This document shows positions 1 through 64,000 of a stretch of 64,000 bases of DNA, one piece after another. The stretch's first letter is position 1. Each line of letters opens with the position of its first letter. The DNA is from Tautonia marina (GTDB taxonomy: Bacteria; Planctomycetota; Planctomycetia; Isosphaerales; Isosphaeraceae): positions 186,001-250,000 of the forward strand of contig NZ_WEZF01000005.1 in NCBI RefSeq assembly GCF_009177065.1, in the 5' to 3' direction. The notes beneath the pieces are model-generated. The model was not told the origin of the DNA. It made no database searches and saw only the letters and a program-made list of their open reading frames with translations. A program made the translations under genes and the position numbers.

Positions 1-836
<836 letters not shown>

Positions 837-891
837 CCGGGGAACTCCGAGGATCAGGAATCGTCGAGGTCGTGTCGCCAGTCTCATTGGC

Positions 892-1431
892 TCAGGGATT
901 CGGAAGTTCTTCGACCGTAATGCTCTCGTTCGTGTAGATGTCGATTCCGGCGGCGATCTTGAGAGACTCTCGCACGATTTCCCCCGGGGAAAGCTCGGTA
1001 TGAGCCACCAGCGCCCGAGCCGAGGCCAGGGCATACGCCCCTCCCGAACCGGCGCAAAGGATGCCGTCGGTCGGCTGGATCACGTCTCCCGACCCACTCA
1101 ACAGCAAGCTATGCCGCTCGTCGGCCACGATCAGCAAGGCTTCGAGCCGCCGCAAGGCCCGATCGGTGCGCCAAAGCTTGGCCAGTTCGATGGCCGCTCT
1201 CGGCACGTTGTTCGGGTAGTCTTTCAGCTTTGCTTCGAACCGTTCGAGCAAGGCGAAGCCATCGGCCGCGCTGCCGGCAAACCCGACAAGCACCCGACCG
1301 TCGATCAATCGGCGGACCTTCGCGGCGTCGGCCTTCATGATCTGGTTGCCCAGGGTCACCTGGCCGTCCCCTCCCAGGGCGACGCGATCCCCTCGTCTCA
1401 CGGTCAGAATGGTGGTCGCATGCCAGGTCAT
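892..1431 (-). CDS. hslV: ATP-dependent protease peptidase subunit HslV
   Basis: HslV is the threonine peptidase of the HslUV complex. The 179-aa product begins [20 protein letters not shown]; the Thr that becomes the catalytic N-terminus lies in the ATTIL motif after a five-residue leader, as in many bacterial HslV proteins. [10 protein letters not shown], the [15 protein letters not shown] segment and the C-terminal [12 protein letters not shown] motif are all present and the length is normal. An open frame continues upstream of 1431 but has no family similarity, so the ATG at 1431 is the start. hslU follows 55 bp downstream. The gene is divergent from treZ with about 217 bp between the starts, which should contain both promoters, although I see no clear consensus. 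Confidence 0.96.
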
Positions 1432-1648
1432 CGGGTCGGATCTCCTCCGGCATCGGATCGGGTCGATCGGCACGCAAGGTGCGAGGCCATGCTGGCATCG
1501 TATGCCCTCGACGGGCCGCCCGCCAAGGGCGGTCGCCCGTTCACCCAATGGACAGCGAGATCGATCCCGATTGCGAGATTGGGGAGCGGCACTGTAGGTT
1601 AATTCAAAATTCTGTTCGTCCTTCCAACCGAACATCAAAGGGAATTCG

Positions 1649-3553
1649 ATGTCCGCCGAGCCTCGATCGAAGACTCCCGTCTCTCACTGGCGCCCCTCGA
1701 TCGGGGCCTGGCCCGAAGCCGATGGGGTCCGCTTTCGCGTCTGGGCTCCCAGGGAAGCGTCCGTTTCCCTGGTCATCGAAGACGATCCCCCCCGTGTTGA
1801 GCCATTGGAGCGGTTCGCCGACGGCACGTTCGGCGCCTTGATCCCGGGAGTCTCGGTCGGAACCCGATACCGCTACACCATCAGCACGGGCACCTTCCCC
1901 GACCCCGCCTCCCGCTTTCAGCCCGAGGGAGTCCACGGCCCCTCCCAGGTCGTCGATCCGGACCAGTTCCGCTGGACCGACCGCGGCTGGACCGGCATCA
2001 CCCTCGAGGATCTGATCGTCTACGAGCTTCACGTCGGCACCTTTTCTCCGGAAGGAACCTTCCGCGGCGTCCTCGAACGGTTGCCCTATCTCCGAGACCT
2101 CGGGATCACCGCCGTCGAGTTGATGCCGGTGGCCGATTTTCCCGGCAACCGCAACTGGGGGTACGACGGCGCGGCTCTTTACGCTCCCGCCCGGTGTTAC
2201 GGCTCTCCTGACGACCTACGCCAGCTCGTCAACGAGGCCCACCGGCTCGGCCTCGCCGTCTTGCTCGATGTCGTTTACAACCACTTCGGCCCCGACGGCT
2301 GTTATCCCCCTGCGTTCAGCTCCTACGTCTTTTCCGAAACGCACACGAATCCGTGGGGCCAGAGCCTCAACTTCGACGGCCCACACAACACACTGGTTCG
2401 GCAGTTCTTCATCGAGAACGCCCTGCACTGGATTCACGAATACCGCTTCGATGGCCTTCGGCTCGACGCCACCCACGCGATCATCGACGACAGCGACCGG
2501 CCGTTCCTTGCCGACCTCGCCGCCCGCGTCCGCCAGTCGGTCGCCGACCGCGAGGTCGTCATCGTGGCCGAGGATCACCGCAACCTCGCCCCCATGATCC
2601 GCCCCGAAGGGCAGGGGGGCTGGGGCCTCGATGGCGTCTGGGCCGACGACTTCCATCACATCGTCCGCGTGGCCCTTTCCAGCGAGCGAGAAGGCTATTA
2701 CCGCGACTTCCACGGTTCAATGACCGAACTGGCCACCTGCATCAACAAGGGATGGCTTTATACAGGACAGCACTCGATTAACCGTGATGAGCATCGCGGC
2801 ACCGAGCCGACCGGCATTCCTCCCGCCCGGATGGTCGTCTGCATCCAGAACCACGATCAGATTGGCAACCGGGCGCTGGGTGACCGGCTTCATCACACCT
2901 GCGATCCCGCCTCCTATCGCGCCTCGGCCGCCTTGCTCCTGTGCGTCCCGGAAACGCCGATGCTCTTTCAGGGGCAAGAGTGGGCCGCCTCGGCTCCCTT
3001 CCAGTTCTTCACCGATCACAACGACGACCTCGGCCGAGCCGTGACCGAGGGCCGCCGCGAGGAGTTCCGCCACTTCGCGGCCTTCGCCGATCCGCAGGCC
3101 CGCGACCGCATTCCCGACCCCCAGGCCGAATCCACCTTCACCAACAGCAAGCTCGACTGGTCGGAGCAGGACCGAGAGCCCCACGCCTCGACCCTTCGAT
3201 TGTTCCGGTCCCTGACGAACCTCCGACGCTCGGAACCCGCCCTGCGCAACACGCAAATGCAATCCGCCTTCGCGTTCCCCCTCTCGGATCAAACACTATT
3301 GCTCCGTCGCGACGCAACCGAAGGTCCTTCCCTCCTCGTCTGTTTCCATCTGGGAGGATCGGCTGAGGTTTCACTCGCCGGTCTCTCGGAACTGGACGGT
3401 CTGGCCCTCGATCGTTGCCAGCTGGTGCTGACAACCAATGACCGCCCCTTCCTTCCCAACGGTCAGGCCCCGGCCGTAACCCTCAACGATCAGGCCCCTT
3501 CGATCCACTTCGAAGGTCCCGCCACCGTGATTCTCCGCGCCTGGCCATCCTGA
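1649..3553 (+). CDS. treZ: Malto-oligosyltrehalose trehalohydrolase (TreZ)
   Basis: A GH13 enzyme that releases trehalose from maltooligosyl-trehalose in the cytoplasm. The 634-aa protein starts with a CBM48/isoamylase N-terminal domain (residues about 15-105, [19 protein letters not shown]), then the (beta/alpha)8 barrel. The catalytic motifs are visible: [12 protein letters not shown] (nucleophile Asp), VIVAEDHRN (acid/base Glu) and QNHDQIGNR (transition-state Asp). [15 protein letters not shown] is typical of TreZ and separates it from branching enzymes. The usual partner TreY is not within the window, so the pathway is either split across the genome or the enzyme acts with products of other glucan enzymes. 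The downstream oxidoreductase is 149 bp away and probably unrelated. Confidence 0.93.
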
Positions 3554-3702
3554 TCCGCCTCACCCCGCAAAAAAACCAGGCCGAACCCGCCACCGAAGGC
3601 GTGCGAATCGGCCCCGATCCGGCGATGATGGGAGCGTTCGCGTTCCGATTGCGTGGGAACGCTTCGCTTCGATCTCCGTCTGGAATCACCCCCAAGACTG
3701 CC

Positions 3703-4824
3703 ATGGCGATCCGATCCAACCAGCCTCCCGTCCGCATCGCACTCATCGGTGCGGGGGCCGTCAGCGATTATCACCACGTCCCCGGTATCCGCATCGACCC
3801 CCGCGCCGAGCTGGTCGCCGCCTGCGACAGCGACGCCAAACTGCTCGAACGTCGCAAGACCGATTGGGGGATCGACCGCGTTTCGACCAACTATGAAGAG
3901 ATCGTCAACGACCCCGACGTGGACGCGGTCGTCATCGCCACTCCGAACTTCACCCACCGCCCCATCAGCGAAGCCGCCGCGAAGGCCGGCAAGCACGTCA
4001 TGTGCGAAAAACCCCTCGGCTTGAATGCCGCCGAGGTCCGCTCCATGTACGAAGCGGCACGAGACGCTCAGGTCGTCCACATGACCGCCTTCACCTATCG
4101 CTTCGCCCCGTCGATGCGTTACCTGCGCCATCTGGTGAAGTCCGGAGCCCTCGGCGAGCCCCGCCACTTCCGCTCGCAGCGATTCCTCGACTTGCCAGAA
4201 ACGAGCTGGGGATGGCGCCAGTACACCGATAAGGCCGGGGCCGGCGACCTGTTCGATATGACCATCCACCGAATCGACTTCGCCATGGATCTGCTCGGCC
4301 CGATCGCCCGCATCTGCGGAGCCGTCGCCCGCTTCGCCCCCCGCGACCGGACCGCCGACGGTGCCTCGTGCCCTCCGTCTCAGGTCGATGACTGGTCGAG
4401 CATCATCGGCGAATTCGAATCCGGCGCCACCGGCGTCTGGGAAGGCACGACCCTCGCCAAGGGCTACCACCGCGACGGCTTCGGCCACGAATGGGCCGAG
4501 ATCAACGGCTCCGAAGGCTCGGCCGTCTACCGCCTGCACGAACCGAATACGATCCTCATCGGCCGGACCGGGCACGACCTCGCCCCCGAGCCCGTCCCCC
4601 CGCACTACCTCAAACCCGCCTCCAGCCCCCGAGACCCCAACGAGGGCGCCCCCGCCACCATCTTCCGCTACGACCTGATCTGGGAATTCGTCTCCGCCAT
4701 CGTCGAGGGCCGCGACGCCGTCCCCTCGTTCCTCGACGGCCTCAACGCTCAGCTCATTGCTGACGCTACCCTCCGCTCCCACGCCGAACGGACCTGGATC
4801 GACACCCCCCTCGCCACCCCCTGA
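3703..4824 (+). CDS. Gfo/Idh/MocA family oxidoreductase
   Basis: A 373-aa NAD(P)-dependent sugar or cyclitol dehydrogenase-like protein. The N-terminal Rossmann fold has GAGAVSDYHHVPGI (residues about 13-26), then CEKPLGLNAAEV carrying the EKP motif that holds the family's catalytic Lys. The C-terminal alpha/beta domain has DLFDMTIHRIDFAMDLLG with the conserved H/D pair. The substrate cannot be predicted; planctomycetes carry many paralogues. No signal peptide is visible, so a cytoplasmic location is expected. The open frame extends upstream to 3601 with a GTG, but the ATG at 3703 places the first beta-strand at the usual distance and is preferred. No neighbouring sugar gene gives functional context. 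Confidence 0.85.
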   Translation: MAIRSNQPPVRIALIGAGAVSDYHHVPGIRIDPRAELVAACDSDAKLLERRKTDWGIDRVSTNYEEIVNDPDVDAVVIATPNFTHRPISEAAAKAGKHVMCEKPLGLNAAEVRSMYEAARDAQVVHMTAFTYRFAPSMRYLRHLVKSGALGEPRHFRSQRFLDLPETSWGWRQYTDKAGAGDLFDMTIHRIDFAMDLLGPIARICGAVARFAPRDRTADGASCPPSQVDDWSSIIGEFESGATGVWEGTTLAKGYHRDGFGHEWAEINGSEGSAVYRLHEPNTILIGRTGHDLAPEPVPPHYLKPASSPRDPNEGAPATIFRYDLIWEFVSAIVEGRDAVPSFLDGLNAQLIADATLRSHAERTWIDTPLATP

Positions 4825-4849
4825 CCCACCCTTGATCCGCCGCTCCCTC

Positions 4850-4898
4850 TTGACAACTGTCAGACACCTGCGATAATCGTCCTTGTTTGACAGTTGTC
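4850..4898 (+). promoter_or_regulatory. Sigma70-like promoter overlapped by an inverted repeat (candidate operator)
   Basis: TTGACA at 4850-4855 and GATAAT at 4872-4877 are separated by 16 bp, close to the housekeeping consensus, about 50 bp upstream of the adaptor gene start. TGACAACTGTCA (4851-4862), itself nearly palindromic, reappears in inverted form as TGACAGTTGTC (4888-4898), so the two copies flank the -10 box. This arrangement is expected for a repressor operator. The repressor is not identified. Confidence 0.6.
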
Positions 4899-4923
4899 CG
4901 AGGCGGGGAAGGGGGGTATCCGG

Positions 4924-6333
4924 ATGCGGGCTCAACTGCAGCGCTGGTGGGCCGCCTGGCTCGTGCTGGCGATCGTCCCGGTCGGCCTGGCGTTTTCCTC
5001 CCATCGAGCCGTTCCCGAAAGCGCCGGGTCGAGTTGGATCGGCGAGGGCAGTGGGCGCGTTCGCGTCGAGCGGGTCGGGCCAACCCTGATTCACGCGGGA
5101 GTTGTCCGGGCGACGACGCAAACGACCATGATTCCGGAGGTCGAGCTGATCTCCGGCGTCCCTCCCACCCTCGGAACGCTCGGAATCGCGCTGCCGACCC
5201 GAATCATCGACCTCGTTCCCGAAGGTTCAACCGTCCGGAAAGGAGACCCAATCTGTCGGTTCGATCCAAGCGTGTATCAGGAACACGCCCGGCTTCAGCG
5301 GATCGAGGTCGATCGCTCCCGGTCCTCCCTGGCCGTGGCCGAGCGTGACCTCGCGGTCGCCCAGGCAGAGCTGGTTGCCTTTCGAGAGGGGGACCGGGTC
5401 CAGCGCGAGCGCCAGCTCGAAACCGAGCTGGCTATGGCTCGGGTCGATCTATCTCGGGCGGAGGACTCCCTGAACTGGTCCCATCGCATGGGGACGCTCG
5501 GCTACCTCGCCTCCGCCGATCTCGCCGAGCAGCGACTCGCTCGCCTCCGCGCCGAGATCGCTCGGGACAACGCCGAGGTCGCGCTTCAGACTTTCCTCCG
5601 AACGACGGTCGAGAAGCAGCTCCGCGACCTCGAAGCCCGAGTCGAGCATGCCCAGACCTACCGAGCCTACGCTGCGGAAGCACTCCGCGCCGCCGAGGCT
5701 CGCCAGGAGCACCTCGATCAACAGGTTTCCCACTGCACCATGACCGCCCCTCACGACGGCACGGTCCTCTACGCCGATATCGCCTGGCGAGAGCTTTATC
5801 AGGTCCGCGAAGGGGCAGAGGCCTACCCCCATCTCCCCCTGTTTGTCCTCCCCGACCTCTCCCAACTGGAGGTCGAGATCCAGGTCCACGAGCGGTATTC
5901 CTCCCAGATCGTCCAGGGGCATCAGGCGACCGTCTCCTTCGAGGCTTTGCCTTCCCGTTCGTACCGGGCTCGGGTGACCACCATCGACCTCCTGCCGACT
6001 CCCGACTGGTACCACTTCGGTGAGTGGCAGCAGTTCCGGGTGCGACTCACCCTTGACGAGGCCCCCGCCGGTCTCCTGCCCGAGATGACAGCCCAGGTCG
6101 CATTAGAGATCGGACCGTCCCGATCGACACTGACCATCCCCTCCGACGCGGTCGCATGGAACGATCGTGGTCCGTACTGCGTCGTCGAGACCCCCTCGGG
6201 ACAGGTCCCTCGCGCGGTTCGCGTCGATCGAGGAACGGTCGATCGCCTCGTGGTCCTTGAGGGCCTGGAGGCGGAAGAAACCGTCCTCCTTCGTCCCAGA
6301 GCCCGCGATCGATCGGAAGGATTGAGCCAATGA
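4924..6333 (+). CDS. HlyD/RND-type periplasmic adaptor (membrane fusion) protein
   Basis: A 469-aa membrane fusion protein that would bridge an inner-membrane exporter to the periplasm or outer membrane. An N-terminal hydrophobic helix (WWAAWLVLAIVPVGLAFS, residues about 6-25) anchors it. The first lipoyl half is RIIDLVPEGSTVRKGDPICRFD. A long charged helical hairpin follows (about 120-260), then the second lipoyl half CTMTAPHDGTVLYADI and a beta-barrel domain containing LSQLEVEIQVHERYSSQIV. The C-terminus has a membrane-proximal domain (TLTIPSDAVAW). ATG at 4924 follows a GGGGAAGGGGGG purine-rich RBS; a TTG 30 bp upstream is possible but weaker. No ABC, RND or MFS transporter is adjacent, so the partner is unknown. 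The stop overlaps the next start (ATGA). Confidence 0.85.
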   Translation: MRAQLQRWWAAWLVLAIVPVGLAFSSHRAVPESAGSSWIGEGSGRVRVERVGPTLIHAGVVRATTQTTMIPEVELISGVPPTLGTLGIALPTRIIDLVPEGSTVRKGDPICRFDPSVYQEHARLQRIEVDRSRSSLAVAERDLAVAQAELVAFREGDRVQRERQLETELAMARVDLSRAEDSLNWSHRMGTLGYLASADLAEQRLARLRAEIARDNAEVALQTFLRTTVEKQLRDLEARVEHAQTYRAYAAEALRAAEARQEHLDQQVSHCTMTAPHDGTVLYADIAWRELYQVREGAEAYPHLPLFVLPDLSQLEVEIQVHERYSSQIVQGHQATVSFEALPSRSYRARVTTIDLLPTPDWYHFGEWQQFRVRLTLDEAPAGLLPEMTAQVALEIGPSRSTLTIPSDAVAWNDRGPYCVVETPSGQVPRAVRVDRGTVDRLVVLEGLEAEETVLLRPRARDRSEGLSQ

Positions 6334-6596
6334 CCACCCGATCCCTGATGCAAGGGATCGCGGGCCTTGCGATCGGGTTCTGGCTCTTGATCGCTTTGTT
6401 CCGTACGGTCCCAGTGAGCCGCCACCTCCGCCCCGACTCTGCCATCCCCGGCGCATTTGTCCGTGATTGGTCTTACTGCGATCGCCGGCCGTTCGTCTCG
6501 AAGTTCCTCCGAATCGTCAGTGGGCGTGCCTGGCCAGGCGAGTTCACCTGTCCAGATCATCCAGACGACCCGTACGTCATCGACCCCGACCTCTGA
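6330..6596 (+). CDS. Small membrane-anchored protein coupled to the adaptor gene
   Basis: An 88-aa protein whose ATG overlaps the stop codon of the adaptor gene, so translation is probably coupled. It has one N-terminal hydrophobic segment (LMQGIAGLAIGFWLLIALF, residues about 6-24), followed by a polar region with two Cys (YCDRRPF and FTCPDHP). I do not recognise a family. The tight overlap suggests a role linked to the adaptor, but function is unknown. Confidence 0.6.
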   Translation: MTTRSLMQGIAGLAIGFWLLIALFRTVPVSRHLRPDSAIPGAFVRDWSYCDRRPFVSKFLRIVSGRAWPGEFTCPDHPDDPYVIDPDL

Positions 6597-6635
6597 TCGT
6601 CAACGATCATCGAGGCCGGGGAGGAACCATTTCGA

Positions 6636-7544
6636 TTAATGAGGGTGGTGCGCGGCGTTGACGATCGGCTGCGTGCCGCGGTCGCTGCACAGTACGACCA
6701 GCAGGTTACTGACCATCGCCGCCTTCTTCTCGTTGTCCAATTCAACAAGATTCTGGCTCGCAAGCATGCCGAGCGCCATCTCGACCATGCCGACCGCCCC
6801 TTCGACGATCTTCGCCCGAGCCGCGATGATCGCATCGGCCTGCTGCCGCTGGAGCATCGCACCGGCAATCTCCGGAGCGTAGGCCAGGTGGCTGATCCGG
6901 GCCTCAATCACCTCGACCCCTGCCTTGAACAGGCGGTCCTGAATCTCGGTCCGCAGGTGATCGGCCACCTCAGCCGTGTTCCCCCGCAGCGACAGTTCGT
7001 CCTCGATGTGGGCGTCATAGGCGTATCCACTCGCCAGGTTCCGCAGCGCAGCTTCGCTCTGGACCTCGACGAAGTGCTCGTACCGATCGACATGAAACAA
7101 CGCCTCGGCCGAGTCGACCACCTTCCAGACAACCACTGCCGCGATCTCAATTGGGTTGCCGTTGCGGTCGTTGACCTTCAGCTTTCCACTCTCAAAATTT
7201 CGAACACGGGTGGAAATGGCGATCTTTGAATAAAAGGGGTTCACCCAGCGCAGGCCCGGGCGCCTCACTGTCCCCTTGTACTCCCCAAACAGTTGGAGGA
7301 CTTTCGCCTCATTCGGGCTCACCGTAAAAAGGCCGGTCAGGCCGATGATCGCCACCACAATTCCGACAAGTGCCGAGACCACCACCACCGCGATCTCACT
7401 CCCGATGCCGGCGATGAGACCCAGGACCGAAGCGATCAGCAGTGTCAGAAAGCCGGTGAGCCAGGCGAACCCGGACACCGGGTCCACCTCAAACTCTTTC
7501 ATCGGCAACTCGGGTTTCCCCGTCGGATCGTACAGTTCTTCCAT
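6636..7544 (-). CDS. SPFH/band 7 (stomatin-like) membrane protein
   Basis: A 302-aa protein with two adjacent hydrophobic segments (residues about 28-50 and 52-74) and then an SPFH domain starting at [33 protein letters not shown]. The ending [55 protein letters not shown] is the typical helical end of stomatin/prohibitin-like proteins. Members form oligomeric rings that organise membrane microdomains. The gene lies 164 bp downstream of the last microcompartment gene on the same strand but is not a usual member of that locus, so it is probably an independent gene. The start at 7544 gives a complete N-terminus. Confidence 0.9.
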
Positions 7545-7708
7545 TTCATCCTCTCCGGGGGCCAGGAGGCCCAGTCAACGATTCGTCGCAGAATCGGGTT
7601 CCGGAGTAGGTTCGTTCCTCCAGCCGTTTCATTAAGGAGGTGGTTCGTCGATCGCTTCATCCGATTCTCCCCAGCCGAGCAGGGGGCCTGCGATGGCGAT
7701 CCCGAAAC

Positions 7709-9019
7709 TTATGCCCCCAGCCCCAGACGACGACGGTGATACTCCAGTCGCTGGGCAACATCCATGCGAGCAAAATCGGGAAGTCCCCCGTCTCGGGTCG
7801 GAAAGCCGTTGCGGTCAACCTCCCCCATCGGATCAGACTTCGAGGACGCAGAGCCATCACAGGTCCCACACCCGCAATCGCAACCGGCCTTCGGTGCATC
7901 GGCAACGATCGGGCTAGCCATTTGACGGGGCGATCCATTCAACGATGGCTCCGGCTTCGGCGGGACCACGACGGAGGTCGCCCCCCCTCCATAGCTCATC
8001 GAGGTCGCCATCGGTTTCAAGTCGTCATCGAGCCGTCGATGAGGACGGATTCCTAGATGATCCAGCACCGCATGGTAAGCCCGAACCGCCTCGGTCGCGC
8101 CAATCTCCCCATCAGCGATCAATCGCAAGAACTGAATAAACGCCAGTTGATTTTCAGCGTTGTTGATCTTTCGACCGTAGAGCGCCACCTTCGCGCCGTA
8201 CTTCTTCGCCTCGGCCAGCAGATGGAAGGCGTCGAACGTGGTACCGGCCGATCCTCCCAGGATTCCCACCACCAGATGGGGGTCGTACCGAACCAGTTCC
8301 TCCAACGCCTTCGGCCCGTGATACACAATCTTCAAGAACACCGGCCGCCCGGCCCCGGCCACTCCGGCCAGCATCCGAGCGATCATGTCGTTGAGAAAGT
8401 GCGGCAAGATCTCGGGGTCAATTGTCCCCGGCACGTTCGGGTCAAATACCTCCAGGAAGTAGCGAAACCCCTTCCGCTCGGCTTCTTCCCGGAACGCATG
8501 AAATCGTTCGAGCGTATAAAAATCGTGCTCCGGGATATTATTGAACGTGACGCTGTATAGCCCCAGATCAGCGCCTAGCGATCGCTCCTCAGGCGAGCAA
8601 TCGACATGCCCGCACATCGCATGATCGAGCAGGGCCGACCGATGCGGCTGAGCCGGGTACTCCGCGTAACGTGACCCCCTTGCCAGATGCACATCCGTTG
8701 CATCATTTGCCCGGATCGCCGGGGTCACGTGCGAACCATCGAACAATCGTTCTTCAATCGTCAGATGATAATTCGTGCTGGCCGACATCAGCATGATGTC
8801 GACTAACCCCTGCCTCGTGTTGAGGCGAATCTGTTCGCGGTATTCCTCCAAGGTCCGGAAACGCACTTCTCCCGCGTGATTCTCAGGAGATTGTCCCGGC
8901 GCACCGATGCCGAACGCCATGTCCGCGTCCTTGGCATCGGCCAGGATGAATTCCCGACAGCCGTGCGGATCGGCATGAATCGCCGCCAGTTTGCGATCGA
9001 GCGACTTAGTAACCACCAC
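7709..9019 (-). CDS. Class I aldolase-like TIM-barrel protein of the microcompartment operon
   Basis: A 436-aa protein, last gene of the BMC operon. Residues about 1-330 look like a (beta/alpha)8 class I aldolase-like domain, related in appearance to DeoC/LacD-type proteins: PVFLKIVYHGPKALEEL, VVGILGGSAGTTFDAFHLL and KYGAKVALYGRKINNAENQLAFI. A Lys in one of the first or third strands could be the Schiff-base residue, but I cannot assign it. A Gly/Pro/Ser linker containing CDCGCGTC follows, and the C-terminus ends in an amphipathic helix (FARMDVAQRLEYHRRRLGLG), a plausible encapsulation peptide. The GTG start at 9019 (a second GTG is at 9016) lies inside the end of the dehydrogenase gene, a 14-nt overlap. 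The substrate is unknown. Confidence 0.75.
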   Translation of the reverse strand: MVVTKSLDRKLAAIHADPHGCREFILADAKDADMAFGIGAPGQSPENHAGEVRFRTLEEYREQIRLNTRQGLVDIMLMSASTNYHLTIEERLFDGSHVTPAIRANDATDVHLARGSRYAEYPAQPHRSALLDHAMCGHVDCSPEERSLGADLGLYSVTFNNIPEHDFYTLERFHAFREEAERKGFRYFLEVFDPNVPGTIDPEILPHFLNDMIARMLAGVAGAGRPVFLKIVYHGPKALEELVRYDPHLVVGILGGSAGTTFDAFHLLAEAKKYGAKVALYGRKINNAENQLAFIQFLRLIADGEIGATEAVRAYHAVLDHLGIRPHRRLDDDLKPMATSMSYGGGATSVVVPPKPEPSLNGSPRQMASPIVADAPKAGCDCGCGTCDGSASSKSDPMGEVDRNGFPTRDGGLPDFARMDVAQRLEYHRRRLGLGA

Positions 9020-10112
9020 GTCCTCCGCCCGACTGCCCGGAAATGGTGACCCTTGGGCGGGCCGTCACGTTCCCCCCGCTGGCTCCCATCGTCACCCGAA
9101 CCGCGTGACCATTCGACGAGGGGAGCCCTCCCGCAGGTTTGGAACCGGTGCCGCCCCCCGACGCCGCCTTTGCAGCTCCTGGATTTTTCTGCAGGACCAT
9201 GTCAATCGTCTCTCGCAAGACCCGAGACGACTGCTGCAACGCCGACACTTCCTTCGGCCAGAGGTCGATCTCCAGTTGAGCCCGGACCCCTCCGCGCCCG
9301 ACCACCGTCGGAACCGAAGTGCACACGTCGCTCATTCCATATTGACCATCCACGAGCGAAGAGACCGGCAGGATGCGCCTCGAATCCAGAGCGATCGCAT
9401 GGATCACTTCCCGAATCGAAATCCCGACCGCGAAGCCTGCTCCCCCCTTGAGCTTGATCACCTCGGCACCGCTGCCCTTGGTTCGCTTGAACAGCTCATC
9501 ACCGGTCGTCGGGGTCCATCCAGGATATTTCTCCAGAGGAAGCCCCGCCGCCTGCGCCGCCGACCAGATGGGCACCATGCTGTCGCCGTGCTCTCCGAGG
9601 ATCGTCGCCGTCACCTGAGTCGCGGGCAACCCGATCGCCTCGGCAATCAATCCCCGGAACCGCGACGAGTCGAGCATCGTCCCGAGCCCGATCACCTGCG
9701 ACGACGGCAACCCCGTCCGCTTGGTCGCCAGATAGGTCAGCACATCCACTGGATTGGAGACCACCAGGACAACCGCATCACTGCGGAGTCCCCCAGCCAT
9801 CACATCATCGAGAATCTTCAGGAACAGTTCCACGTTGCGGTTGATCAGGTCCAACCGACTCTCATCCGGCTTCCGACGCAGCCCGGCGGTGATGCACACC
9901 AGATCGGTCTCGGGAATCGCCTCGTATCCGGTCGCCCGAATGCGTTGATCGGCGACCAGCGGAGCACCGTGTAGGATATCCAGCGCCTGGCCTCGGCACA
10001 GGTCGCCGTTCACGTCGATCAGGTTGATCTCGCTCACCACGCCGCCGCATTGCAAGGCGAAACCGGTGCACGATCCCACCAGGCCGCCACCGCCGACGAT
10101 GCTGACTCTCAT
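9006..10112 (-). CDS. Lactate/malate dehydrogenase family protein (microcompartment-associated)
   Basis: A 368-aa NAD-dependent 2-hydroxyacid dehydrogenase. The Rossmann motif is VSIVGGGGLVGS at the N-terminus, the substrate loop is ITAGLRRKPDESR, VVSNPVDVLTY is present, and the catalytic His lies in LGEHGDSMVPIWS. Within a PVM-type BMC it could regenerate NAD+ for the aldehyde dehydrogenase or reduce lactaldehyde-derived products. The last 60 residues form a Gly/Ser/Pro-rich tail absent from housekeeping enzymes, which may target or tether it. ATG at 10112 is chosen because it starts the Rossmann strand; an upstream in-frame extension to 10196 has no similarity. The stop overlaps the aldolase-like gene. 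Confidence 0.88.
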   Translation of the reverse strand: MRVSIVGGGGLVGSCTGFALQCGGVVSEINLIDVNGDLCRGQALDILHGAPLVADQRIRATGYEAIPETDLVCITAGLRRKPDESRLDLINRNVELFLKILDDVMAGGLRSDAVVLVVSNPVDVLTYLATKRTGLPSSQVIGLGTMLDSSRFRGLIAEAIGLPATQVTATILGEHGDSMVPIWSAAQAAGLPLEKYPGWTPTTGDELFKRTKGSGAEVIKLKGGAGFAVGISIREVIHAIALDSRRILPVSSLVDGQYGMSDVCTSVPTVVGRGGVRAQLEIDLWPKEVSALQQSSRVLRETIDMVLQKNPGAAKAASGGGTGSKPAGGLPSSNGHAVRVTMGASGGNVTARPRVTISGQSGGGRGGY

Positions 10113-10189
10113 ATCTCCACCTTCTTCTCGTTCGCGATTCTGTTCCGTCGTAATCTGGGAGAAATGCCCGACGCCTCGCGCCGAGTGTG

Positions 10190-11149
10190 TCAGCACGCCC
10201 CTGCGTACGATCCCGATCCACCTGCTTGCCCATTGCCCGACGATCCCGCACCACCCCCCATCACCCGCATCACCTGTTCGGTGATCGCCTGAACCATCGC
10301 CTCGAACTCAGCTCCATCCGCCTTCGCGGGTTGGTTCGGCATCGCACAGGCAGCCTGCTGGACCGCCTGCTGGAACTTGTCCGGAATGAAGGCATGCGGC
10401 TCGGGCTTGAATGACTCGTTGTATCCTTCGCGGAACAGACTGTTCCCGCAGAGGTCGCAATTCTCGAGTCCCAGCTCGAGACGCACGTCTCGCACGCCGA
10501 TCCCCGGCTTCAAGCGGATCAACTCGGCCGCCTTCGCGTCGTTGTAATACTTCGGTCCACCCAGCGGCTTGGTCAGGATCAGGATCCGGCAATAGGCGTC
10601 GATGATTTCTGTCTTGAAATACGCATCCATCAGATCACTACCTGCCGTCACCGTTCCGTGATTGGCAAGCAGAATCGTATCGGTATCCTTGATGTACGGG
10701 ATCACCGTGTCGGCAAACGCCTGTCCGCCCGGCGTTTCGTAAGGAGTGATGGCCACCTCTCCCAGAAACACCTCGAACTCGGGCATCGTGCACTTCGGGA
10801 TCGGCTCCTGTGCCACCGCGAAGGCGGTTGCATGCGGCGGGTGGCAGTGCACGACCGCCCTCACGTCCGGACGCTGCTTCATGATCGTCAGGTGCAGCAG
10901 AATCTCGCTCGATCGCTTCCGCTTCCCGGAAACCTGATTGCCGTCGAGGTCGACGATGCACAGATCATCCGGCTTCATGAACCCCTTCGACACGCGGGTC
11001 GGCGTGCAGAGCACCCGGTTCTCATCGAGCCGATAGCTGATATTTCCGTCGTTGGCCGCGGCGAATCCCTTGGCGTAGACCCGACGGCCCACCTCGCACA
11101 TTTCCTCGCGGAGCTTCCATTCTCCCATGAAATTCCCGTTGACTGACAT
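10190..11149 (-). CDS. Class II aldolase (L-fuculose/L-rhamnulose-phosphate type), signature BMC enzyme
   Basis: A 319-aa zinc aldolase expected to cleave L-fuculose-1-phosphate or L-rhamnulose-1-phosphate to dihydroxyacetone phosphate and L-lactaldehyde; this is the signature reaction described for the planctomycetal BMC. Residues about 8-215 are the aldolase class II domain: GNISYRL, CTPTRVSKG, the HCHPPHA zinc site, EFEVFLGEV with the catalytic Glu, and LANHGTV with a third His. A CDLCGN segment lies near residue 235. After a linker the C-terminus holds an amphipathic helix (EFEAMVQAITEQVMRVMGG), a classical encapsulation peptide, then a Gly/Ser tail. The sugar kinase and isomerase are not in the window. 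Confidence 0.92.
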   Translation of the reverse strand: MSVNGNFMGEWKLREEMCEVGRRVYAKGFAAANDGNISYRLDENRVLCTPTRVSKGFMKPDDLCIVDLDGNQVSGKRKRSSEILLHLTIMKQRPDVRAVVHCHPPHATAFAVAQEPIPKCTMPEFEVFLGEVAITPYETPGGQAFADTVIPYIKDTDTILLANHGTVTAGSDLMDAYFKTEIIDAYCRILILTKPLGGPKYYNDAKAAELIRLKPGIGVRDVRLELGLENCDLCGNSLFREGYNESFKPEPHAFIPDKFQQAVQQAACAMPNQPAKADGAEFEAMVQAITEQVMRVMGGGAGSSGNGQAGGSGSYAGAC

Positions 11150-11190
11150 TGTCTAAGACTCCTGTGAATGGGATCGCGCTCGCGGTGATT

Positions 11191-11469
11191 TCAGACGTTG
11201 ATTTGATCAAGCAGGCAGGCACAATATGCGTCGACCGGAACCTTTTTTGGTCCGAACGGGTTGGCCGCCTCTCCCCCCTCGCTGATGCCGATGATTGCCC
11301 CCCGGCCCGCGCCCAGCTCATCGAACACGACCAGTTCCTCCCCTCGCCGGGACGAGCCTTCGGTGATCGCCTCCCGAGGCATCGGGACGACCACCAGAAA
11401 GCGCGGATTCCGCACGCTCGGGTGCAGTCGAGAGCAGGTCACGCGGCCGATCACCTCGCCGATTCGCAT
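11191..11469 (-). CDS. BMC-P shell vertex protein (EutN/CcmL family), copy 1
   Basis: A 92-aa pentameric vertex protein that caps the corners of the microcompartment shell. It starts MRIGEVIGRVTCSRLHPS and continues through RFLVVVPM, the LVVFDELGAGRGAIIGISEG segment and ends VDAYCACLLDQI, all matching the EutN/CcmL pattern. Two further BMC-P genes are in the operon. The start at 11469 gives the family N-terminus; an upstream ATG at 11511 is unlikely. The upstream gene's open frame runs 152 nt into this gene in another frame. Confidence 0.93.
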   Translation of the reverse strand: MRIGEVIGRVTCSRLHPSVRNPRFLVVVPMPREAITEGSSRRGEELVVFDELGAGRGAIIGISEGGEAANPFGPKKVPVDAYCACLLDQINV

Positions 11470-12121
11470 CGTCGGTCCTCCCATCAAGCCAGTCGGGACA
11501 TTCGGGAGCACCCGATTTCCGGAACACCTTCACGCAGTGCAACAGCGAGGGAAGTGAATGCCCCGCGGGTTCGAGGACCAGCAGATTGACCCCCAGATGC
11601 TCAACCGCGCGGGCCACCCCGTCCGCATCTCCCGGAGCCGCCGATCGAACCCCGGCCACCTGTGCAGCCAGCCAGCATGCCACCGACCCTTGATCGGTGA
11701 AGACGACCGCGCCTCGCCCTTCCTCGCTCGCAACCCATTGGGCCGCCTCGATCACTCCCTGCCCCGCCTCGTGCCAGGACCCCTCCGAGCCGAGCAGCGA
11801 TCGTCGGATCGGATCCGCCATCGCCACTCCCTCCTCGATCACGAATCCCCATTCTCCGAGTCGTCCCGCGAGATGCTCAGACACCCATCGGATCAAGATT
11901 CCTCGACGCTTCAAGTGATCACGAGCGATTGGCGTAATCACCGTCGTGGGGGCAATCCGAACCTCCCGGATCTCAGGCCCCAACCGTTCCACCTGACGTT
12001 CACCGAGCAATCGCCCCGCGAACACGCCGGACGATCGACGATCGGGCCGAGGTGCTCGGCGCAATCCCGCCAGCACGGCCCTCACGGCATCATCGACCTG
12101 TCCGATCGTTGGCACGGTCAT
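11318..12121 (-). CDS. Conserved microcompartment-locus protein, weakly RpiB/LacAB-like
   Basis: A 267-aa protein with no confident family. Residues about 1-70 contain VDDAVRAVLAGLRRA and an ITPIARDHLKRRGI motif that recurs in proteins of ethanolamine/propanediol-type loci. The second half (GRGAVVFTDQGSVACWLAAQVAGVRSAAP, then NLLVLEPAGHSLPSLLHCVKVF) resembles the substrate/cofactor-binding half of RpiB/LacAB sugar-phosphate isomerases, but I see no complete active site. It probably ends, by homology, near CPDWL at about 11477; the remaining 50 codons coincide with the BMC-P gene in another frame. The ATG at 12121 overlaps the upstream BMC-P stop (ATGA), so it is translationally coupled. Confidence 0.7.
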   Translation of the reverse strand: MTVPTIGQVDDAVRAVLAGLRRAPRPDRRSSGVFAGRLLGERQVERLGPEIREVRIAPTTVITPIARDHLKRRGILIRWVSEHLAGRLGEWGFVIEEGVAMADPIRRSLLGSEGSWHEAGQGVIEAAQWVASEEGRGAVVFTDQGSVACWLAAQVAGVRSAAPGDADGVARAVEHLGVNLLVLEPAGHSLPSLLHCVKVFRKSGAPECPDWLDGRTDDANRRGDRPRDLLSTAPERAESALSGGRPDASGGDHRRLVPARGGTGRVR

Positions 12122-12372
12122 GAATCCGGCAACCCCAGGACACTCCACCGGCCGGGCGTATTGCGGCCCAGCATTCCCTGCAAGACTCGTCCATCACTGG
12201 TCAGGATCACCCGGTCACCCTTTCCGGCCCCGAGCCGGTCGAAGGCGAGCACCGGGTCACCGTCATCTCGGCCATCGGTCCCTTCCAGCTGCACCACGAT
12301 CAACCGCTCCCCTTGAAAGGTCGGATGCTTGATCGTCGAGGTCGCCGAACCGAGAACGCGGCCGATTTGCAC
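12118..12372 (-). CDS. BMC-P shell vertex protein (EutN/CcmL family), copy 2
   Basis: An 84-aa EutN/CcmL-type pentamer protein. It starts with MQIGRVLGSATSTIKHPTFQ and contains RLIVVQLEG, VLAFDRLGAGKGDRVILTSDG and a shortened C-terminus. The start codon appears to be GTG at 12372, 22 nt after the aldehyde dehydrogenase stop. Three diverged BMC-P proteins per locus is the norm for PVM-type compartments, and they may occupy different vertices. Confidence 0.92.
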   Translation of the reverse strand: MQIGRVLGSATSTIKHPTFQGERLIVVQLEGTDGRDDGDPVLAFDRLGAGKGDRVILTSDGRVLQGMLGRNTPGRWSVLGLPDS

Positions 12373-12394
12373 GGGTCGATCCTCCGAGTCGCAC

Positions 12395-13822
12395 TCAAAT
12401 AAACCGCATGCCGCCGATGATCGCCGTCCGACGCTGGCGGGTGAACGTCAAGGGGGTCGTCACCCCTTCACCCGTCGGCCCGGCAATCGAGTACGAGCCC
12501 ACCCCTTCGCCTCCCGTTCCGAGCCCCGCAACGCAGGCCCCGTTGATGACGAAGATCGTGCAGTCCATCACTCGCCCCATCTTGTCCATCACGGTCGTGT
12601 CCCGAGAGTGGAGGATCGCCGTGTGGCCGTAGCCGTGCTCCGACTGCTTCGCCAGCTCGATCGCCCGATCCACGTTCGTGACGCGCACAAACGGGATAAA
12701 CGGCATCATCTGTTCATGCTCGACGAACAAATGATCCGCTCCGGTCTCCCCGAACAAGATCTGGGTCCCCGCCGGAATCGTCGCGCCGGCGAACCGCGCC
12801 AGTACGTCCGGGTCCTTCCCGACCAGATCCTTGTTCACATGGGCTTTCCCATCATCCCCCTTCACGAATGCCGCCCGGGTCAGGGCGTCGATCTGGTGCG
12901 GATCGAGCCGATAGCCCCCGAACCGCCCCACGGCATCCATCAACTTATCGAACACATCCGCGGTGGCGAACACCTGCTTTTCACCGATGCAGAGCAGGTT
13001 GTTATCGAACGCTGCCCCGGTGATGATCGACTTCGCCGCGTTGTCAACGCAGGCCGTCCCATCCACCACCACTGGCGGGTTCCCCGGCCCGGCCACGATG
13101 GCTCGCTTGTTACTCGCCAGGGCCGCTCGCGCCACCATCGGCCCACCGGTGACCACAAGCAACTTCACCCCTCGGTGCTTGAACAACGCGTCGGCCGACT
13201 CAATCGTGGGCGGATTGATGATCGTCAGCAGGTCATCCAGGCCAATCGCTTCTCGAATCGCCCTGTTAAACGCCTGAACCCCTTCCGCCGCAATGTTGGC
13301 CCCCGACGGATGCGCGTTGAACACGACCGTATTCCCGGCCGCAAGCATGTTGATCGCATTACTTGCCAGGGTCGGCAAGCTGTGAGTCACCGGGGTGATC
13401 GCACCAATCACGCCGAACGGGGCGTATTGAGTCAGGGTCAACCCGTTGTCGCCAGCGTTGTTCTCAGTCCGCAGGTATTCCACCCCCGGGATCGGCGGAA
13501 TCGCGTCTCGCAGCTTGGCGATCTTGTGATCGAGGCGACCGATCTTCGTCTCACTCAGTTCCTTCCGACCCCACTCCTCGGCCCGCTCCACGCAAAGCCG
13601 CTTGATCTCCTTCACCGCCCGGTCCCGGTCGGCCAGAGGACGCAGGCGGAAGGCTCGGAAGGCTGCCTCCGACGCCGCCACCGCAGCATCCGCCGTCGGA
13701 TAGACGCCATCATTCCCACTGGGGCGAGACACGCCAGGGCTCGCCTGCGAGCCATTGCTGCCCATCTGAGACAGCACTTGCTGCACCACGTTGCGAATCA
13801 GGTCCTCGGTCATCGGTTGCAT
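12395..13822 (-). CDS. CoA-acylating aldehyde dehydrogenase (microcompartment core enzyme)
   Basis: A 475-aa aldehyde dehydrogenase of the PduP/EutE type, expected to oxidise L-lactaldehyde or a derived aldehyde to an acyl-CoA with NAD+. An N-terminal amphipathic helix (TEDLIRNVVQQVLSQMG, residues about 4-20) followed by a linker is a typical encapsulation peptide. The catalytic domain has APFGVIGAITPVTH, NTVVFNAHPSG, VVTGGP, GPGNPPVVVD and the catalytic Cys in DNNLLCIGEKQVF (about residue 279). The downstream PduL would convert the acyl-CoA to acyl-phosphate. ATG at 13822 (MQPM) is chosen because it just precedes the encapsulation helix; a second ATG is three codons later at 13813. Confidence 0.93.
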   Translation of the reverse strand: MQPMTEDLIRNVVQQVLSQMGSNGSQASPGVSRPSGNDGVYPTADAAVAASEAAFRAFRLRPLADRDRAVKEIKRLCVERAEEWGRKELSETKIGRLDHKIAKLRDAIPPIPGVEYLRTENNAGDNGLTLTQYAPFGVIGAITPVTHSLPTLASNAINMLAAGNTVVFNAHPSGANIAAEGVQAFNRAIREAIGLDDLLTIINPPTIESADALFKHRGVKLLVVTGGPMVARAALASNKRAIVAGPGNPPVVVDGTACVDNAAKSIITGAAFDNNLLCIGEKQVFATADVFDKLMDAVGRFGGYRLDPHQIDALTRAAFVKGDDGKAHVNKDLVGKDPDVLARFAGATIPAGTQILFGETGADHLFVEHEQMMPFIPFVRVTNVDRAIELAKQSEHGYGHTAILHSRDTTVMDKMGRVMDCTIFVINGACVAGLGTGGEGVGSYSIAGPTGEGVTTPLTFTRQRRTAIIGGMRFI

Positions 13823-13921
13823 GGCGATCACCCTGGGAAGGCGAAGGGCTTGGCCCAATCCGGGCCGCGCCCGGCATCGACCGCGCGATCGTTCGATCGG
13901 CCGATGGGCTCGTGATTCAGT

Positions 13922-14269
13922 TTATCGACGGCGTTTGATTCGAAAGGGGAGGCAAATCGCAATCGCGGTCAGCCACCCGTAAACGAAGCAGGTCATCCAG
14001 GCCAGCGGAAGGAGCATCAGGTTCGTGACTCCTCCCGCCGGAGCCCCGGCTTCGGCGGCGACCACTCCGAGCAATCGCATCGGCGGCCACCAGTAAATTG
14101 AGAAGAGGATTCGAGCCGGTGCGTTCGGCGGCAAGGACAGCACCTGGGGCCACCATCCCGAAACATGCCAGGCCACTGCGGAGTGGACCAGGGCAAACAG
14201 GATGGCCAGCATGATCTCCAGTCCGCATCCGAATCGCCCCCAACGTCTCGGCTCCTGTCTGGTTTGCAT
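13922..14269 (-). CDS. Small membrane protein embedded in the microcompartment operon
   Basis: A 115-aa protein with two or three hydrophobic segments (IMLAILFALVHSAVAWHV at about 19-36 and MLLPLAWMTCFVYGWLTAIAICL at about 84-106) and a basic C-terminus (FRIKRRR). The start codon shares a base with the stop of the BMC-P gene (TGATG), so it is translated as part of the operon. I do not recognise the family. A membrane protein is not expected inside a protein-shelled organelle; it may be a substrate transporter component, a membrane tether, or an unrelated gene caught in the operon. Confidence 0.65.
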   Translation of the reverse strand: MQTRQEPRRWGRFGCGLEIMLAILFALVHSAVAWHVSGWWPQVLSLPPNAPARILFSIYWWPPMRLLGVVAAEAGAPAGGVTNLMLLPLAWMTCFVYGWLTAIAICLPFRIKRRR

Positions 14270-14595
14270 CAGCGATGACGATCGTCGTCTCGACCGGAGA
14301 ACACGACCGTTCCACCGATATCCACCGTGTCCACCAGGCCGATCACCACCGCGTCGATCGGCAATTTCTCGGTCTCCGGCGTCAAGCGGGCACTCGACCC
14401 CTGACAGATCAAGACCATCTCACCAATTCCCGCCCCGAGGGTATCGACCACCACGAACGTCCTCCCGGTCGGAACCAGTCGGGTGTTCGAGTCGGGATCG
14501 ACCCGGTACGGCTCAACCGTCAGGAGTTTGTGCCCGGTCATCGACGCAACCTTCTGGGTTGCGACCACAGAGCCGGTTACTCGGGCAACAAACAT
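14269..14595 (-). CDS. BMC-P shell vertex protein (EutN/CcmL family), copy 3
   Basis: A 108-aa EutN/CcmL-type protein: MFVARVTGSVVATQKVASMTGHKLLTVEPY, then TFVVVDTLGAGIGEMVLICQGSSAR and PIDAVVIGLVDTVDI. The GAGIGEMVLICQGSSAR strand is the most CcmL-like of the three copies. ATG at 14595 is used; a TTG directly precedes it. It lies 38 nt after the acetate kinase gene. Confidence 0.94.
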   Translation of the reverse strand: MFVARVTGSVVATQKVASMTGHKLLTVEPYRVDPDSNTRLVPTGRTFVVVDTLGAGIGEMVLICQGSSARLTPETEKLPIDAVVIGLVDTVDIGGTVVFSGRDDDRHR

Positions 14596-14633
14596 CAATG
14601 CGCTCCGATTACCTGAAGGTCGGTACCCACCAC

Positions 14634-15827
14634 TCAGATCGTTCCCGCCAACAGATCACGCGCCTGGCGAGCCACGATGATCTCTTCATTCGTCGGAATC
14701 ACCCAGACCTCGACCCGGCTGTCTGCCGTCGAAATCTTGTGCTCGCCGCTGACCGCCTCGTTCAACTCGGTATTCAGATGAATGCCGAAGAATCCGAGAT
14801 CCTGACAGACCATCGATCGAATCCGAGACGAGTTTTCACCAATGCCCGCCGTAAACGCGATCGCGTCCGTATCCCCCAACTCCACCAGATAGGCGCCGAG
14901 GTAGTGTCGGATCGAGGTCACGAACATCTCCAGCGCGAGCTGGGCCTTCGCGTCTCCCGAATCCGCCGCCGCCTCCACGTCTCGCAGGTCGTTCACCCCG
15001 CAGAGGCCCAGCAAACCCGACTGCGACGCCAGGACGTCGAGCGTTTGTTCCAACGACATCCCGGTCGCCCGCATGACCGCGGGCAAGGCAAACGGATCAA
15101 AATCTCCCACCCGGTTGTTTTGAAACAGTCCCGATTGAGGACTCATCCCCATGCTCGTGGCGACCGACTTTCCTTCCTTGATCGCACAGAGTGAGGAGCT
15201 TCCCCCGAGGTGACACGAGATTACCTTCAGGCCGGGACGGCGAATTAGCTCCGCCGATCGTTCCGCGATGTATCGATGACTCGCACCGTGGAATCCCCAA
15301 CGAAGCACGCCATGTTCGGTCGCCCATGCTTCCGGAACCGCGTAGCGCCGGGTCCGATCCGGGATCGTCGCATGGAACCCCGTCTCAAAGGCCGCCACCA
15401 GAGGCATTTCCGGAAATCGCTCCGAAAGCATCCGCATCGCCTTCACATAAGGGGGATTATGTGCGGGTGCGACATCATTGAACGCTTCCATTGCGACCAG
15501 CAGCGATTCATCAACCCGTTGAACGCCGCTGACACCTTTCGCATGAACCGCTTTGAATCCGATCGCGGCAACCTCGTCAGCCGATGCAATCACCCCCAGC
15601 ATCGGATCGGTCAGTTGCGCCAGGCAAAGCCGCACCGCCTCCCCGTGATCAGGGATCGGCTGCTCGCCGTCGGTCTTCCCTTTCGACGAGCTGAATGCCA
15701 CCTTCGACTGCGGCGCACCGATTCGTTCGACCGCTCCCCGAGCCAGCATCGGCTCTCCCGGGGCTCCCAGGTCGTACAGGCGGTACTTGAAGCTGGTGCT
15801 CCCGAGGTTGGCGACCAGAATCTTCAT
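14634..15827 (-). CDS. ackA: Acetate/propionate kinase
   Basis: A 397-aa ASKHA kinase that transfers phosphate from an acyl-phosphate (acetyl-, propionyl- or lactyl-phosphate) to ADP, yielding the ATP of the pathway. The typical motifs are present: MKILVANLGSTSFKYRLYD at the N-terminus, FETGFHATIPDRTRRYAVP, RWGFHGASHRYIAERSAEL, ISCHLGGSSSLCAIKEGKSVATSMG and FTAGIGENSSRIR. Length is normal. Its place between BMC-H and BMC-P genes assigns it to the compartment, where it would follow PduL. It has no obvious encapsulation peptide, so it may act outside the shell. Confidence 0.94.
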   Translation of the reverse strand: MKILVANLGSTSFKYRLYDLGAPGEPMLARGAVERIGAPQSKVAFSSSKGKTDGEQPIPDHGEAVRLCLAQLTDPMLGVIASADEVAAIGFKAVHAKGVSGVQRVDESLLVAMEAFNDVAPAHNPPYVKAMRMLSERFPEMPLVAAFETGFHATIPDRTRRYAVPEAWATEHGVLRWGFHGASHRYIAERSAELIRRPGLKVISCHLGGSSSLCAIKEGKSVATSMGMSPQSGLFQNNRVGDFDPFALPAVMRATGMSLEQTLDVLASQSGLLGLCGVNDLRDVEAAADSGDAKAQLALEMFVTSIRHYLGAYLVELGDTDAIAFTAGIGENSSRIRSMVCQDLGFFGIHLNTELNEAVSGEHKISTADSRVEVWVIPTNEEIIVARQARDLLAGTI

Positions 15828-15852
15828 CGCGCGTCCCTTTCAAGCATCCGGG

Positions 15853-16131
15853 TCATTTGCCGACGAAGGCGGCAACCACGGCCGGGTCGGGCCGGGGAAT
15901 CACGTGCGCCGCGTGCAGCTCGCCGCAACGGGCCGCGGCCTCAGCCCCAGCCTCAACCGCGGCCCGAACGCTGCTCACATCGCCCCGGATGATGCCACTG
16001 ACCACGCCGCCGTCGAGCTTGATGACCGCCGTAGCCACTTCAACATTCGCAGCCTTGAGCATCGCGTCATACGCGTAGATCAGGCCGATGAGCCCTCTCG
16101 TCTCGATCAGGCCCAGTGCCGAGCCGTTCAT
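15853..16131 (-). CDS. BMC-H shell hexamer protein, copy 1
   Basis: A 92-aa single BMC-domain protein that forms hexameric tiles of the shell. It contains [26 protein letters not shown], a central IIRGDVSSVRAAVEAGAEAA helix and AAHVIPRPDPAVVAAF. ATG at 16131 gives the family start; the open frame continues upstream without similarity. It is separated from copy 2 by about 109 bp that contain a hairpin. Confidence 0.95.
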   Translation of the reverse strand: MNGSALGLIETRGLIGLIYAYDAMLKAANVEVATAVIKLDGGVVSGIIRGDVSSVRAAVEAGAEAAARCGELHAAHVIPRPDPAVVAAFVGK

Positions 16132-16175
16132 AGATGGTTCTCGATCATGGAATGGGGTGAGAGGAGCGATGCAAG

Positions 16176-16197
16176 GCGGGAGGACAGGCCCTCCCGC
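16176..16197 (-). promoter_or_regulatory. Intercistronic hairpin between two BMC-H genes
   Basis: GCGGGAGG at 16176-16183 and CCTCCCGC at 16190-16197 form a perfect 8-bp GC-rich stem with a 6-nt loop in the gap between BMC-H copies 2 and 1. No T-run follows on the minus strand, so it is not a standard terminator. It could protect or punctuate the mRNA and set shell protein ratios. Confidence 0.45.
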
Positions 16198-16240
16198 ACA
16201 ACTGCCCAGGACAATCATCGGCCCGATCGGCCGAGCCGGC

Positions 16241-16528
16241 TCAGGCGAAGAACGTGCCGAGCACGGCCGGGTCCGGCCTCGGGATCACATGCGCCGAGAC
16301 CAGGTCTCCCACCCGGCTGGCCGATTCGGCCCCGGCTTCGACCGCTGCCCGAACGCTTCCCACGTCCCCACGAACCACCGTGGTCACGTAGGTTCCGCCC
16401 ACGCTGATCCGCCCCACGTGCGTCACGTTGGCCGCCTTGAGCATCGCATCGGTCGCTTCGATGATGCCGACCAGCCCTCGGCACTCGATCATTCCGAGTG
16501 CCTCTCCTGAAGCATTTCCGCTCGCCAT
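16241..16528 (-). CDS. BMC-H shell hexamer protein, copy 2
   Basis: A 95-aa BMC-domain protein: [47 protein letters not shown] and SAHVIPRPDPAVLGTFF. Closely related to copy 1 in the C-terminal half, which suggests duplication. The start at 16528 follows copy 3 by only 3 nt, so the two are translated in tandem. Confidence 0.96.
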   Translation of the reverse strand: MASGNASGEALGMIECRGLVGIIEATDAMLKAANVTHVGRISVGGTYVTTVVRGDVGSVRAAVEAGAESASRVGDLVSAHVIPRPDPAVLGTFFA

Positions 16529-16531
16529 GGG

Positions 16532-16876
16532 TCAGGCTCCCTCTTTCTTGGGGGTCGTCGGGGTGCCGGCCTGAGCCGCCGCCTTGGCCTTGGCGAAGCT
16601 CAACACGCCGCCAAGCTCCTCATGCGGACGCGGAATCACCTGAACACTCAAGACCTCGCCGATTCGGCTGGCCGCTGCGGCACCGGCATCAACAGCTGCC
16701 TTGACCGCCGCGACGTCGCCCACGACAAACGCCGTGACCAGGCCGCTGCCGACCTTGTCCCAGCCGGCCAGCTCGACGTTGGCCGCCTTGAGCATCGCAT
16801 CGGTCGCCTCGACCAACGCGACGAATCCTTTTGTTTCGATCATCCCGAGCGCTTCGTGGATAGATCCATTTGCCAT
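16532..16876 (-). CDS. BMC-H shell hexamer protein, copy 3, with C-terminal extension
   Basis: A 114-aa BMC-domain protein: [50 protein letters not shown] and [17 protein letters not shown]. Unlike the other two it ends in an extension of about 20 residues rich in Lys, Ala and Pro ([19 protein letters not shown]), which may project from the shell. ATG at 16876 gives the family start. Confidence 0.95.
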
Positions 16877-17003
16877 GATCGGTCCCCTGCAGTTCGGCCG
16901 TCGACCGGGGTCACGCTCCCCGATACGTCGGCATGGTTCGTAGTGGTGTCGGTCGGTGTGGGTGAGTGACGGCGATCGAGGCACGCCGGCCTCGCTCCGA
17001 ACC

Positions 17004-17681
17004 TCACGGCTTGATCAGTTCGACCTTGGTCGCATGGACCAGGTCACTCGCGTTTCCTTCGTCGGTGTCGATGTGGACCTCCAGCTTCCAGTCCGGATGG
17101 GTCCGAACGAGCAGGCCCTCCAGCGTGGTCGGGCAGGGGCCGTGAATCCGAAGGTTCATCCGGTCCTTCGCCTTGACGCCGTAGTATTCGGCGTCTCGAT
17201 CTCCCATGTGAACATGCCGCTCGGCCCGGATGACCCCCTTGGTCAGCTCGACGCTCCCCTTCGGACCAATCAACAAGCAGCCCGGCGTTCCCTCGATATC
17301 CCCGGACATCCGCACCGGAACATCGATCCCCAGGCTGATCGCGTCGGTAAACGACAGCTCGACCTGGCTGAACTTCCGGCAAGGTCCCAGGATGCGAATG
17401 TTCGGGATCATTCGCTGTCGCGGGCCAACCACCGCCACCGTCTCGTTGCTCGCAAAGTCGGTCGCCTGATAAAGGCGCTTCATTTCGGTGAGCTGGTATC
17501 CCTGGCCGAACAAAATGTCCACATGCTCCTGTGTCAGGTGGACATGCCTGGCCGAGATGTTCACCACCAGGTTCGGCCGGTATCCGGTCGACGCCTGGCC
17601 GTTGCCGGAGAATTGCTGCTGAAGGATCGACCGAACAACCTGTTCAATCTGTCCTCGGCTGATCGCGGTGGTCGCACTCAT
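17004..17681 (-). CDS. pduL: PduL-type phosphate propanoyltransferase (phosphotransacylase)
   Basis: A 225-aa enzyme that converts acyl-CoA to acyl-phosphate and frees CoA inside the compartment. Two PduL half-domains are visible, each with the metal-binding His pair: SARHVHLT (H46, H48) and ERHVHMG (H156, H158). An N-terminal amphipathic helix ([18 protein letters not shown], residues 9-26) and linker form an encapsulation peptide. Length is normal for PduL. The ATG overlaps the stop codon of the regulator gene (ATGA), so the enzyme is the first structural gene of the operon and translationally coupled to the regulator. Confidence 0.95.
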
Positions 17682-18508
17682 CGGGAGACGCTCCTCGATC
17701 CGGGGGTTCGGGCCGACGCTCGGCGGTCGGAGTTGTCTTCAATCGGGTCGATCGGAGCGATGGTCAGCGCCACACCGGCCTGTTCCAGCATGTCCCGATC
17801 CTGGCCGGAAATCTGCGAGTCCGTCACCACGTGATCAACCTCATCCAGCCCGCAAAGTTTCGACAGGGACTGGCGGCCAAACTTCGAATGATCCGCGGCG
17901 ATCAGAATCTCCTGCCCGCATGTCATCATCTGTCGCTCGGTCTCAACCAGCAAGCTGTTCGAATTGAACACGCCCTCACCTGTAATTCCACCGGCTCCCA
18001 GGACCGCTCGTCGCACGCGAATGCCTTGCATCGTGGCCACGGCAAGCGGACCCATCGCCACCCCCGTTCGAGGGTAAATGTAGCCGCCGATCAGGATCAG
18101 GTCGGTTTCCTTGCTCGACGCCAGCAACGCCGCAATCGGCAAACTGTTGGTCACCACCTGCAAGGGCCGCCCCACCAACGCCCGGGCGACTTCCAGCGTG
18201 GTCGTCCCCCCGTCAAGCAAGACAGTTTCGCCATCCTCGATCAGGTCGCACACGGCCCGGCCAATCGCTCGCTTCTCCTCGGCCGCAGTCGTCACCCGGT
18301 CGTCGAGCGCGGGCATCGACCGCACCTCTCCCGAGCAAACCGCGCCGCCGTGAGTCCGCTTGATCGCTCCGGCCTGGTCCAGCGCTTCCAGATCGCGCCG
18401 AATCGTGCTTTCCGAAGCCCCTGTCGCCCGGACAAGTTCCTCCAGGGAGGCAAACCCCTGGCGACTCACCAGCTCTAGCAGGGTCCGTCGCCTCGATTCG
18501 ACCAGCAT
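17678..18508 (-). CDS. DeoR-family transcriptional regulator of the microcompartment operon
   Basis: A 276-aa regulator. The N-terminal winged helix-turn-helix ([39 protein letters not shown], residues about 18-56, given here as motif span) is followed by a DeoR-type sugar-phosphate sensor domain with [26 protein letters not shown] and [16 protein letters not shown]. DeoR proteins usually repress sugar catabolic operons and are released by a phosphorylated sugar, which fits control by a fucose- or rhamnose-derived phosphate. ATG at 18508 is chosen by the family N-terminus; an upstream extension to 18706 is not conserved in character. It is the first gene of the operon and so probably autoregulated. 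Confidence 0.9.
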
Positions 18509-18592
18509 GTCACCCTTTCCGGCAGTGTTCTCGCACGTTCCTTCACTAGATTCCAATACCGACCGAACCCCGTCAAGAACCCCCTGAAGAAA

Positions 18593-18642
18593 ATGATCGC
18601 TTTTGCGCGATTTTGGAAACACTTCTGACCGTTTGCGATCAT
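18593..18642. promoter_or_regulatory. Inverted repeat in the regulator/mutM intergenic region (candidate operator)
   Basis: ATGATCGC at 18593-18600 and its exact inverse GCGATCAT at 18635-18642 are 34 bp apart, in the divergent region between the BMC operon regulator (start 18508) and mutM (start 18739). Widely spaced inverted sites are compatible with binding of a DeoR tetramer. On the minus strand a weak TTGACG element lies at about 18570-18575, close upstream of the regulator gene. Confidence 0.45.
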
Positions 18643-18738
18643 CCAGTGAAGTATTCGTGAACGATCCGCGAAGGCGTACAATCAATGCCGGTTTGTCCTG
18701 ATCCACCGGAACCTCTGCCCCTCGCCGAGTCTCCTCCC

Positions 18739-19650
18739 ATGCCCGAGCTTCCCGAGGTCGAAACCATGGTCCGCGGCCTGCGACCCGCCTTACAGGGCCG
18801 GACCATCCGCAAACTCTCGGTCATCGACCCCCACCTTCTCTCGAATTGCAACGCCGAGACGCTCGAACGCAAGGCCCGGGGAGCCGTTGTCGAGTCCGTG
18901 AACCGCCGCGGCAAGTGGGTCGTCATTGCCATGACCGCACCCAGAGGGATCATCGTCATCCAGCCGAGGATGACCGGAGCCTTTTACCTGGTGGACTCCG
19001 AACTGGCCCGGCACATTCGGCTTACCTTCTCGATGGCCGACCCCGAGCCCTACGCCGCCGTTCACTACAACGACCCTCGGCGGCTCGGTCGGATCGCCTG
19101 GTACCCCGACCTCGACTCCGCCACGCTCGCCTTTTCCAAATCCCACGGTCCTGACGCCCTGGTCATCTCTGCCGACGACCTCGCCGCCCGGCTCTCCCGC
19201 ACCTCCCGACCGATCAAGCCCACCTTGCTCGACCAGAAGGTCCTCGCCGGCATCGGCAACATTTATGCGGATGAGATCCTCCACCGATCCGGCATCCATC
19301 CCGAGCGACCCGCCAACACGCTCGACCGCCCCTCCATCGACCTCATGCACCGCGCCATGGGCGAGGTCCTTGCCGACGCCATCGCCGCCGAGGGCTCCAG
19401 CTTCGACCAGGGCTACCGCACCGTCCTCGGCCTCGAAGGCGGCTTCCTCGCCGTCAATCACGTCTACGGCCGCACCGGAGAACCCTGCAAAATCTGCCAG
19501 ACCCCGATCGTTCGCGCCCGAATTGCCGGCCTGATCGGCCGCTCCAGCCACTTCTGCCCCACCTGTCAGCCCGGCGACGGCCCGCTCGTCGAATCACTCC
19601 CCCCCACCCGCAAGCGATCGAAGAAGGACCGCTCCACCCCATCGACATAA
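18739..19650 (+). CDS. mutM: Formamidopyrimidine-DNA glycosylase (MutM/Fpg)
   Basis: A 303-aa base-excision repair glycosylase/AP lyase for oxidised purines. It must start with Met-Pro-Glu because Pro2 is the nucleophile; ATG at 18739 gives MPELPEVETMVRGLRP, so an upstream ATG at 18685 is rejected. RRGKWV with the catalytic Lys, DPRRLGR and the helix-two-turns-helix segment LLDQKVLAGIGNIYADEILHRSGIHP are present. The C-terminal zinc finger is C-x2-C-x16-20-C-x2-C (CKIC ... FCPTC). A Lys/Arg/Ser-rich tail of about 25 residues follows. It is divergent from the BMC operon and has no functional link to it. Confidence 0.96.
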   Translation: MPELPEVETMVRGLRPALQGRTIRKLSVIDPHLLSNCNAETLERKARGAVVESVNRRGKWVVIAMTAPRGIIVIQPRMTGAFYLVDSELARHIRLTFSMADPEPYAAVHYNDPRRLGRIAWYPDLDSATLAFSKSHGPDALVISADDLAARLSRTSRPIKPTLLDQKVLAGIGNIYADEILHRSGIHPERPANTLDRPSIDLMHRAMGEVLADAIAAEGSSFDQGYRTVLGLEGGFLAVNHVYGRTGEPCKICQTPIVRARIAGLIGRSSHFCPTCQPGDGPLVESLPPTRKRSKKDRSTPST

Positions 19651-19904
19651 GTTGTTGCATCGTATTCTTGGGAGCCGATCGCAGTCTGGGCGGTGCTCTA
19701 CGATCCAGCACGCTGATCGATCGCCCATTTTGCAGAGGAGTGAGGGTCATCTAGGCGACCACGCCCCGATCGGGTATCCTGAAAATTGATTCCAGGGAAG
19801 GACCCGAGCCGACGATCGCAAGCGTCTCAAGACCCGCCGGTCGGACCTCGTTGCGTCCGTTGGCGGATCGTTTCGTTCTCCGAGCGTCCCGACGGAGACC
19901 GCCG

Positions 19905-21929
19905 GTGTCGTATCGCACCTTCAAGCACCTGCTCGGCGAAACGAGCCTGGAGCGAAAGTGCCGGTTCATCTTCGGCGGCGGCATTTTGCTGCTGGTCACG
20001 ATCAGCTTTTATATCTACGGTCGCAAGACCGAGAGCCTGGTCATCGGCCAGAGCCGCCAGGCGGCCCGGATGCAGGTCAAACCGATCCTTGAGGAGATTC
20101 ACCTCAAGGCTGCCCTCGTCCGCCCCGAACTGGCCCCGATCGTTGACAAGGTTTCCCGAGAGCTGACCCCCAAGGACGGCTTCCAGCATTTCGACTGGCA
20201 CGTCGTCAAACCGTTTGCCGAGGAGACCGAGCGCCGCCCTCGCGACGAATTCGAGCGCCGGATCGTCGACCGCTTCCTCCAGGCCGCCATCCGCCAGCGA
20301 GGCGATTGGGACGCCAATGGCCTGACCCGCCCCTACAGTTTTCCCGACGGCACCCCGGCCGAGTACACCGAGATCGGCCCAGATCGCTCCGAGTACACCT
20401 ATGTGCAAGCCGTGCTCTTTCGTCCCGGCTGCATCGCCTCGTGCCACGCCAGTCCCGCCGCCGACCCCGTCCCCGCGATGGTCCCGATCGAGATGACCCG
20501 CCAGGGCATGGAGGTTCCCGAAGCCGGCCTGGAGCCGATCGTCCCGCCGCTTGACCCGATCGACGACGAACCCGGCCTCTCCTACGCCGCCCAGTACCAT
20601 GACATGATCCGGCTCGACGAGTCGGGCAAGTACGCCCGCACCCAGCCCGGCGACCTCGCCGGCGTCGTCCTGGTGAAGCTGCCGATGGAGCAAACCAACA
20701 AGGCGATCAACCGCAACCGAGCCATCCTGATCGCCACGGCCCTGGTCACGGCCATCCTGGCCATGTTCGCCTCCTGGACGATCGTCCGCTACATCATCGT
20801 CCGGCCGGTGAAGCACCTGCGCGAGGTCTCCGACGCCATCGCCGCCGGCCGCCTGAACATTCGCAGCCGCATCCAGACCGGAGACGAGTTCGAGGAGCTC
20901 TCTCACGCCTTCAACCGCATGCTCCACAACCTCGTGGCCATGCAGCAGGAACTGCGCGACGTCAACGGCGACCTCGATCGCAAGGTCGATGAACTGGCCC
21001 AGGCCAACATGGCCCTCTACGAGATGAACCGGATTAAGAGCGATTTCCTCGCCACCATGAGTCACGAACTCCGAACCCCTCTGAATAGTATTATCGGTTT
21101 CTCCGAAGTCCTGTCCGGGAACGAGCAACTCAGCGAAAAACAGCGCCGGTATGCCTCGAACATTCAGAACAGCGGCCGCATGCTCCTGTCGATGATCAAC
21201 GACATCCTCGACCTGGCCAAAATCGAATCCGGCAAGATGGAGGTCCGCTCCGACGACTTCTCCGTCCGAGAGGTCTGCGAAACCCTGGCCGTGCAAATGC
21301 GCCCGATGGCCGAGCGGAAAAGCATCGAGCTGGAATGTCGGCTCGACGAGGCCATTCCCCTCGTCCGACAAGATCAAGGCAAACTGCGCCAGATCGTCTA
21401 CAACCTCCTTTCCAACGCCATCAAGTTTACCCCCGAAGGTGGCCGCGTCGTCCTCTCGGCGAAGGCCGAAGGACGCTCCATCGTCGTCGCCGTGGCCGAC
21501 AACGGCATCGGCATCGCCGCCGAGGACCGCGAGGTGATCTTCGAGAAATTCCGCCAGGCCGGCATCCCCGGCCAGTCGGCCGATGTCCTGATCCGAGAAC
21601 ACCAGGGAACCGGCCTCGGCCTCTCCATCGTCCGGGAACTGGCCCGGATGCTCGGCGGAGACGTGTCCCTCGACAGCGAACCGGGACGGGGCAGCACCTT
21701 CACCGTGGTTATTCCCCAGCAACTTCCCGGCGACCGTCGCATCGAGGTCGCTCTCTCCGATGGGACCATCGACCTCTCCAAGGCTCGCCGGATCGAACAC
21801 CACCCCGCCGCCGCCTCAACCGTCGGGGCACCCGCTCCTGCTCCCGCCGCTCCCGATCGCCGCCCCCGTCCTGATGCCTTCCGGGCTCGCTCCGGATTAC
21901 GCATCGATCCTGGTCAAAATGACTCATAA
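19905..21929 (+). CDS. Membrane sensor histidine kinase with DUF3365/Tll0287-like haem-binding sensor domain
   Basis: A 674-aa hybrid-free sensor kinase. A transmembrane helix (FIFGGGILLLVTISFYIY, about 21-38) is followed by a periplasmic domain of about 230 residues that resembles the DUF3365/Tll0287 haem-binding family; it contains RPGCIASCHASP with a CxxxCH arrangement (C176, C180, H181). A second transmembrane helix lies at about 267-293, then HAMP (VRPVKHLREVSDAIAAGRLNIRS), a HisKA box with MSHELRTPLNSIIGFSE and a HATPase_c domain (LLSNAIKFTPEGG, DNGIGIA, GTGLGLSIV). GTG at 19905 has GGAG 8 nt upstream; a TTG at 19851 is possible. No response regulator is adjacent. The C-terminal tail after the kinase is Ala/Pro-rich. 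Confidence 0.88.
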   Translation: MSYRTFKHLLGETSLERKCRFIFGGGILLLVTISFYIYGRKTESLVIGQSRQAARMQVKPILEEIHLKAALVRPELAPIVDKVSRELTPKDGFQHFDWHVVKPFAEETERRPRDEFERRIVDRFLQAAIRQRGDWDANGLTRPYSFPDGTPAEYTEIGPDRSEYTYVQAVLFRPGCIASCHASPAADPVPAMVPIEMTRQGMEVPEAGLEPIVPPLDPIDDEPGLSYAAQYHDMIRLDESGKYARTQPGDLAGVVLVKLPMEQTNKAINRNRAILIATALVTAILAMFASWTIVRYIIVRPVKHLREVSDAIAAGRLNIRSRIQTGDEFEELSHAFNRMLHNLVAMQQELRDVNGDLDRKVDELAQANMALYEMNRIKSDFLATMSHELRTPLNSIIGFSEVLSGNEQLSEKQRRYASNIQNSGRMLLSMINDILDLAKIESGKMEVRSDDFSVREVCETLAVQMRPMAERKSIELECRLDEAIPLVRQDQGKLRQIVYNLLSNAIKFTPEGGRVVLSAKAEGRSIVVAVADNGIGIAAEDREVIFEKFRQAGIPGQSADVLIREHQGTGLGLSIVRELARMLGGDVSLDSEPGRGSTFTVVIPQQLPGDRRIEVALSDGTIDLSKARRIEHHPAAASTVGAPAPAPAAPDRRPRPDAFRARSGLRIDPGQNDS

Positions 21930-22049
21930 CGCGCCGAAGCCGCCACATCATGCCGACACAAACGATTGCGTGAAACTGATGCAGTCGTGACTCGCTCTCT
22001 GCACCACCGTCGCCTTCGCCCTTGCCTACGATCACCGAGACGACCCCCG

Positions 22050-23972
22050 ATGAGCGCGCATCATTCTCAATCGTCCGACAACGCCTCAGGCCCGAGACGG
22101 CCCCTTTACTGGGGCCTTGCGATCGCCTCGGTCCTGATCCTCTTCACCCTCGCCGCGGTCATGAGTCATCGCGCCTCAATGACCGAAACCTGGACCTACG
22201 GCCAGTTCCGCCGCGCTCTGGTCGACGGGAAGGTCAAATCGGTCGAACTCGGAACACGAAGCCTCGACGCCGAACTCCGGACCCTGCGACCCGACGGCCA
22301 GCCCAGACGGGTCCGCGTCTCCTGGTCTGGTGCCCAGGCCGATCCGAACCTCACCGAACTCCTCGATCAGCATGCCGACGATTACGCATTCCAGCGCGAC
22401 CTGAGCGCCCTCGCCTCCGGCATCGCCACGCTCGGCCTCATCCTCCTCTTGCTCCTTGGCCTCGTTCTCATGACGCGAGGCGGTGGACTCGGCCCCGCGA
22501 TGGCCTTCACCCGAGGCAAGCCCAGAACCCGGAACTCCTCCACCCGCCGCGTCACCTTCGATGATGTCGCCGGGCTCCGCGAGGCCATCGAGGAACTCCA
22601 GGAAGTGGTCGGCTTCCTCAAAACCCCCGAGCGCTACGCCGCCCTGGGTGGTCGCATCCCCAAGGGCGTCCTCCTCGTCGGCCCCCCCGGCACCGGCAAA
22701 ACCTTGCTCGCCCGTGCCGTCTCGGGAGAGGCAGGGGTGCCGTTCTTCGCCCTATCAGGCTCTGACTTCATGGAGATGTATGTTGGTGTTGGCGCGGCTC
22801 GGGTCCGCAACCTCTTTGCCAAGGCCGAGGCCAAGGCTCCTTGCCTGATCTTCATCGACGAGATCGACGCCATCGGCAAGGTCCGGTCCTCCGGCGCTTC
22901 CGGGGCGCAGGATGAGCGCGACCAGACCCTCAACCAGCTCCTCGTCGCCATGGACGGGTTTGATGTTAACAGCGGCATCATCGTCATGGCGGCCACCAAC
23001 CGCCCCGAGACTCTCGATCCCGCCCTGATCCGCCCCGGGCGCTTCGACCGCCATATCCGGGTCGATCCCCCCGACCTCGTCGGCCGCGAGCAGATCCTCA
23101 AGGTTCACTCCCGAGAGGTTCCGCTCTGCGACCAGCTCGACCTCCGCCAGGTCGCCGCCATGACCTCCGGTTTCGCTGGCGCCGAGCTGGCCAACCTCGT
23201 CAACGAGGCCGCCCTGCTGGCCGCCCGTAAGGGGAAAGACCGCGTCGAGCGGGTCGACTTCGAGCAGGGCTTCGAGCGCATCCTCGCCGGTCCCGAAACC
23301 CGAGGCCGGATCATGCGCCCCGACGAGCGCCGACGCATCGCCGTGCACGAGGCCGGCCACGCCCTCGTCTCCGCCAGCCTTCCCGGAACCGACCCCGTCC
23401 ACAAGGTCACCATCATCGGCCGGGGCAATGGCATGGGTGGCTTCACCATGTATCGACCCGAGGAAGACCGTTTCCTCCACACCACCGAATGGCTCATGAA
23501 CTGCCTCGCCGGGCTCCTCGGCGGCACCGCGGCCGAGGAACTTGCCCTTGGCTCCATTTCCGACGGCGCCACCAGCGACCTCCAGCGCGCCACCCAGATC
23601 GCCCGCCGCATGGTCACCGACTTCGGCATGAGCCCCAACCTCGGCCGCGTCTGCTACGGCATCGATCCCTCGTCCGGCCAGGGAGGCCCCGGCTGGAGCG
23701 AACGAACCATCCGAGAAATCGACCTAGAGGTCCGCCGCATCCTCGACGAGGCCCTGGTCCTGGCCCACTCCGTCCTCCGCCGCCGCGCCGGCGCGCTCGT
23801 TGCCCTCACCGAACTGCTTCTCGAACGCGAGACGATCGACGCCACGGAACTCCACGCGGTCCTCGACCTCCACCCCGACCCGACTCCTCCTCCGACCCTC
23901 GCAAGCAACCCTCGCTCGTCCCATCCTCCGCAGCCCCGTTCCCTGGCTCATGAAGCCATGGAACCAAACTGA
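22050..23972 (+). CDS. ftsH: ATP-dependent zinc metalloprotease FtsH
   Basis: A 640-aa membrane AAA+ protease. Two transmembrane helices (about 18-40 and 115-136) bracket a short periplasmic domain (TWTYGQFRRALVDGKVKSVEL). Walker A GPPGTGKT is near residue 210, the pore motif FMEMYVGVGAARVR follows, then Walker B CLIFIDEIDAIG and the second region of homology NRPETLDPALIRPGRFDR. The protease domain has the HEAGH zinc site near residue 432 and the third ligand in the LGSISDGATSDL segment. The pore loop has Met (FMEM) in place of the usual FVEM. Planctomycetes often have several FtsH paralogues, so this need not be the only copy. Confidence 0.95.
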   Translation: MSAHHSQSSDNASGPRRPLYWGLAIASVLILFTLAAVMSHRASMTETWTYGQFRRALVDGKVKSVELGTRSLDAELRTLRPDGQPRRVRVSWSGAQADPNLTELLDQHADDYAFQRDLSALASGIATLGLILLLLLGLVLMTRGGGLGPAMAFTRGKPRTRNSSTRRVTFDDVAGLREAIEELQEVVGFLKTPERYAALGGRIPKGVLLVGPPGTGKTLLARAVSGEAGVPFFALSGSDFMEMYVGVGAARVRNLFAKAEAKAPCLIFIDEIDAIGKVRSSGASGAQDERDQTLNQLLVAMDGFDVNSGIIVMAATNRPETLDPALIRPGRFDRHIRVDPPDLVGREQILKVHSREVPLCDQLDLRQVAAMTSGFAGAELANLVNEAALLAARKGKDRVERVDFEQGFERILAGPETRGRIMRPDERRRIAVHEAGHALVSASLPGTDPVHKVTIIGRGNGMGGFTMYRPEEDRFLHTTEWLMNCLAGLLGGTAAEELALGSISDGATSDLQRATQIARRMVTDFGMSPNLGRVCYGIDPSSGQGGPGWSERTIREIDLEVRRILDEALVLAHSVLRRRAGALVALTELLLERETIDATELHAVLDLHPDPTPPPTLASNPRSSHPPQPRSLAHEAMEPN

Positions 23973-24095
23973 CACAGACACACAAGAAATCAGGATGGAG
24001 AGCGAACCTCTTACCGAACGGAGCTGATTTGCTCGCCCGACTTCTCTCGGGTTCCCCAGCCGCTTTCTCTCCTTCCCCGTGTCGGAGGCTCCCTC

Positions 24096-24284
24096 ATGTC
24101 GAATGTCTGGACAGTCCTCGCCTCGATCCCTTGGTTCGCCTGGATCGCGATTGTCGCGATCACGTCAGGCTCCGTGGCTGGGATCTTCCACTCCTGGTTC
24201 CAGCATCGCGAACGCATGGCCATGATCCGCCAGGGCATGCGTCCCGACCTGGCCGAGGAGAAATCCTCGTTCCCCGATCTTTGA
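24096..24284 (+). CDS. Small single-pass membrane protein
   Basis: A 62-aa protein with a GGAGG ribosome binding site 7 nt upstream of its ATG. One hydrophobic helix (WFAWIAIVAITSGSVAGIF, about residues 13-31) is followed by HSWFQHRERMAMIRQGMRPDLAEE, a pattern seen in small bacterial membrane proteins of the phage-shock PspB-like or 'DUF6249'-like kind. Function is unknown. It lies 123 bp after ftsH. Confidence 0.65.
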   Translation: MSNVWTVLASIPWFAWIAIVAITSGSVAGIFHSWFQHRERMAMIRQGMRPDLAEEKSSFPDL

Positions 24285-24364
24285 TCAATGCGAGGCTCCC
24301 TGCCCCCCATTCGCTCTCATCCCATTCCTGAGCGCTCCTCGGCGTTCCCCTTCAAAGAAACGCA

Positions 24365-24400
24365 AACCGGCCCTGATGGTTCTCGCCATCAGGGCCGGTT
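24365..24400. terminator. Strong hairpin, probable transcription terminator
   Basis: A perfect 15-bp inverted repeat: AACCGGCCCTGATGG at 24365-24379 and its complement at 24386-24400, with a 6-nt loop. It sits between the small membrane protein gene (+) and the convergent secreted protein gene (-), as expected for a shared terminator; AT-rich bases on each side are short. Confidence 0.7.
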
Positions 24401-24480
24401 ATGTTCCATCACTGACCAGATAATCCTCAGCGCCATCGATCACACGGCCCGAAGCCGGCGACAAGAACCTTGGTCCCGCA

Positions 24481-25095
24481 TCATTGCGGATCGGGTCTCC
24501 GTCCGCCCCGGGCAGAAACAGGCAGCAAGGCCGACTGGCCTTGCGCAATGAACAGGTTCACCTTCTCGGCGTGGAGCCGAATCAACTCGGCGGCCAGCGG
24601 ATTGTGGCTGGTCTCGAAGGCCAGAACTCCTCCCGGAATGAGCTCATATTCAAAGGTGATCTCATCGGCAAGGTCAAAGATCATCCGAAACACCAGATCA
24701 CGTTGGTAGATTCGCGCCCCGCGTTCCAGGCGTTCCTCCATCTGTGCCACGTGTTCCTGAAGCACCTCCACCAGCCAAGGATAGGCCTCGGGATCACTCA
24801 CCCAGGTGAGGGCCATCACTCCTGATCCATGCTCATCTTCGTAATCATGAACGACATGCCGGATGAGCAGGGAATGGTTGAACAGCAAATTGTGAATGTT
24901 GCGCCCCTCGGCTTGCGAGAGGGCTTCGTCTCCCGGCCCAGACACGCGGTCCTTGACCTGCGCCCAGGCCATCGACGGCACACTCAGGAAAACCACGAGC
25001 GCTCCCGTCGCGATTCCTGCGGCAAGGCAATGCCTTCGTCCAGGCAGGCCCCCGCGTCTCGGATTGAATTGGTGGTGTGTGATGATGCGTCTCAT
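24481..25095 (-). CDS. Secreted helical protein of unknown function
   Basis: A 204-aa protein with an N-terminal basic stretch, a hydrophobic core (LAAGIATGALVVFLSVPSMAWA) and a likely signal peptidase cut after AWA. The mature part is rich in helix-forming, acidic and His residues (NIHNLLFNHSLLIRHVVHDYEDEHG, given as a span around residues 60-85; then VLQEHVAQMEERLERG). The density of His/Glu could suggest a metal-binding four-helix bundle, but no family signature is clear. ATG at 25095 (MRRIITHHQ) is preferred because it places the signal peptide near the start. It precedes, in the direction of transcription, nothing on this strand before the hairpin at 24365-24400. Confidence 0.65.
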   Translation of the reverse strand: MRRIITHHQFNPRRGGLPGRRHCLAAGIATGALVVFLSVPSMAWAQVKDRVSGPGDEALSQAEGRNIHNLLFNHSLLIRHVVHDYEDEHGSGVMALTWVSDPEAYPWLVEVLQEHVAQMEERLERGARIYQRDLVFRMIFDLADEITFEYELIPGGVLAFETSHNPLAAELIRLHAEKVNLFIAQGQSALLPVSARGGRRPDPQ

Positions 25096-25248
25096 CGGAT
25101 TGTCCTCCGGCTCAGGAAGCGCTCGGATCGATTCGGACAATCAAACAGAAATGAGTTCGTGATCCAATCACCCTCAAGGGCGGCATCATGACTCAAACCC
25201 TTGGCTCGCCGACCGGCAATGCTCGGCCGGCGAGCCTGGGCATGGTGG

Positions 25249-28200
25249 TCAGTTCCACCGCCAGTCATCCAGTTCGTCCAGCGCCAGGTCGATGACCTCA
25301 AGCGCCTTCGAGGTGTCCGTCACCCCCGCGAGCCGGGCGGCCGAGGCCGATCCGGTCCCCAGGGCATGATCCGTGGCGGCCAGTCGGCTCGCCAGCGGAG
25401 CCAGCAGCGGAACCGTCCGGGCACCGTTCGTCCCGAACAGGATCGTCCGCACATCCTCTGTCGAGCTGTCGCGGATCGTCCACAGCGACGAATCCTGACG
25501 GAAGGTTGCCAGGTCGATCCGGCCATCCGCGTCGTATTCACCCGGAGCTGCAACGTCCCCGGCCGCCCCCGTCGCCACGGCATAGCCGAGGTTCGTCGAC
25601 GAAGGCAGGATGAACCAGTGAGCCGACCCCGCGAGCAGGTCGCTTTCCGAACGATACGTCGCGATGTCGGCCTTGCCGTCGCCGTCGTAGTCGGCCGGTA
25701 CGGGCAGATCCATCAGGTTCGCCGCGCCGAAGGCAATGTGATAGGCCGAGCCGCCGCCCGAGGGCAGAATGAACCATTCCGCCGCGCCGGGGGTCACGTC
25801 GCTGTCCGGTCGGAAGGTGGCGATGTCGGCCTTGCCGTCGCCGTCGTAGTCGGCCGGTGCGGGCAGATCCATCAGGTTCGCCGCGCCGAAGGCAATGTGG
25901 TAGGCCGAGCCGCCGCCCGAGGGCAGAATGAACCACTCGGCCGCGCCGGGGGTCACGTCGCTGTTCGGCCGGAAGGTTGCAATGTCGGTGATGCCGTCGC
26001 CGTCGAAGTCGGCCGAAACCGGCATGTCCATCATTCCCGGAGCGCCGAAGAGGACCTCCCTCGTGCTGCCGGTCGACGATTCGATGATTGTCCAGCCGGC
26101 GGCATCCGCGATGCCGTCGCCGGTGATGTCGACGTTCGGGCGGAAGACGGCGACATCGATGATGCCGTCGCCGTCGAAGTCGCCGTGAACCGGGATGTCT
26201 CCCATCTCGCCCAGAGGAACGAGGTGGGCCGATCCGTCCGAAGTCTGGCGAACTTCAAACCGGCCACCCGTCGCGTCGTCAGAGGTGTAATCGACCAGGT
26301 CGGTCAGGCCGTCGCGGTCCATGTCACCCGGGGTCGCCGGGGTTGCTTCGACCACGACCTGGAAGCTGCTCGATGGTCCTTCGACCCCGTCGTGATCCGT
26401 GGCCGAGAGTGTGACCTCGAACGTTCCCGCGGTCAGATAGCGGTGCGACTGCAGACCGATCGGGCCCGCCTCATCAACGACGACCGTCCCCGTCGTGCCG
26501 TCTCCCCAGTCGACCACGACCGTCCAGGGGCCATCGTCACCAGGATCGACCAGCGTACCAAGGTCGATGACGACCGTTGTTCGCTCATCCGCGGCCTGTC
26601 CGGCCGGAGCGGTGATGGTCGGCGCCACGTCGAGCACCGTCACCATCGTCTGAGCGTCGGTGCTGCCACCGTTCGAATCGAAGATGCGGGCAAAGACGGT
26701 GTACGTGCCGTCGTCGCCGAAGGTGAACATCGTGCTGGCGTCTGCCGACGCCTCCCCGAAGCTCGATGCCAGGCCGGCCGGGGTCAACGCGAAGCTGTAG
26801 CGGAACTCGGCGGCAGGGTCGTCCGGGTCCAACGGATCGGTGAATTCAACCGTCACCGGGCTCCCTTCATCGACTGGCCCGTTGTTCGACAGGGTCGCGG
26901 TCGGGTCGTCCGGGACCGCCAACACGTCGATCGTTGCCGTGGCCGGAGCACTCTCGGCCGTCCCATCGCTGACGATAAAGACGAACGAGTCGGCGCCGAA
27001 GAAGTCCGCGTCGGGCTCGTACGAGAACGAGCCGTCAGGGTTGAGCTGCAAGGTGCCGTGAGCCGGTCCGGTCACCAGGATGACGGTCAGCAGATCCCCT
27101 TCCACGTCAGAAGCATCTGCCAGCACTCCCGGAGCGGCAACCTCCAGGGTCGTGTCCTCGGCGACCGAGAACGACATGTCCGCGGCCACCGGCGCCGCGT
27201 TGATCGTCAGCAGGTAATCCTCAACCTCACCGGCCGCTCCATCGCCGGTCGGGGTGAGCTCGCCGGTCCGGCTGAGGCGGAACCGGGCATAGGTCGTCGC
27301 GCCGGCCGAGGCATCGACAGGCACGGTGAAGGGCAGAAGGTTCTCACCCTCGACCACTTCCTGCGACACGAGGATTTGCTCGCCAAGGTCGTCCCAGTCG
27401 CCGTCGGCGTTGAAATCAACCCAGGCATCGAGGAATCCGGTCCCGCCGGCCAGCGAAACGAGTACGGTCAGCGTGGTTTCCTGGCCGGGGCGGAGCACCG
27501 TCGAGGAGAAGGTCACACCATCGTCGCTCGGGTCGCCATCGGCTCCGACGGTCGGCTGACCGTCGAGTTCCCCATCGATCAGCTCGCCAAGCTGGAAGTT
27601 GCCCGTCACCACGTGAGAGGCACCATCAGAGGCGATCAGGGTCGGATAGGTCGGATCGGGGGCATCACCGTAATCAAACTGGGCCAGGGCGCCATTGATC
27701 TCCGTGATCACATCGCCACTGGCGAAGGTCACGGTCGTGAGCAGATCGTTCGGATCTCCCGAGCTGGGCACGTAAGCGCCAGGCGGAATGATCTGGATCG
27801 TATACGTTCCTGGTCCCAGGTTGGCCAGCGACCACATGCCGTTGGCATCGGTGAGGGTGAGGAAGACGGTCGGTTCGGTCTCTTCGTGACCACCGGCCGA
27901 ACCGCCTCCGCCGTGGCCGCCACCGCCGCCACCACTGCCGTGTTCCGATTCCTCCACCGCCAGTTGCACCATCACCGTCACGCCGGCCAGGCCCGGTTCA
28001 TCGAGCCCCTGGACGCCGTCGAGGTCGTAGTCGTCGAACACCGTGCCGCTCACGGAAACGTCGGCGAAGTTGCCGAAGTCGAGCCCGTAGGCGGGCATCA
28101 GGTGCCCCGCAACGAGGCGATAGATCGACCCGGCGCCGTCGTTGAACTGGATCGGGGGTCCGCCCCCCTCGTGCGCAATGTCGGTGCCCACGTAAGGAAT

Positions 28201-30972
28201 TTGCAAGACGCCGCCGTCGAACGAGACGGGCGTGCCGCTGCTGGTGTAAACTCCCATCCCCAGCGCGGTCAGGTCAATCTCAAGCAGCATCGAGAACGAA
28301 ACGGGAATCGCTCCGTCTTCCGTTTCCTCCTCACCGTGCTCGCTGCTACCGCCGAACTGACCGTCAGCCGGCTGCAGGAGCCGCACCGTAACCGGTCCCA
28401 TGATCTCGCCGGGCGTACCCTCGTGCCCTCCGACCATGACGTAGCCCGAGAGTTCGAGGCTCTGGAAGGTCGCCGGCACCGTCTCGGCCGTGCCATCCCC
28501 GTCCTCGTCGGTCGCGGCGAAGCGCTCGACCACCCCCGTTCCGAAGAGGGTCAGGTTCAAGGGATCGCCGCCGTGACCGGCACCGCCGCCCCCACTGAGC
28601 AGCGAGAACTGCGCCAGCAGCGGGAACGTGTCGGTGGCCGGCCCCAGGTCTGCCAGCCAGGTCGCGGTGCCGTCGCTCTCGGCATCCACGTAGGGCGCGC
28701 TGCCGATTTGGCCAGGGACCACATCGATGAAGTAGGAGACAGCGCCACTCTCGCCACCGGGGTAGGTCTGCAACCAGGTCACGTCCCCCTCGGGAGCAAC
28801 CTGACGAATCTCGTAGGTCCCCGGGATGACGTCGACGAACGAATACATCCCGTCGTTGTCGCCATCGGTGGCCGAGATCGTCGAGGCCACGACCACGCCG
28901 TCGAGCGTGACCAGCTCAACCGTCCAGTCGTTCAGGCCCACTTCGGTCGGATCACGAAGTCCGTCGCCATCGAAGTCCTCGAAGACCTGGCCGATGATGA
29001 TCCCCACGTCCGAGGCTGCGTAAATGGTCACGGCGTAGTCTTCGACCTCGCCGTCGCTCGCCTCGCCAAGCGGGCCGAGCCCTGCGTCGGTGCTGAACCG
29101 GAACCGGGCAAAGGTGTCGACACCCTCCTCTAGCTCGCCAATCGCGGTCAGGTCGAGATCGACCTCGTTGTCACCCGCCACGAGCGGCTCGTCGGTCAAT
29201 ACCTGATCGGTCGGGTCGAAGACCCCGTTGCCGTCCAGATCGAGCCAGGCGCTGAGGTTGCCGGCCCCCGAGGCGTTGACGATGATCGTGTTGACCCTGC
29301 CCGCGACCAGGGCGGACGTGAAGTTCACGCCGTCTTCGTCGTCATTGCCGTCAAGGTCGTCACCCAGTGCCTGCCCGTCAGGCTGGCCGTCCTCCTCGGG
29401 ATCGACCGACCCACCCAGCCGCAAGGCACTGACGATCTCGTGCCGGGGCCCGTCGTCGGCCAGCAGCGTTCCATAGCTTTCGGGCGCGTCGCCGTAGTCG
29501 AACCCGCCCAGTTGCAGGACGTTACCGAAATTGAGGATCTCCGTCCCGCCGCTCGTCAGGAGGATCGTGTACGAGAAATCGGGCGCTCCCGGCAGGGTCT
29601 GTACCCAGGGCAACGCCACGCTCTCGGTGACCTTGTAATAGCCTGGACCCAGTCCTTCGAGCACGTACGACCCGTCAGCGCCGGTCGTGACTGTCACCGG
29701 ACCACTAGGGGCATGACCGTGTCCTGGAGGAGGTCCAGCCTGACCACCCCCAGGGCTCCCGCCGTCTTCCGTGTCCAGCTCGGTCCCGAGGCTCTCGATG
29801 ACGATTTCCCAGCCTTCGAGGCCAGGCTCGCCTTCATCAAAAACGCCGTCCCCATTGATATCCTCAAACTTCTGCCCCTCGATCGCTCCGAGTCGGAAGA
29901 CCCCGAAATCGGCCCCCGGTGTCGGCGTCATCGACGAGAAGAAAAGCTCACCCTGCTGCTCACCGGCTTCGTTGAACAGCACCACCGGCGGCTCGGTCCC
30001 CCGTTGCTCGTACACGTGGCCAAAGGCCGGGAAGCGAGCGATTTCACGGGCGAGGAATCCGATCGCGGACTCGTTGATCAGGGGAGAGGTGACATTGGGC
30101 CAATCATCGGGCACGTCGATCGAGACGTACAGATCAAACGACCCATCAGCCAGCAGGGGCGTATCTTGCCGGGCCTCGACAAGGCCGGTCGACGCAGGCG
30201 TTTCCCGGAGTGTCAGAGAGATCGGTCCCTGATACCCTGCCTCGTGCTGGTCGGATCGGAGAATTCCGTTGAGCGTCAGTTCGGTCATCGTGGCCGTAAC
30301 ATCGGCCAGACCATTGCCGTCGGCATCACCTCCGGGAGAGGCGGTGGTCACCACCGTGGCCATCCCCGAGAACGAAACCCGCGACGGCCCGATCCCCTGC
30401 GGACCGAACTGGAACAGGAAGTCGCCGTTCATGAAGTAGGATTGGGTGCTTTCCGGGCCCGACGTGGGGATCTCATCGATCCAGCCTTCCGTTGGGTCGG
30501 TCAGCGGTGTGTCGGACCAGGCGCCGATGGTCTGGTTCGCCGAGTCAATTCTCAGGAAATACGGCCGTGCGGCATGCTCGACCATCGGATAGGTCTGCAC
30601 GGCATCAGCCGCTTCAGGAGCGATCTGAAGCTGATAGTCGCCGACAGGAACAGGTTGGCCATCATTGCCAAAGGAATAACGTCCCTGCGTATCCGAGATC
30701 GTGGTCCGATACGGCTCGGTCGAGCCATCCACGATATTGAACTTCAGGAGTTGAACCTCAACCCCCTCAATACCCACTTCGCCCACATCCCTCAGGCCAT
30801 CGCCATCCATGTCTTCAAAGAGCTGACCGAAGATCTGGGACAGCAGCGTCCGATCTTCGAGGCGTTCCAAACGGCACCCCGTTGGTCGTCGCGAGTGCCC
30901 CGACCACCGACGTGCATTGAGAGACGCCTTCCGGGTCAGCCCTGATCTCGATGTGAGAAGATGAACCGACAT
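25249..30972 (-). CDS. Giant modular extracellular protein (SdrD-B, GEVED, cadherin-like and FG-GAP/VCBS repeats)
   Basis: A 1907-aa secreted or surface protein. Residues 34-45 (RLERLEDRTLLS) match the planctomycetal N-terminal export-associated motif. SdrD-B/Cna-B-like modules start near residues 49, 367, 661 and 976, each with FxDxDGDG- or FxDxNGDG-type calcium-binding turns and a downstream EPGL/EVGL motif. GEVED domains lie at about 487-650 and 1097-1257 (both end DGEVEDY/AGEVEDY). A tandem-95/cadherin-like domain with PDGSFSYEPDADFFGADSF is at about 1257-1350, PKD-like domains at about 1360-1545, and FG-GAP/VCBS-like repeats (DYDGDGKADIATF) from about 1551 to 1860. Two of these repeats are nearly identical in DNA. 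AAGGAG lies upstream of the ATG at 30972. The role is probably adhesion or carbohydrate binding. A long frame on the other strand is a by-product of high GC. Confidence 0.9.
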   Translation of the reverse strand: MSVHLLTSRSGLTRKASLNARRWSGHSRRPTGCRLERLEDRTLLSQIFGQLFEDMDGDGLRDVGEVGIEGVEVQLLKFNIVDGSTEPYRTTISDTQGRYSFGNDGQPVPVGDYQLQIAPEAADAVQTYPMVEHAARPYFLRIDSANQTIGAWSDTPLTDPTEGWIDEIPTSGPESTQSYFMNGDFLFQFGPQGIGPSRVSFSGMATVVTTASPGGDADGNGLADVTATMTELTLNGILRSDQHEAGYQGPISLTLRETPASTGLVEARQDTPLLADGSFDLYVSIDVPDDWPNVTSPLINESAIGFLAREIARFPAFGHVYEQRGTEPPVVLFNEAGEQQGELFFSSMTPTPGADFGVFRLGAIEGQKFEDINGDGVFDEGEPGLEGWEIVIESLGTELDTEDGGSPGGGQAGPPPGHGHAPSGPVTVTTGADGSYVLEGLGPGYYKVTESVALPWVQTLPGAPDFSYTILLTSGGTEILNFGNVLQLGGFDYGDAPESYGTLLADDGPRHEIVSALRLGGSVDPEEDGQPDGQALGDDLDGNDDEDGVNFTSALVAGRVNTIIVNASGAGNLSAWLDLDGNGVFDPTDQVLTDEPLVAGDNEVDLDLTAIGELEEGVDTFARFRFSTDAGLGPLGEASDGEVEDYAVTIYAASDVGIIIGQVFEDFDGDGLRDPTEVGLNDWTVELVTLDGVVVASTISATDGDNDGMYSFVDVIPGTYEIRQVAPEGDVTWLQTYPGGESGAVSYFIDVVPGQIGSAPYVDAESDGTATWLADLGPATDTFPLLAQFSLLSGGGGAGHGGDPLNLTLFGTGVVERFAATDEDGDGTAETVPATFQSLELSGYVMVGGHEGTPGEIMGPVTVRLLQPADGQFGGSSEHGEEETEDGAIPVSFSMLLEIDLTALGMGVYTSSGTPVSFDGGVLQIPYVGTDIAHEGGGPPIQFNDGAGSIYRLVAGHLMPAYGLDFGNFADVSVSGTVFDDYDLDGVQGLDEPGLAGVTVMVQLAVEESEHGSGGGGGGHGGGGSAGGHEETEPTVFLTLTDANGMWSLANLGPGTYTIQIIPPGAYVPSSGDPNDLLTTVTFASGDVITEINGALAQFDYGDAPDPTYPTLIASDGASHVVTGNFQLGELIDGELDGQPTVGADGDPSDDGVTFSSTVLRPGQETTLTVLVSLAGGTGFLDAWVDFNADGDWDDLGEQILVSQEVVEGENLLPFTVPVDASAGATTYARFRLSRTGELTPTGDGAAGEVEDYLLTINAAPVAADMSFSVAEDTTLEVAAPGVLADASDVEGDLLTVILVTGPAHGTLQLNPDGSFSYEPDADFFGADSFVFIVSDGTAESAPATATIDVLAVPDDPTATLSNNGPVDEGSPVTVEFTDPLDPDDPAAEFRYSFALTPAGLASSFGEASADASTMFTFGDDGTYTVFARIFDSNGGSTDAQTMVTVLDVAPTITAPAGQAADERTTVVIDLGTLVDPGDDGPWTVVVDWGDGTTGTVVVDEAGPIGLQSHRYLTAGTFEVTLSATDHDGVEGPSSSFQVVVEATPATPGDMDRDGLTDLVDYTSDDATGGRFEVRQTSDGSAHLVPLGEMGDIPVHGDFDGDGIIDVAVFRPNVDITGDGIADAAGWTIIESSTGSTREVLFGAPGMMDMPVSADFDGDGITDIATFRPNSDVTPGAAEWFILPSGGGSAYHIAFGAANLMDLPAPADYDGDGKADIATFRPDSDVTPGAAEWFILPSGGGSAYHIAFGAANLMDLPVPADYDGDGKADIATYRSESDLLAGSAHWFILPSSTNLGYAVATGAAGDVAAPGEYDADGRIDLATFRQDSSLWTIRDSSTEDVRTILFGTNGARTVPLLAPLASRLAATDHALGTGSASAARLAGVTDTSKALEVIDLALDELDDWRWN
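25661..25978 (-). repeat. Near-identical 159-bp tandem repeat within the surface protein gene
   Basis: Two adjacent copies (25661-25819 and 25820-25978), each coding for one 53-residue FG-GAP/VCBS-like unit, differ at only a few positions. Flanking units on both sides are diverged. The pattern indicates a recent unit duplication. Confidence 0.85.
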
Positions 30973-31277
30973 GAGACTCTCTCCTTCCTTCTACGCAAAG
31001 CATCGACACCTGTAAGAGGCTCAGTCATGGCGCACAAATCCCCGGTCACCGAGCCTCCTCCGGTGAACCGCTCTCATTCACTCACGGCGAGATACCCAAT
31101 GGGTCGAATCTGCGCACCGGCCCGACTCGACCCAACAAATCAGGCAACTGCCCTGTCAAAACGCATTCATCATTCCTTGGGTCTCCTTTCATCCAGACAG
31201 CCGGATACGAACACAAAACTTCAACAGACAATCAGATGATTTTAAAAACACAAGCTCACGCAACACTCACAAAAAAA

Positions 31278-31312
31278 AGCCAAACCCTGACCACTCATGG
31301 CCTGGTTTGGCT
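31278..31312 (-). terminator. Rho-independent terminator (leftward)
   Basis: AGCCAAACC at 31278-31286 pairs with GGTTTGGCT at 31304-31312, and on the minus strand the stem is followed directly by eight T residues (A run at 31271-31278). It would stop leftward transcripts before the promoter region of the surface protein gene. Confidence 0.75.
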
Positions 31313-31497
31313 CTCACAGCCGTTAAGCCACCCATCGAGAGTGACCTATAAGATAGGATAGCAACCGTCTTCTAGGTCTTCAAGAGGTCTAACACAAAAA
31401 ATTTTCCCCGTCCTACCGGGCACCCACTCGACCCCCCAGCTCGCACCCGTTCGCTCCCCCACCAGCCCAACCCCCGCCAACCACGCCGAAGGAGTTC

Positions 31498-31534
31498 AAA
31501 AAAAACGGCCCCACCGGAAAACCCGATGGGACCG
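31498..31534 (-). terminator. Rho-independent terminator downstream of the tRNA-Val fragment
   Basis: On the minus strand a 12-13-bp GC-rich stem (31506-31517 with 31522-31534, TTTT loop, two G-U pairs) is followed by a run of eight T (31498-31505). It lies about 75 nt beyond the 3' end of the tRNA-Val remnant and is probably the original chromosomal terminator of that tRNA gene before the element inserted. Confidence 0.75.
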
Positions 31535-31607
31535 AATCGTTGAGATCAACCACTGAAATCAGTGATTGTTTAAGTTGACGTCCACCTATCAAGTAGGCTG
31601 ACATTAG

Positions 31608-31668
31608 TGGGCGATACAGGGCTCGAACCTGTGACCTCCAGTGTGTCGAACTGGCGCTCTAGCCAACT
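31608..31668 (-). repeat. attL: 61-bp fragment of tRNA-Val
   Basis: Identical to 50017-50077 in all 61 positions, covering the tRNA from the D-arm through the anticodon arm, T-arm and 3' acceptor strand to the discriminator base. The 5' acceptor strand (GGGCGATTAGCTC) is missing and replaced by element sequence, so this copy cannot give a functional tRNA. Confidence 0.95.
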
Positions 31669-31729
31669 ATAGCATTCCTGCCATCCGGCGACACCACCTG
31701 CCATGAAGTGAAATAGTCGAAATTCCCAG

Positions 31730-31835
31730 GGAAAACACGGAAAACAGTGCGAAAAGAATAAAAAAATTTCCACGGTTTATTCCGACACTTTCTGCCACGT
31801 AATGTAGGATGCTGGTACAGCCAGGGGGGCAGCCA
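31730..31835. promoter_or_regulatory. Possible recombinase arm-type repeats next to attL
   Basis: In the 205 bp between attL and the integrase gene, GGAAAACA occurs twice in direct repeat (31730-31737 and 31739-31746), in an AT-richer stretch, and GGGGCAGCCA occurs at 31826-31835. The latter 9-10-mer recurs twice beside the right end (49972-49980, 49983-49992). These may be integrase or excisionase binding sites. Confidence 0.35.
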
Positions 31836-31873
31836 AGATCATCCCCCCGGCGATAACCACCAGGATCATTACA

Positions 31874-33145
31874 ATGGGCAACGTGATGAAGCTGACGTCC
31901 ACGCGGTATGTGGACAAGAACGGGTGCCGCGTGTCGAAGCAGACGCCGGGGGCACGGAAGGTCAACGAGCGGTCGACGAAGTATTACGGTCAGTACGTCG
32001 ACGCCGATAGCAATCGATGTCGAGTGCCATTGAGTACAGATAAGACGGTCGCCCGGCAGCAACTCGCCGAGATCGAGCGTCAGATCGAACTGGGCAAAGC
32101 AGGTCTCGTCGATCCCTATGGTGCCCAGAGAAAGGCACCGATCGCCTCGCAGATCGACGCTTACGAGGCCCACTTGCGGAACAAAGGGGTCACGTCGAAG
32201 CACCTCGCGGAAACCATGAGACGGCTCCGAGCCGTCCTCGAAGGCTGCCAAGTCCGATCTCTGGCTGATCTGAGAATCGAGGCCGTCGAGCGGTTCTTTT
32301 CGCTGCTCGCCGATCGCGGGACAGGCGCGACGACTCGGAATAGCTACCGGATGTCGGCCAAGGCGTTCTCCCGCTGGTGCCTGATGACCCGCCGAATGGG
32401 GGAAGATGCCCTGGCAAGCCTCGGCCCCGCCTCCGGGGAGATCAGGCGTCAACGCCGAGCGCCGACCGAGGACGAACTCTCCCGACTCATCACCACCGCG
32501 AGGGAACGACCGCTCATCGAGGCGTTGACCGTACGACGGGGCAAGAATAAAGGGAAGCCACTCGCAAGCGTCCGCCCCGAGGTGCAGGACGAGCTGAATC
32601 GACTCGGGCGCGAACGCGGACTGATGTACATGACGCTCGTCCACACTGGACTTCGCCGGGGCGAACTGGAGGCACTGGAGGTTCGGCACCTCAACCTCTC
32701 GGAAGACCGCCCCCAACTCATCCTCCCCGGTTCGATGACGAAGAATGGCAAGGAGGCCCGCATCCCCCTCCGTTCCGATCTCGCCGAGGCGCTTCGAATC
32801 TGGCTGGCCGAGACCGGCAAGTGGGGCTTCGACCGGGTGTTCCGCGTCCCGGTCCAACTGATCAAGATTCTCCGACGCGACCTGAAAATGGCCGGCATCC
32901 CCTACCGTGACGACAATGGCCGGACGATCGACGTCCACGCCTTCCGGCACACGACGGCGACCTACCTCGCCAAGAACAAGGTCTCGCCCCGCGTCGCCCA
33001 GAGCTTCATGCGGCACAGCGACATCAAGCTGACGCTCCAGACGTACACCGACCTCTACGCCCTCGACGAAGAGGAAGCACTTGCTGCCCTACCACCATTG
33101 CCCCGCGTGATGAGTCCAGACGAGACCTCGCCCCCGACAGAGTGA
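31874..33145 (+). CDS. Tyrosine recombinase / site-specific integrase
   Basis: A 423-aa phage-type integrase. The N-terminal part (about 1-80) is an arm-binding-like region, followed by a core-binding domain (ASQIDAYEAHLRNKGVTSKHL, about 95-200) and a catalytic domain with the full set of residues: Arg in HTGLRRGELEAL, Lys in TKNGKEARIPL, HxxR in DVHAFRHTTATYLA, His in FMRHSDIKLTLQ and the nucleophile Tyr in TLQTYTDLY. It would recombine the element with the tRNA-Val site. ATG at 31874 has AGGA upstream; another ATG is at 31886. Its position immediately inside attL, reading inward, is the usual arrangement for tRNA-targeted elements. Confidence 0.95.
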   Translation: MGNVMKLTSTRYVDKNGCRVSKQTPGARKVNERSTKYYGQYVDADSNRCRVPLSTDKTVARQQLAEIERQIELGKAGLVDPYGAQRKAPIASQIDAYEAHLRNKGVTSKHLAETMRRLRAVLEGCQVRSLADLRIEAVERFFSLLADRGTGATTRNSYRMSAKAFSRWCLMTRRMGEDALASLGPASGEIRRQRRAPTEDELSRLITTARERPLIEALTVRRGKNKGKPLASVRPEVQDELNRLGRERGLMYMTLVHTGLRRGELEALEVRHLNLSEDRPQLILPGSMTKNGKEARIPLRSDLAEALRIWLAETGKWGFDRVFRVPVQLIKILRRDLKMAGIPYRDDNGRTIDVHAFRHTTATYLAKNKVSPRVAQSFMRHSDIKLTLQTYTDLYALDEEEALAALPPLPRVMSPDETSPPTE

Positions 33146-33191
33146 CACAAATTGAAGGACACCCGACCAATCACCAATAAGGATTCCGACT

Positions 33192-33896
33192 ATGAGTACC
33201 AAAACGATCAATTCGTGCGGCAACTCAGCCCTCACGAAAGACCCTGAGGGACTCTACAATCTCCTGATCAAAACCGATGCGTGCCTGTACTCGCGAGAGG
33301 ACTTCGGCTACATCGACGTCTATGAGGGACGGGTCATCTTCTCACCGTACGAGGGCTCCCCGGAGCGTGCCGGATCGTTCATGGCCACCGTTCTCCGGGG
33401 GACCGAGGCAATATCGTCCGGGTATCCGATCTCTGAACTCTGGGATTACACCCAGTCTCTTCACGACTGCTATTCGGTTCTCTTCGACCCGAGATCAGAC
33501 GAGTATAAGAAGTCTATCCGGAATCGCTTCGAGCCGCTGAGCCTCGATGTCCTCGTCCTTGACCGAATCGAGGTCATGCCACGCCATCGTGGGAGATACC
33601 TCGGTCTCGCGGTCGCAGACCGGATGATCAACGTTCTCGGCCGAGGATGCGGTCTCGTGGTCTGCCGACCCCTGCCGTTGCAGTTCTCCGAACGGGTCAT
33701 GGCCGACCCTGTGAAGCGGATGGAACTTGCGCTCGACGAGTTCGATCCGCAAGATTGGGACGGTGCGTGCAGTCGACTGAGACACTATTGGTCGAAGCTT
33801 GGATTCGAGCGGATCGGCACGCAGAAGGACTACCTCGTGCTGTCGCCCGCCTTGGGACGCCCGCGTGTCGAAATGCTCTGCCCGTGGCTCATGTAA
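33192..33896 (+). CDS. GNAT-like N-acetyltransferase
   Basis: A 234-aa protein with a GNAT-type core: LDVLVLDRIEVMPRHRGRYLGLAVADRMI (about residues 118-146) contains beta-strand 4 and an acetyl-CoA pyrophosphate-binding loop of the R/Q-x-x-G-x-G/A type, and HYWSKLGFERIGTQKDYLVLS matches the C-terminal YxxxGF motif. The first 115 residues are not assigned. ATG has AAGGA about 9 nt upstream and lies 46 bp after the integrase stop, so the two may be co-transcribed. The substrate is unknown. Cargo GNAT proteins of mobile elements can modify antibiotics, tRNA or proteins. It converges on hsdR with only 33 bp between. Confidence 0.75.
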   Translation: MSTKTINSCGNSALTKDPEGLYNLLIKTDACLYSREDFGYIDVYEGRVIFSPYEGSPERAGSFMATVLRGTEAISSGYPISELWDYTQSLHDCYSVLFDPRSDEYKKSIRNRFEPLSLDVLVLDRIEVMPRHRGRYLGLAVADRMINVLGRGCGLVVCRPLPLQFSERVMADPVKRMELALDEFDPQDWDGACSRLRHYWSKLGFERIGTQKDYLVLSPALGRPRVEMLCPWLM

Positions 33897-33929
33897 CGGC
33901 ACCAGCTACGACGAGGCCGGGTTGCCGCG

Positions 33930-36900
33930 TTACGCTGCCCAGTCCTTGCAAAGCGTCTCAGCCTGGGCGAGCACCGTCATCGTCGCCTGCTCCTGCTTGT
34001 CCGGCGGGTAGCCGTGCTTGCGGAGCAGGCGTTTGACGATCGTCCGCAACTTCGCCTTCACGCTCTCCTTCTCCGTCCAGTCGATCGAGACGTTCCGCCG
34101 GACCACGTCGGCCAGTTCTCGGGCGATCCCCCGAAGCGTCTCGTCCCCCATCACCTTGACGGCGCTGTCGTTAACCTCCAGGGCATCGTAGAACGCCAAT
34201 TCATCCTCGGTAAGCCCGAGAGACTCCCCCCGACGATGGGCGGCTCGCATCTCCTTGGCGAGTTCGATCAATTGAGCGATCACCTGGGCCGTCTCGATCG
34301 AGCGGTTCTGATAGCGCTGGATCGCCTCCTCCAGCATCCCGGCGAACGATCGGGCCTCGACCAGGTTCTTGCGCGACCGCGACTTGATCTCGTCGTTGAG
34401 CAGTTTGCGGAGCAGTTCCAGAGCGAGGTTCCGCTGGGGCAGGTCGCGAACCTCGGCCAGGAACTCGTCCGACAGGATCGAGATTTCGGGTCGCTTCATC
34501 CCGGCGTCGGTGAAGATGTCGATCACCCGGTCGGTCGTGATCGCCTTCGAGACCAATTGCCGGATCGCCGAGTCGACCTCGTGCTCCGACTTCCCCTCGG
34601 CCGGCGTGTACTTCACCAGCCCCGCCCGGACCGCCTGGAAGAACCCGACCTCATCACGGATCGTCAGGGCGTCATCGTGAGGCACGGCCAGGGCGAAGGC
34701 CCGGACCATCTTGGAGACCTCGTCCATGAAACGGGACTTGAGATTGTCCTCGGGGGACTGCTGGTCCCGCTCCAGGATGAAGTTCATCGCCCCCGAGACG
34801 ACCCCGAGACGACGCCCCGGATCGTCGCTGTGGATCGGCGAGAAGTCGAACCCGAATAGCATCGCCGAGACGACTTCGTGCTTCTCCAGCAGCAGCGCAA
34901 CGGCCTCCTCCTTGGGGATACCGGCCTGACGCCGATCCCCCTCGGTGTACGAAGCCAGGGCTTTCTTGAGCACGTGGGCAAGCCCGAGGTAGTCGACGAT
35001 CAAACCGCCGGGCTTGTCTCGGAAGACCCGGTTGACCCGAGCGATCGCTTGCATCAGGCCGTGCCCTTGCATCGGCTTGTCAGCGTACATCGTGTGCAGG
35101 CAGGGGGCGTCGAAGCCGGTCAGCCACATGTCGCGGACGATGACGAGCCTGAGCGGGTCGGCCGGCTCCTTGAATCGCTTGGCGATCGCTTCCCGACCCG
35201 ACTTGGTGCGGATGTGGGGCTGCCACGCTTGAGGGTCGGAGGCCGAGCCGGTCATCACGACCTTGATGGCCCCCTGGGAGTCGTCGTCGCTGTGCCAGTC
35301 AGGGCGGAGCTTGACGATCTCGTCATAGAGGTCGACGCAGATACGCCGACTCATCGCGACGATCATCCCTTTGCCCTCCAAGGCAGCCGTCCGTTGCTCG
35401 AAGTGGTCAACGATGTCTTGGGCGACCAGTTCGACCCGCTTCTCCGCCCCCACCATCGCTTCCAGCCGCGCCCACTTCGATTTCAGCTTCTCCTTCTTCT
35501 CGACTTCCTGACCCTCGGTGACTTCCTCGAACTCGTCATCGAGCTTGGGTTTCTCGCCCTCGTTGAGCGCGATCTGTGCCAGTCGCCCCTCGTAGTAGAT
35601 TCGGACCGTCGCTCCATCCTCGACCGATCGCGTGATGTCGTACACATCGATGTAGTCGCCGAAGACAGCCTGGGTGTTCTTGTCCGTCGCCTCGATCGGC
35701 GTGCCGGTGAACCCGATGAACGATGCGTTGGGCAGGGCGTCGCGCATGTGGCGGGCGAAGCCGTCGATAAAGTCGTACTGGCTGCGGTGGGCTTCGTCGG
35801 CAATGACGACGATATTGCGGCGGTCGGAGACGAGAGGGTACTTGGCCCCCTTGGTCTCGGGCAGAAACTTCTGGATCGTCGTGAAGACCACCCCACCCGA
35901 CGCGACCTTGAGCATCTCGGCGACCTGATCGCGCCGCTCAACCTGCACCGGAGCCTGTCTCAACAACGATTGGCAGTTCGAGAAGGTGCCGAAGAGTTGA
36001 TCGTCCAGGTCGTTGCGGTCGGTCAAGACCACGAGCGTCGGGTTCGCCATCGCCGGGTCTTTGACGATCTTGCCCGCGTAGAAGGCCATCGTCAGACTCT
36101 TGCCGCTGCCCTGCGTGTGCCAGATCACCCCGACCCGCTTGTCCCCCTCCGGCGAAGCTGCCCCGACGGTGCAGGCGACCGCCTTGTTGACCGCGTGAAA
36201 CTGGTGGTAGCCGGCCAGTTTCTTGACGACCGACACGCCATCGGACTCGAAGACGACGAAGTTCTGGACGAGGTTCAGGAACCGCCCCTTGTCGAAGACC
36301 CCCTTCACCAAGACTTCGAGTTCGGGCGTCCCCTTCGGCGCCACATCGTCCCCCTCGACCGTCCGCCAGGGCATGAACCGTTCGAAGTCGGCTGTCAGCG
36401 ACCCGATCCGGGCCTGGAGCCCATCAGAAACGACCAAAACCTCGTTGCGTGCGAAGAGGCTGGGAACGTCGAGCTTGTAGGTCTGGAGCTGATTAAACGC
36501 CCCCCGAACAGTCGCGTTCTCGTCGCCTGCGTTCTTCAACTCGATGACGGCCAAAGGCAATCCATTGACGAACACGACCATGTCGGCTCGACGTTTGCGC
36601 CGATCCTCGACGACGGTGAACTGATTGACGACAAGCCAGTCGTTTCGCTCATGGTGAGTGAAGTCGACGAGCCAGACCTTGTCCCCCGCGATCGAGCCGT
36701 CCGGCCGTCGGTACTCAACATCGACCCCTTCGGTCAGCATCCGGTGGAACCGGCGGTTGTTCTCAACCAGGCTCGGCGTCTCGGTCCGAAGCACCTTCCG
36801 CGCCGCCTCGTCGATGGCCGTGGCGGGGATGCCCGGATTGATCCTGGCGAGGCTCGCGCGGAACCTCCCCTCCAGCACCACGTCGGCATAAGAGTCCCGC

Positions 36901-37016
36901 TCCGCGCCCGGCTCGCCCGGCGCCAGGTCGGGGCCATGCGCGACCTCGTAACCCATGCCTTCAAACCAGGACAGGGCAGCGTCCTCGACGACGGACTCGG
37001 AGATACCAGGGCTCAT
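33930..37016 (-). CDS. hsdR: Type I restriction enzyme, R subunit (HsdR)
   Basis: A 1028-aa ATP-dependent translocase/endonuclease subunit. The N-terminal nuclease region has [20 protein letters not shown] (D...ExK, about residues 135-165). The motor has [15 protein letters not shown] (Walker A, about 305), [30 protein letters not shown] (DEAH-type Walker B), GFTGTP and [27 protein letters not shown], then Q-type helicase motif [22 protein letters not shown]. The C-terminal region is helical and ends in a domain of the HsdR C-terminal kind. ATG at 37016 with GGAG 9 nt upstream is preferred over a GTG at 37025. It is the last gene of the leftward operon, 24-33 nt downstream of the DUF262 gene. 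Confidence 0.95.
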
Positions 37017-37049
37017 CGGCGTCACACTCCAGCGCGATCGGGAACCAAT

Positions 37050-39728
37050 CTACCCGGCGTCGGTCGCTCCCTCATCCATGTTCGCCCCCTCGCTTGCGTC
37101 ATTGACCATATCATCAGTCTCGGCGGTTTCCAGGTCTTCAGGGCTGATCGCCTTGATCCTCGGGACGAAGACCCGATGGAGGCACTCTAGCTTCTCCCGA
37201 AGCCACTGGTGCTGATCGGGCCATTCCTGACGGTTTGCCAGATCGACGCCCTCCCGCTTGATCCTGATCTTGCTGTGCCTCCGATCACCTTGGTCTTGCC
37301 ACTCCAGCGGTTCACCAATCTCGGCCTCGATTGCCTCGCGATCACGCGAGAGGATGGTGTAGTACGCCTGGGCCTGGTCATACCAGAAGGTCAATTCCAC
37401 CGCGATCGAGGCTTCGCGCCAGCCCAGGATGGTGGCCAGTTGGGTATGAGACCTCCCGGCTGCAAACTTGTACCACGGGTCAGGCTGCGGCTTCCTGGGC
37501 TTCACCGGCGAGGACGAGTTCGTGAGCAAATCTCGGAATGCGAACCAGTAGTCGAGTCGGAACTGCTCGGCATCGGAGACACCCTCCCCGTGATTCGCGA
37601 GCCGGTCAGCTTTCGGCGTTCGAGTGATGTGCGGGGCCAGAACTCGTCGAAACGTTTCCAGCGATCGCCGCATCCAGTCGTAGTACGACGGCCAGATCGT
37701 CTCGTCGGTCGGGTCAACGGGGTTGCGAAGGACGATCAAGGAGTCACCCCCCGGTCGGGCGGTCCAAATGAGCCGCGAGCCGATCTCCGCCTCAATGGCC
37801 TCCTGGTGCTGCCGGATCGCGTGGAACTGCTGCTCGGCCCGCTTGCCGTGAAAACATGCGCTGACGGCTAACCGTCGGTTCCTGAGATTCAAATAGGCGT
37901 AGAGGGGTTTCCCAACTCCCAATCGCCCGCACAGGTGCCTGTACCTCGGTCCGGGCTCGGCCGGGTCCAACTCGCTCCCCGACTCCTTGAGATGGTCACG
38001 GAAACCCGTCCAGAACCGGAGCCGCAGATCGAACCGCGACGGACCGATCCGAGCAGCCTCATCGCTGGCGCGCTCGACCGGGACCGCCGGGCCTGGCCAG
38101 ATGCGGCTCGCGTCCTCGGCCATCCATCGGGCACGTTGCTCAATCTCTGCTTCACCCCACGACTCGCTGTCGGCCACACGTCGGGTCAGGACGATGTTGC
38201 TGTTCTTGTATCCTTCTCGCTTGATCGCGAAGGGCTTGTTCAGCAACTCGGGGTTATACCCGGTCAGAGTCAGGTTCCCCGGCGTGTGCAGCCAGGTCGA
38301 GTGAATCCGGGCCGACTCGTCCCCGAGCGTCTCACGCCAGGCGTCGGTGAGGGTCTGGGGCATGATGTGCTCGACCTGGGCCTTCGACAAGACTACCGGC
38401 TCCTTGTGCCCCTGGGCACGCTCCAGGGCAACCAGAACGGCCTTCCGGTAACGACTGTGATACAGGTCGAACGTCACGAACGCGCGGACGAAACGCGGCG
38501 TGTCGGGGAACCCGCGCGACTCCAGGAATCGCCGCAAATCATCCACCGGCGATTCACCGATCGCTCCGGCGGCCTGCACGAACAGCCGGGCATAGCCGCG
38601 CGAGTTCTCCCCGCAGACGAGCCGACGCAGGATGAACCCGGAGAGCAGGCGAAGGCACTCGATCAACTCCTTCGGGCTCAACGCCCCGCGATCCCGGCGC
38701 TCATACAGGTTCAGCAACAGGGCGTCCGTCGTCGAGCTTTCCAACTGCCGGAACTGGGCGAGCACCGCCTCGACCTCCGGGTCGGAATCGGGCCGGTTGC
38801 CTAGCAGAATCTCGTACCAGCCCGACGCCTTCTTGGCCTCGATCGTCACCTGGACGGGGTCGAATGCCGTGGCCGAGTGCTTCCGCTGAAAGGCGTCGAA
38901 CGTCTCGGCGGGCCGGATATACTCGCCGTGCCGCATCAGGTGATCGCGCAGGAACGACGACAACCCCTCGGCGTCGAGAATCCCCTGTTGATCCTCGAAT
39001 CGCCGCTCCATCGGCTTCCAGTGGGCTTGGTCGAATGCGTCCTGATGCTCGACCGGCAGGTTCATGAACACGAAATTGCGGATCAAATCCGCCGGGCCGA
39101 GCGGAACGCCCGTCGAGTTCAAGCTCTTGAAGATGTTGAACGGGTTCTCCCCCTCAAGCTGAGCGTAGACGAACTCCAGGCGCTGGCTCAGGAGGTCGTA
39201 GAAGGCCCGCAGACCGGCCTCCGTACCCGCCTCGGGGATTGTGGTCAACCGGCCTGCGAAATACCGCACGGCGGCCCCCAGACGGCCGTCGGCGGGCGTC
39301 TCGCCGTTGATGCAGGCGACATACTGCTCACGGTCCCGAAGCTTCGGGAAGACCCGGAAGCGATCCTCCCCCGTCTCGAACTGGTGAACAAGAGTCGAGA
39401 ACTCGATCTTCATCGCCAGATCGTCGAACCCAGCCAACCTTGCCGCGTCTCTCAGGGCGCACAAAATCAGCGAGAGCGTCGTCAAGCGTTGCTGCCCGTC
39501 GATCAGATGCGATCGGTTGATCCGCCCCGGCATGAACGTCTCGGGCACCATCACGAGGAACCCCATGAAGTGCCGGCCCGTCCGATCCGGTTCCTGCAAG
39601 TCCACCAGGTCATTCCAGAGCTTGTCCCACTGCGGCTGGTCCCATCGGTAGTAGCGCTGAAAGACCGGGATAACGTACTGGCACGGAGAGGCCAGCACCT
39701 CGCCCAGGGTCAGGTTGTTCGACTTCAT
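37050..39728 (-). CDS. GmrSD-like DUF262-DUF1524 nuclease fused to two DUF4268-like domains
   Basis: An 892-aa protein. Residues about 1-230 form a DUF262 (GmrS-like, ParB-related) domain with PVFQRYYRWDQ and the IDGQQRLTTL motif. The DUF1524 (GmrD-like His-Me finger) domain holds VEHIMPQT near residue 453 and TPGNLTLTGYNPEL, retaining the His and Asn expected of the nuclease. Beyond residue 560 are two tandem related domains (about 566-700 and 722-865), each beginning FW/F-x-FRDxL and carrying A-x-F/L-x-HxxxxxxF-like and REAIEAEIG...L-W motifs; these resemble DUF4268. GmrSD enzymes cleave modified phage DNA. Lying inside a type I restriction operon, this fusion could add a second restriction activity. 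Confidence 0.82.
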   Translation of the reverse strand: MKSNNLTLGEVLASPCQYVIPVFQRYYRWDQPQWDKLWNDLVDLQEPDRTGRHFMGFLVMVPETFMPGRINRSHLIDGQQRLTTLSLILCALRDAARLAGFDDLAMKIEFSTLVHQFETGEDRFRVFPKLRDREQYVACINGETPADGRLGAAVRYFAGRLTTIPEAGTEAGLRAFYDLLSQRLEFVYAQLEGENPFNIFKSLNSTGVPLGPADLIRNFVFMNLPVEHQDAFDQAHWKPMERRFEDQQGILDAEGLSSFLRDHLMRHGEYIRPAETFDAFQRKHSATAFDPVQVTIEAKKASGWYEILLGNRPDSDPEVEAVLAQFRQLESSTTDALLLNLYERRDRGALSPKELIECLRLLSGFILRRLVCGENSRGYARLFVQAAGAIGESPVDDLRRFLESRGFPDTPRFVRAFVTFDLYHSRYRKAVLVALERAQGHKEPVVLSKAQVEHIMPQTLTDAWRETLGDESARIHSTWLHTPGNLTLTGYNPELLNKPFAIKREGYKNSNIVLTRRVADSESWGEAEIEQRARWMAEDASRIWPGPAVPVERASDEAARIGPSRFDLRLRFWTGFRDHLKESGSELDPAEPGPRYRHLCGRLGVGKPLYAYLNLRNRRLAVSACFHGKRAEQQFHAIRQHQEAIEAEIGSRLIWTARPGGDSLIVLRNPVDPTDETIWPSYYDWMRRSLETFRRVLAPHITRTPKADRLANHGEGVSDAEQFRLDYWFAFRDLLTNSSSPVKPRKPQPDPWYKFAAGRSHTQLATILGWREASIAVELTFWYDQAQAYYTILSRDREAIEAEIGEPLEWQDQGDRRHSKIRIKREGVDLANRQEWPDQHQWLREKLECLHRVFVPRIKAISPEDLETAETDDMVNDASEGANMDEGATDAG

Positions 39729-39939
39729 CGACAGACCTCGTCATGCTCCCAGAGGACGCTGCGCCCGAACCTCCGGGTCGGAATGGGAGCAATCCTCAGA
39801 TCACTCCTTCCCTACGAGCAAAGGCGGAGGCACGGCGGCACCGGCAACGCTCCGGTTCCCCCTCCGCATCGGGGAGCCCGTCCCCCGATCATCGCAATCC
39901 GGCCAGGCGGCCGGGGCGACACCGAACACCGCGTCCCAC

Positions 39940-41166
39940 TCAAGACGACGACGCCCGCAAGGGCGTAAACCCCGTGACTTCCACGATCCGGTGGGCTCGA
40001 TCGCCCATCATCAGGATGCCGTGGAGCGCAACGTACTCACCGGCCAGATGGGCTTCCCCGGCCTTCTGGTAATCGTCGGCGTCCAGGGTCACTCGGGCAC
40101 GAATCTTCTCCTTTTCCTCCTGATTCAGGATCAACAGTTGCACATCTCCGCTCACACGCCCCGACTCCTCCCGGTCGCCGTGCAGGGAATCGACCAGGCC
40201 GACGAGGAACGACTTCTTCGGGGTATGGGTCGGCCGCAGCTTGACGGCTAACTTCGCGATGGCAGGGAAGTACTCCCGGCGCAGGTGGACCGCCGACGGC
40301 GGGGTCGCGGTCCGGGGCGGGGGTAAGGTGCGAGCCCAGGTTGCCAGCACCGACACCTGCGAACGGTCCCCCTCCGGCTCCATCATCATCAGCGCGTCGC
40401 AAAGGTTCGCGCTCAGGCTTGGTTGTCCCGCCGCCGGTTCAACAAGGCTGTCCTCCTGGTCGCCGTCGATGGCCGATGCGATCCGTGCCAGCGACCGCAT
40501 CAACAAGCCGGTGGTCTGACGCGCAAACGGCTCGGGTCCGGCGGCATCGGGGGTCTCGACGGACGGGCCGGAATCGGTGCCCTGCTGACCTTCGAGCATC
40601 GCCAGCAGCGGGCGATCCCCCGCCGACTCCGGGCCGGCGGCGTCGAGCGGGCAGGCGACGACGGCCGTGAAGCTGCCCCGCTCCGTCTGGCCCAGTCGGC
40701 AGGCCCGCACCAGTTGCTCCGCCTCTCCCCGGCTCAAACGCGGGTAGAATTTCTGGGGCTGCACCACGGCACACGCAGCCGACAGGATCGCCTTCCTCGC
40801 GCCGTCCAGGAGTTCGATCCCCTGATTCAGGCTCACATCCCCCTTTTGCGTCCCCGGCCCGATCATCCGGAACCGGAGCACATCCGAGGGCGGCAGCAGC
40901 AGGTCGTCCAGGATGTCGCTGGCGGGGCGCCCCTCGTGCTCGGCAAGGGTGGAAATGACCTCGGCCATCCGCCGGGCATAGTCGGCCAGACCCGCGTCGA
41001 GCGGGATGAGCAACTGGTCCAACTCCGAGGTCGGATGGTCAAACACCGCCACCTTGCCATTCACGCCAGTCACGCGCTTCCAGCCCGAGGCCGCCACGTA
41101 GTGTCGCGCCTCGACGGGGTTAATGCGGGAAACCAGGTGCTCGGGGAGGTCAAACGGGTTGCTCAT
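39940..41166 (-). CDS. Unknown protein of the restriction operon (pairs with the DUF4365 gene)
   Basis: A 408-aa protein without a recognised family. N-terminal residues 1-90 (EARHYVAASGWKRVTGVNGKVAVFDHP, PLDAGLADYARRMAEVISTLAEHEG as spans) look like a small alpha/beta domain, and the next part has RFRMIGPGTQKGDVSLNQGIELLDGARKAILSAA and LVRACRLGQTERGSFTAVVACPL. A Gly/Ala/Pro linker is near 210-225. The C-terminal third has strands with VKLRPTHTPKKSFLVGLVDSL and RARVTLDADDYQKAGEAHLAGEYVALHGIL. Its ATG overlaps the end of the DUF4365 gene by 17 nt, so the two are translated together. A defence-associated role is inferred only from position. Confidence 0.75.
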   Translation of the reverse strand: MSNPFDLPEHLVSRINPVEARHYVAASGWKRVTGVNGKVAVFDHPTSELDQLLIPLDAGLADYARRMAEVISTLAEHEGRPASDILDDLLLPPSDVLRFRMIGPGTQKGDVSLNQGIELLDGARKAILSAACAVVQPQKFYPRLSRGEAEQLVRACRLGQTERGSFTAVVACPLDAAGPESAGDRPLLAMLEGQQGTDSGPSVETPDAAGPEPFARQTTGLLMRSLARIASAIDGDQEDSLVEPAAGQPSLSANLCDALMMMEPEGDRSQVSVLATWARTLPPPRTATPPSAVHLRREYFPAIAKLAVKLRPTHTPKKSFLVGLVDSLHGDREESGRVSGDVQLLILNQEEKEKIRARVTLDADDYQKAGEAHLAGEYVALHGILMMGDRAHRIVEVTGFTPLRASSS

Positions 41167-41692
41167 AGTCGATCCTCTCGCCGCGCGAAACCCGTGTCAG
41201 GACTGATCGCAGGCCCGCGACGGAGAAGAGGTTGCTCGAAGGAAGATAGACCGTTTGCGACGACTTGTTCGGGCTGTCCGGGGCGGCTTGCAGGCTGACC
41301 CAGTAGGCGCACCGCTGGGCGATCATGCGTTCCGCCGAGTGAACCAGCCACTGCTCGGGGTCGGGCGGGAGATACAGCACCACGAGGAATTGCTGGGCCT
41401 GACGGTCCGTGTCGCGAAGCTTGTTGTAGTGGTCCAGTCGCAGGGGAAAGGGATAGCATCCCCGATCGTCAAGGTTTGGCTCGCCGCTGGTCGCCTTCAA
41501 CTGAACGTCGATGCTGAAGTGCGTGAAGACCGAGTCCGGAGCAAACCGCTCCCTGGCCCGGATCGTCGCATCCACGCCGGCCCCGTCGCTATACCGCTCC
41601 GCCTTCTGAACCTCGCACCCGGCCCGCGAGGCGACCGCGTGCAGGTAAGCATAGCTAAGTTCCGACTTGATGTCGTTCTCGGTGAGCAACAT
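41150..41692 (-). CDS. DUF4365-like protein (possible PD-(D/E)xK-type nuclease-like)
   Basis: A 180-aa protein. It starts MLLTENDIKSELSYAYLHAVASRAGCEV, contains DGAGVDATI and FSIDVQLKAT near residues 45-75 (an acidic residue followed by Q-x-K, a degenerate PD-(D/E)xK-like core), then FPLRLDHYNKLR and a central strand QFLVVLYLPPDPEQWLVHS. This pattern matches DUF4365 proteins found in defence and mobile loci. ATG at 41692 is preferred to an upstream start at 41773 that has no similarity. The 3' end overlaps the 408-aa gene by 17 nt. Confidence 0.75.
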   Translation of the reverse strand: MLLTENDIKSELSYAYLHAVASRAGCEVQKAERYSDGAGVDATIRARERFAPDSVFTHFSIDVQLKATSGEPNLDDRGCYPFPLRLDHYNKLRDTDRQAQQFLVVLYLPPDPEQWLVHSAERMIAQRCAYWVSLQAAPDSPNKSSQTVYLPSSNLFSVAGLRSVLTRVSRGERIDYEQPV

Positions 41693-41762
41693 CGAGCGAC
41701 CTGCCCCCCAGGGTCTTCTTCCGGCAACCGGCCAACCATTCACGATTGTACGATGGCACCGC

Positions 41763-43022
41763 TCACTGAACAACCGTGCTCATTTCCTCGATCCGAACTT
41801 CGCCGGAGAGCAGCTTCGGCAAGAGGGTGTCGCGCAGAGCGGCGAGCGTTGCCGCCTCCTCGTCGTGTGTCTTTTGATTCGCCCAGCAGGGCGTCAGAAC
41901 CTCGACGAAGCGGCGTTGAAGCTCAACGGGTGGCTCGATCACCGGCAAGCTGTAGAAGTCGTCGCGGCTTGTCGAAGGGATCGCGGAGCCGCTATCCATC
42001 CCGTTGATGTCGAGCCGAAGCATTTCGTAATAAGCCCAGCGCAACTCGATCTGGGACTTCGGCTCGACGTAGTAGGCGGTGTCGATGACGAAGAACGGGG
42101 CATCGTGGTAGTGAACCCCGCGATACGCGCCCTTGCGGCCGATGATGATACCTGGGTGACTGCAAAGCGGCTCGACGTGCCGACCGATCGGTCCGTTGGT
42201 GCCAAAGACAGTAAAGGGGCCGTCGCTGTCTTCGTAACTGCGCAGACTCTTACCATATTCGAGCCTCACCAGATCGCCCCATCGTCGCGTATGCCAGCCC
42301 TCCGGGATCGGGCCGAGGGGGGAGTCGGCGAACGAGGAGGGGAACAGGGCGGCGGTCTCGGCGTCGAGGCCGGGCGGCTGGCGCCCCTCACTCTTGGCCC
42401 GCACGGGGTCGAAGTCCACGAACCACGACCGGAACACCGCCCGCGCCATCCCCTCCAGCGTCCCGTTCATCCTCCGGTTCAGGTCGATCTTGTCGTCGAG
42501 GGCACCGAGGATGGCCGCGATTTCCCGTTGCTGGTCAATGGGGGGAAGGGTGATGTGGAGGCGTTTCTGATCGACCAGGCTCAAGTACGGGGCCATGTCG
42601 GTCGAGGTTTTCATGCTCGAAAGCTGGCCTTCGAACTCGCGGCCTCGTGACCAATACCGGAGGAAGCCGGGCCAGAGTCGGTCCAGGTCGAGCGAGCGCC
42701 AAAAGCTCAGGTGTGGTGAGTAGACGAACCTCGGCATCCGATCGTCAACGTATGTCACCCGGCCCGTGCTATTCCCCTTCGTCGTGACGACAACATCCCC
42801 CGGCTTCGACATCTTGGGAAGGACGCGGTCGGTCAACTCCGCACGAAAACGATCAACCCCGTCGAAATGGATGTGCGAATCGGTCACATGCCCCGCACGA
42901 AGGAAGATTGGCCCGTCGCCCCCGAGTTCGGAGTTCTTGGCACGGTAGCCATCGCTGATCTGCAAAACTCCTTCGCCGATCAGGTCGCCGAAGGTTGACT
43001 CGGTCCAGAGGTCAGGCATCAT
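41763..43022 (-). CDS. hsdS: Type I restriction enzyme, specificity subunit (HsdS)
   Basis: A 419-aa subunit that determines the bipartite recognition sequence. Two target recognition domains are arranged in tandem: TRD1 (about 1-150), followed by the conserved helix PPIDQQREIAAILGALDDKIDLNRRMNGTLEGMARAVF, and TRD2 (about 210-355) with WGDLVRLEYGKSLRS, followed by the second conserved helix (IEPPVELQRRFVEVL ... NQKTHDEEAATLAALRDTLLPKLLSGEV). Both central repeats and the C-terminal LLPKLLSGEVRI motif are intact. It is separated from hsdM by about 1.2 kb of small genes, which is unusual for hsdMS pairs. Confidence 0.95.
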   Translation of the reverse strand: MMPDLWTESTFGDLIGEGVLQISDGYRAKNSELGGDGPIFLRAGHVTDSHIHFDGVDRFRAELTDRVLPKMSKPGDVVVTTKGNSTGRVTYVDDRMPRFVYSPHLSFWRSLDLDRLWPGFLRYWSRGREFEGQLSSMKTSTDMAPYLSLVDQKRLHITLPPIDQQREIAAILGALDDKIDLNRRMNGTLEGMARAVFRSWFVDFDPVRAKSEGRQPPGLDAETAALFPSSFADSPLGPIPEGWHTRRWGDLVRLEYGKSLRSYEDSDGPFTVFGTNGPIGRHVEPLCSHPGIIIGRKGAYRGVHYHDAPFFVIDTAYYVEPKSQIELRWAYYEMLRLDINGMDSGSAIPSTSRDDFYSLPVIEPPVELQRRFVEVLTPCWANQKTHDEEAATLAALRDTLLPKLLSGEVRIEEMSTVVQ

Positions 43023-43071
43023 TACCGATGGCTCGCATGTTCACCCAAATGTGCCCGTCCAGCCGCTCTCT

Positions 43072-43341
43072 TCAGGCGGCGTGTAACGGTGCCAGTTCCG
43101 ACGCGGCAAGCTCCGGCTGGTCGAGTTGCCGCAGCACCGCGTTGACGCAATCGACGGACACCGCCCCCGGATCGACGAGTTCCAGGCCGATCGGCCGACC
43201 ATCCTCGGCGCGGTCAATCACGATCAGATCGTCGATCGGCTCGCTCCGTACGGCGCGGTCCCCCGGCCTCCGAGGCAGGTACAGGTAGGCCGCGATGGGC
43301 TTTCCCAGGCGGAAGGTCACTTCAAGGTATGGCTGGTTCAT
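43072..43341 (-). CDS. DUF2283-like small protein, copy A
   Basis: An 89-aa protein with RSEPIDDLIVIDRAEDGRPIGLELVDP, the characteristic DUF2283 pattern of a small antitoxin-like beta fold. It is nearly identical to copy B (43703-43972), with substitutions at about eight positions. Its ATG overlaps the stop of a truncated DUF4258 remnant (TCATGA). It lies directly upstream of hsdS in the operon. Confidence 0.8.
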   Translation of the reverse strand: MNQPYLEVTFRLGKPIAAYLYLPRRPGDRAVRSEPIDDLIVIDRAEDGRPIGLELVDPGAVSVDCVNAVLRQLDQPELAASELAPLHAA

Positions 43342-43433
43342 GACGACCCCCTGGCATCAGCCGTGATCACGAGCAACCGGAGGCTCGACTCACCCCGCTC
43401 GACAATGACTCGGCCTTCGGCTTCAACAGTTTC
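43338..43433 (-). pseudogene. Truncated DUF4258 remnant
   Basis: In the minus frame the last 31 codons before 43338 read EAEGRVIVERGESSLRLLV and then ITADARGSS-stop, matching the end of the intact DUF4258 gene (ASEGR ... [17 protein letters not shown]). A TGA lies just upstream and no start codon is in frame. It is the degraded copy of the upstream partner left by the duplication. Confidence 0.7.
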
Positions 43434-43449
43434 TCATCTCCACCTCGCG

Positions 43450-43680
43450 TCAGCTCGCCGCCGCGAATCGCCGCACATCGACCTGGGCACCTGCCTGATG
43501 GAGCGCCTCGGCAATCTCCAGCAATCGAGCGGATTCGGCCTCGCCGATGTAGGCTTCGCCACAGTTCGGGCAGACGGCGGCGGGCACGTCCTTGATGACC
43601 AGGGTCGAGCCGTCCCGTTCCAGGGTCACGGTGGTCGAGCCGGGCTCGGTCTCGGCCCGCTTGCAGATGGCACAGATCAT
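43450..43680 (-). CDS. YgiT-type zinc finger protein (MqsA-like antitoxin)
   Basis: A 76-aa protein with two CxxC knuckles (MICAICKRAE and AVCPNCGEAY) and ERDGSTLVIKDVPA between them, the pattern of the YgiT/MqsA N-terminal zinc domain. ATG at 43680 is used. YgiT-type proteins are commonly encoded beside DUF4258 proteins as toxin-antitoxin pairs; here the intact DUF4258 gene lies upstream with one DUF2283 gene between them, and a truncated DUF4258 lies downstream. Confidence 0.85.
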   Translation of the reverse strand: MICAICKRAETEPGSTTVTLERDGSTLVIKDVPAAVCPNCGEAYIGEAESARLLEIAEALHQAGAQVDVRRFAAAS

Positions 43681-43702
43681 CGCGTCCTCGGTGAGCCTCT
43701 TC

Positions 43703-43972
43703 TCAGGCGGCGTGCAACGGTGCCAGTTCCGACGCGGCAAGCTCCGGCTGGTCAAGTTGCCTCAGCACCGCGTTAACCCGATCGGCCGACACCGCAACCG
43801 GATCGACGAGTTCCAGGCCGATCGGCCGACCATCCTCGGCGCGGTCAATCACGATCAGATCGTCGACCGGCTCGCTCCGTACGGCTCGGTCCCCCGGCCT
43901 CCGAGGCAGGTACAGGTAGGCCGCGATGGGCTTTCCCCGGCGGAAGGTCACTTCGAGGTACGGCTGGTTCAT
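43703..43972 (-). CDS. DUF2283-like small protein, copy B
   Basis: An 89-aa paralogue of copy A with RSEPVDDLIVIDRAEDGRPIGLELVDP. The ATG overlaps the stop of the intact DUF4258 gene by 4 nt, so they are translationally coupled and probably act as a pair. The near identity to copy A shows recent duplication. Confidence 0.8.
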   Translation of the reverse strand: MNQPYLEVTFRRGKPIAAYLYLPRRPGDRAVRSEPVDDLIVIDRAEDGRPIGLELVDPVAVSADRVNAVLRQLDQPELAASELAPLHAA

Positions 43973-44241
43973 GACGACCCCCTGGCATACGCCGTGATCA
44001 CGAGCAACTGGCGGCTCGTCTCGTCTGGTTCAACGACGATGTCCCAGTCGCGCCCATCGTATCGTGCCATGATAACAAACCGTCCTTCCGACGCGGACGG
44101 CCGGTAGCCCGATGCGGAGGCGAGCATCGCACGCAAATCGACCTCGTTGAATCCCCGATCGACCATGCGCTTGAGCAGGTGGGGCGTGAATTCGAGTTCC
44201 CACTCCCACCAGTCCGGCCAGTCGAGGGGATCAGGCACCAT
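43969..44241 (-). CDS. DUF4258 family protein (putative toxin)
   Basis: A 90-aa protein: [28 protein letters not shown] followed by [33 protein letters not shown]. This is the DUF4258 pattern (HALxRMxxRG ... W-x-V-x-VEPD ... LxVVTxY), a family linked to toxin-antitoxin modules. The start at 44241 ([12 protein letters not shown]) overlaps the end of hsdM by 11 nt. It is an insertion between hsdM and hsdS. Confidence 0.82.
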
Positions 44242-45823
44242 AGCCAAGCCTTTCCAGGTTCGTCGTGATGGCGGCATCGAGCCGCGCCGCCTCGGCCTGC
44301 TGCTCCCGGAGCGTCGCCACCAGCCGCCCCATCTTCTCCTCGAACGGCTCGCCGTCGTCCTCCACGTCCTCGGCCCCGACGTACCGCCCCGGCGTCAGCA
44401 CGAACCCATGCGCGGCGATCTCTTCCTGCGTCGCCGCCTTGCAGAAGCCCGGCACGTCGGCATAGGGGCCGGCATCTGGCTCGCCGCGCCAGGCGTGGTA
44501 GGCGCGGGCGATCCGGGCGATCTCGTCGTCCGAGAGTTCACGGTGGGTCCGATCAACCAGGCTCCCCAGCTTGCGGGCGTCGATGAACAGCGTCTCGCCC
44601 CGGCGATCACGGAACCGCCCGTTCGCCTTGTTCCGGGTCAGGAACCAGAGACAGGCTGGGATCGGCGTGGTATAGAACAATTGCCCCGGAAGGGCGATCA
44701 GGCAGTCGACCAGGTCGGCCTCGACGATCCGGCGCCTGATCTCCCCCTCGCCTGACTGGTTCGACGACATCGACCCATTCGCCAATACAAAGCCCGCCAC
44801 CCCCTTCGGCCCCAGGTGCGCAAGGAAGTTTTGCACCCAGGCGAAATTCGCGTTCCCGACCGGCGGCGTCCCGTACTGCCATCGCGCATCTTCGCGGAGC
44901 CGGTCGCCCCCCCAGTCGCTCACGTTGAACGGCGGGTTCGCCAGGATGAAGTCGGCCTTCAGGTCTTTGTGCTGGTCGTTGTGGAGGCTGTCGGCGTGGT
45001 GCGGCCCGAGATTCGCCTCGATCCCCCGGATCGCCAGGTTCATCTTGCAGAGCTTCCAGGTCGTCGGGTTCGACTCCTGCCCGTAGATCGACAGGTCGGT
45101 CTTCTTCCCCCCGTGCGCCTCGACGAATTTCTCCGACTGCACGAACATCCCGCCTGACCCGCAGCAGGGGTCAAACACCCGCCCCTTGTACGGCTCGATC
45201 ATCTCGACCAGCAGCTTCACCACCGACTCGGGCGTGAAGAACTCCCCGCCCAGCTTCCCCTCGGCGGCGGCGAACTTCCCGAGGAAGTACATGTAGACCT
45301 GTCCCAGCAGGTCTTTCGACCGATGATCACGCTTGCCGTCGAACAAATCAGCATCTTCGCGGTAGACCAGTTCGATCGTCCCGATCAGGTCGATCAACTC
45401 GCCCAGCCGGGTCTGATCGAGCGTCGGCCGTGCGTAGTCCTTCGGCAAGACCCCCTTGAGTGACCCGTTCTCCTTCTCGATCGCCTCCATCGCGTTATCA
45501 ACGCGCTTGCCGATGTCCGCCTGTTTCGCGGCGTCCTGGAGCGCCTGCCAGCGTGCCACCTTCGGCACCCAGAAGACATTCTCGGCCAGGTACTCGTCCC
45601 GGTCTTCCGGGTCGGCGTGCGGCTCGTCCTGGAGCGCGTCGTACCGCTCCTGGAAGGCGTCGCTGATGTACTTCAGGAAGATCAGGCCCAGCGCGACGTG
45701 CTTGTACTCCGCCGCGTCCATGTGGCCCCGCATCTTGTCGGCCGCCGCCCAGAGCTTCTCCTCGAACCCCAGGTTCGCCCCGCCCCCGTTCTTCTTCCCC
45801 GTCCCCGCTTTCGGCCGCCCCAT
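44231..45823 (-). CDS. hsdM: Type I restriction enzyme, methyltransferase subunit (HsdM)
   Basis: A 530-aa N6-adenine methyltransferase subunit. An HsdM N-terminal helical domain ([37 protein letters not shown]) is followed by the catalytic domain with the SAM site [13 protein letters not shown] (motif I, about residue 220) and the catalytic [13 protein letters not shown] (motif IV, NPPF). [18 protein letters not shown] is also characteristic. It is the first gene of the leftward operon, with about 800 bp of apparently non-coding sequence upstream. Confidence 0.96.
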
Positions 45824-46628
45824 CGCGCTCCACCCTCCACCTCAAGCCCTCGGTCGTCGTGCCCCATTATGCGTGCCAACATGCGGGGTGTCGACGACCC
45901 CCTCCCATGCTCGCTCCTCTCCCTCCCCATCCCCCCTCCGCCCGATCCCGCAACGCCCCAGAGACCGGGACTCTCCACTCACGGTGAGTGAACGAACCCA
46001 TCCATCCTGAAGCATATCACCAAGGGGCTTCAAAAACTCCGCGAGCGGTGGGTTACGCCCACGATGGCTCGCTCGGGGGGGACCACGCCCCTCTTCCCGC
46101 AAGTCGTCACCCCTCAAGACCTTGGGCCTCTCACACACGAACCTCTGACTGGAAACTCACCCCTCTTGAGAATCAATTCCCATCAATCCACTCTCTCTCG
46201 CTCGCCTTCACCTCAACGACCCGACCGTTCCTTGACCTGGCTTCGCGCCCGTCTGAATCTCCCTCACCCTGGCCCGATCCCGCTCCCTCGGCCTCCTGAC
46301 CGAGGTGAGAACCGCGCGGTTCTCACCCTCCTCCGAGGGGTCGAGTTGGGGCGCGTCCGTCTCGTCAACGACCGTTCCTTCCCCTGGTCGCCCCCCAATC
46401 AATCCGATACGCCCTGGCTCGGGTTCTTCCTCGTCGGAGGACACGCTCCCCTTGCTCGGCGCCTCGTGACTGTCCTCCATCTCACACCCAGAAACCAACA
46501 TCAACGAAATTTTTTCGAGATTCTTTGCCACCCCGAAATCGTGTTTTACGGTCGAGTGTCCTCGGTCGGTTCGCCAGCCGATTGAGTCCCCCAACCCTGA
46601 GATACCCCTTTGAAATTCGAGCCCAATC
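45824..46628. other. Gene-free stretch between hsdM and the HTH gene
   Basis: About 800 bp between divergent hsdM (-) and the HTH gene (+). Frames here give only low-complexity Arg/Pro/Ser-rich products that do not look like proteins. The region should hold both promoters. One clear element is a perfect palindrome at 46305-46326. Confidence 0.6.
46305..46326. promoter_or_regulatory. Perfect 22-bp palindrome (candidate operator)
   Basis: Two 11-nt arms, GTGAGAACCGC and its exact complement, meet without spacer at 46315/46316. It lies in the divergent region between the restriction operon and the HTH/polymerase-like genes and may be the binding site of a dimeric regulator. Confidence 0.5.
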
Positions 46629-46913
46629 ATGACCCCGAACACCCCCGACCCGAACATCCTCCCGATCCCTGAACCCGCGCCTCCCTCCAGGGGGCTCCTC
46701 ATCGACATCGCCGAGCTTTCGACCCTGCTCGATCGTTCGGTCCGCTCGCTTCACCGCGACGACCTCGCCGGCCGCATTCCTGCCAGCCTTCGCCTCGGCC
46801 GCTCGAAGAAATGGTCCCGCGCCGAGATCGAGGCATGGATCAACGCCGGCACACCTCCCAGACGCAAGTGGGAAATCATCAAGAAGTCGCCCCCTTCCCG
46901 CCAGGCCGGCTGA
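46629..46913 (+). CDS. Helix-turn-helix protein (AlpA/excisionase-like)
   Basis: A 94-aa protein with LLIDIAELSTLLDRSVRSLHRDDLAGRIPASLRLGRSKKWSRAEIEAWI (about residues 23-71, span), the MerR-like winged HTH pattern of AlpA regulators and excisionases. The start follows a rather weak RBS. In an element with a tyrosine integrase, such a protein usually directs excision or regulates integrase or replication genes. Confidence 0.85.
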   Translation: MTPNTPDPNILPIPEPAPPSRGLLIDIAELSTLLDRSVRSLHRDDLAGRIPASLRLGRSKKWSRAEIEAWINAGTPPRRKWEIIKKSPPSRQAG

Positions 46914-47358
46914 CCGACCATCGCCCCTGAAGGGCTTCAACGGCCCGGCTCGGCCCCTCGGAGCCCGATCGTTCCCTCGCACCGGCGGGCCATCCTCCCG
47001 GCCCCTCCGCCCAGGTCAAGGATCGGCCTCTCCCTCTGGATCGCACCCCGACCACCACCCCGCCGCCATCGGACCGACGGAGTCCCTGAGACTCCCGCAT
47101 CGGTGACGGCCCAGTCCTCCCTGGGGATCGTCTCCCCAGCGGTCACGTCACCCCTGCGCGCCGACCTCGATCCCTTCCCAGTGGGCCGAGCGTTCGGCCC
47201 CGCGCGCCTCCCCGTCTCGCGGGAGTCGCATCACTGCCTCGCGATTGTCGCAAACGACCATCCGATCGAACCCATTCACCCCAACCCCGCCCCACTGTCG
47301 ATGCCGGGCAAGCAACGTCGCTGGCCCGGCAGGTCAACCCCCATCTCAGAGATCACCC
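46914..47358. other. Gene-free stretch between the HTH and polymerase-like genes
   Basis: About 445 bp with several frames open by chance but no protein-like product. It may contain the promoter of the polymerase-like gene, or a replication origin if that gene encodes an initiator; no iterons are evident by eye. Confidence 0.4.
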
Positions 47359-48651
47359 ATGAGCCTCGCATTCGAATTCGAACACACACCGCTCCAGGAT
47401 GTCACCTCGGAGCGTGAGCCAATCGCCCTCTGGAACCCCTGCGATTTCGACCCGACCGACTTCCTGACGGTTTCTGACCGCCGTCTCGGCGACTGTGCCC
47501 GCTACATCCTGCACCTGGTCCACTACCGGGGGATATTCGACGTGCGCCTGCGAGGCACGTTCGTCCCCCTGAAGGCCAAATACCTCCGCCGCTTCTTCCC
47601 CGACAACACATCCTACACGCGAGTCCGTGACCAGCTCATCGAGAGCAAGGTGCTCCTCTTCGACAATCACTACGAGGTTGGGAAAAAGTCCAAGGGCTTC
47701 AAGCTCGGCCCGGCGTTCTCCGCGATGCGACAGCGGAAGGTCGCCATCGCCGATCCCACCCTCTCGCGTAAGATACTGGCCAAGCGGCGAGACTGGTGCC
47801 ACGCTCCCTCAGACGTTCATCGGCATCTGCTGGCATACTTGCGCAGGATCGAGATCGACTTCCCGGCCGCGCTTGCCTGGTTGCTCGGCCACTCGGAGTT
47901 CGAGCCGGCCCACGAGACCTCGATCAGCATGCTCCACGATCGAGACCTGTTCTTCCACGTCGACTCCTATGGCCGCGTCCACACCAATCTGACGAACCTT
48001 AAGACCGAGTTGCGCGGCTTCCTCTCCTACCAGGGGCAGCCGCTCGTCAACCTCGACATCAGGAACTCCCAGCCCCTCCTCTTCTCGATCCTGCTCCAGC
48101 AGCACTACCGGGGGACCGGAGGGCTCCCCCCGGATGTCGCGCGGTACATCGACCTGGTCCAGGACGGACAATTCTATAATTTTCTGATGGATGCGACCGG
48201 CATCCCCCCCGAGCAACGCTCCGACTTCAAGCGAAAATTCTTCGGGAATACGTTCTACTGCGAGAACTGGCGTCGGACCGATGCGGCCCGCGCGTTCGAT
48301 GCCCGGTTCCCAAACGTGTACCGCGTCGTCCGGGCGCTCAAGGAGGGCGACCATACCCGGCTCCCGAAATGCCTCCAGGGGGTCGAGTCCGACCTGATCA
48401 TCGGCGGCGTCGCCCGACGCTGCATGGAGCAGTTGCCGAACGCCTTCATCGGCACCATCCACGACTCGATCCTCACGACCCCCGATCACGCCGAGGCGGT
48501 TCAGGAGATCATGACTCAGGAGTTCTCCCGCCTCGCCCTGGCCCCGACGATCAACATCGAGCGACTCAACCGGCCAGCACCCCGGACACTTGTACGAGAC
48601 CTACACCGTAATGGTCTTCCCTCCGTGCCTGCCCCTGGTGCTGGTTGGTAA
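47359..48651 (+). CDS. Winged-helix-like plus family A DNA polymerase-like palm protein (putative element replication protein)
   Basis: A 430-aa protein. Residues about 40-115 look like a winged-helix domain (CARYILHLVHYRGIF, YTRVRDQLIESKVLLFDNHYEV). The C-terminal half carries in order the three motifs of family A DNA polymerases: motif A LVNLDIRNSQPLLFSILL (Asp near 233; compare DYSQIELR), motif B RSDFKRKFFGNTFY near 287-300 (RxxxKxxxFG as in the PolA O-helix), and motif C GTIHDSILT near 366-373 (compare VHDE). Both metal-binding Asp positions are kept. There is no 3'-5' or 5' exonuclease domain, and it is half the size of Pol I. ATG at 47359 is preferred to 47245 because the upstream extension is low complexity. 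A role in copying the element is inferred. Confidence 0.75.
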   Translation: MSLAFEFEHTPLQDVTSEREPIALWNPCDFDPTDFLTVSDRRLGDCARYILHLVHYRGIFDVRLRGTFVPLKAKYLRRFFPDNTSYTRVRDQLIESKVLLFDNHYEVGKKSKGFKLGPAFSAMRQRKVAIADPTLSRKILAKRRDWCHAPSDVHRHLLAYLRRIEIDFPAALAWLLGHSEFEPAHETSISMLHDRDLFFHVDSYGRVHTNLTNLKTELRGFLSYQGQPLVNLDIRNSQPLLFSILLQQHYRGTGGLPPDVARYIDLVQDGQFYNFLMDATGIPPEQRSDFKRKFFGNTFYCENWRRTDAARAFDARFPNVYRVVRALKEGDHTRLPKCLQGVESDLIIGGVARRCMEQLPNAFIGTIHDSILTTPDHAEAVQEIMTQEFSRLALAPTINIERLNRPAPRTLVRDLHRNGLPSVPAPGAGW

Positions 48652-49891
48652 TGGTGGTTTTTGTCCGTCTGGCAATCCCTGGCAGCTCCAATTTTGAATT
48701 TACGAGTGCTTGAACGATGTTGCGAGTCTTCTCCGACCTCGCACGGCGAGATCAAGCCTTGGGAGCTTGCCGGGGATTCGACGACACCCGGCTCACCGTT
48801 TCGCAATGTCCCTGGCGGCTCGTGACGCGCCGTCAGGTGACATCCACATCCAGGGCAGGAACTCCGCGCCGACCTGATCTTGTCCGGCAAGCCGATGATC
48901 AGTCAGTCGCGGCGTTCGCCTCGAAGGACGAACCCTCCATCATCGCAATGATCCGCTTCTTGCACTCGCGGCGCCGAGTCGTCCTGGATCACCGCCCCCA
49001 GCGGCCCAGGAACCCATTTCGCAGGGGATCAGCCCGAGTCACCACCCCGATAGCCACAGGATGATCCTGGCTCCCCTCGACCGGAACTCGACCTCGTCTC
49101 ATCGGGAGTCGGCCAGGCCGACCAGTCACCTCCCCTCCCACACGCCATGTCATCCCGGTCGGGGACTCTCCCCAAACACCAGCCTCGCTGCGGGGCCTTC
49201 TCAGCGGCCTCCGCCTCCCTCCCATCCCATCGCCCCTCGCCTGCGGGGTACTCACGATCGCGCAGGCCACCCAGGGCGCCACCGCAGCAGCGCTGCCGAG
49301 CAAACATCCCGCTCGCCCGCCCGTGACCATACGAGCGATGGAGACCGCCTCACAGGCGGCCGGTCGATCGCGATATGGACCAGACAAGCGCGTGCCGGCT
49401 CACCCGATGCCCGTGACACCCTCTCTTCCGCCCCAGCGCGTGCCCGGTCCACCTCCCTGGCGACTGCCCCAGTCCGAGGCATTGCCCCATCCCGAGCCCT
49501 GTGATCCGAGCCCGAGCGAGGAACGCTGCCCGAGATCGGTGCGCTCCATCAGGTAGGGATGAGCACCCACGAAGCGGCGAATGAGATCACCCCCCTCCGA
49601 CATCGTCGGTCAAACACGCACCGAGCATCCTTCCCGCCCAGGGCGCGAGCCGATCATCGGCAACAGGATCGACCACTCGGCCTCAATGCGAAATGATCAG
49701 CCCAGGACACACCCACGCATGGACGCGTGCGGAAACATGTCAGAGGGAAGACGTGCCTAGTCTCGCTGCCCGCTCGTTGCAGGATGGGCCAGGTGATTCC
49801 GGGCACGATGACACGTTGTCCAAGCGGTCGCTCTCAGTGAGCAGTCCGGTCGTGGACGTGTCCGGCAAGCTGACGAACCCGAGATGATGAC

Positions 49892-49933
49892 AAAAAACAA
49901 CACGGCCCCGCTGGTGAACACCACCGGGGCCGG
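49892..49933 (-). terminator. Rho-independent terminator downstream of tRNA-Val, within the element
   Basis: On the minus strand a GC-rich stem-loop (49903-49933, loop around 49916-49920) is followed by a T-rich tail (A-rich 49892-49899 on the plus strand). It lies about 84 nt beyond the 3' end of the intact tRNA-Val and would terminate its transcript after integration. Confidence 0.75.
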
Positions 49934-49971
49934 TCATGTAAGAATTGACCTATGAGTCAGCCGAAACAGAT

Positions 49972-49992
49972 GGGCAGCCATAGGGGCAGCCA
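49972..49992. repeat. Paired GGGCAGCCA repeats next to attR
   Basis: GGGCAGCCA at 49972-49980 and GGGGCAGCCA at 49983-49992, 25-45 bp inside the right attachment site, match a copy near the left end at 31826-31835. Confidence 0.4.
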
Positions 49993-50016
49993 GGTGATCG
50001 GCTTGACGTAAGTCTA

Positions 50017-50090
50017 TGGGCGATACAGGGCTCGAACCTGTGACCTCCAGTGTGTCGAACTGGCGCTCTAGCCAACTGAGCTAATCGCCC
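50017..50090 (-). tRNA. tRNA-Val (anticodon GAC)
   Basis: An intact cloverleaf on the minus strand: 7-bp acceptor stem GGGCGAT/ATCGCCC with discriminator A, D-arm GCTC...GAGC, anticodon stem CCAGT/ACTGG with loop TCGACAC (anticodon GAC), T-arm ACAGG-TTCGAGC-CCTGT. No CCA is encoded. Its 3' 61 nt (50017-50077) are the right attachment repeat of the integrative element; the gene stays functional after integration. Confidence 0.96.
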
Positions 50091-50188
50091 GAGAGGTGTG
50101 TCTCGTGTGAAGGAGATTATGACGGAGAGGGCGGGTCAGGTCAAGGGGGTGGTGACCGGACCCGCGATCGAGGCGAGCGGAGGAGGGG

Positions 50189-50749
50189 TCACTCCTCCAT
50201 GATCTCGGCTTCTTTCTTCTCGGCAAGGTCGTTGACCTTCCCCTCGTACTTCTTGGTGAGGGTCTGGATCTCGTCCTTGGTGCGGGCCTGATCGTCCTCA
50301 GTGAGGAGCTTGTCGGCGGTCTCGGCGTCGGTGGATTTGTTGGCGTCGCGGCGGATGTTGCGGATCGAGACGCGGGCCTCCTCGGCCAGATCCTTTACGC
50401 GACTGGCGAGCTTCTTGCGCTGCTCGACCGAGAGGGGGGGGACGTTCAGACGAACGACCTTGTTGTCGGAGTTCGGCGTCAGGCCGAGGTCGGAGGTCTG
50501 AATGGCCTTGATGATATCGCCAATGATGCCGGTGTCGTAAGGGCGGATCAGGATCTGCTGCGGCTCGGGGGTGCTGAGGTTGGCCAGTTGCTTCAACGGG
50601 GTCGGCGAGCCGTAGTACTCGACCCGGATCGACTCGACGAGCCCGGTATTGGCTCGGCCGGTGCGGATGCCCCGGAGCTGGTCGGCCAGCAGGGAGACGG
50701 ACTTCTCCATCCGCTCTTCGGCCTCAAATGTGATCTCTTCAATACTCAT
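50189..50749 (-). CDS. frr: Ribosome recycling factor
   Basis: A 186-aa factor that, with EF-G, splits the post-termination ribosome. It begins MSIEEITFEAEERMEKSVSL and contains LRGIRTGRANTGLVESIRVEYYG, QILIRPYDTGII, SDLGLTPNSDNKVVRLNVPPL and VRDLAEEARVSIRNIRRDAN-type motifs (here VKDLAEEARVSIRNIRRDAN). Length is normal. Last gene of the rpsB-tsf-pyrH-frr cluster. ATG at 50749 is the family start; the frame is open further upstream. Confidence 0.97.
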   Translation of the reverse strand: MSIEEITFEAEERMEKSVSLLADQLRGIRTGRANTGLVESIRVEYYGSPTPLKQLANLSTPEPQQILIRPYDTGIIGDIIKAIQTSDLGLTPNSDNKVVRLNVPPLSVEQRKKLASRVKDLAEEARVSIRNIRRDANKSTDAETADKLLTEDDQARTKDEIQTLTKKYEGKVNDLAEKKEAEIMEE

Positions 50750-50852
50750 GAACACGGCCCCTGCCTTGCGGGGAATCGGAATCGGGATCGTCTTCAGGGA
50801 CGAGCCGAAACGGTCCTCAAGGCGAGGCCGTCGAGGATCGTCCCAGGACCTG

Positions 50853-51656
50853 TCATTGTGACGGGGACGGGGCCGGCTGGCCAGTCTCGGCCGACCGAGC
50901 GGTGGGCCGGGGCTTATCACTGACCCAGGTGCCGATCGACTCACCGGCAACGACCCGTTCGATGTTCCCTTCCCGCTTGTAGTTAAAGACGATGATCGGC
51001 AGACGGTTATCGCGGCACATGCCGATGGCCGCGCCGTCCATGACCTTCAGGTCTTCTCGCATGACCTGATCGAAGTTCAGGGCCTCGTAGCGGACAGCAT
51101 GAGGGTTCTTCTCCGGGTCGGCTGAGTAGACCCCATCGACGCGGGTGGCCTTGAGGATGATGTCGACTTCCAGTTCCTTGCCTCGAAGGGCGGCGGCCGT
51201 GTCGGTGGTCACGAAGGGGCTGCCGGTCCCGGCGGCGAGGATGATGATCCGGCCGACGGAGAGGTGGCTGAGAGCCCGGCGGCGGATGTAGGGCTCGGCG
51301 ACCTCGTCCATGCGGATCGGGGTCATCAGGCGGGTCTCGCAGCCGATCCCTTCGAGGGCATCTTGCAAGGCGAGGCCATTGATGACCGTGGCCATCATGC
51401 CCATGTAGTGGCCGGTCGCCTCTTTGATGACATCGGAGCCTCGGGCCAGGGTGGCGCCTCGGAGGATGTTGCCACCGCCGACGACGATGGCCAGCTCGAC
51501 TCCTCGACGGGCGACCCGGGCCGCCTGATCGGCAATCCGGCGAACCTCCTCGGCGTTGATCCCCCCTTCGCCGGGCCGGGCGAAGCTTTCTCCGGAGAGC
51601 TTCAACAAGACGCGACGGAACACAGGGGCTTCGTCGGAGGGGGGGGCCGGGTCCAT
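50853..51656 (-). CDS. pyrH: UMP kinase
   Basis: A 267-aa amino-acid-kinase-fold enzyme that phosphorylates UMP. It has [88 protein letters not shown] and [23 protein letters not shown] at 51656 follows GAGG by about 8 nt. The C-terminus has a short Pro/Ser-rich tail. Placed between tsf and frr as in most bacteria. Confidence 0.97.
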
Positions 51657-51860
51657 GAACTCATCCTCGAAGGGCAAGGAGCAAGGGGGGATCGAACGGC
51701 GAGGTCGGTGGATCAGAGCATCAGGGGACTCGCTCGAACTCGGGCACGTGCGGCGAAGGGAATGCCAGAAGGTGGTTGACCTGCGAGAGGGCCTCCGGAC
51801 AGCTTTCCTTGGCCGCTGCGAGGTCGAGTTCGAACGAGCCTCGGCGATTGAGCAGGGCAA

Positions 51861-52733
51861 TCAGTCGGCCGACTCACCCACGGCAAGCCGAGCGAAGCCG
51901 CCCAGTTCGATCTCCTTGCCGACCGAGCTGATCTCCTCGTGGACCTTGCGAGACGGATCCTTGACGAAGACCTGATCGACCAGGACGATCTCGCTGTACC
52001 AGGCGTTGAGCTTGCCGTCGGCGATCTTCTCGCGGATGTTCTCCGGCTTGTCCTCGGCCTGAGCGATGAAGATGCGCTTCTGCTCGGCGACGGCGTCGGC
52101 GGCAACCTCGTCGCGGCGGGCGGCGAGGGGACGGGTGGCGACGACCTGAAGGGCCAGGTCCTTGGCCAGGGCGATCACCCGGTCGCTGCCGGCGGTGGCG
52201 TCGTCCGGGCACTTGAGCGAGACGATCGCGCCGGACTTGTTGTCGTGGTGAACGTAGGCATCGACCCGTCCAGGGCCGTCGAGCGAGAGCCGGGCGGCTC
52301 GGGTGAACTGAACGTTCTCGCCGGTCCGGGAATTCAGGTCGAGCAGGAACTCGTTGAGTGTCTTGGGACCGATCGACTGATCCTTCAATGTCGAGGCGTC
52401 GATGGTGCCGGTCGTGCTGAGGCCAAGGACGAAGTCGGCCAGCTCGACGGAGGCCTTGCGGAAGTCGTCGTTGCGGGCGACGAAGTCGGTCTCGCAGTTC
52501 AGCTCGACCATGGCGCCGGAACGGCCGTCCTCGGAGATGACGACCTCGACCCGGCCGGCGGTGGCGGCGCGGCCGGCTCGGCCGGCGGCCTTGGCCATGC
52601 CGCGTTCCTTGGCGAGGGTCTCGGCCTTGGCACCGTCACCGTCGGCTTCCTGGAGGAGCTTCTTGCACTCCATGAGTCCGAGTCCGGTGCGTTTGCGGAG
52701 TTCGTTGACAGCCTGGGCCGTAATCTCGGCCAT
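51861..52733 (-). CDS. tsf: Translation elongation factor Ts
   Basis: A 290-aa guanine nucleotide exchange factor for EF-Tu. Family motifs are ITAQAVNELRKRTGLGLMECKKLLQEADGD (N-terminal UBA-like), AGRAATAGRVEVVI, and VELNCETDFVARNDDF (core, EF-Tu contact TDFV). The middle contains a region with coiled-coil character, and the end has KIADGKLNAWYSEIVLVDQVFVKD. ATG at 52733 with GGGAG upstream. About 310 bp separates it from rpsB, longer than is typical; I see no gene in that gap. Confidence 0.96.
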   Translation of the reverse strand: MAEITAQAVNELRKRTGLGLMECKKLLQEADGDGAKAETLAKERGMAKAAGRAGRAATAGRVEVVISEDGRSGAMVELNCETDFVARNDDFRKASVELADFVLGLSTTGTIDASTLKDQSIGPKTLNEFLLDLNSRTGENVQFTRAARLSLDGPGRVDAYVHHDNKSGAIVSLKCPDDATAGSDRVIALAKDLALQVVATRPLAARRDEVAADAVAEQKRIFIAQAEDKPENIREKIADGKLNAWYSEIVLVDQVFVKDPSRKVHEEISSVGKEIELGGFARLAVGESAD

Positions 52734-53043
52734 CGTGCGGGTCTCCCTGGCAGGCGTGCGGTGGAGTTGAGAACGAGACGTCAAGACGAGGGACAGTTGT
52801 CTGCGAAGGCTCTGGCGGTTGGACTCGATCCGAGCCGGATCGAGCGGATTGCCAGACCTGACCGTCATGGCCAAAGAACGCTGGCTCGAAACCGGCTCGC
52901 GGCGGGGTGAGATCTTCCGATCGAAGGGCCGGAGCAGCGCATCGAGTCAGCGTTCGGTCGGTCGGGAGCGACGCTGGCCGTCGGGAGCGAAACACTCGAC
53001 CGACGGCCAGGAATCGGGGAATCTGACAAGGCTCGGAGCGGAA

Positions 53044-54042
53044 TCAGCCCTGAGCAGGAGGCTGCTGCGGCTCGTCCGGGGTGGCCTCAGGCGAGGGGGC
53101 TGCCTCGGGAGCAGCCGGAGGAGCCTGAGGTTCGACAGCTGGTTCACTCGGAGCGGCGGATTCGGGGGCGGCGGCCGGTTCGGCCGACGCGGTCGCCTCG
53201 CCGGACTCGGCCGGAGCAGGGGCCGACGCCGGAGCGCCGGGAGCCGCCACAGGAGCCCCCGGGGCGTCACCCGGTCGCGGGCCGGAGCCTCGCCGTTCGA
53301 GTCGGCCGCGCTGGCCCTGTCCACCCGGCTGGCCCGGCTCGGGGCGCTGAGCTTCGGGAGGAGCGGCGGCCTTGCCGTCGATGATGGCGGCGGTCAGGCG
53401 GTCGAGGATCAGCTCGATGGCTCGCATGCTGTCGTCGTTGCCGGGGATTGGCAGGTCGACAACGTCGGGGTCGCAGTCGGTGTCCATCAGGGCGACGACC
53501 TTGACGCCGAGCTTCCGGGCCTCGCTGACGGCGATCTTCTCGCGGTGCGGGTCGATGACGAACATGGCCTCGGGCCGGCGAGTCATGTGCCGGATGCCTT
53601 CGAGGTTCCTCGAAATCTTACGGCGCTCGCGGTTCAGGGTGCTCAGCGCCTTCTTCGAGTAGGTCAGCGCCATATCGCTATCGAGCGTCTGCTCCAGCTC
53701 GTCAAGGCGGTCGAGGCGGCTGCGAATGGTCTGGAAGTTCGTCAGGGTGCCGCCGAGCCATCGCTCGGTGACATACGGCATGCCGCACTTGGTGGCGTGC
53801 TCGACCACGATATCGACGGCCTGGCGCTTGGTGCCGACGAAGAGGATCAGGCCGCCGCCGGCGGCGACGCGGTTGAAGTACTTGGTCGCCCGCAGGAGGC
53901 CGCGGACGGTCTCCTTCAAGTCGATGATATGAATCAGGTTGCGCTTGCCGTAGATGTACGGCTTCATCTTCGGGTTCCAGCGGCTGGCGCGGTGGCCGTA
54001 GTGCACGCCGGCTTCGATCAAGTCCTTCACAGCGATCGCCAC
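53044..54042 (-). CDS. rpsB: 30S ribosomal protein S2 with long Ala/Pro/Glu C-terminal extension
   Basis: A 332-aa S2 protein. The conserved part (about 1-225) has [75 protein letters not shown] and [23 protein letters not shown]. About 100 further residues rich in Ala, Pro, Glu and Gly follow, compared with about 240-260 residues in most bacteria. The start is a GTG at 54042 with a GGAGGGG Shine-Dalgarno 8 nt upstream; no ATG is suitably placed. First gene of the translation cluster. Confidence 0.96.
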
Positions 54043-54181
54043 GGGCAATCCCCTCCGGGGGCAGTCAGAAGGTCGTCCGGCCGATGGTCCGGGGGCGACA
54101 TGCCCTCGGGGCGGCCTTGCTTTCGGGATGGTCGAGTGGGGTTCGGTCAACACGGAACACGACTCGGTCGAGCCGCCAAGT

Positions 54182-54670
54182 TTACCGACCTCGGAGGGAA
54201 TCGTCAAACGTGGGAGTTCTGGCGTCGTAATGCCGGAGAATCGGCAGGGCAACCTCGTAGGCAAACCTCCCGTCGGCGTTCGATGCGAAGGCTCGGGCAC
54301 GGCCGGTCCCCGCGCCGGTCGGCCAGGCCGGCGCGGTCTGTTCGGCAAACCGCCAGTAGGCCGCTGTTTCCCGGGCAAAGGCGGCGCGTCGGAGGCAGGC
54401 CAGGGCCGCCTCTTGCAGGATCAAGGCGTCGTACGGTTCCCCCGATCGCCTGGCCAGTTCTGCCCCGTCCAGGAACCGGGCGGCAAAGGCCTGCTCGACC
54501 GGTTCCCGTGCCTCGAACGCCTCCGCCGACACGATCGCCTGAGAGCGGTTGTGCGCCGTCAACCATGCCAGGAACCAGGAGCGGACTTGCAACACCCCTC
54601 CGAACGTCACGGCGACGACCGCGATGATCCCCATCAACCGGCCAATGGTGAACCGTCCGAGACGAGGCAT
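54182..54670 (-). CDS. Membrane-anchored protein of unknown function
   Basis: A 162-aa protein with one N-terminal transmembrane helix preceded by RFTIGRLM, a pattern common in small planctomycetal membrane proteins ([24 protein letters not shown]). The rest is a helical, Ala/Glu/Arg-rich domain ([36 protein letters not shown] as a span). ATG at 54670 has GGAG 8 nt upstream; another ATG is at 54700. Function is unknown. It overlaps nothing but is adjacent to another planctomycete-type membrane protein gene, likely an operon. Confidence 0.65.
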
Positions 54671-54711
54671 GAACGGGGCTCCGGTGGGGAATCGAGGCAT
54701 CACGAGCGTGT

Positions 54712-55416
54712 TCAAGGATTCGCGTTCCGCCAGAAGGACCAGACCGATTGGTCGTGATGCCAGGCTCTCCAGGCGGGATGCCCGCCGCGCTCGTGACTCG
54801 CAGGGGTGAACGATCGGAGTCGGCCGTGGTCGTCGAAATCGAGGACGAGGTATCGCAGCGAGCCGGTCGGGGCGGCGATCCAGGTGGAGGAGGAAGCCTT
54901 CCAAAGGGTTGCGAGCGTCGTGCCTTCGATGAGCGGAGTGCTGAGAACCCGCCTCACCTCGTCCTCCGGGAGGTCGAGGCTCAGCCGTTGGACGGGGACG
55001 CCCCCACCATAGAGGACCCACCACGTCTGGAGAGACACGGCCGCCAGGGGGACGAGCACCACCAGCGCCGCAATGCGAACATACCGGGATCGAGGCCGAC
55101 CCGCAGCAAGCCCGAGGACGATCACCGACACCGAGAGGCCGGCGACCGTGGGGGAAAGACGCCGGGCCAGGGTCGGCATTGGGGGACGGATCATCCGAGG
55201 ATCACGGTAGCCCCTTTCCGCATTTCCCCTCGCGTAGAACCAACTCCCGTCAGGATTGACAGCATGCATTCCCCGTCCGTTGCCAATGGAGACGGGCAAC
55301 GAGGACCGACGCGGAAAGGCTTTATGAGTCGCCGACGCGGCGGCGAGGTCGAGGGCAATGAGAGCGATGGCGAGCATCATCCCGAGGACCGTGAATCGCG
55401 GGTGTGGAATGCGCAT
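54712..55416 (-). CDS. Polytopic membrane protein of unknown function
   Basis: A 234-aa protein with three predicted hydrophobic segments (FTVLGMMLAIALIALDLAAASA at about 8-29, VAGLSVSVIVLGLAAG and YVRIAALVVLVPLAAVSLQTWW further on) and a C-terminal soluble domain (RLSLDLPEDEVRRVLSTPLIEG ... YLVLDFDDHGRLRSF). No family is recognised. ATG at 55416 (MRIPHPRF) is chosen because it precedes the first transmembrane segment. Confidence 0.65.
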   Translation of the reverse strand: MRIPHPRFTVLGMMLAIALIALDLAAASATHKAFPRRSSLPVSIGNGRGMHAVNPDGSWFYARGNAERGYRDPRMIRPPMPTLARRLSPTVAGLSVSVIVLGLAAGRPRSRYVRIAALVVLVPLAAVSLQTWWVLYGGGVPVQRLSLDLPEDEVRRVLSTPLIEGTTLATLWKASSSTWIAAPTGSLRYLVLDFDDHGRLRSFTPASHERGGHPAWRAWHHDQSVWSFWRNANP

Positions 55417-55522
55417 CGGCTGGACCTCGCTCGGTGATCGTCGGCGGCTCCAAGGCAATGAACCTCGGCGGAAGACAGGCAAACGCCTGCCCGACACGAG
55501 TCTTGAGCGAGATCCGGGCTGA

Positions 55523-56275
55523 TCAAGGCCCGGAATTGTCGTCGGGCAGATCGTCGAGGACGGGCAAACCGGGCGGGTAGGGGCCGTCGGCGGGGTCGAA
55601 GGGGCCGCAGAGGCCTTCGGCGTCGCAGGCGCGGCAGGCGGCGATGTCGGCGCGGGTGAGGCCGGGGTACCAGGTCATCAGCTCCTCCTCGGTCTTGCCG
55701 TCGGCGAGCCAGGCGGCGACGTCTTCAACCTCGCGGCGGAGGCGGAGGAGGACGGGCCATTGCTCGCTCATGCTGCGGACGAGGGCGATGTGAGATCGCC
55801 AGTTGGCTGAGGCGTCGGCAATCTCCTCGGGGGTGGACTCGGGGAGTGGGGCAGGGGAAGGATCAATGGCCGAAGTCGAGGAAGTCGACGAGCGCGAGGG
55901 CTTCGAAGGTCGGGGAGCAGAGCCGGCCTTGTGGTCGCGGTAATGGCGGAGGTCCTTCAGGGCGGAGCGGAAGTTGCGGTCGGCGAGGGTCTGGTACCGG
56001 CACCAGGCGAGGTCGGGGATCTCGGTCGCCGATTCGGCCTGCGAGGCTTTGCGGAGGCGCTGGGCGGCAAGGATGAGGAGTTCGACGAGCAGGCGCTCCT
56101 GAGCGTCGCCGGGAGCGACCGAGGCGAGCAGACTCGTCGTGAGGGTGGCGAACGCGGAAGGGTCGGAATCGAGCAGGGCCAGGATCGTCGTCGAGGGGTC
56201 GGCCGACGAGGACGAGGTGGTGACATTCGAATCCGACGAGCACGACGGCGAACTGTTCGAGGGGTGCATGTCCAT
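55523..56275 (-). CDS. DUF433-like C-terminal domain protein, otherwise unknown
   Basis: A 250-aa acidic, Ser-rich protein. The N-terminal half is helical (TILALLDSDPSAFATLTTSLLAS, ERLLVELLILAAQRLRKASQ, WCRYQTLADRNFRSALKDLRHYRDHK). The C-terminal part, AAWLADGKTEEELMTWYPGLTRADIAACRACDAEG, resembles the DUF433 motif (YPxLTxxDIxAxxxYA), an antitoxin-like helical DNA-binding fold, but this is a weak match. It lacks a signal peptide. It ends close to the preceding membrane protein gene. Confidence 0.6.
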   Translation of the reverse strand: MDMHPSNSSPSCSSDSNVTTSSSSADPSTTILALLDSDPSAFATLTTSLLASVAPGDAQERLLVELLILAAQRLRKASQAESATEIPDLAWCRYQTLADRNFRSALKDLRHYRDHKAGSAPRPSKPSRSSTSSTSAIDPSPAPLPESTPEEIADASANWRSHIALVRSMSEQWPVLLRLRREVEDVAAWLADGKTEEELMTWYPGLTRADIAACRACDAEGLCGPFDPADGPYPPGLPVLDDLPDDNSGP

Positions 56276-56900
56276 GATGACAGGAGGATCCCGGGCGAGG
56301 AAGTCGGCGGCGGCAAGGCCGGGCGGGTCCTTTGGTCATCAGCCCGGTTGCCGTGGGGTGGTCGCCGTCTCATCCCGGCGCGGTCCTCGGCCGCCCCTCG
56401 ACGGCCAACGGCGGGGGGCGGAGCGGTCCTCAATTGCAACGTGCCTTTGAGGATATCATCGAGAAATCGGGGAGGTTCAGTCACAAAAAATGGATTGATC
56501 GGGTGAAGCAAACTCTTCCGAGGTGCGAGCGCGGCGGAGAATCGGAGTGATCGGGGGGGCGATCGCGGGGGCCAGCTGTCCCGTCGCCCGGCCCGGGGTC
56601 CGCTCCACGGAACCCGGGGCACTCGAGACGGCAGCGGACCCCAGGGACCGGATGGCCGATGTACCCGAGGCAGCAGCGGATGCCGGAATCCGGATGGCCG
56701 TGACACCCGAGGCGGCAGCGGATGCCGGGGTCCGGATGGCCGGACAATGGGGGAGCCAGGCGCGGAGCGTCGGGGCCATCGGGGTGCGATCCGAAGCAAG
56801 GGAGGCAAGGGCAGCGTTTCGCCGAACGGGGGAGTGTGCCTAGAATGAATTGAGCAAACACGCCGGAACCGCCGACCGAAGCCGCCGGGAGAGGATCGCC
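56276..56900. other. Intergenic stretch with 42-bp tandem repeats
   Basis: About 625 bp between divergent genes. At about 56612-56742 there are one diverged and two close copies (56659-56700 and 56701-56742) of a 42-bp unit containing CCCGAGGC(A/G)GCAGCGGATGC and GTCCGGATGGCCG-like sequence. A frame open across it would code for a low-complexity repeat peptide; I do not call it as a gene. Confidence 0.55.
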
Positions 56901-57572
56901 ATGCCGCCGTTACTCTGGGCCGAGTTTTCGATTCAGTATCTTGTGCCCGCGATCTTCCTGGTAATCTGGGCCTTGAATCAGGTCTTTGGGAAATCCGAGG
57001 CCCCACAGCCGCCCATGAAAGAACGGATCGGTCCCCGGCCGGTGCCGCCGGGCGGACCCTCTCGGGCACCGCAAACCCCGTCGAGAGCGCCCAGGGGGAA
57101 TGCTCCGGAGCGATCGAGGACCAGCCCGAGCCGGGGTCAGGCTCAGGCGACTCGGAGCGCAAACCGATCGGCAACCCGGAGCCGATCGCAAGCGAAGCAG
57201 GAGGAGCCCGCCACGTCTTCGAATCGCGTGGGGGAAGCGCAGCGCGTGCCGAGGCCGATTCCGGCCGACATCCAGGAAGTGTATGCGATCTACGATGACG
57301 ACCGGATGGACGCCGCCGAGATCAAGCGGGGGCTGGGTCCGATCTCGGCCGAAGCAACGCGAGGATCGCGGTCACGCGGCGCAGTGCTGCCGGCGGGTCT
57401 GTCGGCCTGGGCGAACCTGGGAGGGGAGCAGGGGGTAAACCTGAATCGGCTGCGAGAGGCGATCATCCTCTCAGAGATCCTCACCCCACCGCCGAGCGTG
57501 GCGCGATTGCGGCAGGCGAGAACCGGCCGGCCGATGCCGCTGATGGAACAGGAGCCTCCGGTCGAATCGTGA
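56901..57572 (+). CDS. Membrane-anchored protein with disordered Arg/Ser linker
   Basis: A 223-aa protein beginning MPPLLWAEFSIQYLVPAIFLVIWALNQVF, a single N-terminal transmembrane helix. A disordered Pro/Arg/Ser-rich linker (about 38-115) is followed by a short ordered segment (VYAIYDDDRMDAAEIKRGLGPIS) and a Leu-rich C-terminal end (NLNRLREAIILSEILTPPPSVARLR). The pattern matches small planctomycetal membrane proteins of unknown function. Start at ATG 56901 after GAGAGGA. It precedes guaA by 304 bp. Confidence 0.65.
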   Translation: MPPLLWAEFSIQYLVPAIFLVIWALNQVFGKSEAPQPPMKERIGPRPVPPGGPSRAPQTPSRAPRGNAPERSRTSPSRGQAQATRSANRSATRSRSQAKQEEPATSSNRVGEAQRVPRPIPADIQEVYAIYDDDRMDAAEIKRGLGPISAEATRGSRSRGAVLPAGLSAWANLGGEQGVNLNRLREAIILSEILTPPPSVARLRQARTGRPMPLMEQEPPVES

Positions 57573-57876
57573 TGAGGGAGGCAGGGTCAAGCAGTCGGCG
57601 GGAGGCAGATCTTGTCTGCGGCTGGGGCGAGGGGAAGGACGCAGCGCCCTGTGATTCGGCAACGGCCCCCTCACACGGCCTGACGGCCACCCTCTCTCCC
57701 GTAAGCGGGGCGAGGGTTGATGATGCTCGATCGGATCGACCGGCAAGGCCGGGCGGGTCTGAACGGCTCGGGGGATCTTTGGGCCGATTGCGATTCTCAA
57801 CGGGTGGTTGGTCGGAGTAGAATCGCGGTTTGGTTCGCGACTCCTCTTTTCGCCGTCCTTGAGGTTCGTCCCGCCG

Positions 57877-59439
57877 ATGCAGCCCGCCGACCAGTCCCGG
57901 CGTCCGGTTCTCGTGCTCGATTTCGGTTCGCAGTACGTTCAGTTGATCGCCCGGCGCGTCCGGGAGCGGCGAGCGTTTGCGATCATCGTGCGGCACGACA
58001 TCACGGCAGATCGGGTCAAGGAACTCGACCCGATGGCCATCATCCTCTCTGGAGGCCCGTCGAGCGTTTACGAGCCGAACGCCCCGAAATGCGATCCAGG
58101 GCTGTTCGAGCTGGGCGTGCCGATCCTGGGCATCTGCTACGGGATGCAACTGGCCTGCCAGGCGCTCGGGAGTAAGGTCGACTCGGTGCCGTCTCGCGAG
58201 TACGGACCGGCGGCCTTGACGCAGGTCAACGACGGCTCGCCGTTGCTCGCCGAGGTGACGACGGGGACGACGGTCTGGATGAGCCACGGCGATCAGGTGC
58301 ATACGCTCAGCCCTGACTTCGAGGGGCTCGCGGCGACCTCGACCTGCCCGATGGCGGCGGTTCGGCACCGATCGAAGGAGGTTTATGGCCTTCAGTTTCA
58401 CCCTGAGGTCAGCCACACAACCCTCGGGAGCCACATTCTGGGGAACTTCCTCGACCGGATCGCCGGCAGCCCTGGCGACTGGACGATGGAGGCGTATCTC
58501 GACCAGGCGGTCGAGGCGATTCGGCGGCAGGTCGGGCCGGACGAGCGGGTGGTGTGCGGAGTGTCGGGCGGGGTCGATTCGTCGGTGACGGCGGCCTTGC
58601 TGGCGAGGGCGCTGGGAGAGCGGGTCGTCTGCATCTTTGTGGATAACGGCTTGCTCAGGGCAGGGGAGCGAGCGTCGGTCGTCGATATGTTCGGCAAGCA
58701 CTCGAAGGCCGAACTCAGAGTGATCGACGCCTCGGAGCGGTTCCTGACGGTGCTCGACGGCGTGACCGACCCGCAAGAGAAGCGGGTGAAGATCGGTCAT
58801 ACGTTCATCGATGTGTTCCGAGATGAGGCGAAGTCGATCCCGAACGCCCGGTTCCTGGCGCAGGGGACCTTGTATCCGGACGTGATCGAGAGCGGGGGAT
58901 CGGCCGATGCCCCGGCAGCGACGATCAAGCATCACCACAACGTCGGCGGCCTTCCGGCGGAGCTGGGCTTCGAGCTGATCGAGCCCCTGCGCGACCTGTT
59001 CAAGGACGAGGTCAGGCGGCTCGGGATCGAGCTGGGATTGCCCGAGAGCCAGGTCTGGCGGCATCCGTTCCCCGGCCCCGGCCTGGCCGTGCGATGCCTG
59101 GGAGCGATCACGAAAGAACGGCTCGAAGTGCTCAGGCGGGCAGACACGATCTTCCTCGAAGAACTCCGCGCCGCGGGCCTGCTGCGAGCGACCGGACAGG
59201 CGTTTGCCGTGCTGCTGCCGGTGCAGTCGGTCGGGGTGATGGGGGACGGGCGCACCTATGAGAGCGTCGTCGCCCTGCGATGCGTGGACACCGACGACTT
59301 CATGACCGCCGATTGGACAAGGTTGCCCCCTGAACTGCTCGCCCGGGCGTCGAGCCGGATTATCAACGAGGTGAAGGGGGTGAACCGGGTGGCCTACGAC
59401 ATTACGAGCAAACCGCCGGGAACGATTGAGTGGGAGTGA
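57877..59439 (+). CDS. guaA: GMP synthase (glutamine-hydrolysing)
   Basis: A 520-aa enzyme that aminates XMP to GMP. The N-terminal class I glutamine amidotransferase domain has [29 protein letters not shown], the nucleophile Cys in [11 protein letters not shown], and [11 protein letters not shown] (His, Glu). The ATP pyrophosphatase domain has [22 protein letters not shown] (P-loop SGGVDSS), [12 protein letters not shown] and [10 protein letters not shown]-type motif ([10 protein letters not shown]). The C-terminal dimerisation domain ends with [27 protein letters not shown] at 57877 is chosen by the family start; upstream frame extension is not conserved. Confidence 0.97.
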
Positions 59440-59562
59440 TCTTGATTGGTCCCGGCCCGATTTTTTTCGAAACGGGTCGGAAAGATCGGAATCGGTTGAG
59501 CGAAGACTCTTTGACCCCCGAAGTTCGGTCCCTTTCGATGCATCCTGGCTGGAGTCCCCGCC

Positions 59563-60141
59563 ATGTCGACCTCCTGGTCCGCGACCGACCATGACTATGA
59601 CCCGGAGTTCGAGGAGGCGCCGGACAAAGGAGCGCCTCAGGACTTGCCGACCGAACGGCTGGCGGTGGTCAGCCTGGTGGCGGGGATCGCGGGATTTTTC
59701 CTTCCCGTGGTGGGGCCGGTGACCGCGGTGGTGTCGGGCCATGTGGCGCGGGGAGAGATTCGGAAGTCGAACGGCAGGCTCGGGGGCGATGCCCTGGCAA
59801 AAACCGGGCTGATTCTGGGCTACATCTGGATCGGTCTGACCGTGCTGGCAGTGTTGGTGATGCTCAGCTTCACGATGGTTCTGGTGAGGAGCAGCCCGGA
59901 GCACACGGTGGTGGTGGGAGGGAGAGAATTCCCAGCGGGCATTCCACATGACCAGGAATCAAACGTGGTGATTCAGCGATTGGAAGATGGCCGGGTGATG
60001 ATCGAACATGAGGGCGGGCACGGGGAATCTCCGAGACCCTCCCTCCGAATCCATCCACGGGGCCTGGACCGATCGGGGCTTGAGTTGCGTAAGCCTCCGG
60101 CTCCTCCTGAACTCCCCTCGGATCTGCCTGAATTCCCATAA
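59563..60141 (+). CDS. DUF4190-like small membrane protein
   Basis: A 192-aa protein. Residues about 30-100 show the DUF4190 pattern: LAVVSLVAGIAGFFLPVVGPVTAVVSGHVARGEIRKS, then GLILGYIWIGLTVLAVLVMLSF, two transmembrane helices separated by a short polar loop. A soluble tail follows (VVVGGREFPAGIP ... Pro-rich end). Function is unknown; the family is widespread in bacteria. Confidence 0.75.
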   Translation: MSTSWSATDHDYDPEFEEAPDKGAPQDLPTERLAVVSLVAGIAGFFLPVVGPVTAVVSGHVARGEIRKSNGRLGGDALAKTGLILGYIWIGLTVLAVLVMLSFTMVLVRSSPEHTVVVGGREFPAGIPHDQESNVVIQRLEDGRVMIEHEGGHGESPRPSLRIHPRGLDRSGLELRKPPAPPELPSDLPEFP

Positions 60142-60269
60142 GGTTGGGTCTTGAGTGTTCGGCGCCCATTGGGAGGCGGGCTCGGATAGACCGTCTCGGA
60201 GCCTAAGAGGCACGATCCCGGATCAGGTCGACGGGCCCTGGTCGGTTCGAAATGGCGGAGCAATGAGGC

Positions 60270-60854
60270 ATGGAACCGAAGGTGCCCGCCGGAAATCGAC
60301 CCGGATCGCGACGAACTCGTCCGACGATCGGCGAACTGATGATCGTGGTGGCGGGGGTCGGGGTGGGTCTGACGTTGGCCTTGCCGATCTTCCGTGATAA
60401 GCCGTCGCTGGGTGAAGGGTTTCTGGTCCTGGGAGGTGCGCTGCTGGGCGGGGTCTCGCTGGTGGGTGTGCCGTTTTTGCTCTGGGAGCGTTGGCGAGGG
60501 AGTCAACGCCGCTTCGGGCCGGGAACCTTGCTCTGGTTTGCCCACGGGACGGCGGCCTGGTTGCTTTGGCCACCGATCATCATCGGTCGGCGATCGAGTG
60601 CCCGAGGGCAGAACCCGCCGATCGTCGATCCCTCGGCCGCGGAGATCTGTTTCTTCTACGGCACGCCGTTGATGGCCGTGTATGTGACGGCGTCGCTCCT
60701 GGCCGGTGGTTGGTTGCGGAGGCGGAACCGGCGGAACCGACGGGCACCGGTACCAATGCCGTGGCGCGAGCGATTTGGGCGTATTCTCGGAATGGGATGG
60801 GCCGTGCTGGGCCTGTATGTCCTATCGATGATTTACCGGAGCAAGTTCCGGTGA
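60270..60854 (+). CDS. Polytopic membrane protein of unknown function
   Basis: A 194-aa protein with four or five hydrophobic helices (ELMIVVAGVGVGLTLALP, FLVLGGALLGGVSLVGVPFLLW, WFAHGTAAWLLWPPIIIG, MAVYVTASLLAGGWL and ILGMGWAVLGLYVLSMIY) and Arg-rich loops. It starts with RTRPTIGELMIVVA, the 'RPTI/RFTI' kind of planctomycetal N-terminus. No family recognised. Confidence 0.65.
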   Translation: MEPKVPAGNRPGSRRTRPTIGELMIVVAGVGVGLTLALPIFRDKPSLGEGFLVLGGALLGGVSLVGVPFLLWERWRGSQRRFGPGTLLWFAHGTAAWLLWPPIIIGRRSSARGQNPPIVDPSAAEICFFYGTPLMAVYVTASLLAGGWLRRRNRRNRRAPVPMPWRERFGRILGMGWAVLGLYVLSMIYRSKFR

Positions 60855-61061
60855 TCTCCTGCTCCACGATTTTGAGCGGGATTCCGTAAGAAATCGGGCC
60901 GGGATGCGATACACTCTTTGGAAATTGACCGATCGTTTGCAATGCTCCGAGACGTGGCAGCCGCCTCGGGACGATTGCGTGAGGCGCCGACCTCGCATTC
61001 GCATGCGATGATCTTTTTCTCCAAAACACCTTCCTTGATTCTCGATTGACCGAGGCGATCC

Positions 61062-61976
61062 ATGTCGCAAAGCGACCCGTTCGGACCCGAAAAGTTTGAC
61101 ATGTATCAGGAACCTCAGGCCACGGCGGCGCCTCCGGAGCGCAAAGGGCCGGGATGCCTGTTCTGGGGGTGCTTGATCTCGGGCATTCTGTTCGTGGTCA
61201 CACTGATCCTGATTATTGCGCTGGTCTTCTTTGCCCGAGGGAAGCTGATTGGAGTGATCGAGGAGTACACCGATCCCGAGCCGGTCGAGCTGCCCGAAAT
61301 CCAGCTTGCCGAAGAGCAGCGCCAGGAAGTCATCGCGCGCTGGGAGACGTTCAAGCAGGCGATGGACGAAGGTCGCAAGGACGAGCTTTCACTCGACAGC
61401 GATGAGTTCAACCTGGTCGCCCAGCACGTCGTTTCGGAGGCCGAGGGCCGGGTTCACTTCACGATCGAAGGGGACAAGCTGCGAGGTCAGGTCAGCCTGC
61501 CGGTTGAAGACGTGGGACAAAAGCTCCTCGGCACCAACAAGCTGGACGGCCGATATTTCAATGCCTCGGGAACCTTTGACGTTTTCCTCCGAAACGGCGT
61601 CCTCGTGCTTCAGATTCAAGAAGCCGAGGTGAAAGGGGAACCCGTTCCGGATGAGGTGATGGATCAGGTTCGTGGTCAGAACCTGGCCGAGTCCATGACC
61701 GAGAACCCGGAACAACGTGAACTGTTCTCGAAGTTCGAGAGCATCGAAGTCAAGGATGGCCGGATCATCTTCACCTCGCAGGGCGTCGAACCGGCCGAAC
61801 CGGCCGCGGAAGGTGAAGCAGATGCGGAGGCCGAACCCGCTGAACCGGATGCAGGGGCCGAACCCGCCGCGGAAGAAGGCGCCGAGCCTGCCGAGACGGC
61901 GGAACCCGAGCCGACTGCGGAACCCAAGCCACAGCCTGAACCGGCTGAGGAGCCGGAGCCGGCCGCGGCGCCGTGA
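61062..61976 (+). CDS. Membrane-anchored protein with extracytoplasmic domain and acidic Pro/Glu/Ala tail
   Basis: A 304-aa protein with a Cys-flanked transmembrane helix (GCLFWGCLISGILFVVTLILIIALVFFARG, about 31-60). A soluble beta-rich domain follows (about 85-245; HFTIEGDKLRGQVSLPVEDVG, YFNASGTFDVFLRNGVLVLQIQEAEVKG). The last 60 residues are a Glu/Pro/Ala repeat, likely disordered and negatively charged. A similar domain occurs in other planctomycetal proteins, but I cannot name it. Confidence 0.7.
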   Translation: MSQSDPFGPEKFDMYQEPQATAAPPERKGPGCLFWGCLISGILFVVTLILIIALVFFARGKLIGVIEEYTDPEPVELPEIQLAEEQRQEVIARWETFKQAMDEGRKDELSLDSDEFNLVAQHVVSEAEGRVHFTIEGDKLRGQVSLPVEDVGQKLLGTNKLDGRYFNASGTFDVFLRNGVLVLQIQEAEVKGEPVPDEVMDQVRGQNLAESMTENPEQRELFSKFESIEVKDGRIIFTSQGVEPAEPAAEGEADAEAEPAEPDAGAEPAAEEGAEPAETAEPEPTAEPKPQPEPAEEPEPAAAP

Positions 61977-62049
61977 ACCTGATGTGGACCTGTTGACTTG
62001 ACATGACGGAACGGCGAGCGAAACGCCCGTCCTCGTCGGATCCGCCCAT

Positions 62050-62089
62050 CGGGGGAGTGCCTGGATCGTTCCGATCCAGGGCTCCCCCG
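62050..62089. terminator. Hairpin terminator candidate
   Basis: A long inverted repeat (62050-62068 with 62071-62089, one bulge, 2-3-nt loop) lies 73 bp after the preceding gene. The stem begins CGGGGGAG. A short T-run follows. It probably ends the upstream transcript. Confidence 0.65.
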
Positions 62090-62278
62090 TTTCGATGATG
62101 ACCGTGGCGCACGTGTGATACGGAGTCCCTCAAAAAAAATTGGAAGAGTGTCCTTGCGATCGAGCGCAGAATCCGTTATCGCTAGATGTTCATTCTCTTC
62201 GATCGGGTCGTTCGTGCCCAATCGACTAGGGTTGCTTGGTTCGCAATTCTGACCTCACCCGACACGAGACTCGGCCGG

Positions 62279-62731
62279 ATGCGATTGCAGCGCCTTCCTC
62301 AAATCGATCGACTTCAACCACTGGCCCGCAGGCTAGGGGTGATGCTGGTCGTGTTGGGGACGGTTGGCCTGGTCGCTTCGACCGCTCAGGCGCAACACTG
62401 TGGCGCCTACGTGATCCGGCCTGGTGAGGACGCGATGATGGCCGTGCTAGGCCTGACGATTGACCCAGAATCTGCTCCAAGCTCCGACGAATCTGCTCCA
62501 GTGCCGAGACAGGACCTTCCCTGTGATGGGCCGGGATGTTCGAACGCACCTGCGGCACCAAGCTCATCACCGGCTCCGCTGGAACCGCCGAGCGTTGAAC
62601 ACTGGGCCGTGAACGGGCCTCTGGGGCAACTCCTTTCCATCGCTCCGCACCTCCTGCCGCGATCGGAAGCCCTGCGCCACCTCTCCCCTCGAAGCAGAGG
62701 GATCTTCCATCCTCCTCGATTCTTCGCTTGA
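62279..62731 (+). CDS. Small secreted protein of unknown function
   Basis: A 150-aa protein with a signal peptide (LARRLGVMLVVLGTVGLVASTAQAQ) and a likely cut after AQA. The mature part has HCGAYVIRPGEDAMM and a Ser/Pro-rich region with DLPCDGPGCSNAPA. No domain is recognised. ATG at 62279 is chosen to place the signal peptide; the frame is open upstream to 62186. About 300 bp before it contain no other gene apart from the terminator at 62050-62089. Confidence 0.6.
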   Translation: MRLQRLPQIDRLQPLARRLGVMLVVLGTVGLVASTAQAQHCGAYVIRPGEDAMMAVLGLTIDPESAPSSDESAPVPRQDLPCDGPGCSNAPAAPSSSPAPLEPPSVEHWAVNGPLGQLLSIAPHLLPRSEALRHLSPRSRGIFHPPRFFA

Positions 62732-63122
62732 GGCGGATTCCACTTGTTTGTCTGCGACGCGACATCCGCCACAGTCCCGCAGCGGACCGTGTGGCTCAAT
62801 CGCTTTCGCGCGTGCGACCTTGGGAATGATTGGATCGAGATCGCTCCGTTTTGAACTGAGCGTGATCGGCCAATGCGCTCTCGATCGCATTCAGGGATGC
62901 CCAATCCCTTTGCGTGAAACCGAAGGTCGTGGACACGGTTCAACGCGAGCCTGGGTCGCATTGCGCCCAGCCGTGTCGCCCGGTCTCATCGCGTCGGATG
63001 AATCCGAACGAGTGTGACTCCGTCTTCAATCATCGTGTCGCCATTGCCCCATTCAGGCATCGCAATCGAATGTGCCGATTGCGCAATTCACGAGATTCGA
63101 AGAAGACGAGAGGACCGAACGA
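62732..63122. other. Gene-free stretch before the prepilin-like gene
   Basis: Nearly 400 bp without a plausible gene. It should contain the promoter of the downstream DUF1559 gene; no -10/-35 match is convincing. Confidence 0.5.
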
Positions 63123-64000
63123 ATGAGCTTACGCCGATCTGCATTTACCTTGATTGAACTGCTGGTCGTCATTGCGATCATCGGTGTCTTGATCGCCTTA
63201 TTGTTGCCCGCGGTGCAGAGTGCTCGTGAGGCCGCGAGGCGGGCCCAGTGCCTGAACAACCTGAAGCAACTCGGGATTGCGCTGCATACATACCACGACG
63301 CGAATGGCATGTTTCCGCTGGGACGAACCATTCCGTTTGACACCTCCTATTCGTCGATTGCCCGCATTCTGCCGTTTGTGGAACAAACGACGGTGGGCAA
63401 TGCGATGAACGTTGACCTGTCCTGGTCTGGCCTGGAAAACCAGACGGTCACGACCACGAACCTAAGCCTGTTGCTCTGTCCGTCAGATAGCGCCGAGCTG
63501 CCGGTAGGCTGGGCAGGGACGAACTATCGGGCGAATGAAGGAACACGTGTTTCCATGTGGCATGGTTCGAGTGATCCAGGGGGAGTGAACGCGGGGATGC
63601 CCGCGCCCAATGGTCTGTTCTTCGCGTCGGTCGGGATCAAGGCGGCGGACATCCGCGATGGACTGAGCCAGACCGCAGTCTTCAGCGAGCACGTTCTGGG
63701 CGACTTCGATAACACCCGAGCCACCCGAGACGCCGATACCTTCTGGCCCCAGACGTATCCGGCCAACGCCGATGATGCCGTGCGGTTGTGTCGGGAGATG
63801 GATTGGCGAGACGTGCAATACCAGCGCGTCAGCGACGTGGGGGCCCCCTGGATTTACGGGTATCACTCGACCACGAGCTACTGGCACTCCGGCCCGCCGA
63901 ATTCGGTGTCGTGTATGTTTCCCCCCTCGCGGATCATGACCATCGCGAATAGCCGGCATCCGGGCGGGGTCAACGTGGGGATGGCGGACGGTTCCGTTCG
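63123..64000 (+). CDS. DUF1559 prepilin-like protein (partial, runs off right edge)
   Basis: The first 292 codons are visible, with no stop before the window end. The N-terminus ([19 protein letters not shown] then [11 protein letters not shown]) is a type IV pilin-like prepilin signal with the conserved Glu5 after the FTLIE cleavage motif, followed by [28 protein letters not shown], the DUF1559 (SBP_bac_10) signature. ANEGTR and later [15 protein letters not shown] (the H-x-GG-x-N-x-x-x-x-DGSV motif that usually lies near the C-terminus) follow. These proteins are abundant in planctomycetes and have unclear roles at the cell surface or in type II secretion-like systems. A GAGAGGA site precedes the ATG. 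Confidence 0.93.

Follow-up and report, generated by a model that had tools for sequence, protein, structure and literature searches.

A gene for a compact polymerase lies in an 18.4-kb integrative element within the window, i.e., the whole stretch of 64,000 nucleotides that was analysed. Its product combines a predicted family A DNA polymerase fold and a conserved active site with a predicted winged-helix head, the element has defined ends, and the combination of an integrase, often an HTH_17 protein and the polymerase recurs in tRNA-targeted elements; these points are directly supported by the data. We further infer catalysis, a primer-independent start, origin binding and replication of the circle and propose, with slightly more confidence than doubt, that the protein acts as a primase-polymerase that binds the origin and initiates replication once the element has been excised.

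Polymerase core and predicted winged-helix head

The reading frame runs from an ATG at 47359 to a TAA at 48649-48651 and encodes the only match to this polymerase in the genome of the planctomycete host. Its features are as follows; residue counts refer to alignment A4, which holds 77 proteins (82 clustered representatives minus L092, L175, L078, L161, L176 and L177, plus the window protein).

47359..48651, plus strand: winged-helix / family A (TV-Pol-like) polymerase gene, 430 aa (open reading frame, full-length homologues, AF2 model, Foldseek and VIA matches to PolA)
47410..47763, plus strand: winged-helix N-terminal domain, residues 18-135 (separate model with pLDDT 91.9; VIA 4pql Z 7.5, 4pt7 Z 7.1)
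47974..47976, plus strand: R206, Arg in the beta hairpin preceding the palm (76/77)
48052..48075, plus strand: motif A LDIRNSQP, residues 232-239 (catalytic D233 in 77/77)
48070-48072, plus strand: Q238, the ribose-gate position D+5 in motif A (77/77)
48217..48258, plus strand: motif B RSDFKRKFFGNTFY, residues 287-300, fingers helix (K291 in 77/77, Arg or Lys at 287 in 75/77; aligned by hhalign onto Pol I motif B)
48454..48468, plus strand: motif C TIHDS, residues 366-370, catalytic D369 (D369 in 77/77, H368 in 76/77, S370 in 74/77; aligned to the Pol I HDE motif)

The first-pass annotation had read motifs A, B and C in the correct order with both catalytic Asp retained, and this reading holds throughout the family. 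Seven columns are invariant (D233, Q238, Y273, K291, P318, E343 and D369), so the motifs exceed chance; the 77-row alignment, together with the model and the fold search, led us to reject a merely fortuitous resemblance to polymerase motifs. Position 287 holds Arg in 51 of the 77 proteins and Lys in 24. F299 and Y300 at the end of motif B are left uninterpreted because the window row may be shifted by one column there.

The AF2 model built from A4 has a mean pLDDT of 90.6 and a pTM of 0.87. Motif A forms a strand (230-234) followed by a helix (237-249), motif B lies within a helix (284-300) and motif C makes the turn that joins strands 365-367 and 370-373, a placement that we take to be the palm and O-helix arrangement of PolA. 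Two helices (168-176 and 183-193) precede the hairpin and are candidates for a thumb, which in TV-Pols consists of two antiparallel helices at this place. Foldseek against the PDB returned 16 chains at E<=0.001, all of them family A DNA polymerases, while single-subunit RNA polymerases (POLRMT, T7 RNAP) appeared at lower ranks with weaker scores. VIA placed Pol theta first (Z 14.2, rmsd 2.7, 245 residues aligned), then Bst Pol I, the apicoplast polymerase and T7 DNA polymerase; with Z values of 12.6-14.2, the best 50 rows listed all belong to family A DNA polymerases. The top match in the search of viral models is A0A8D9FR19, annotated as 'Putative DNA polymerase I' from an uncultured marine phage (E 1.7e-23, TM 0.70/0.74). 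It is 27% identical to the window protein over 397 columns and, judged from the model match, is probably a family member. The barbavirus polymerase follows at rank 6 (E 2.3e-7, TM 0.29) and a virophage helicase/primase/polymerase at rank 45 (E 1.6e-3). On the strength of the model, the window protein belongs to the family A DNA polymerase fold, as had been claimed from the motifs.

Profile comparison points the same way. Against 25 planctomycete Pol I segments, hhalign gave an E of 0.0094, weak by itself, with a score of 29.1 that exceeds those of all 40 column-shuffled profiles (<=22.8) and of one reversed profile (13.4). The aligned stretch, which does not include motif A, places three features on their Pol I counterparts: motif B, the Q in Q..ES and the motif C HD. 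A gap-free match of motif A to Pol I is nevertheless supported by the model, with its strand at 230-234 and helix from 237. Position D+5 is Gln in 77/77 family members versus Glu in 25/25 planctomycete Pol I proteins. The equivalent E710 of E. coli Pol I (motif A Asp +5) is the ribonucleotide-discriminating residue, according to the part of PMC7581432 drawn on here.

Sequence searches with the window protein found no Pfam or NCBIfam family at E<=5, including DNA_pol_A (PF00476); for that reason no exonuclease domain is recognised, in agreement with the earlier reading. A match to PF00476 is diagnostic for the classical branch and does not define the family A superfamily. A PHROG search gave one weak match (E 0.064), and a sequence search of the PDB gave unrelated matches only (E 1.3 with the protein; 0.23 and 1.3 with a 12-row profile).

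A winged-helix-like N-terminus had also been proposed. Modelled alone from 66 sequences, residues 18-135 are predicted to fold as a winged helix, with middling structural scores. Foldseek found nothing for this head at E<=0.001. In VIA, 4pql ranks first (Z 7.5, rmsd 3.7, 92 residues aligned), 4pt7 second (Z 7.1) and 5kbj sixth (Z 6.7); we take 4pql and 5kbj to belong to the RepA_N family, and we know of no polymerase domain within RepA_N proteins. 4PT7 itself, like 4PTA, is a Staphylococcus aureus plasmid RepA protein of that family, as stated in the portion of PMC7145576 used here. Other winged helices are tied with the RepA_N domains (Z 5.9-7.0 versus 7.5), and VIA itself cautions that a Z under 8 is middling and possibly reflects a common arrangement only. 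With other winged helices this close and every Z under 8, the modelled resemblance to RepA_N is a lead and not an identification. Pfam RepA_N is not matched by the window protein (E<=5) and is absent from the 25 of 26 families listed for the 77 members. The earlier idea of a self-contained initiator-polymerase stays a proposal: RepA_N domains do occupy the top VIA rows, but in a tie with other winged helices. A single one of the 77 members has a match to PHROG 270 (E 3.1e-4), which is annotated as 'replication initiation protein'.

The integrative element and its relatives

The first-pass annotation had placed the gene in an integrative element, which is borne out by a tyrosine integrase and by an exact direct repeat (61/61 bases identical) derived from a tRNA-Val gene. 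The landmarks of the element are:

31608..31668: attL, direct repeat of 61 bp that duplicates the 3' end of tRNA-Val
31874..33145, plus strand: tyrosine integrase, near attL (Pfam Phage_integrase, E 6.4e-19)
33930..45823, minus strand: restriction cargo, i.e., HsdR, GmrSD, DUF4365, HsdS, MqsA-like antitoxin, DUF4258, HsdM and a protein of 408 aa that matches no family (Pfam)
46304..46327: perfect palindrome of 24 bp, the sole one of at least 18 bp found in the window; candidate operator or initiator site
46629..46913, plus strand: HTH_17 protein (Pfam HTH_17 5e-05, below the cut-off; PHROG 66 'excisionase and transcriptional regulator' 4.4e-06)
47302..47331: imperfect 30-bp palindrome directly upstream of the polymerase start (15-nt arms, 87% complementary)
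48652..50016: candidate origin region of about 1.36 kb that separates the polymerase from attR, with no recognised gene; no iteron array found
50017..50077: attR, the identical 61 bp inside tRNA-Val
50017..50090, minus strand: tRNA-Val (GAC), the integration target

HsdR, HsdS and HsdM form a type I restriction set, two of the element's proteins lack a Pfam family, and the gene order ends with the HTH_17 protein, a probable excisionase or regulator by its profile matches, and the polymerase. The perfect palindrome occurs once versus none in 100 shuffles. Iterons were sought in 48640-50020 and none were found, the repeats there being weak and in two or three copies. Among the 12 element proteins scanned, Pfam recognised no replication gene besides the polymerase, no replicative or D5-like helicase and no OB-fold partner.

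The polymerase belongs to a real family, found in huge phages as well as in Planctomycetota and Bacteroidota; Verrucomicrobiota and Fibrobacterota contributed one find each. By tblastn, 6 of 50,697 phage records match, all from uncultured phages of 595-735 kb, and one of 72,556 plasmids, from Hymenobacter. Positive genomes number 6 of 45 in the same order and, with the 12-row profile, 4 of 392 in a phylum sample (both including the own genome), and 37 of 397 in a sample from the family of Seonamhaeicola (including the centre genome). Genome contigs yielded 27 loci, mostly from Planctomycetota and Bacteroidota, with one each named Verrucomicrobiia and Fibrobacteres. A search of viral contigs with a phage query yielded 47 loci; alignment A2 yielded 181, and 80 of these were retained. 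The window protein against genome and viral contigs, and the Hymenobacter protein against viral contigs, confirmed no relative; a closer alignment succeeded. Nine of the 77 members match PHROG 4756, which has no function assigned (best E 5.9e-7), and NCBIfam gave 13 scattered single matches, one of them to a bifunctional exonuclease/DNA polymerase (E 0.047). The member L164/L184 is broken across several frames. A quick tree, flagged for long branches and skewed composition, places the window protein within a set of 21 rows (SH-aLRT 96); as this set mixes 14 bacterial and 7 phage rows, integrative elements and phages share a branch. One enzyme hence connects small integrative elements with very large phages.

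Homologues beside integrases, which the first-pass annotation had suggested looking for, do occur. Among 123 of the 162 neighbour proteins listed, Pfam found 12 with Phage_integrase, seven with HTH_17 and three with Resolvase; D5 helicase is absent from the 25 of 96 families listed for these 123 proteins. Over 33 bacterial loci, integrases account for 13 of the 175 genes that lie no more than three positions from the polymerase versus 1 of 393 more distant genes, a count made with a profile that favours window-type integrases because it was seeded with the window integrase and five neighbours. It also omits L152, with an integrase downstream, and L154, with no integrase, where the gene caller missed the polymerase gene. 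An integrase lies within three genes in 12 of the 33 loci and in none of the other 21. The same-strand order integrase, HTH_17-type gene, polymerase is present at four loci (L160, L163, L166 and L169; checked by Pfam for L160 and L163). Genes for tRNA were found in 16 of 30 loci scanned, and in five of these 16 an exact repeat of the tRNA region encloses the polymerase, with none found in the remaining 11, where the test of L158 covered two of its eight tRNAs. The five are:

L159: tRNA-Phe, 99 bp repeat
L167: tRNA-Met, 23 bp repeat
L175: tRNA-Lys, 20 bp repeat
L181: tRNA-Glu, 47 bp repeat
L187: tRNA-Leu, 62 bp repeat

All five repeat-bounded elements carry an integrase inside or at the edge. 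The L187 element measures only 6.3 kb. Besides the polymerase it encodes an integrase, a PDZ-like protein (below the cut-off) and a MotA/ExbB-type protein, and it has three small ORFs (82-105 aa), of which one was scanned and gave no match. At L159, the end of the polymerase gene is overlapped by a gene whose product is homologous to RNase H (E 1.3e-4 to 4h8k); no other gene in the set compared matched it. The Hymenobacter plasmid was considered as proof that the polymerase can serve as the sole replication function of a replicon and was rejected as such, because it also carries its own annotated replication initiation protein.

In six phage loci (L002 and L072-L076, with L072 and L074 scoring identically), the adjacent gene encodes a second polymerase, about 430 aa long and of the PF00476 type where scanned. 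The two genes overlap by ATGA in five of the six and lie about 270 bases apart in L076; the gate residue of the second PolA is Glu, by eye. Each of the 13 phage records examined also matches a different polymerase family, namely PolB in 11, often as partial matches, and PolIII alpha in two, L002 and L072, the two on the branch of the window protein. The plasmid that carries a member matches neither PolB nor PolIII alpha. In phages, the enzyme is thus probably an extra polymerase, to judge by gene content. Since all 13 records match another family, bulk replication is the less likely role common to phages and elements, and starting, priming or special synthesis the more likely one. The gene pairs give a thin hint at a division of labour between primer and extender.

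Relation to known polymerases

TV-Pols are minimal PolA-related polymerases of 400-600 aa that are predicted both to prime and to polymerise, and they come from transposons and viruses, including mobile elements that carry an integrase, in planctomycetes, bacteroidetes, verrucomicrobia and further groups; an additional N-terminal domain, predicted to be all-helical, is present in some, and a fused or adjacent D5-like helicase is a trait of one subset and not of all (Iyer, Abhiman & Aravind 2008, PMC2579912). The first-pass annotation knew of no named family with this layout, a statement that the TV-Pol description supersedes. Shared with TV-Pols are the hairpin Arg, an RRM palm with two Asp, RxxxK fingers (the Arg being Lys in 24/77 members of the window family), the absence of a nuclease, a length of 400-600 aa, mobile elements with an integrase or resolvase, the same phyla and an optional N-terminal domain. 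In contrast, that domain is predicted all-helical in TV-Pols and a winged helix in the window family, and the D5 helicase of the TV-Pol subset is not seen in the window element. We call the family TV-Pol-like because the core published features are present while direct kinship is not settled: it fits the published description, and the comparison with TV-Pols is one by description. New relative to TV-Pol are the winged-helix head, the invariant gate Gln and the second PolA gene in the phages nearest the window. No title listed on family A polymerases in mobile elements and huge phages concerned such a subfamily, apart from the papers on TV-Pol, PolA-SSB and phage polymerases. The gp030 protein of Ma-LMM01, taken as the likely TV-Pol of this phage from its transposase neighbours, scored 0.8 bits with the A4 HMM (third among the phage's ORFs, E 1.7) and was outside the best six listed with A1. 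By eye, gp030 has an LQ..E stretch and a later HD in common with the window family.

CCPol is classed with the TV-Pols; CCPol-MP primes de novo, CCPol needs its partner MP to prime, and CCPol bound to MP uses only dNTPs, in the account given by the part of PMC7581432 drawn on here. CCPol-MP and PolA-SSB share with the window system a family A catalytic domain in a mobile element and a site-specific recombinase nearby, as far as the excerpts of PMC7581432 and PMC10061031 describe them. In the same account (PMC7581432), the gate residue of CCPol is Glu (E174), and the enzyme is accompanied by an OB-fold partner and a helicase, whereas the window protein has Gln and a winged helix and its element no recognised partner. 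With few exceptions, the known primases belong to either the DnaG or the AEP family, in the summary consulted within PMC10061031, and the 2020 CCPol paper states, in the portion cited here, that to its authors' knowledge no other TV-Pol had been characterised biochemically (PMC7581432). In the subfamily described here, priming and sugar choice become directly testable because the enzyme is compact, its predicted DNA-binding head is distinct, the gate change is fixed and the element ends are exact.

By analogy, the closest functional parallel would be the pipolins, integrative elements with tRNA att repeats, a tyrosine recombinase, an excisionase, restriction genes and a polymerase of their own, as portrayed in the part of PMC7385651 at hand; their primer-independent polymerase is of family B, and that of the window element of family A. 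For the initiators of RepA_N plasmids and PLEs (4PT7, 4PTA; PMC7145576, in part), the likeness concerns the fold of the N-terminal domain, the top-ranked match of the head in its tie with others. The divPolA2 of barbaviruses, described in the portion of PMC11348598 used here, shares a small phage PolA without exonuclease and an N-terminal globular domain. Its representative AUR84708 has FDE at motif C by eye, versus HDS in the window family, and scored 4.7 bits with the 12-row A1 HMM (E 0.0067 among 10 sequences) and -7.0 bits with the 77-row A4 HMM; on structural grounds divPolA2 appears to be a distant neighbour. Bacterial Pol I shares the palm and fingers, motifs B and C and the Q and HD arrangement, but has 5'/3' exonuclease and Glu at D+5, whereas the window family has no exonuclease and Gln. 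We take the spacing between motifs B and C to be about 45 residues shorter than in Pol I (E. coli numbering).

Proposed role and alternatives

In the role that we favour, the integrase, helped by the HTH_17 protein, would excise the 18.4-kb element from tRNA-Val. The winged-helix head would then bind a site on the excised circle and thereby recognise the origin, the palm and fingers domain would lay the first nucleotides, as a primase or primase-polymerase, and the host replicase or the enzyme itself would extend the primer. Counted against an initiator role are that no replicative helicase, iteron array or MP-like partner is recognised in the window element, that the RepA_N likeness is tied, that the Hymenobacter plasmid has an initiator of its own, and that 21/33 loci are without a near integrase and 11/16 without a repeat. 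A more specific version, which we hold tentatively and regard as rather doubtful in its entirety, casts the protein as a one-chain origin-binding primase that joins a RepA_N-like winged helix to PolA. The Gln gate would permit ribonucleotide starts, and the protein would be the PolA counterpart of the pipolins in tRNA-integrated elements of Planctomycetota and Bacteroidota; in huge phages, it would be translationally coupled with a second PolA, which would extend the primers that the protein makes. A thin hint at RNA-containing primers comes from the Gln gate and the lone RNase H neighbour.

One possibility, which we consider unlikely, is a primer-dependent polymerase for gap filling or repair, which would complete DNA joints or mend the DNA of the element or the phage and would have no part in starting replication. 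Pol theta and Pol I are indeed among the best structural rows, the carrier phages also match another polymerase family, and the host primase could serve the excised element. Yet the small L187 element and the winged-helix head fit initiation better, and the gate Gln is unlike the Glu of all 25 Pol I proteins.

It is also quite unlikely, to our mind, that the protein is a small T7-like single-subunit RNA polymerase or RNA primase that makes RNA for transcription of the element or for primers. The best 50 VIA rows listed are all DNA polymerases, and T7 RNAP aligned insignificantly by hhalign (E 0.36 and 0.3) versus E values of 0.025 and 0.017 for T7 DNA polymerase. The sequence itself has some RNA polymerase traits: Gln rather than Glu at D+5 in 77/77 members and an HDS motif C with Ser in 74/77, HDS being found at motif C of T7-like RNA polymerases as well. 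To these may be added weak matches to Pfam RNA_pol in 2/77 members (best E 0.019) and to PHROG 414 'RNA polymerase' in 2/77 (0.019), the RNase H gene that overlaps the polymerase gene in L159, and the presence of POLRMT and T7 RNAP lower in the Foldseek list.

A catalytically dead palm whose fold serves DNA binding or incompatibility only is highly improbable, as 76-77 of the 77 diverged proteins retain both Asp, the motif B Lys and the hairpin Arg and nothing direct speaks for it beyond the fact that regulatory polymerase folds are possible in principle. Equally far-fetched is a polymerase for defence or counter-defence, carried as cargo alongside the restriction genes in which the window element is rich: other members reside in phages and in elements with different cargo, and integrase and HTH_17 are the commonest neighbour families.

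Genes adjoining the polymerase

The neighbours of the polymerase gene fall at the following coordinates, which are local to each locus:
10932-11624 of L099 (phage), cluster representative of a protein encoded immediately 3' of the polymerase
9071-10354 of L002 (huge phage), second PolA gene immediately 3' of the TV-Pol-like gene
11173-12459 of L072 (huge phage), second PolA gene immediately 3' of the TV-Pol-like gene
11314-11553 of L156 (planctomycete), small ORF overlapping the polymerase end
10759-10998 of L182 (planctomycete, same contig as L156), small ORF overlapping the polymerase end
8751-8945 of L181 (planctomycete), small ORF overlapping the polymerase end
11383-11793 of L159 (inside a tRNA-Phe element), gene for an RNase H homologue that overlaps that of the polymerase

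A gene of the L099 type directly follows the polymerase in 53 of the 92 distinct phage loci, and its cluster representative has no Pfam match. The huge-phage loci L073, L074, L075 and L076 likewise carry a second PolA gene after the TV-Pol-like gene, and the two genes share an ATGA overlap in five of the six huge-phage loci. The small planctomycete ORFs, from two genomes, encode 65-80 amino acids and look alike, with a WEGVG.YL stretch in common (judged by eye); their product may be a partner of the polymerase.

Other polymerases, unusual members and copy number

Family B polymerase (PolB) matches number two to four per phage in records W02-W05, G436, G437, G440 and G442. Some are fragments of a single frame and others lie in separate frames, mostly of about 370-580 amino acids, so that PolB is possibly split or present as multiple genes in these phages.

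In addition to chromosomal Pol I, the host genome encodes a second, shorter PF00476 polymerase (L190; contig C1, 388361-388996; open frame of 597 amino acids). The verrucomicrobial family member at L153 (9005-11293) lies in an open frame of 763 amino acids, and its N-terminus is far longer than in other members. At least two family copies occur at separate places in the bacterial genomes of L165 (G453), L167 (G446), L166 (G445), L176 (G452) and L159 (G455).

Repeats and a palindrome in the window element

43066-43365 and 43697-43996, direct duplication of 300 bp (94% identity)
46304-46327, perfect 24-bp palindrome between hsdM and the HTH_17 gene

Each repeat unit holds one copy of an 89-aa gene, and the two copies flank an MqsA-like antitoxin gene on both sides. 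The palindrome is the only perfect one of at least 18 bp found within the 64-kb window.
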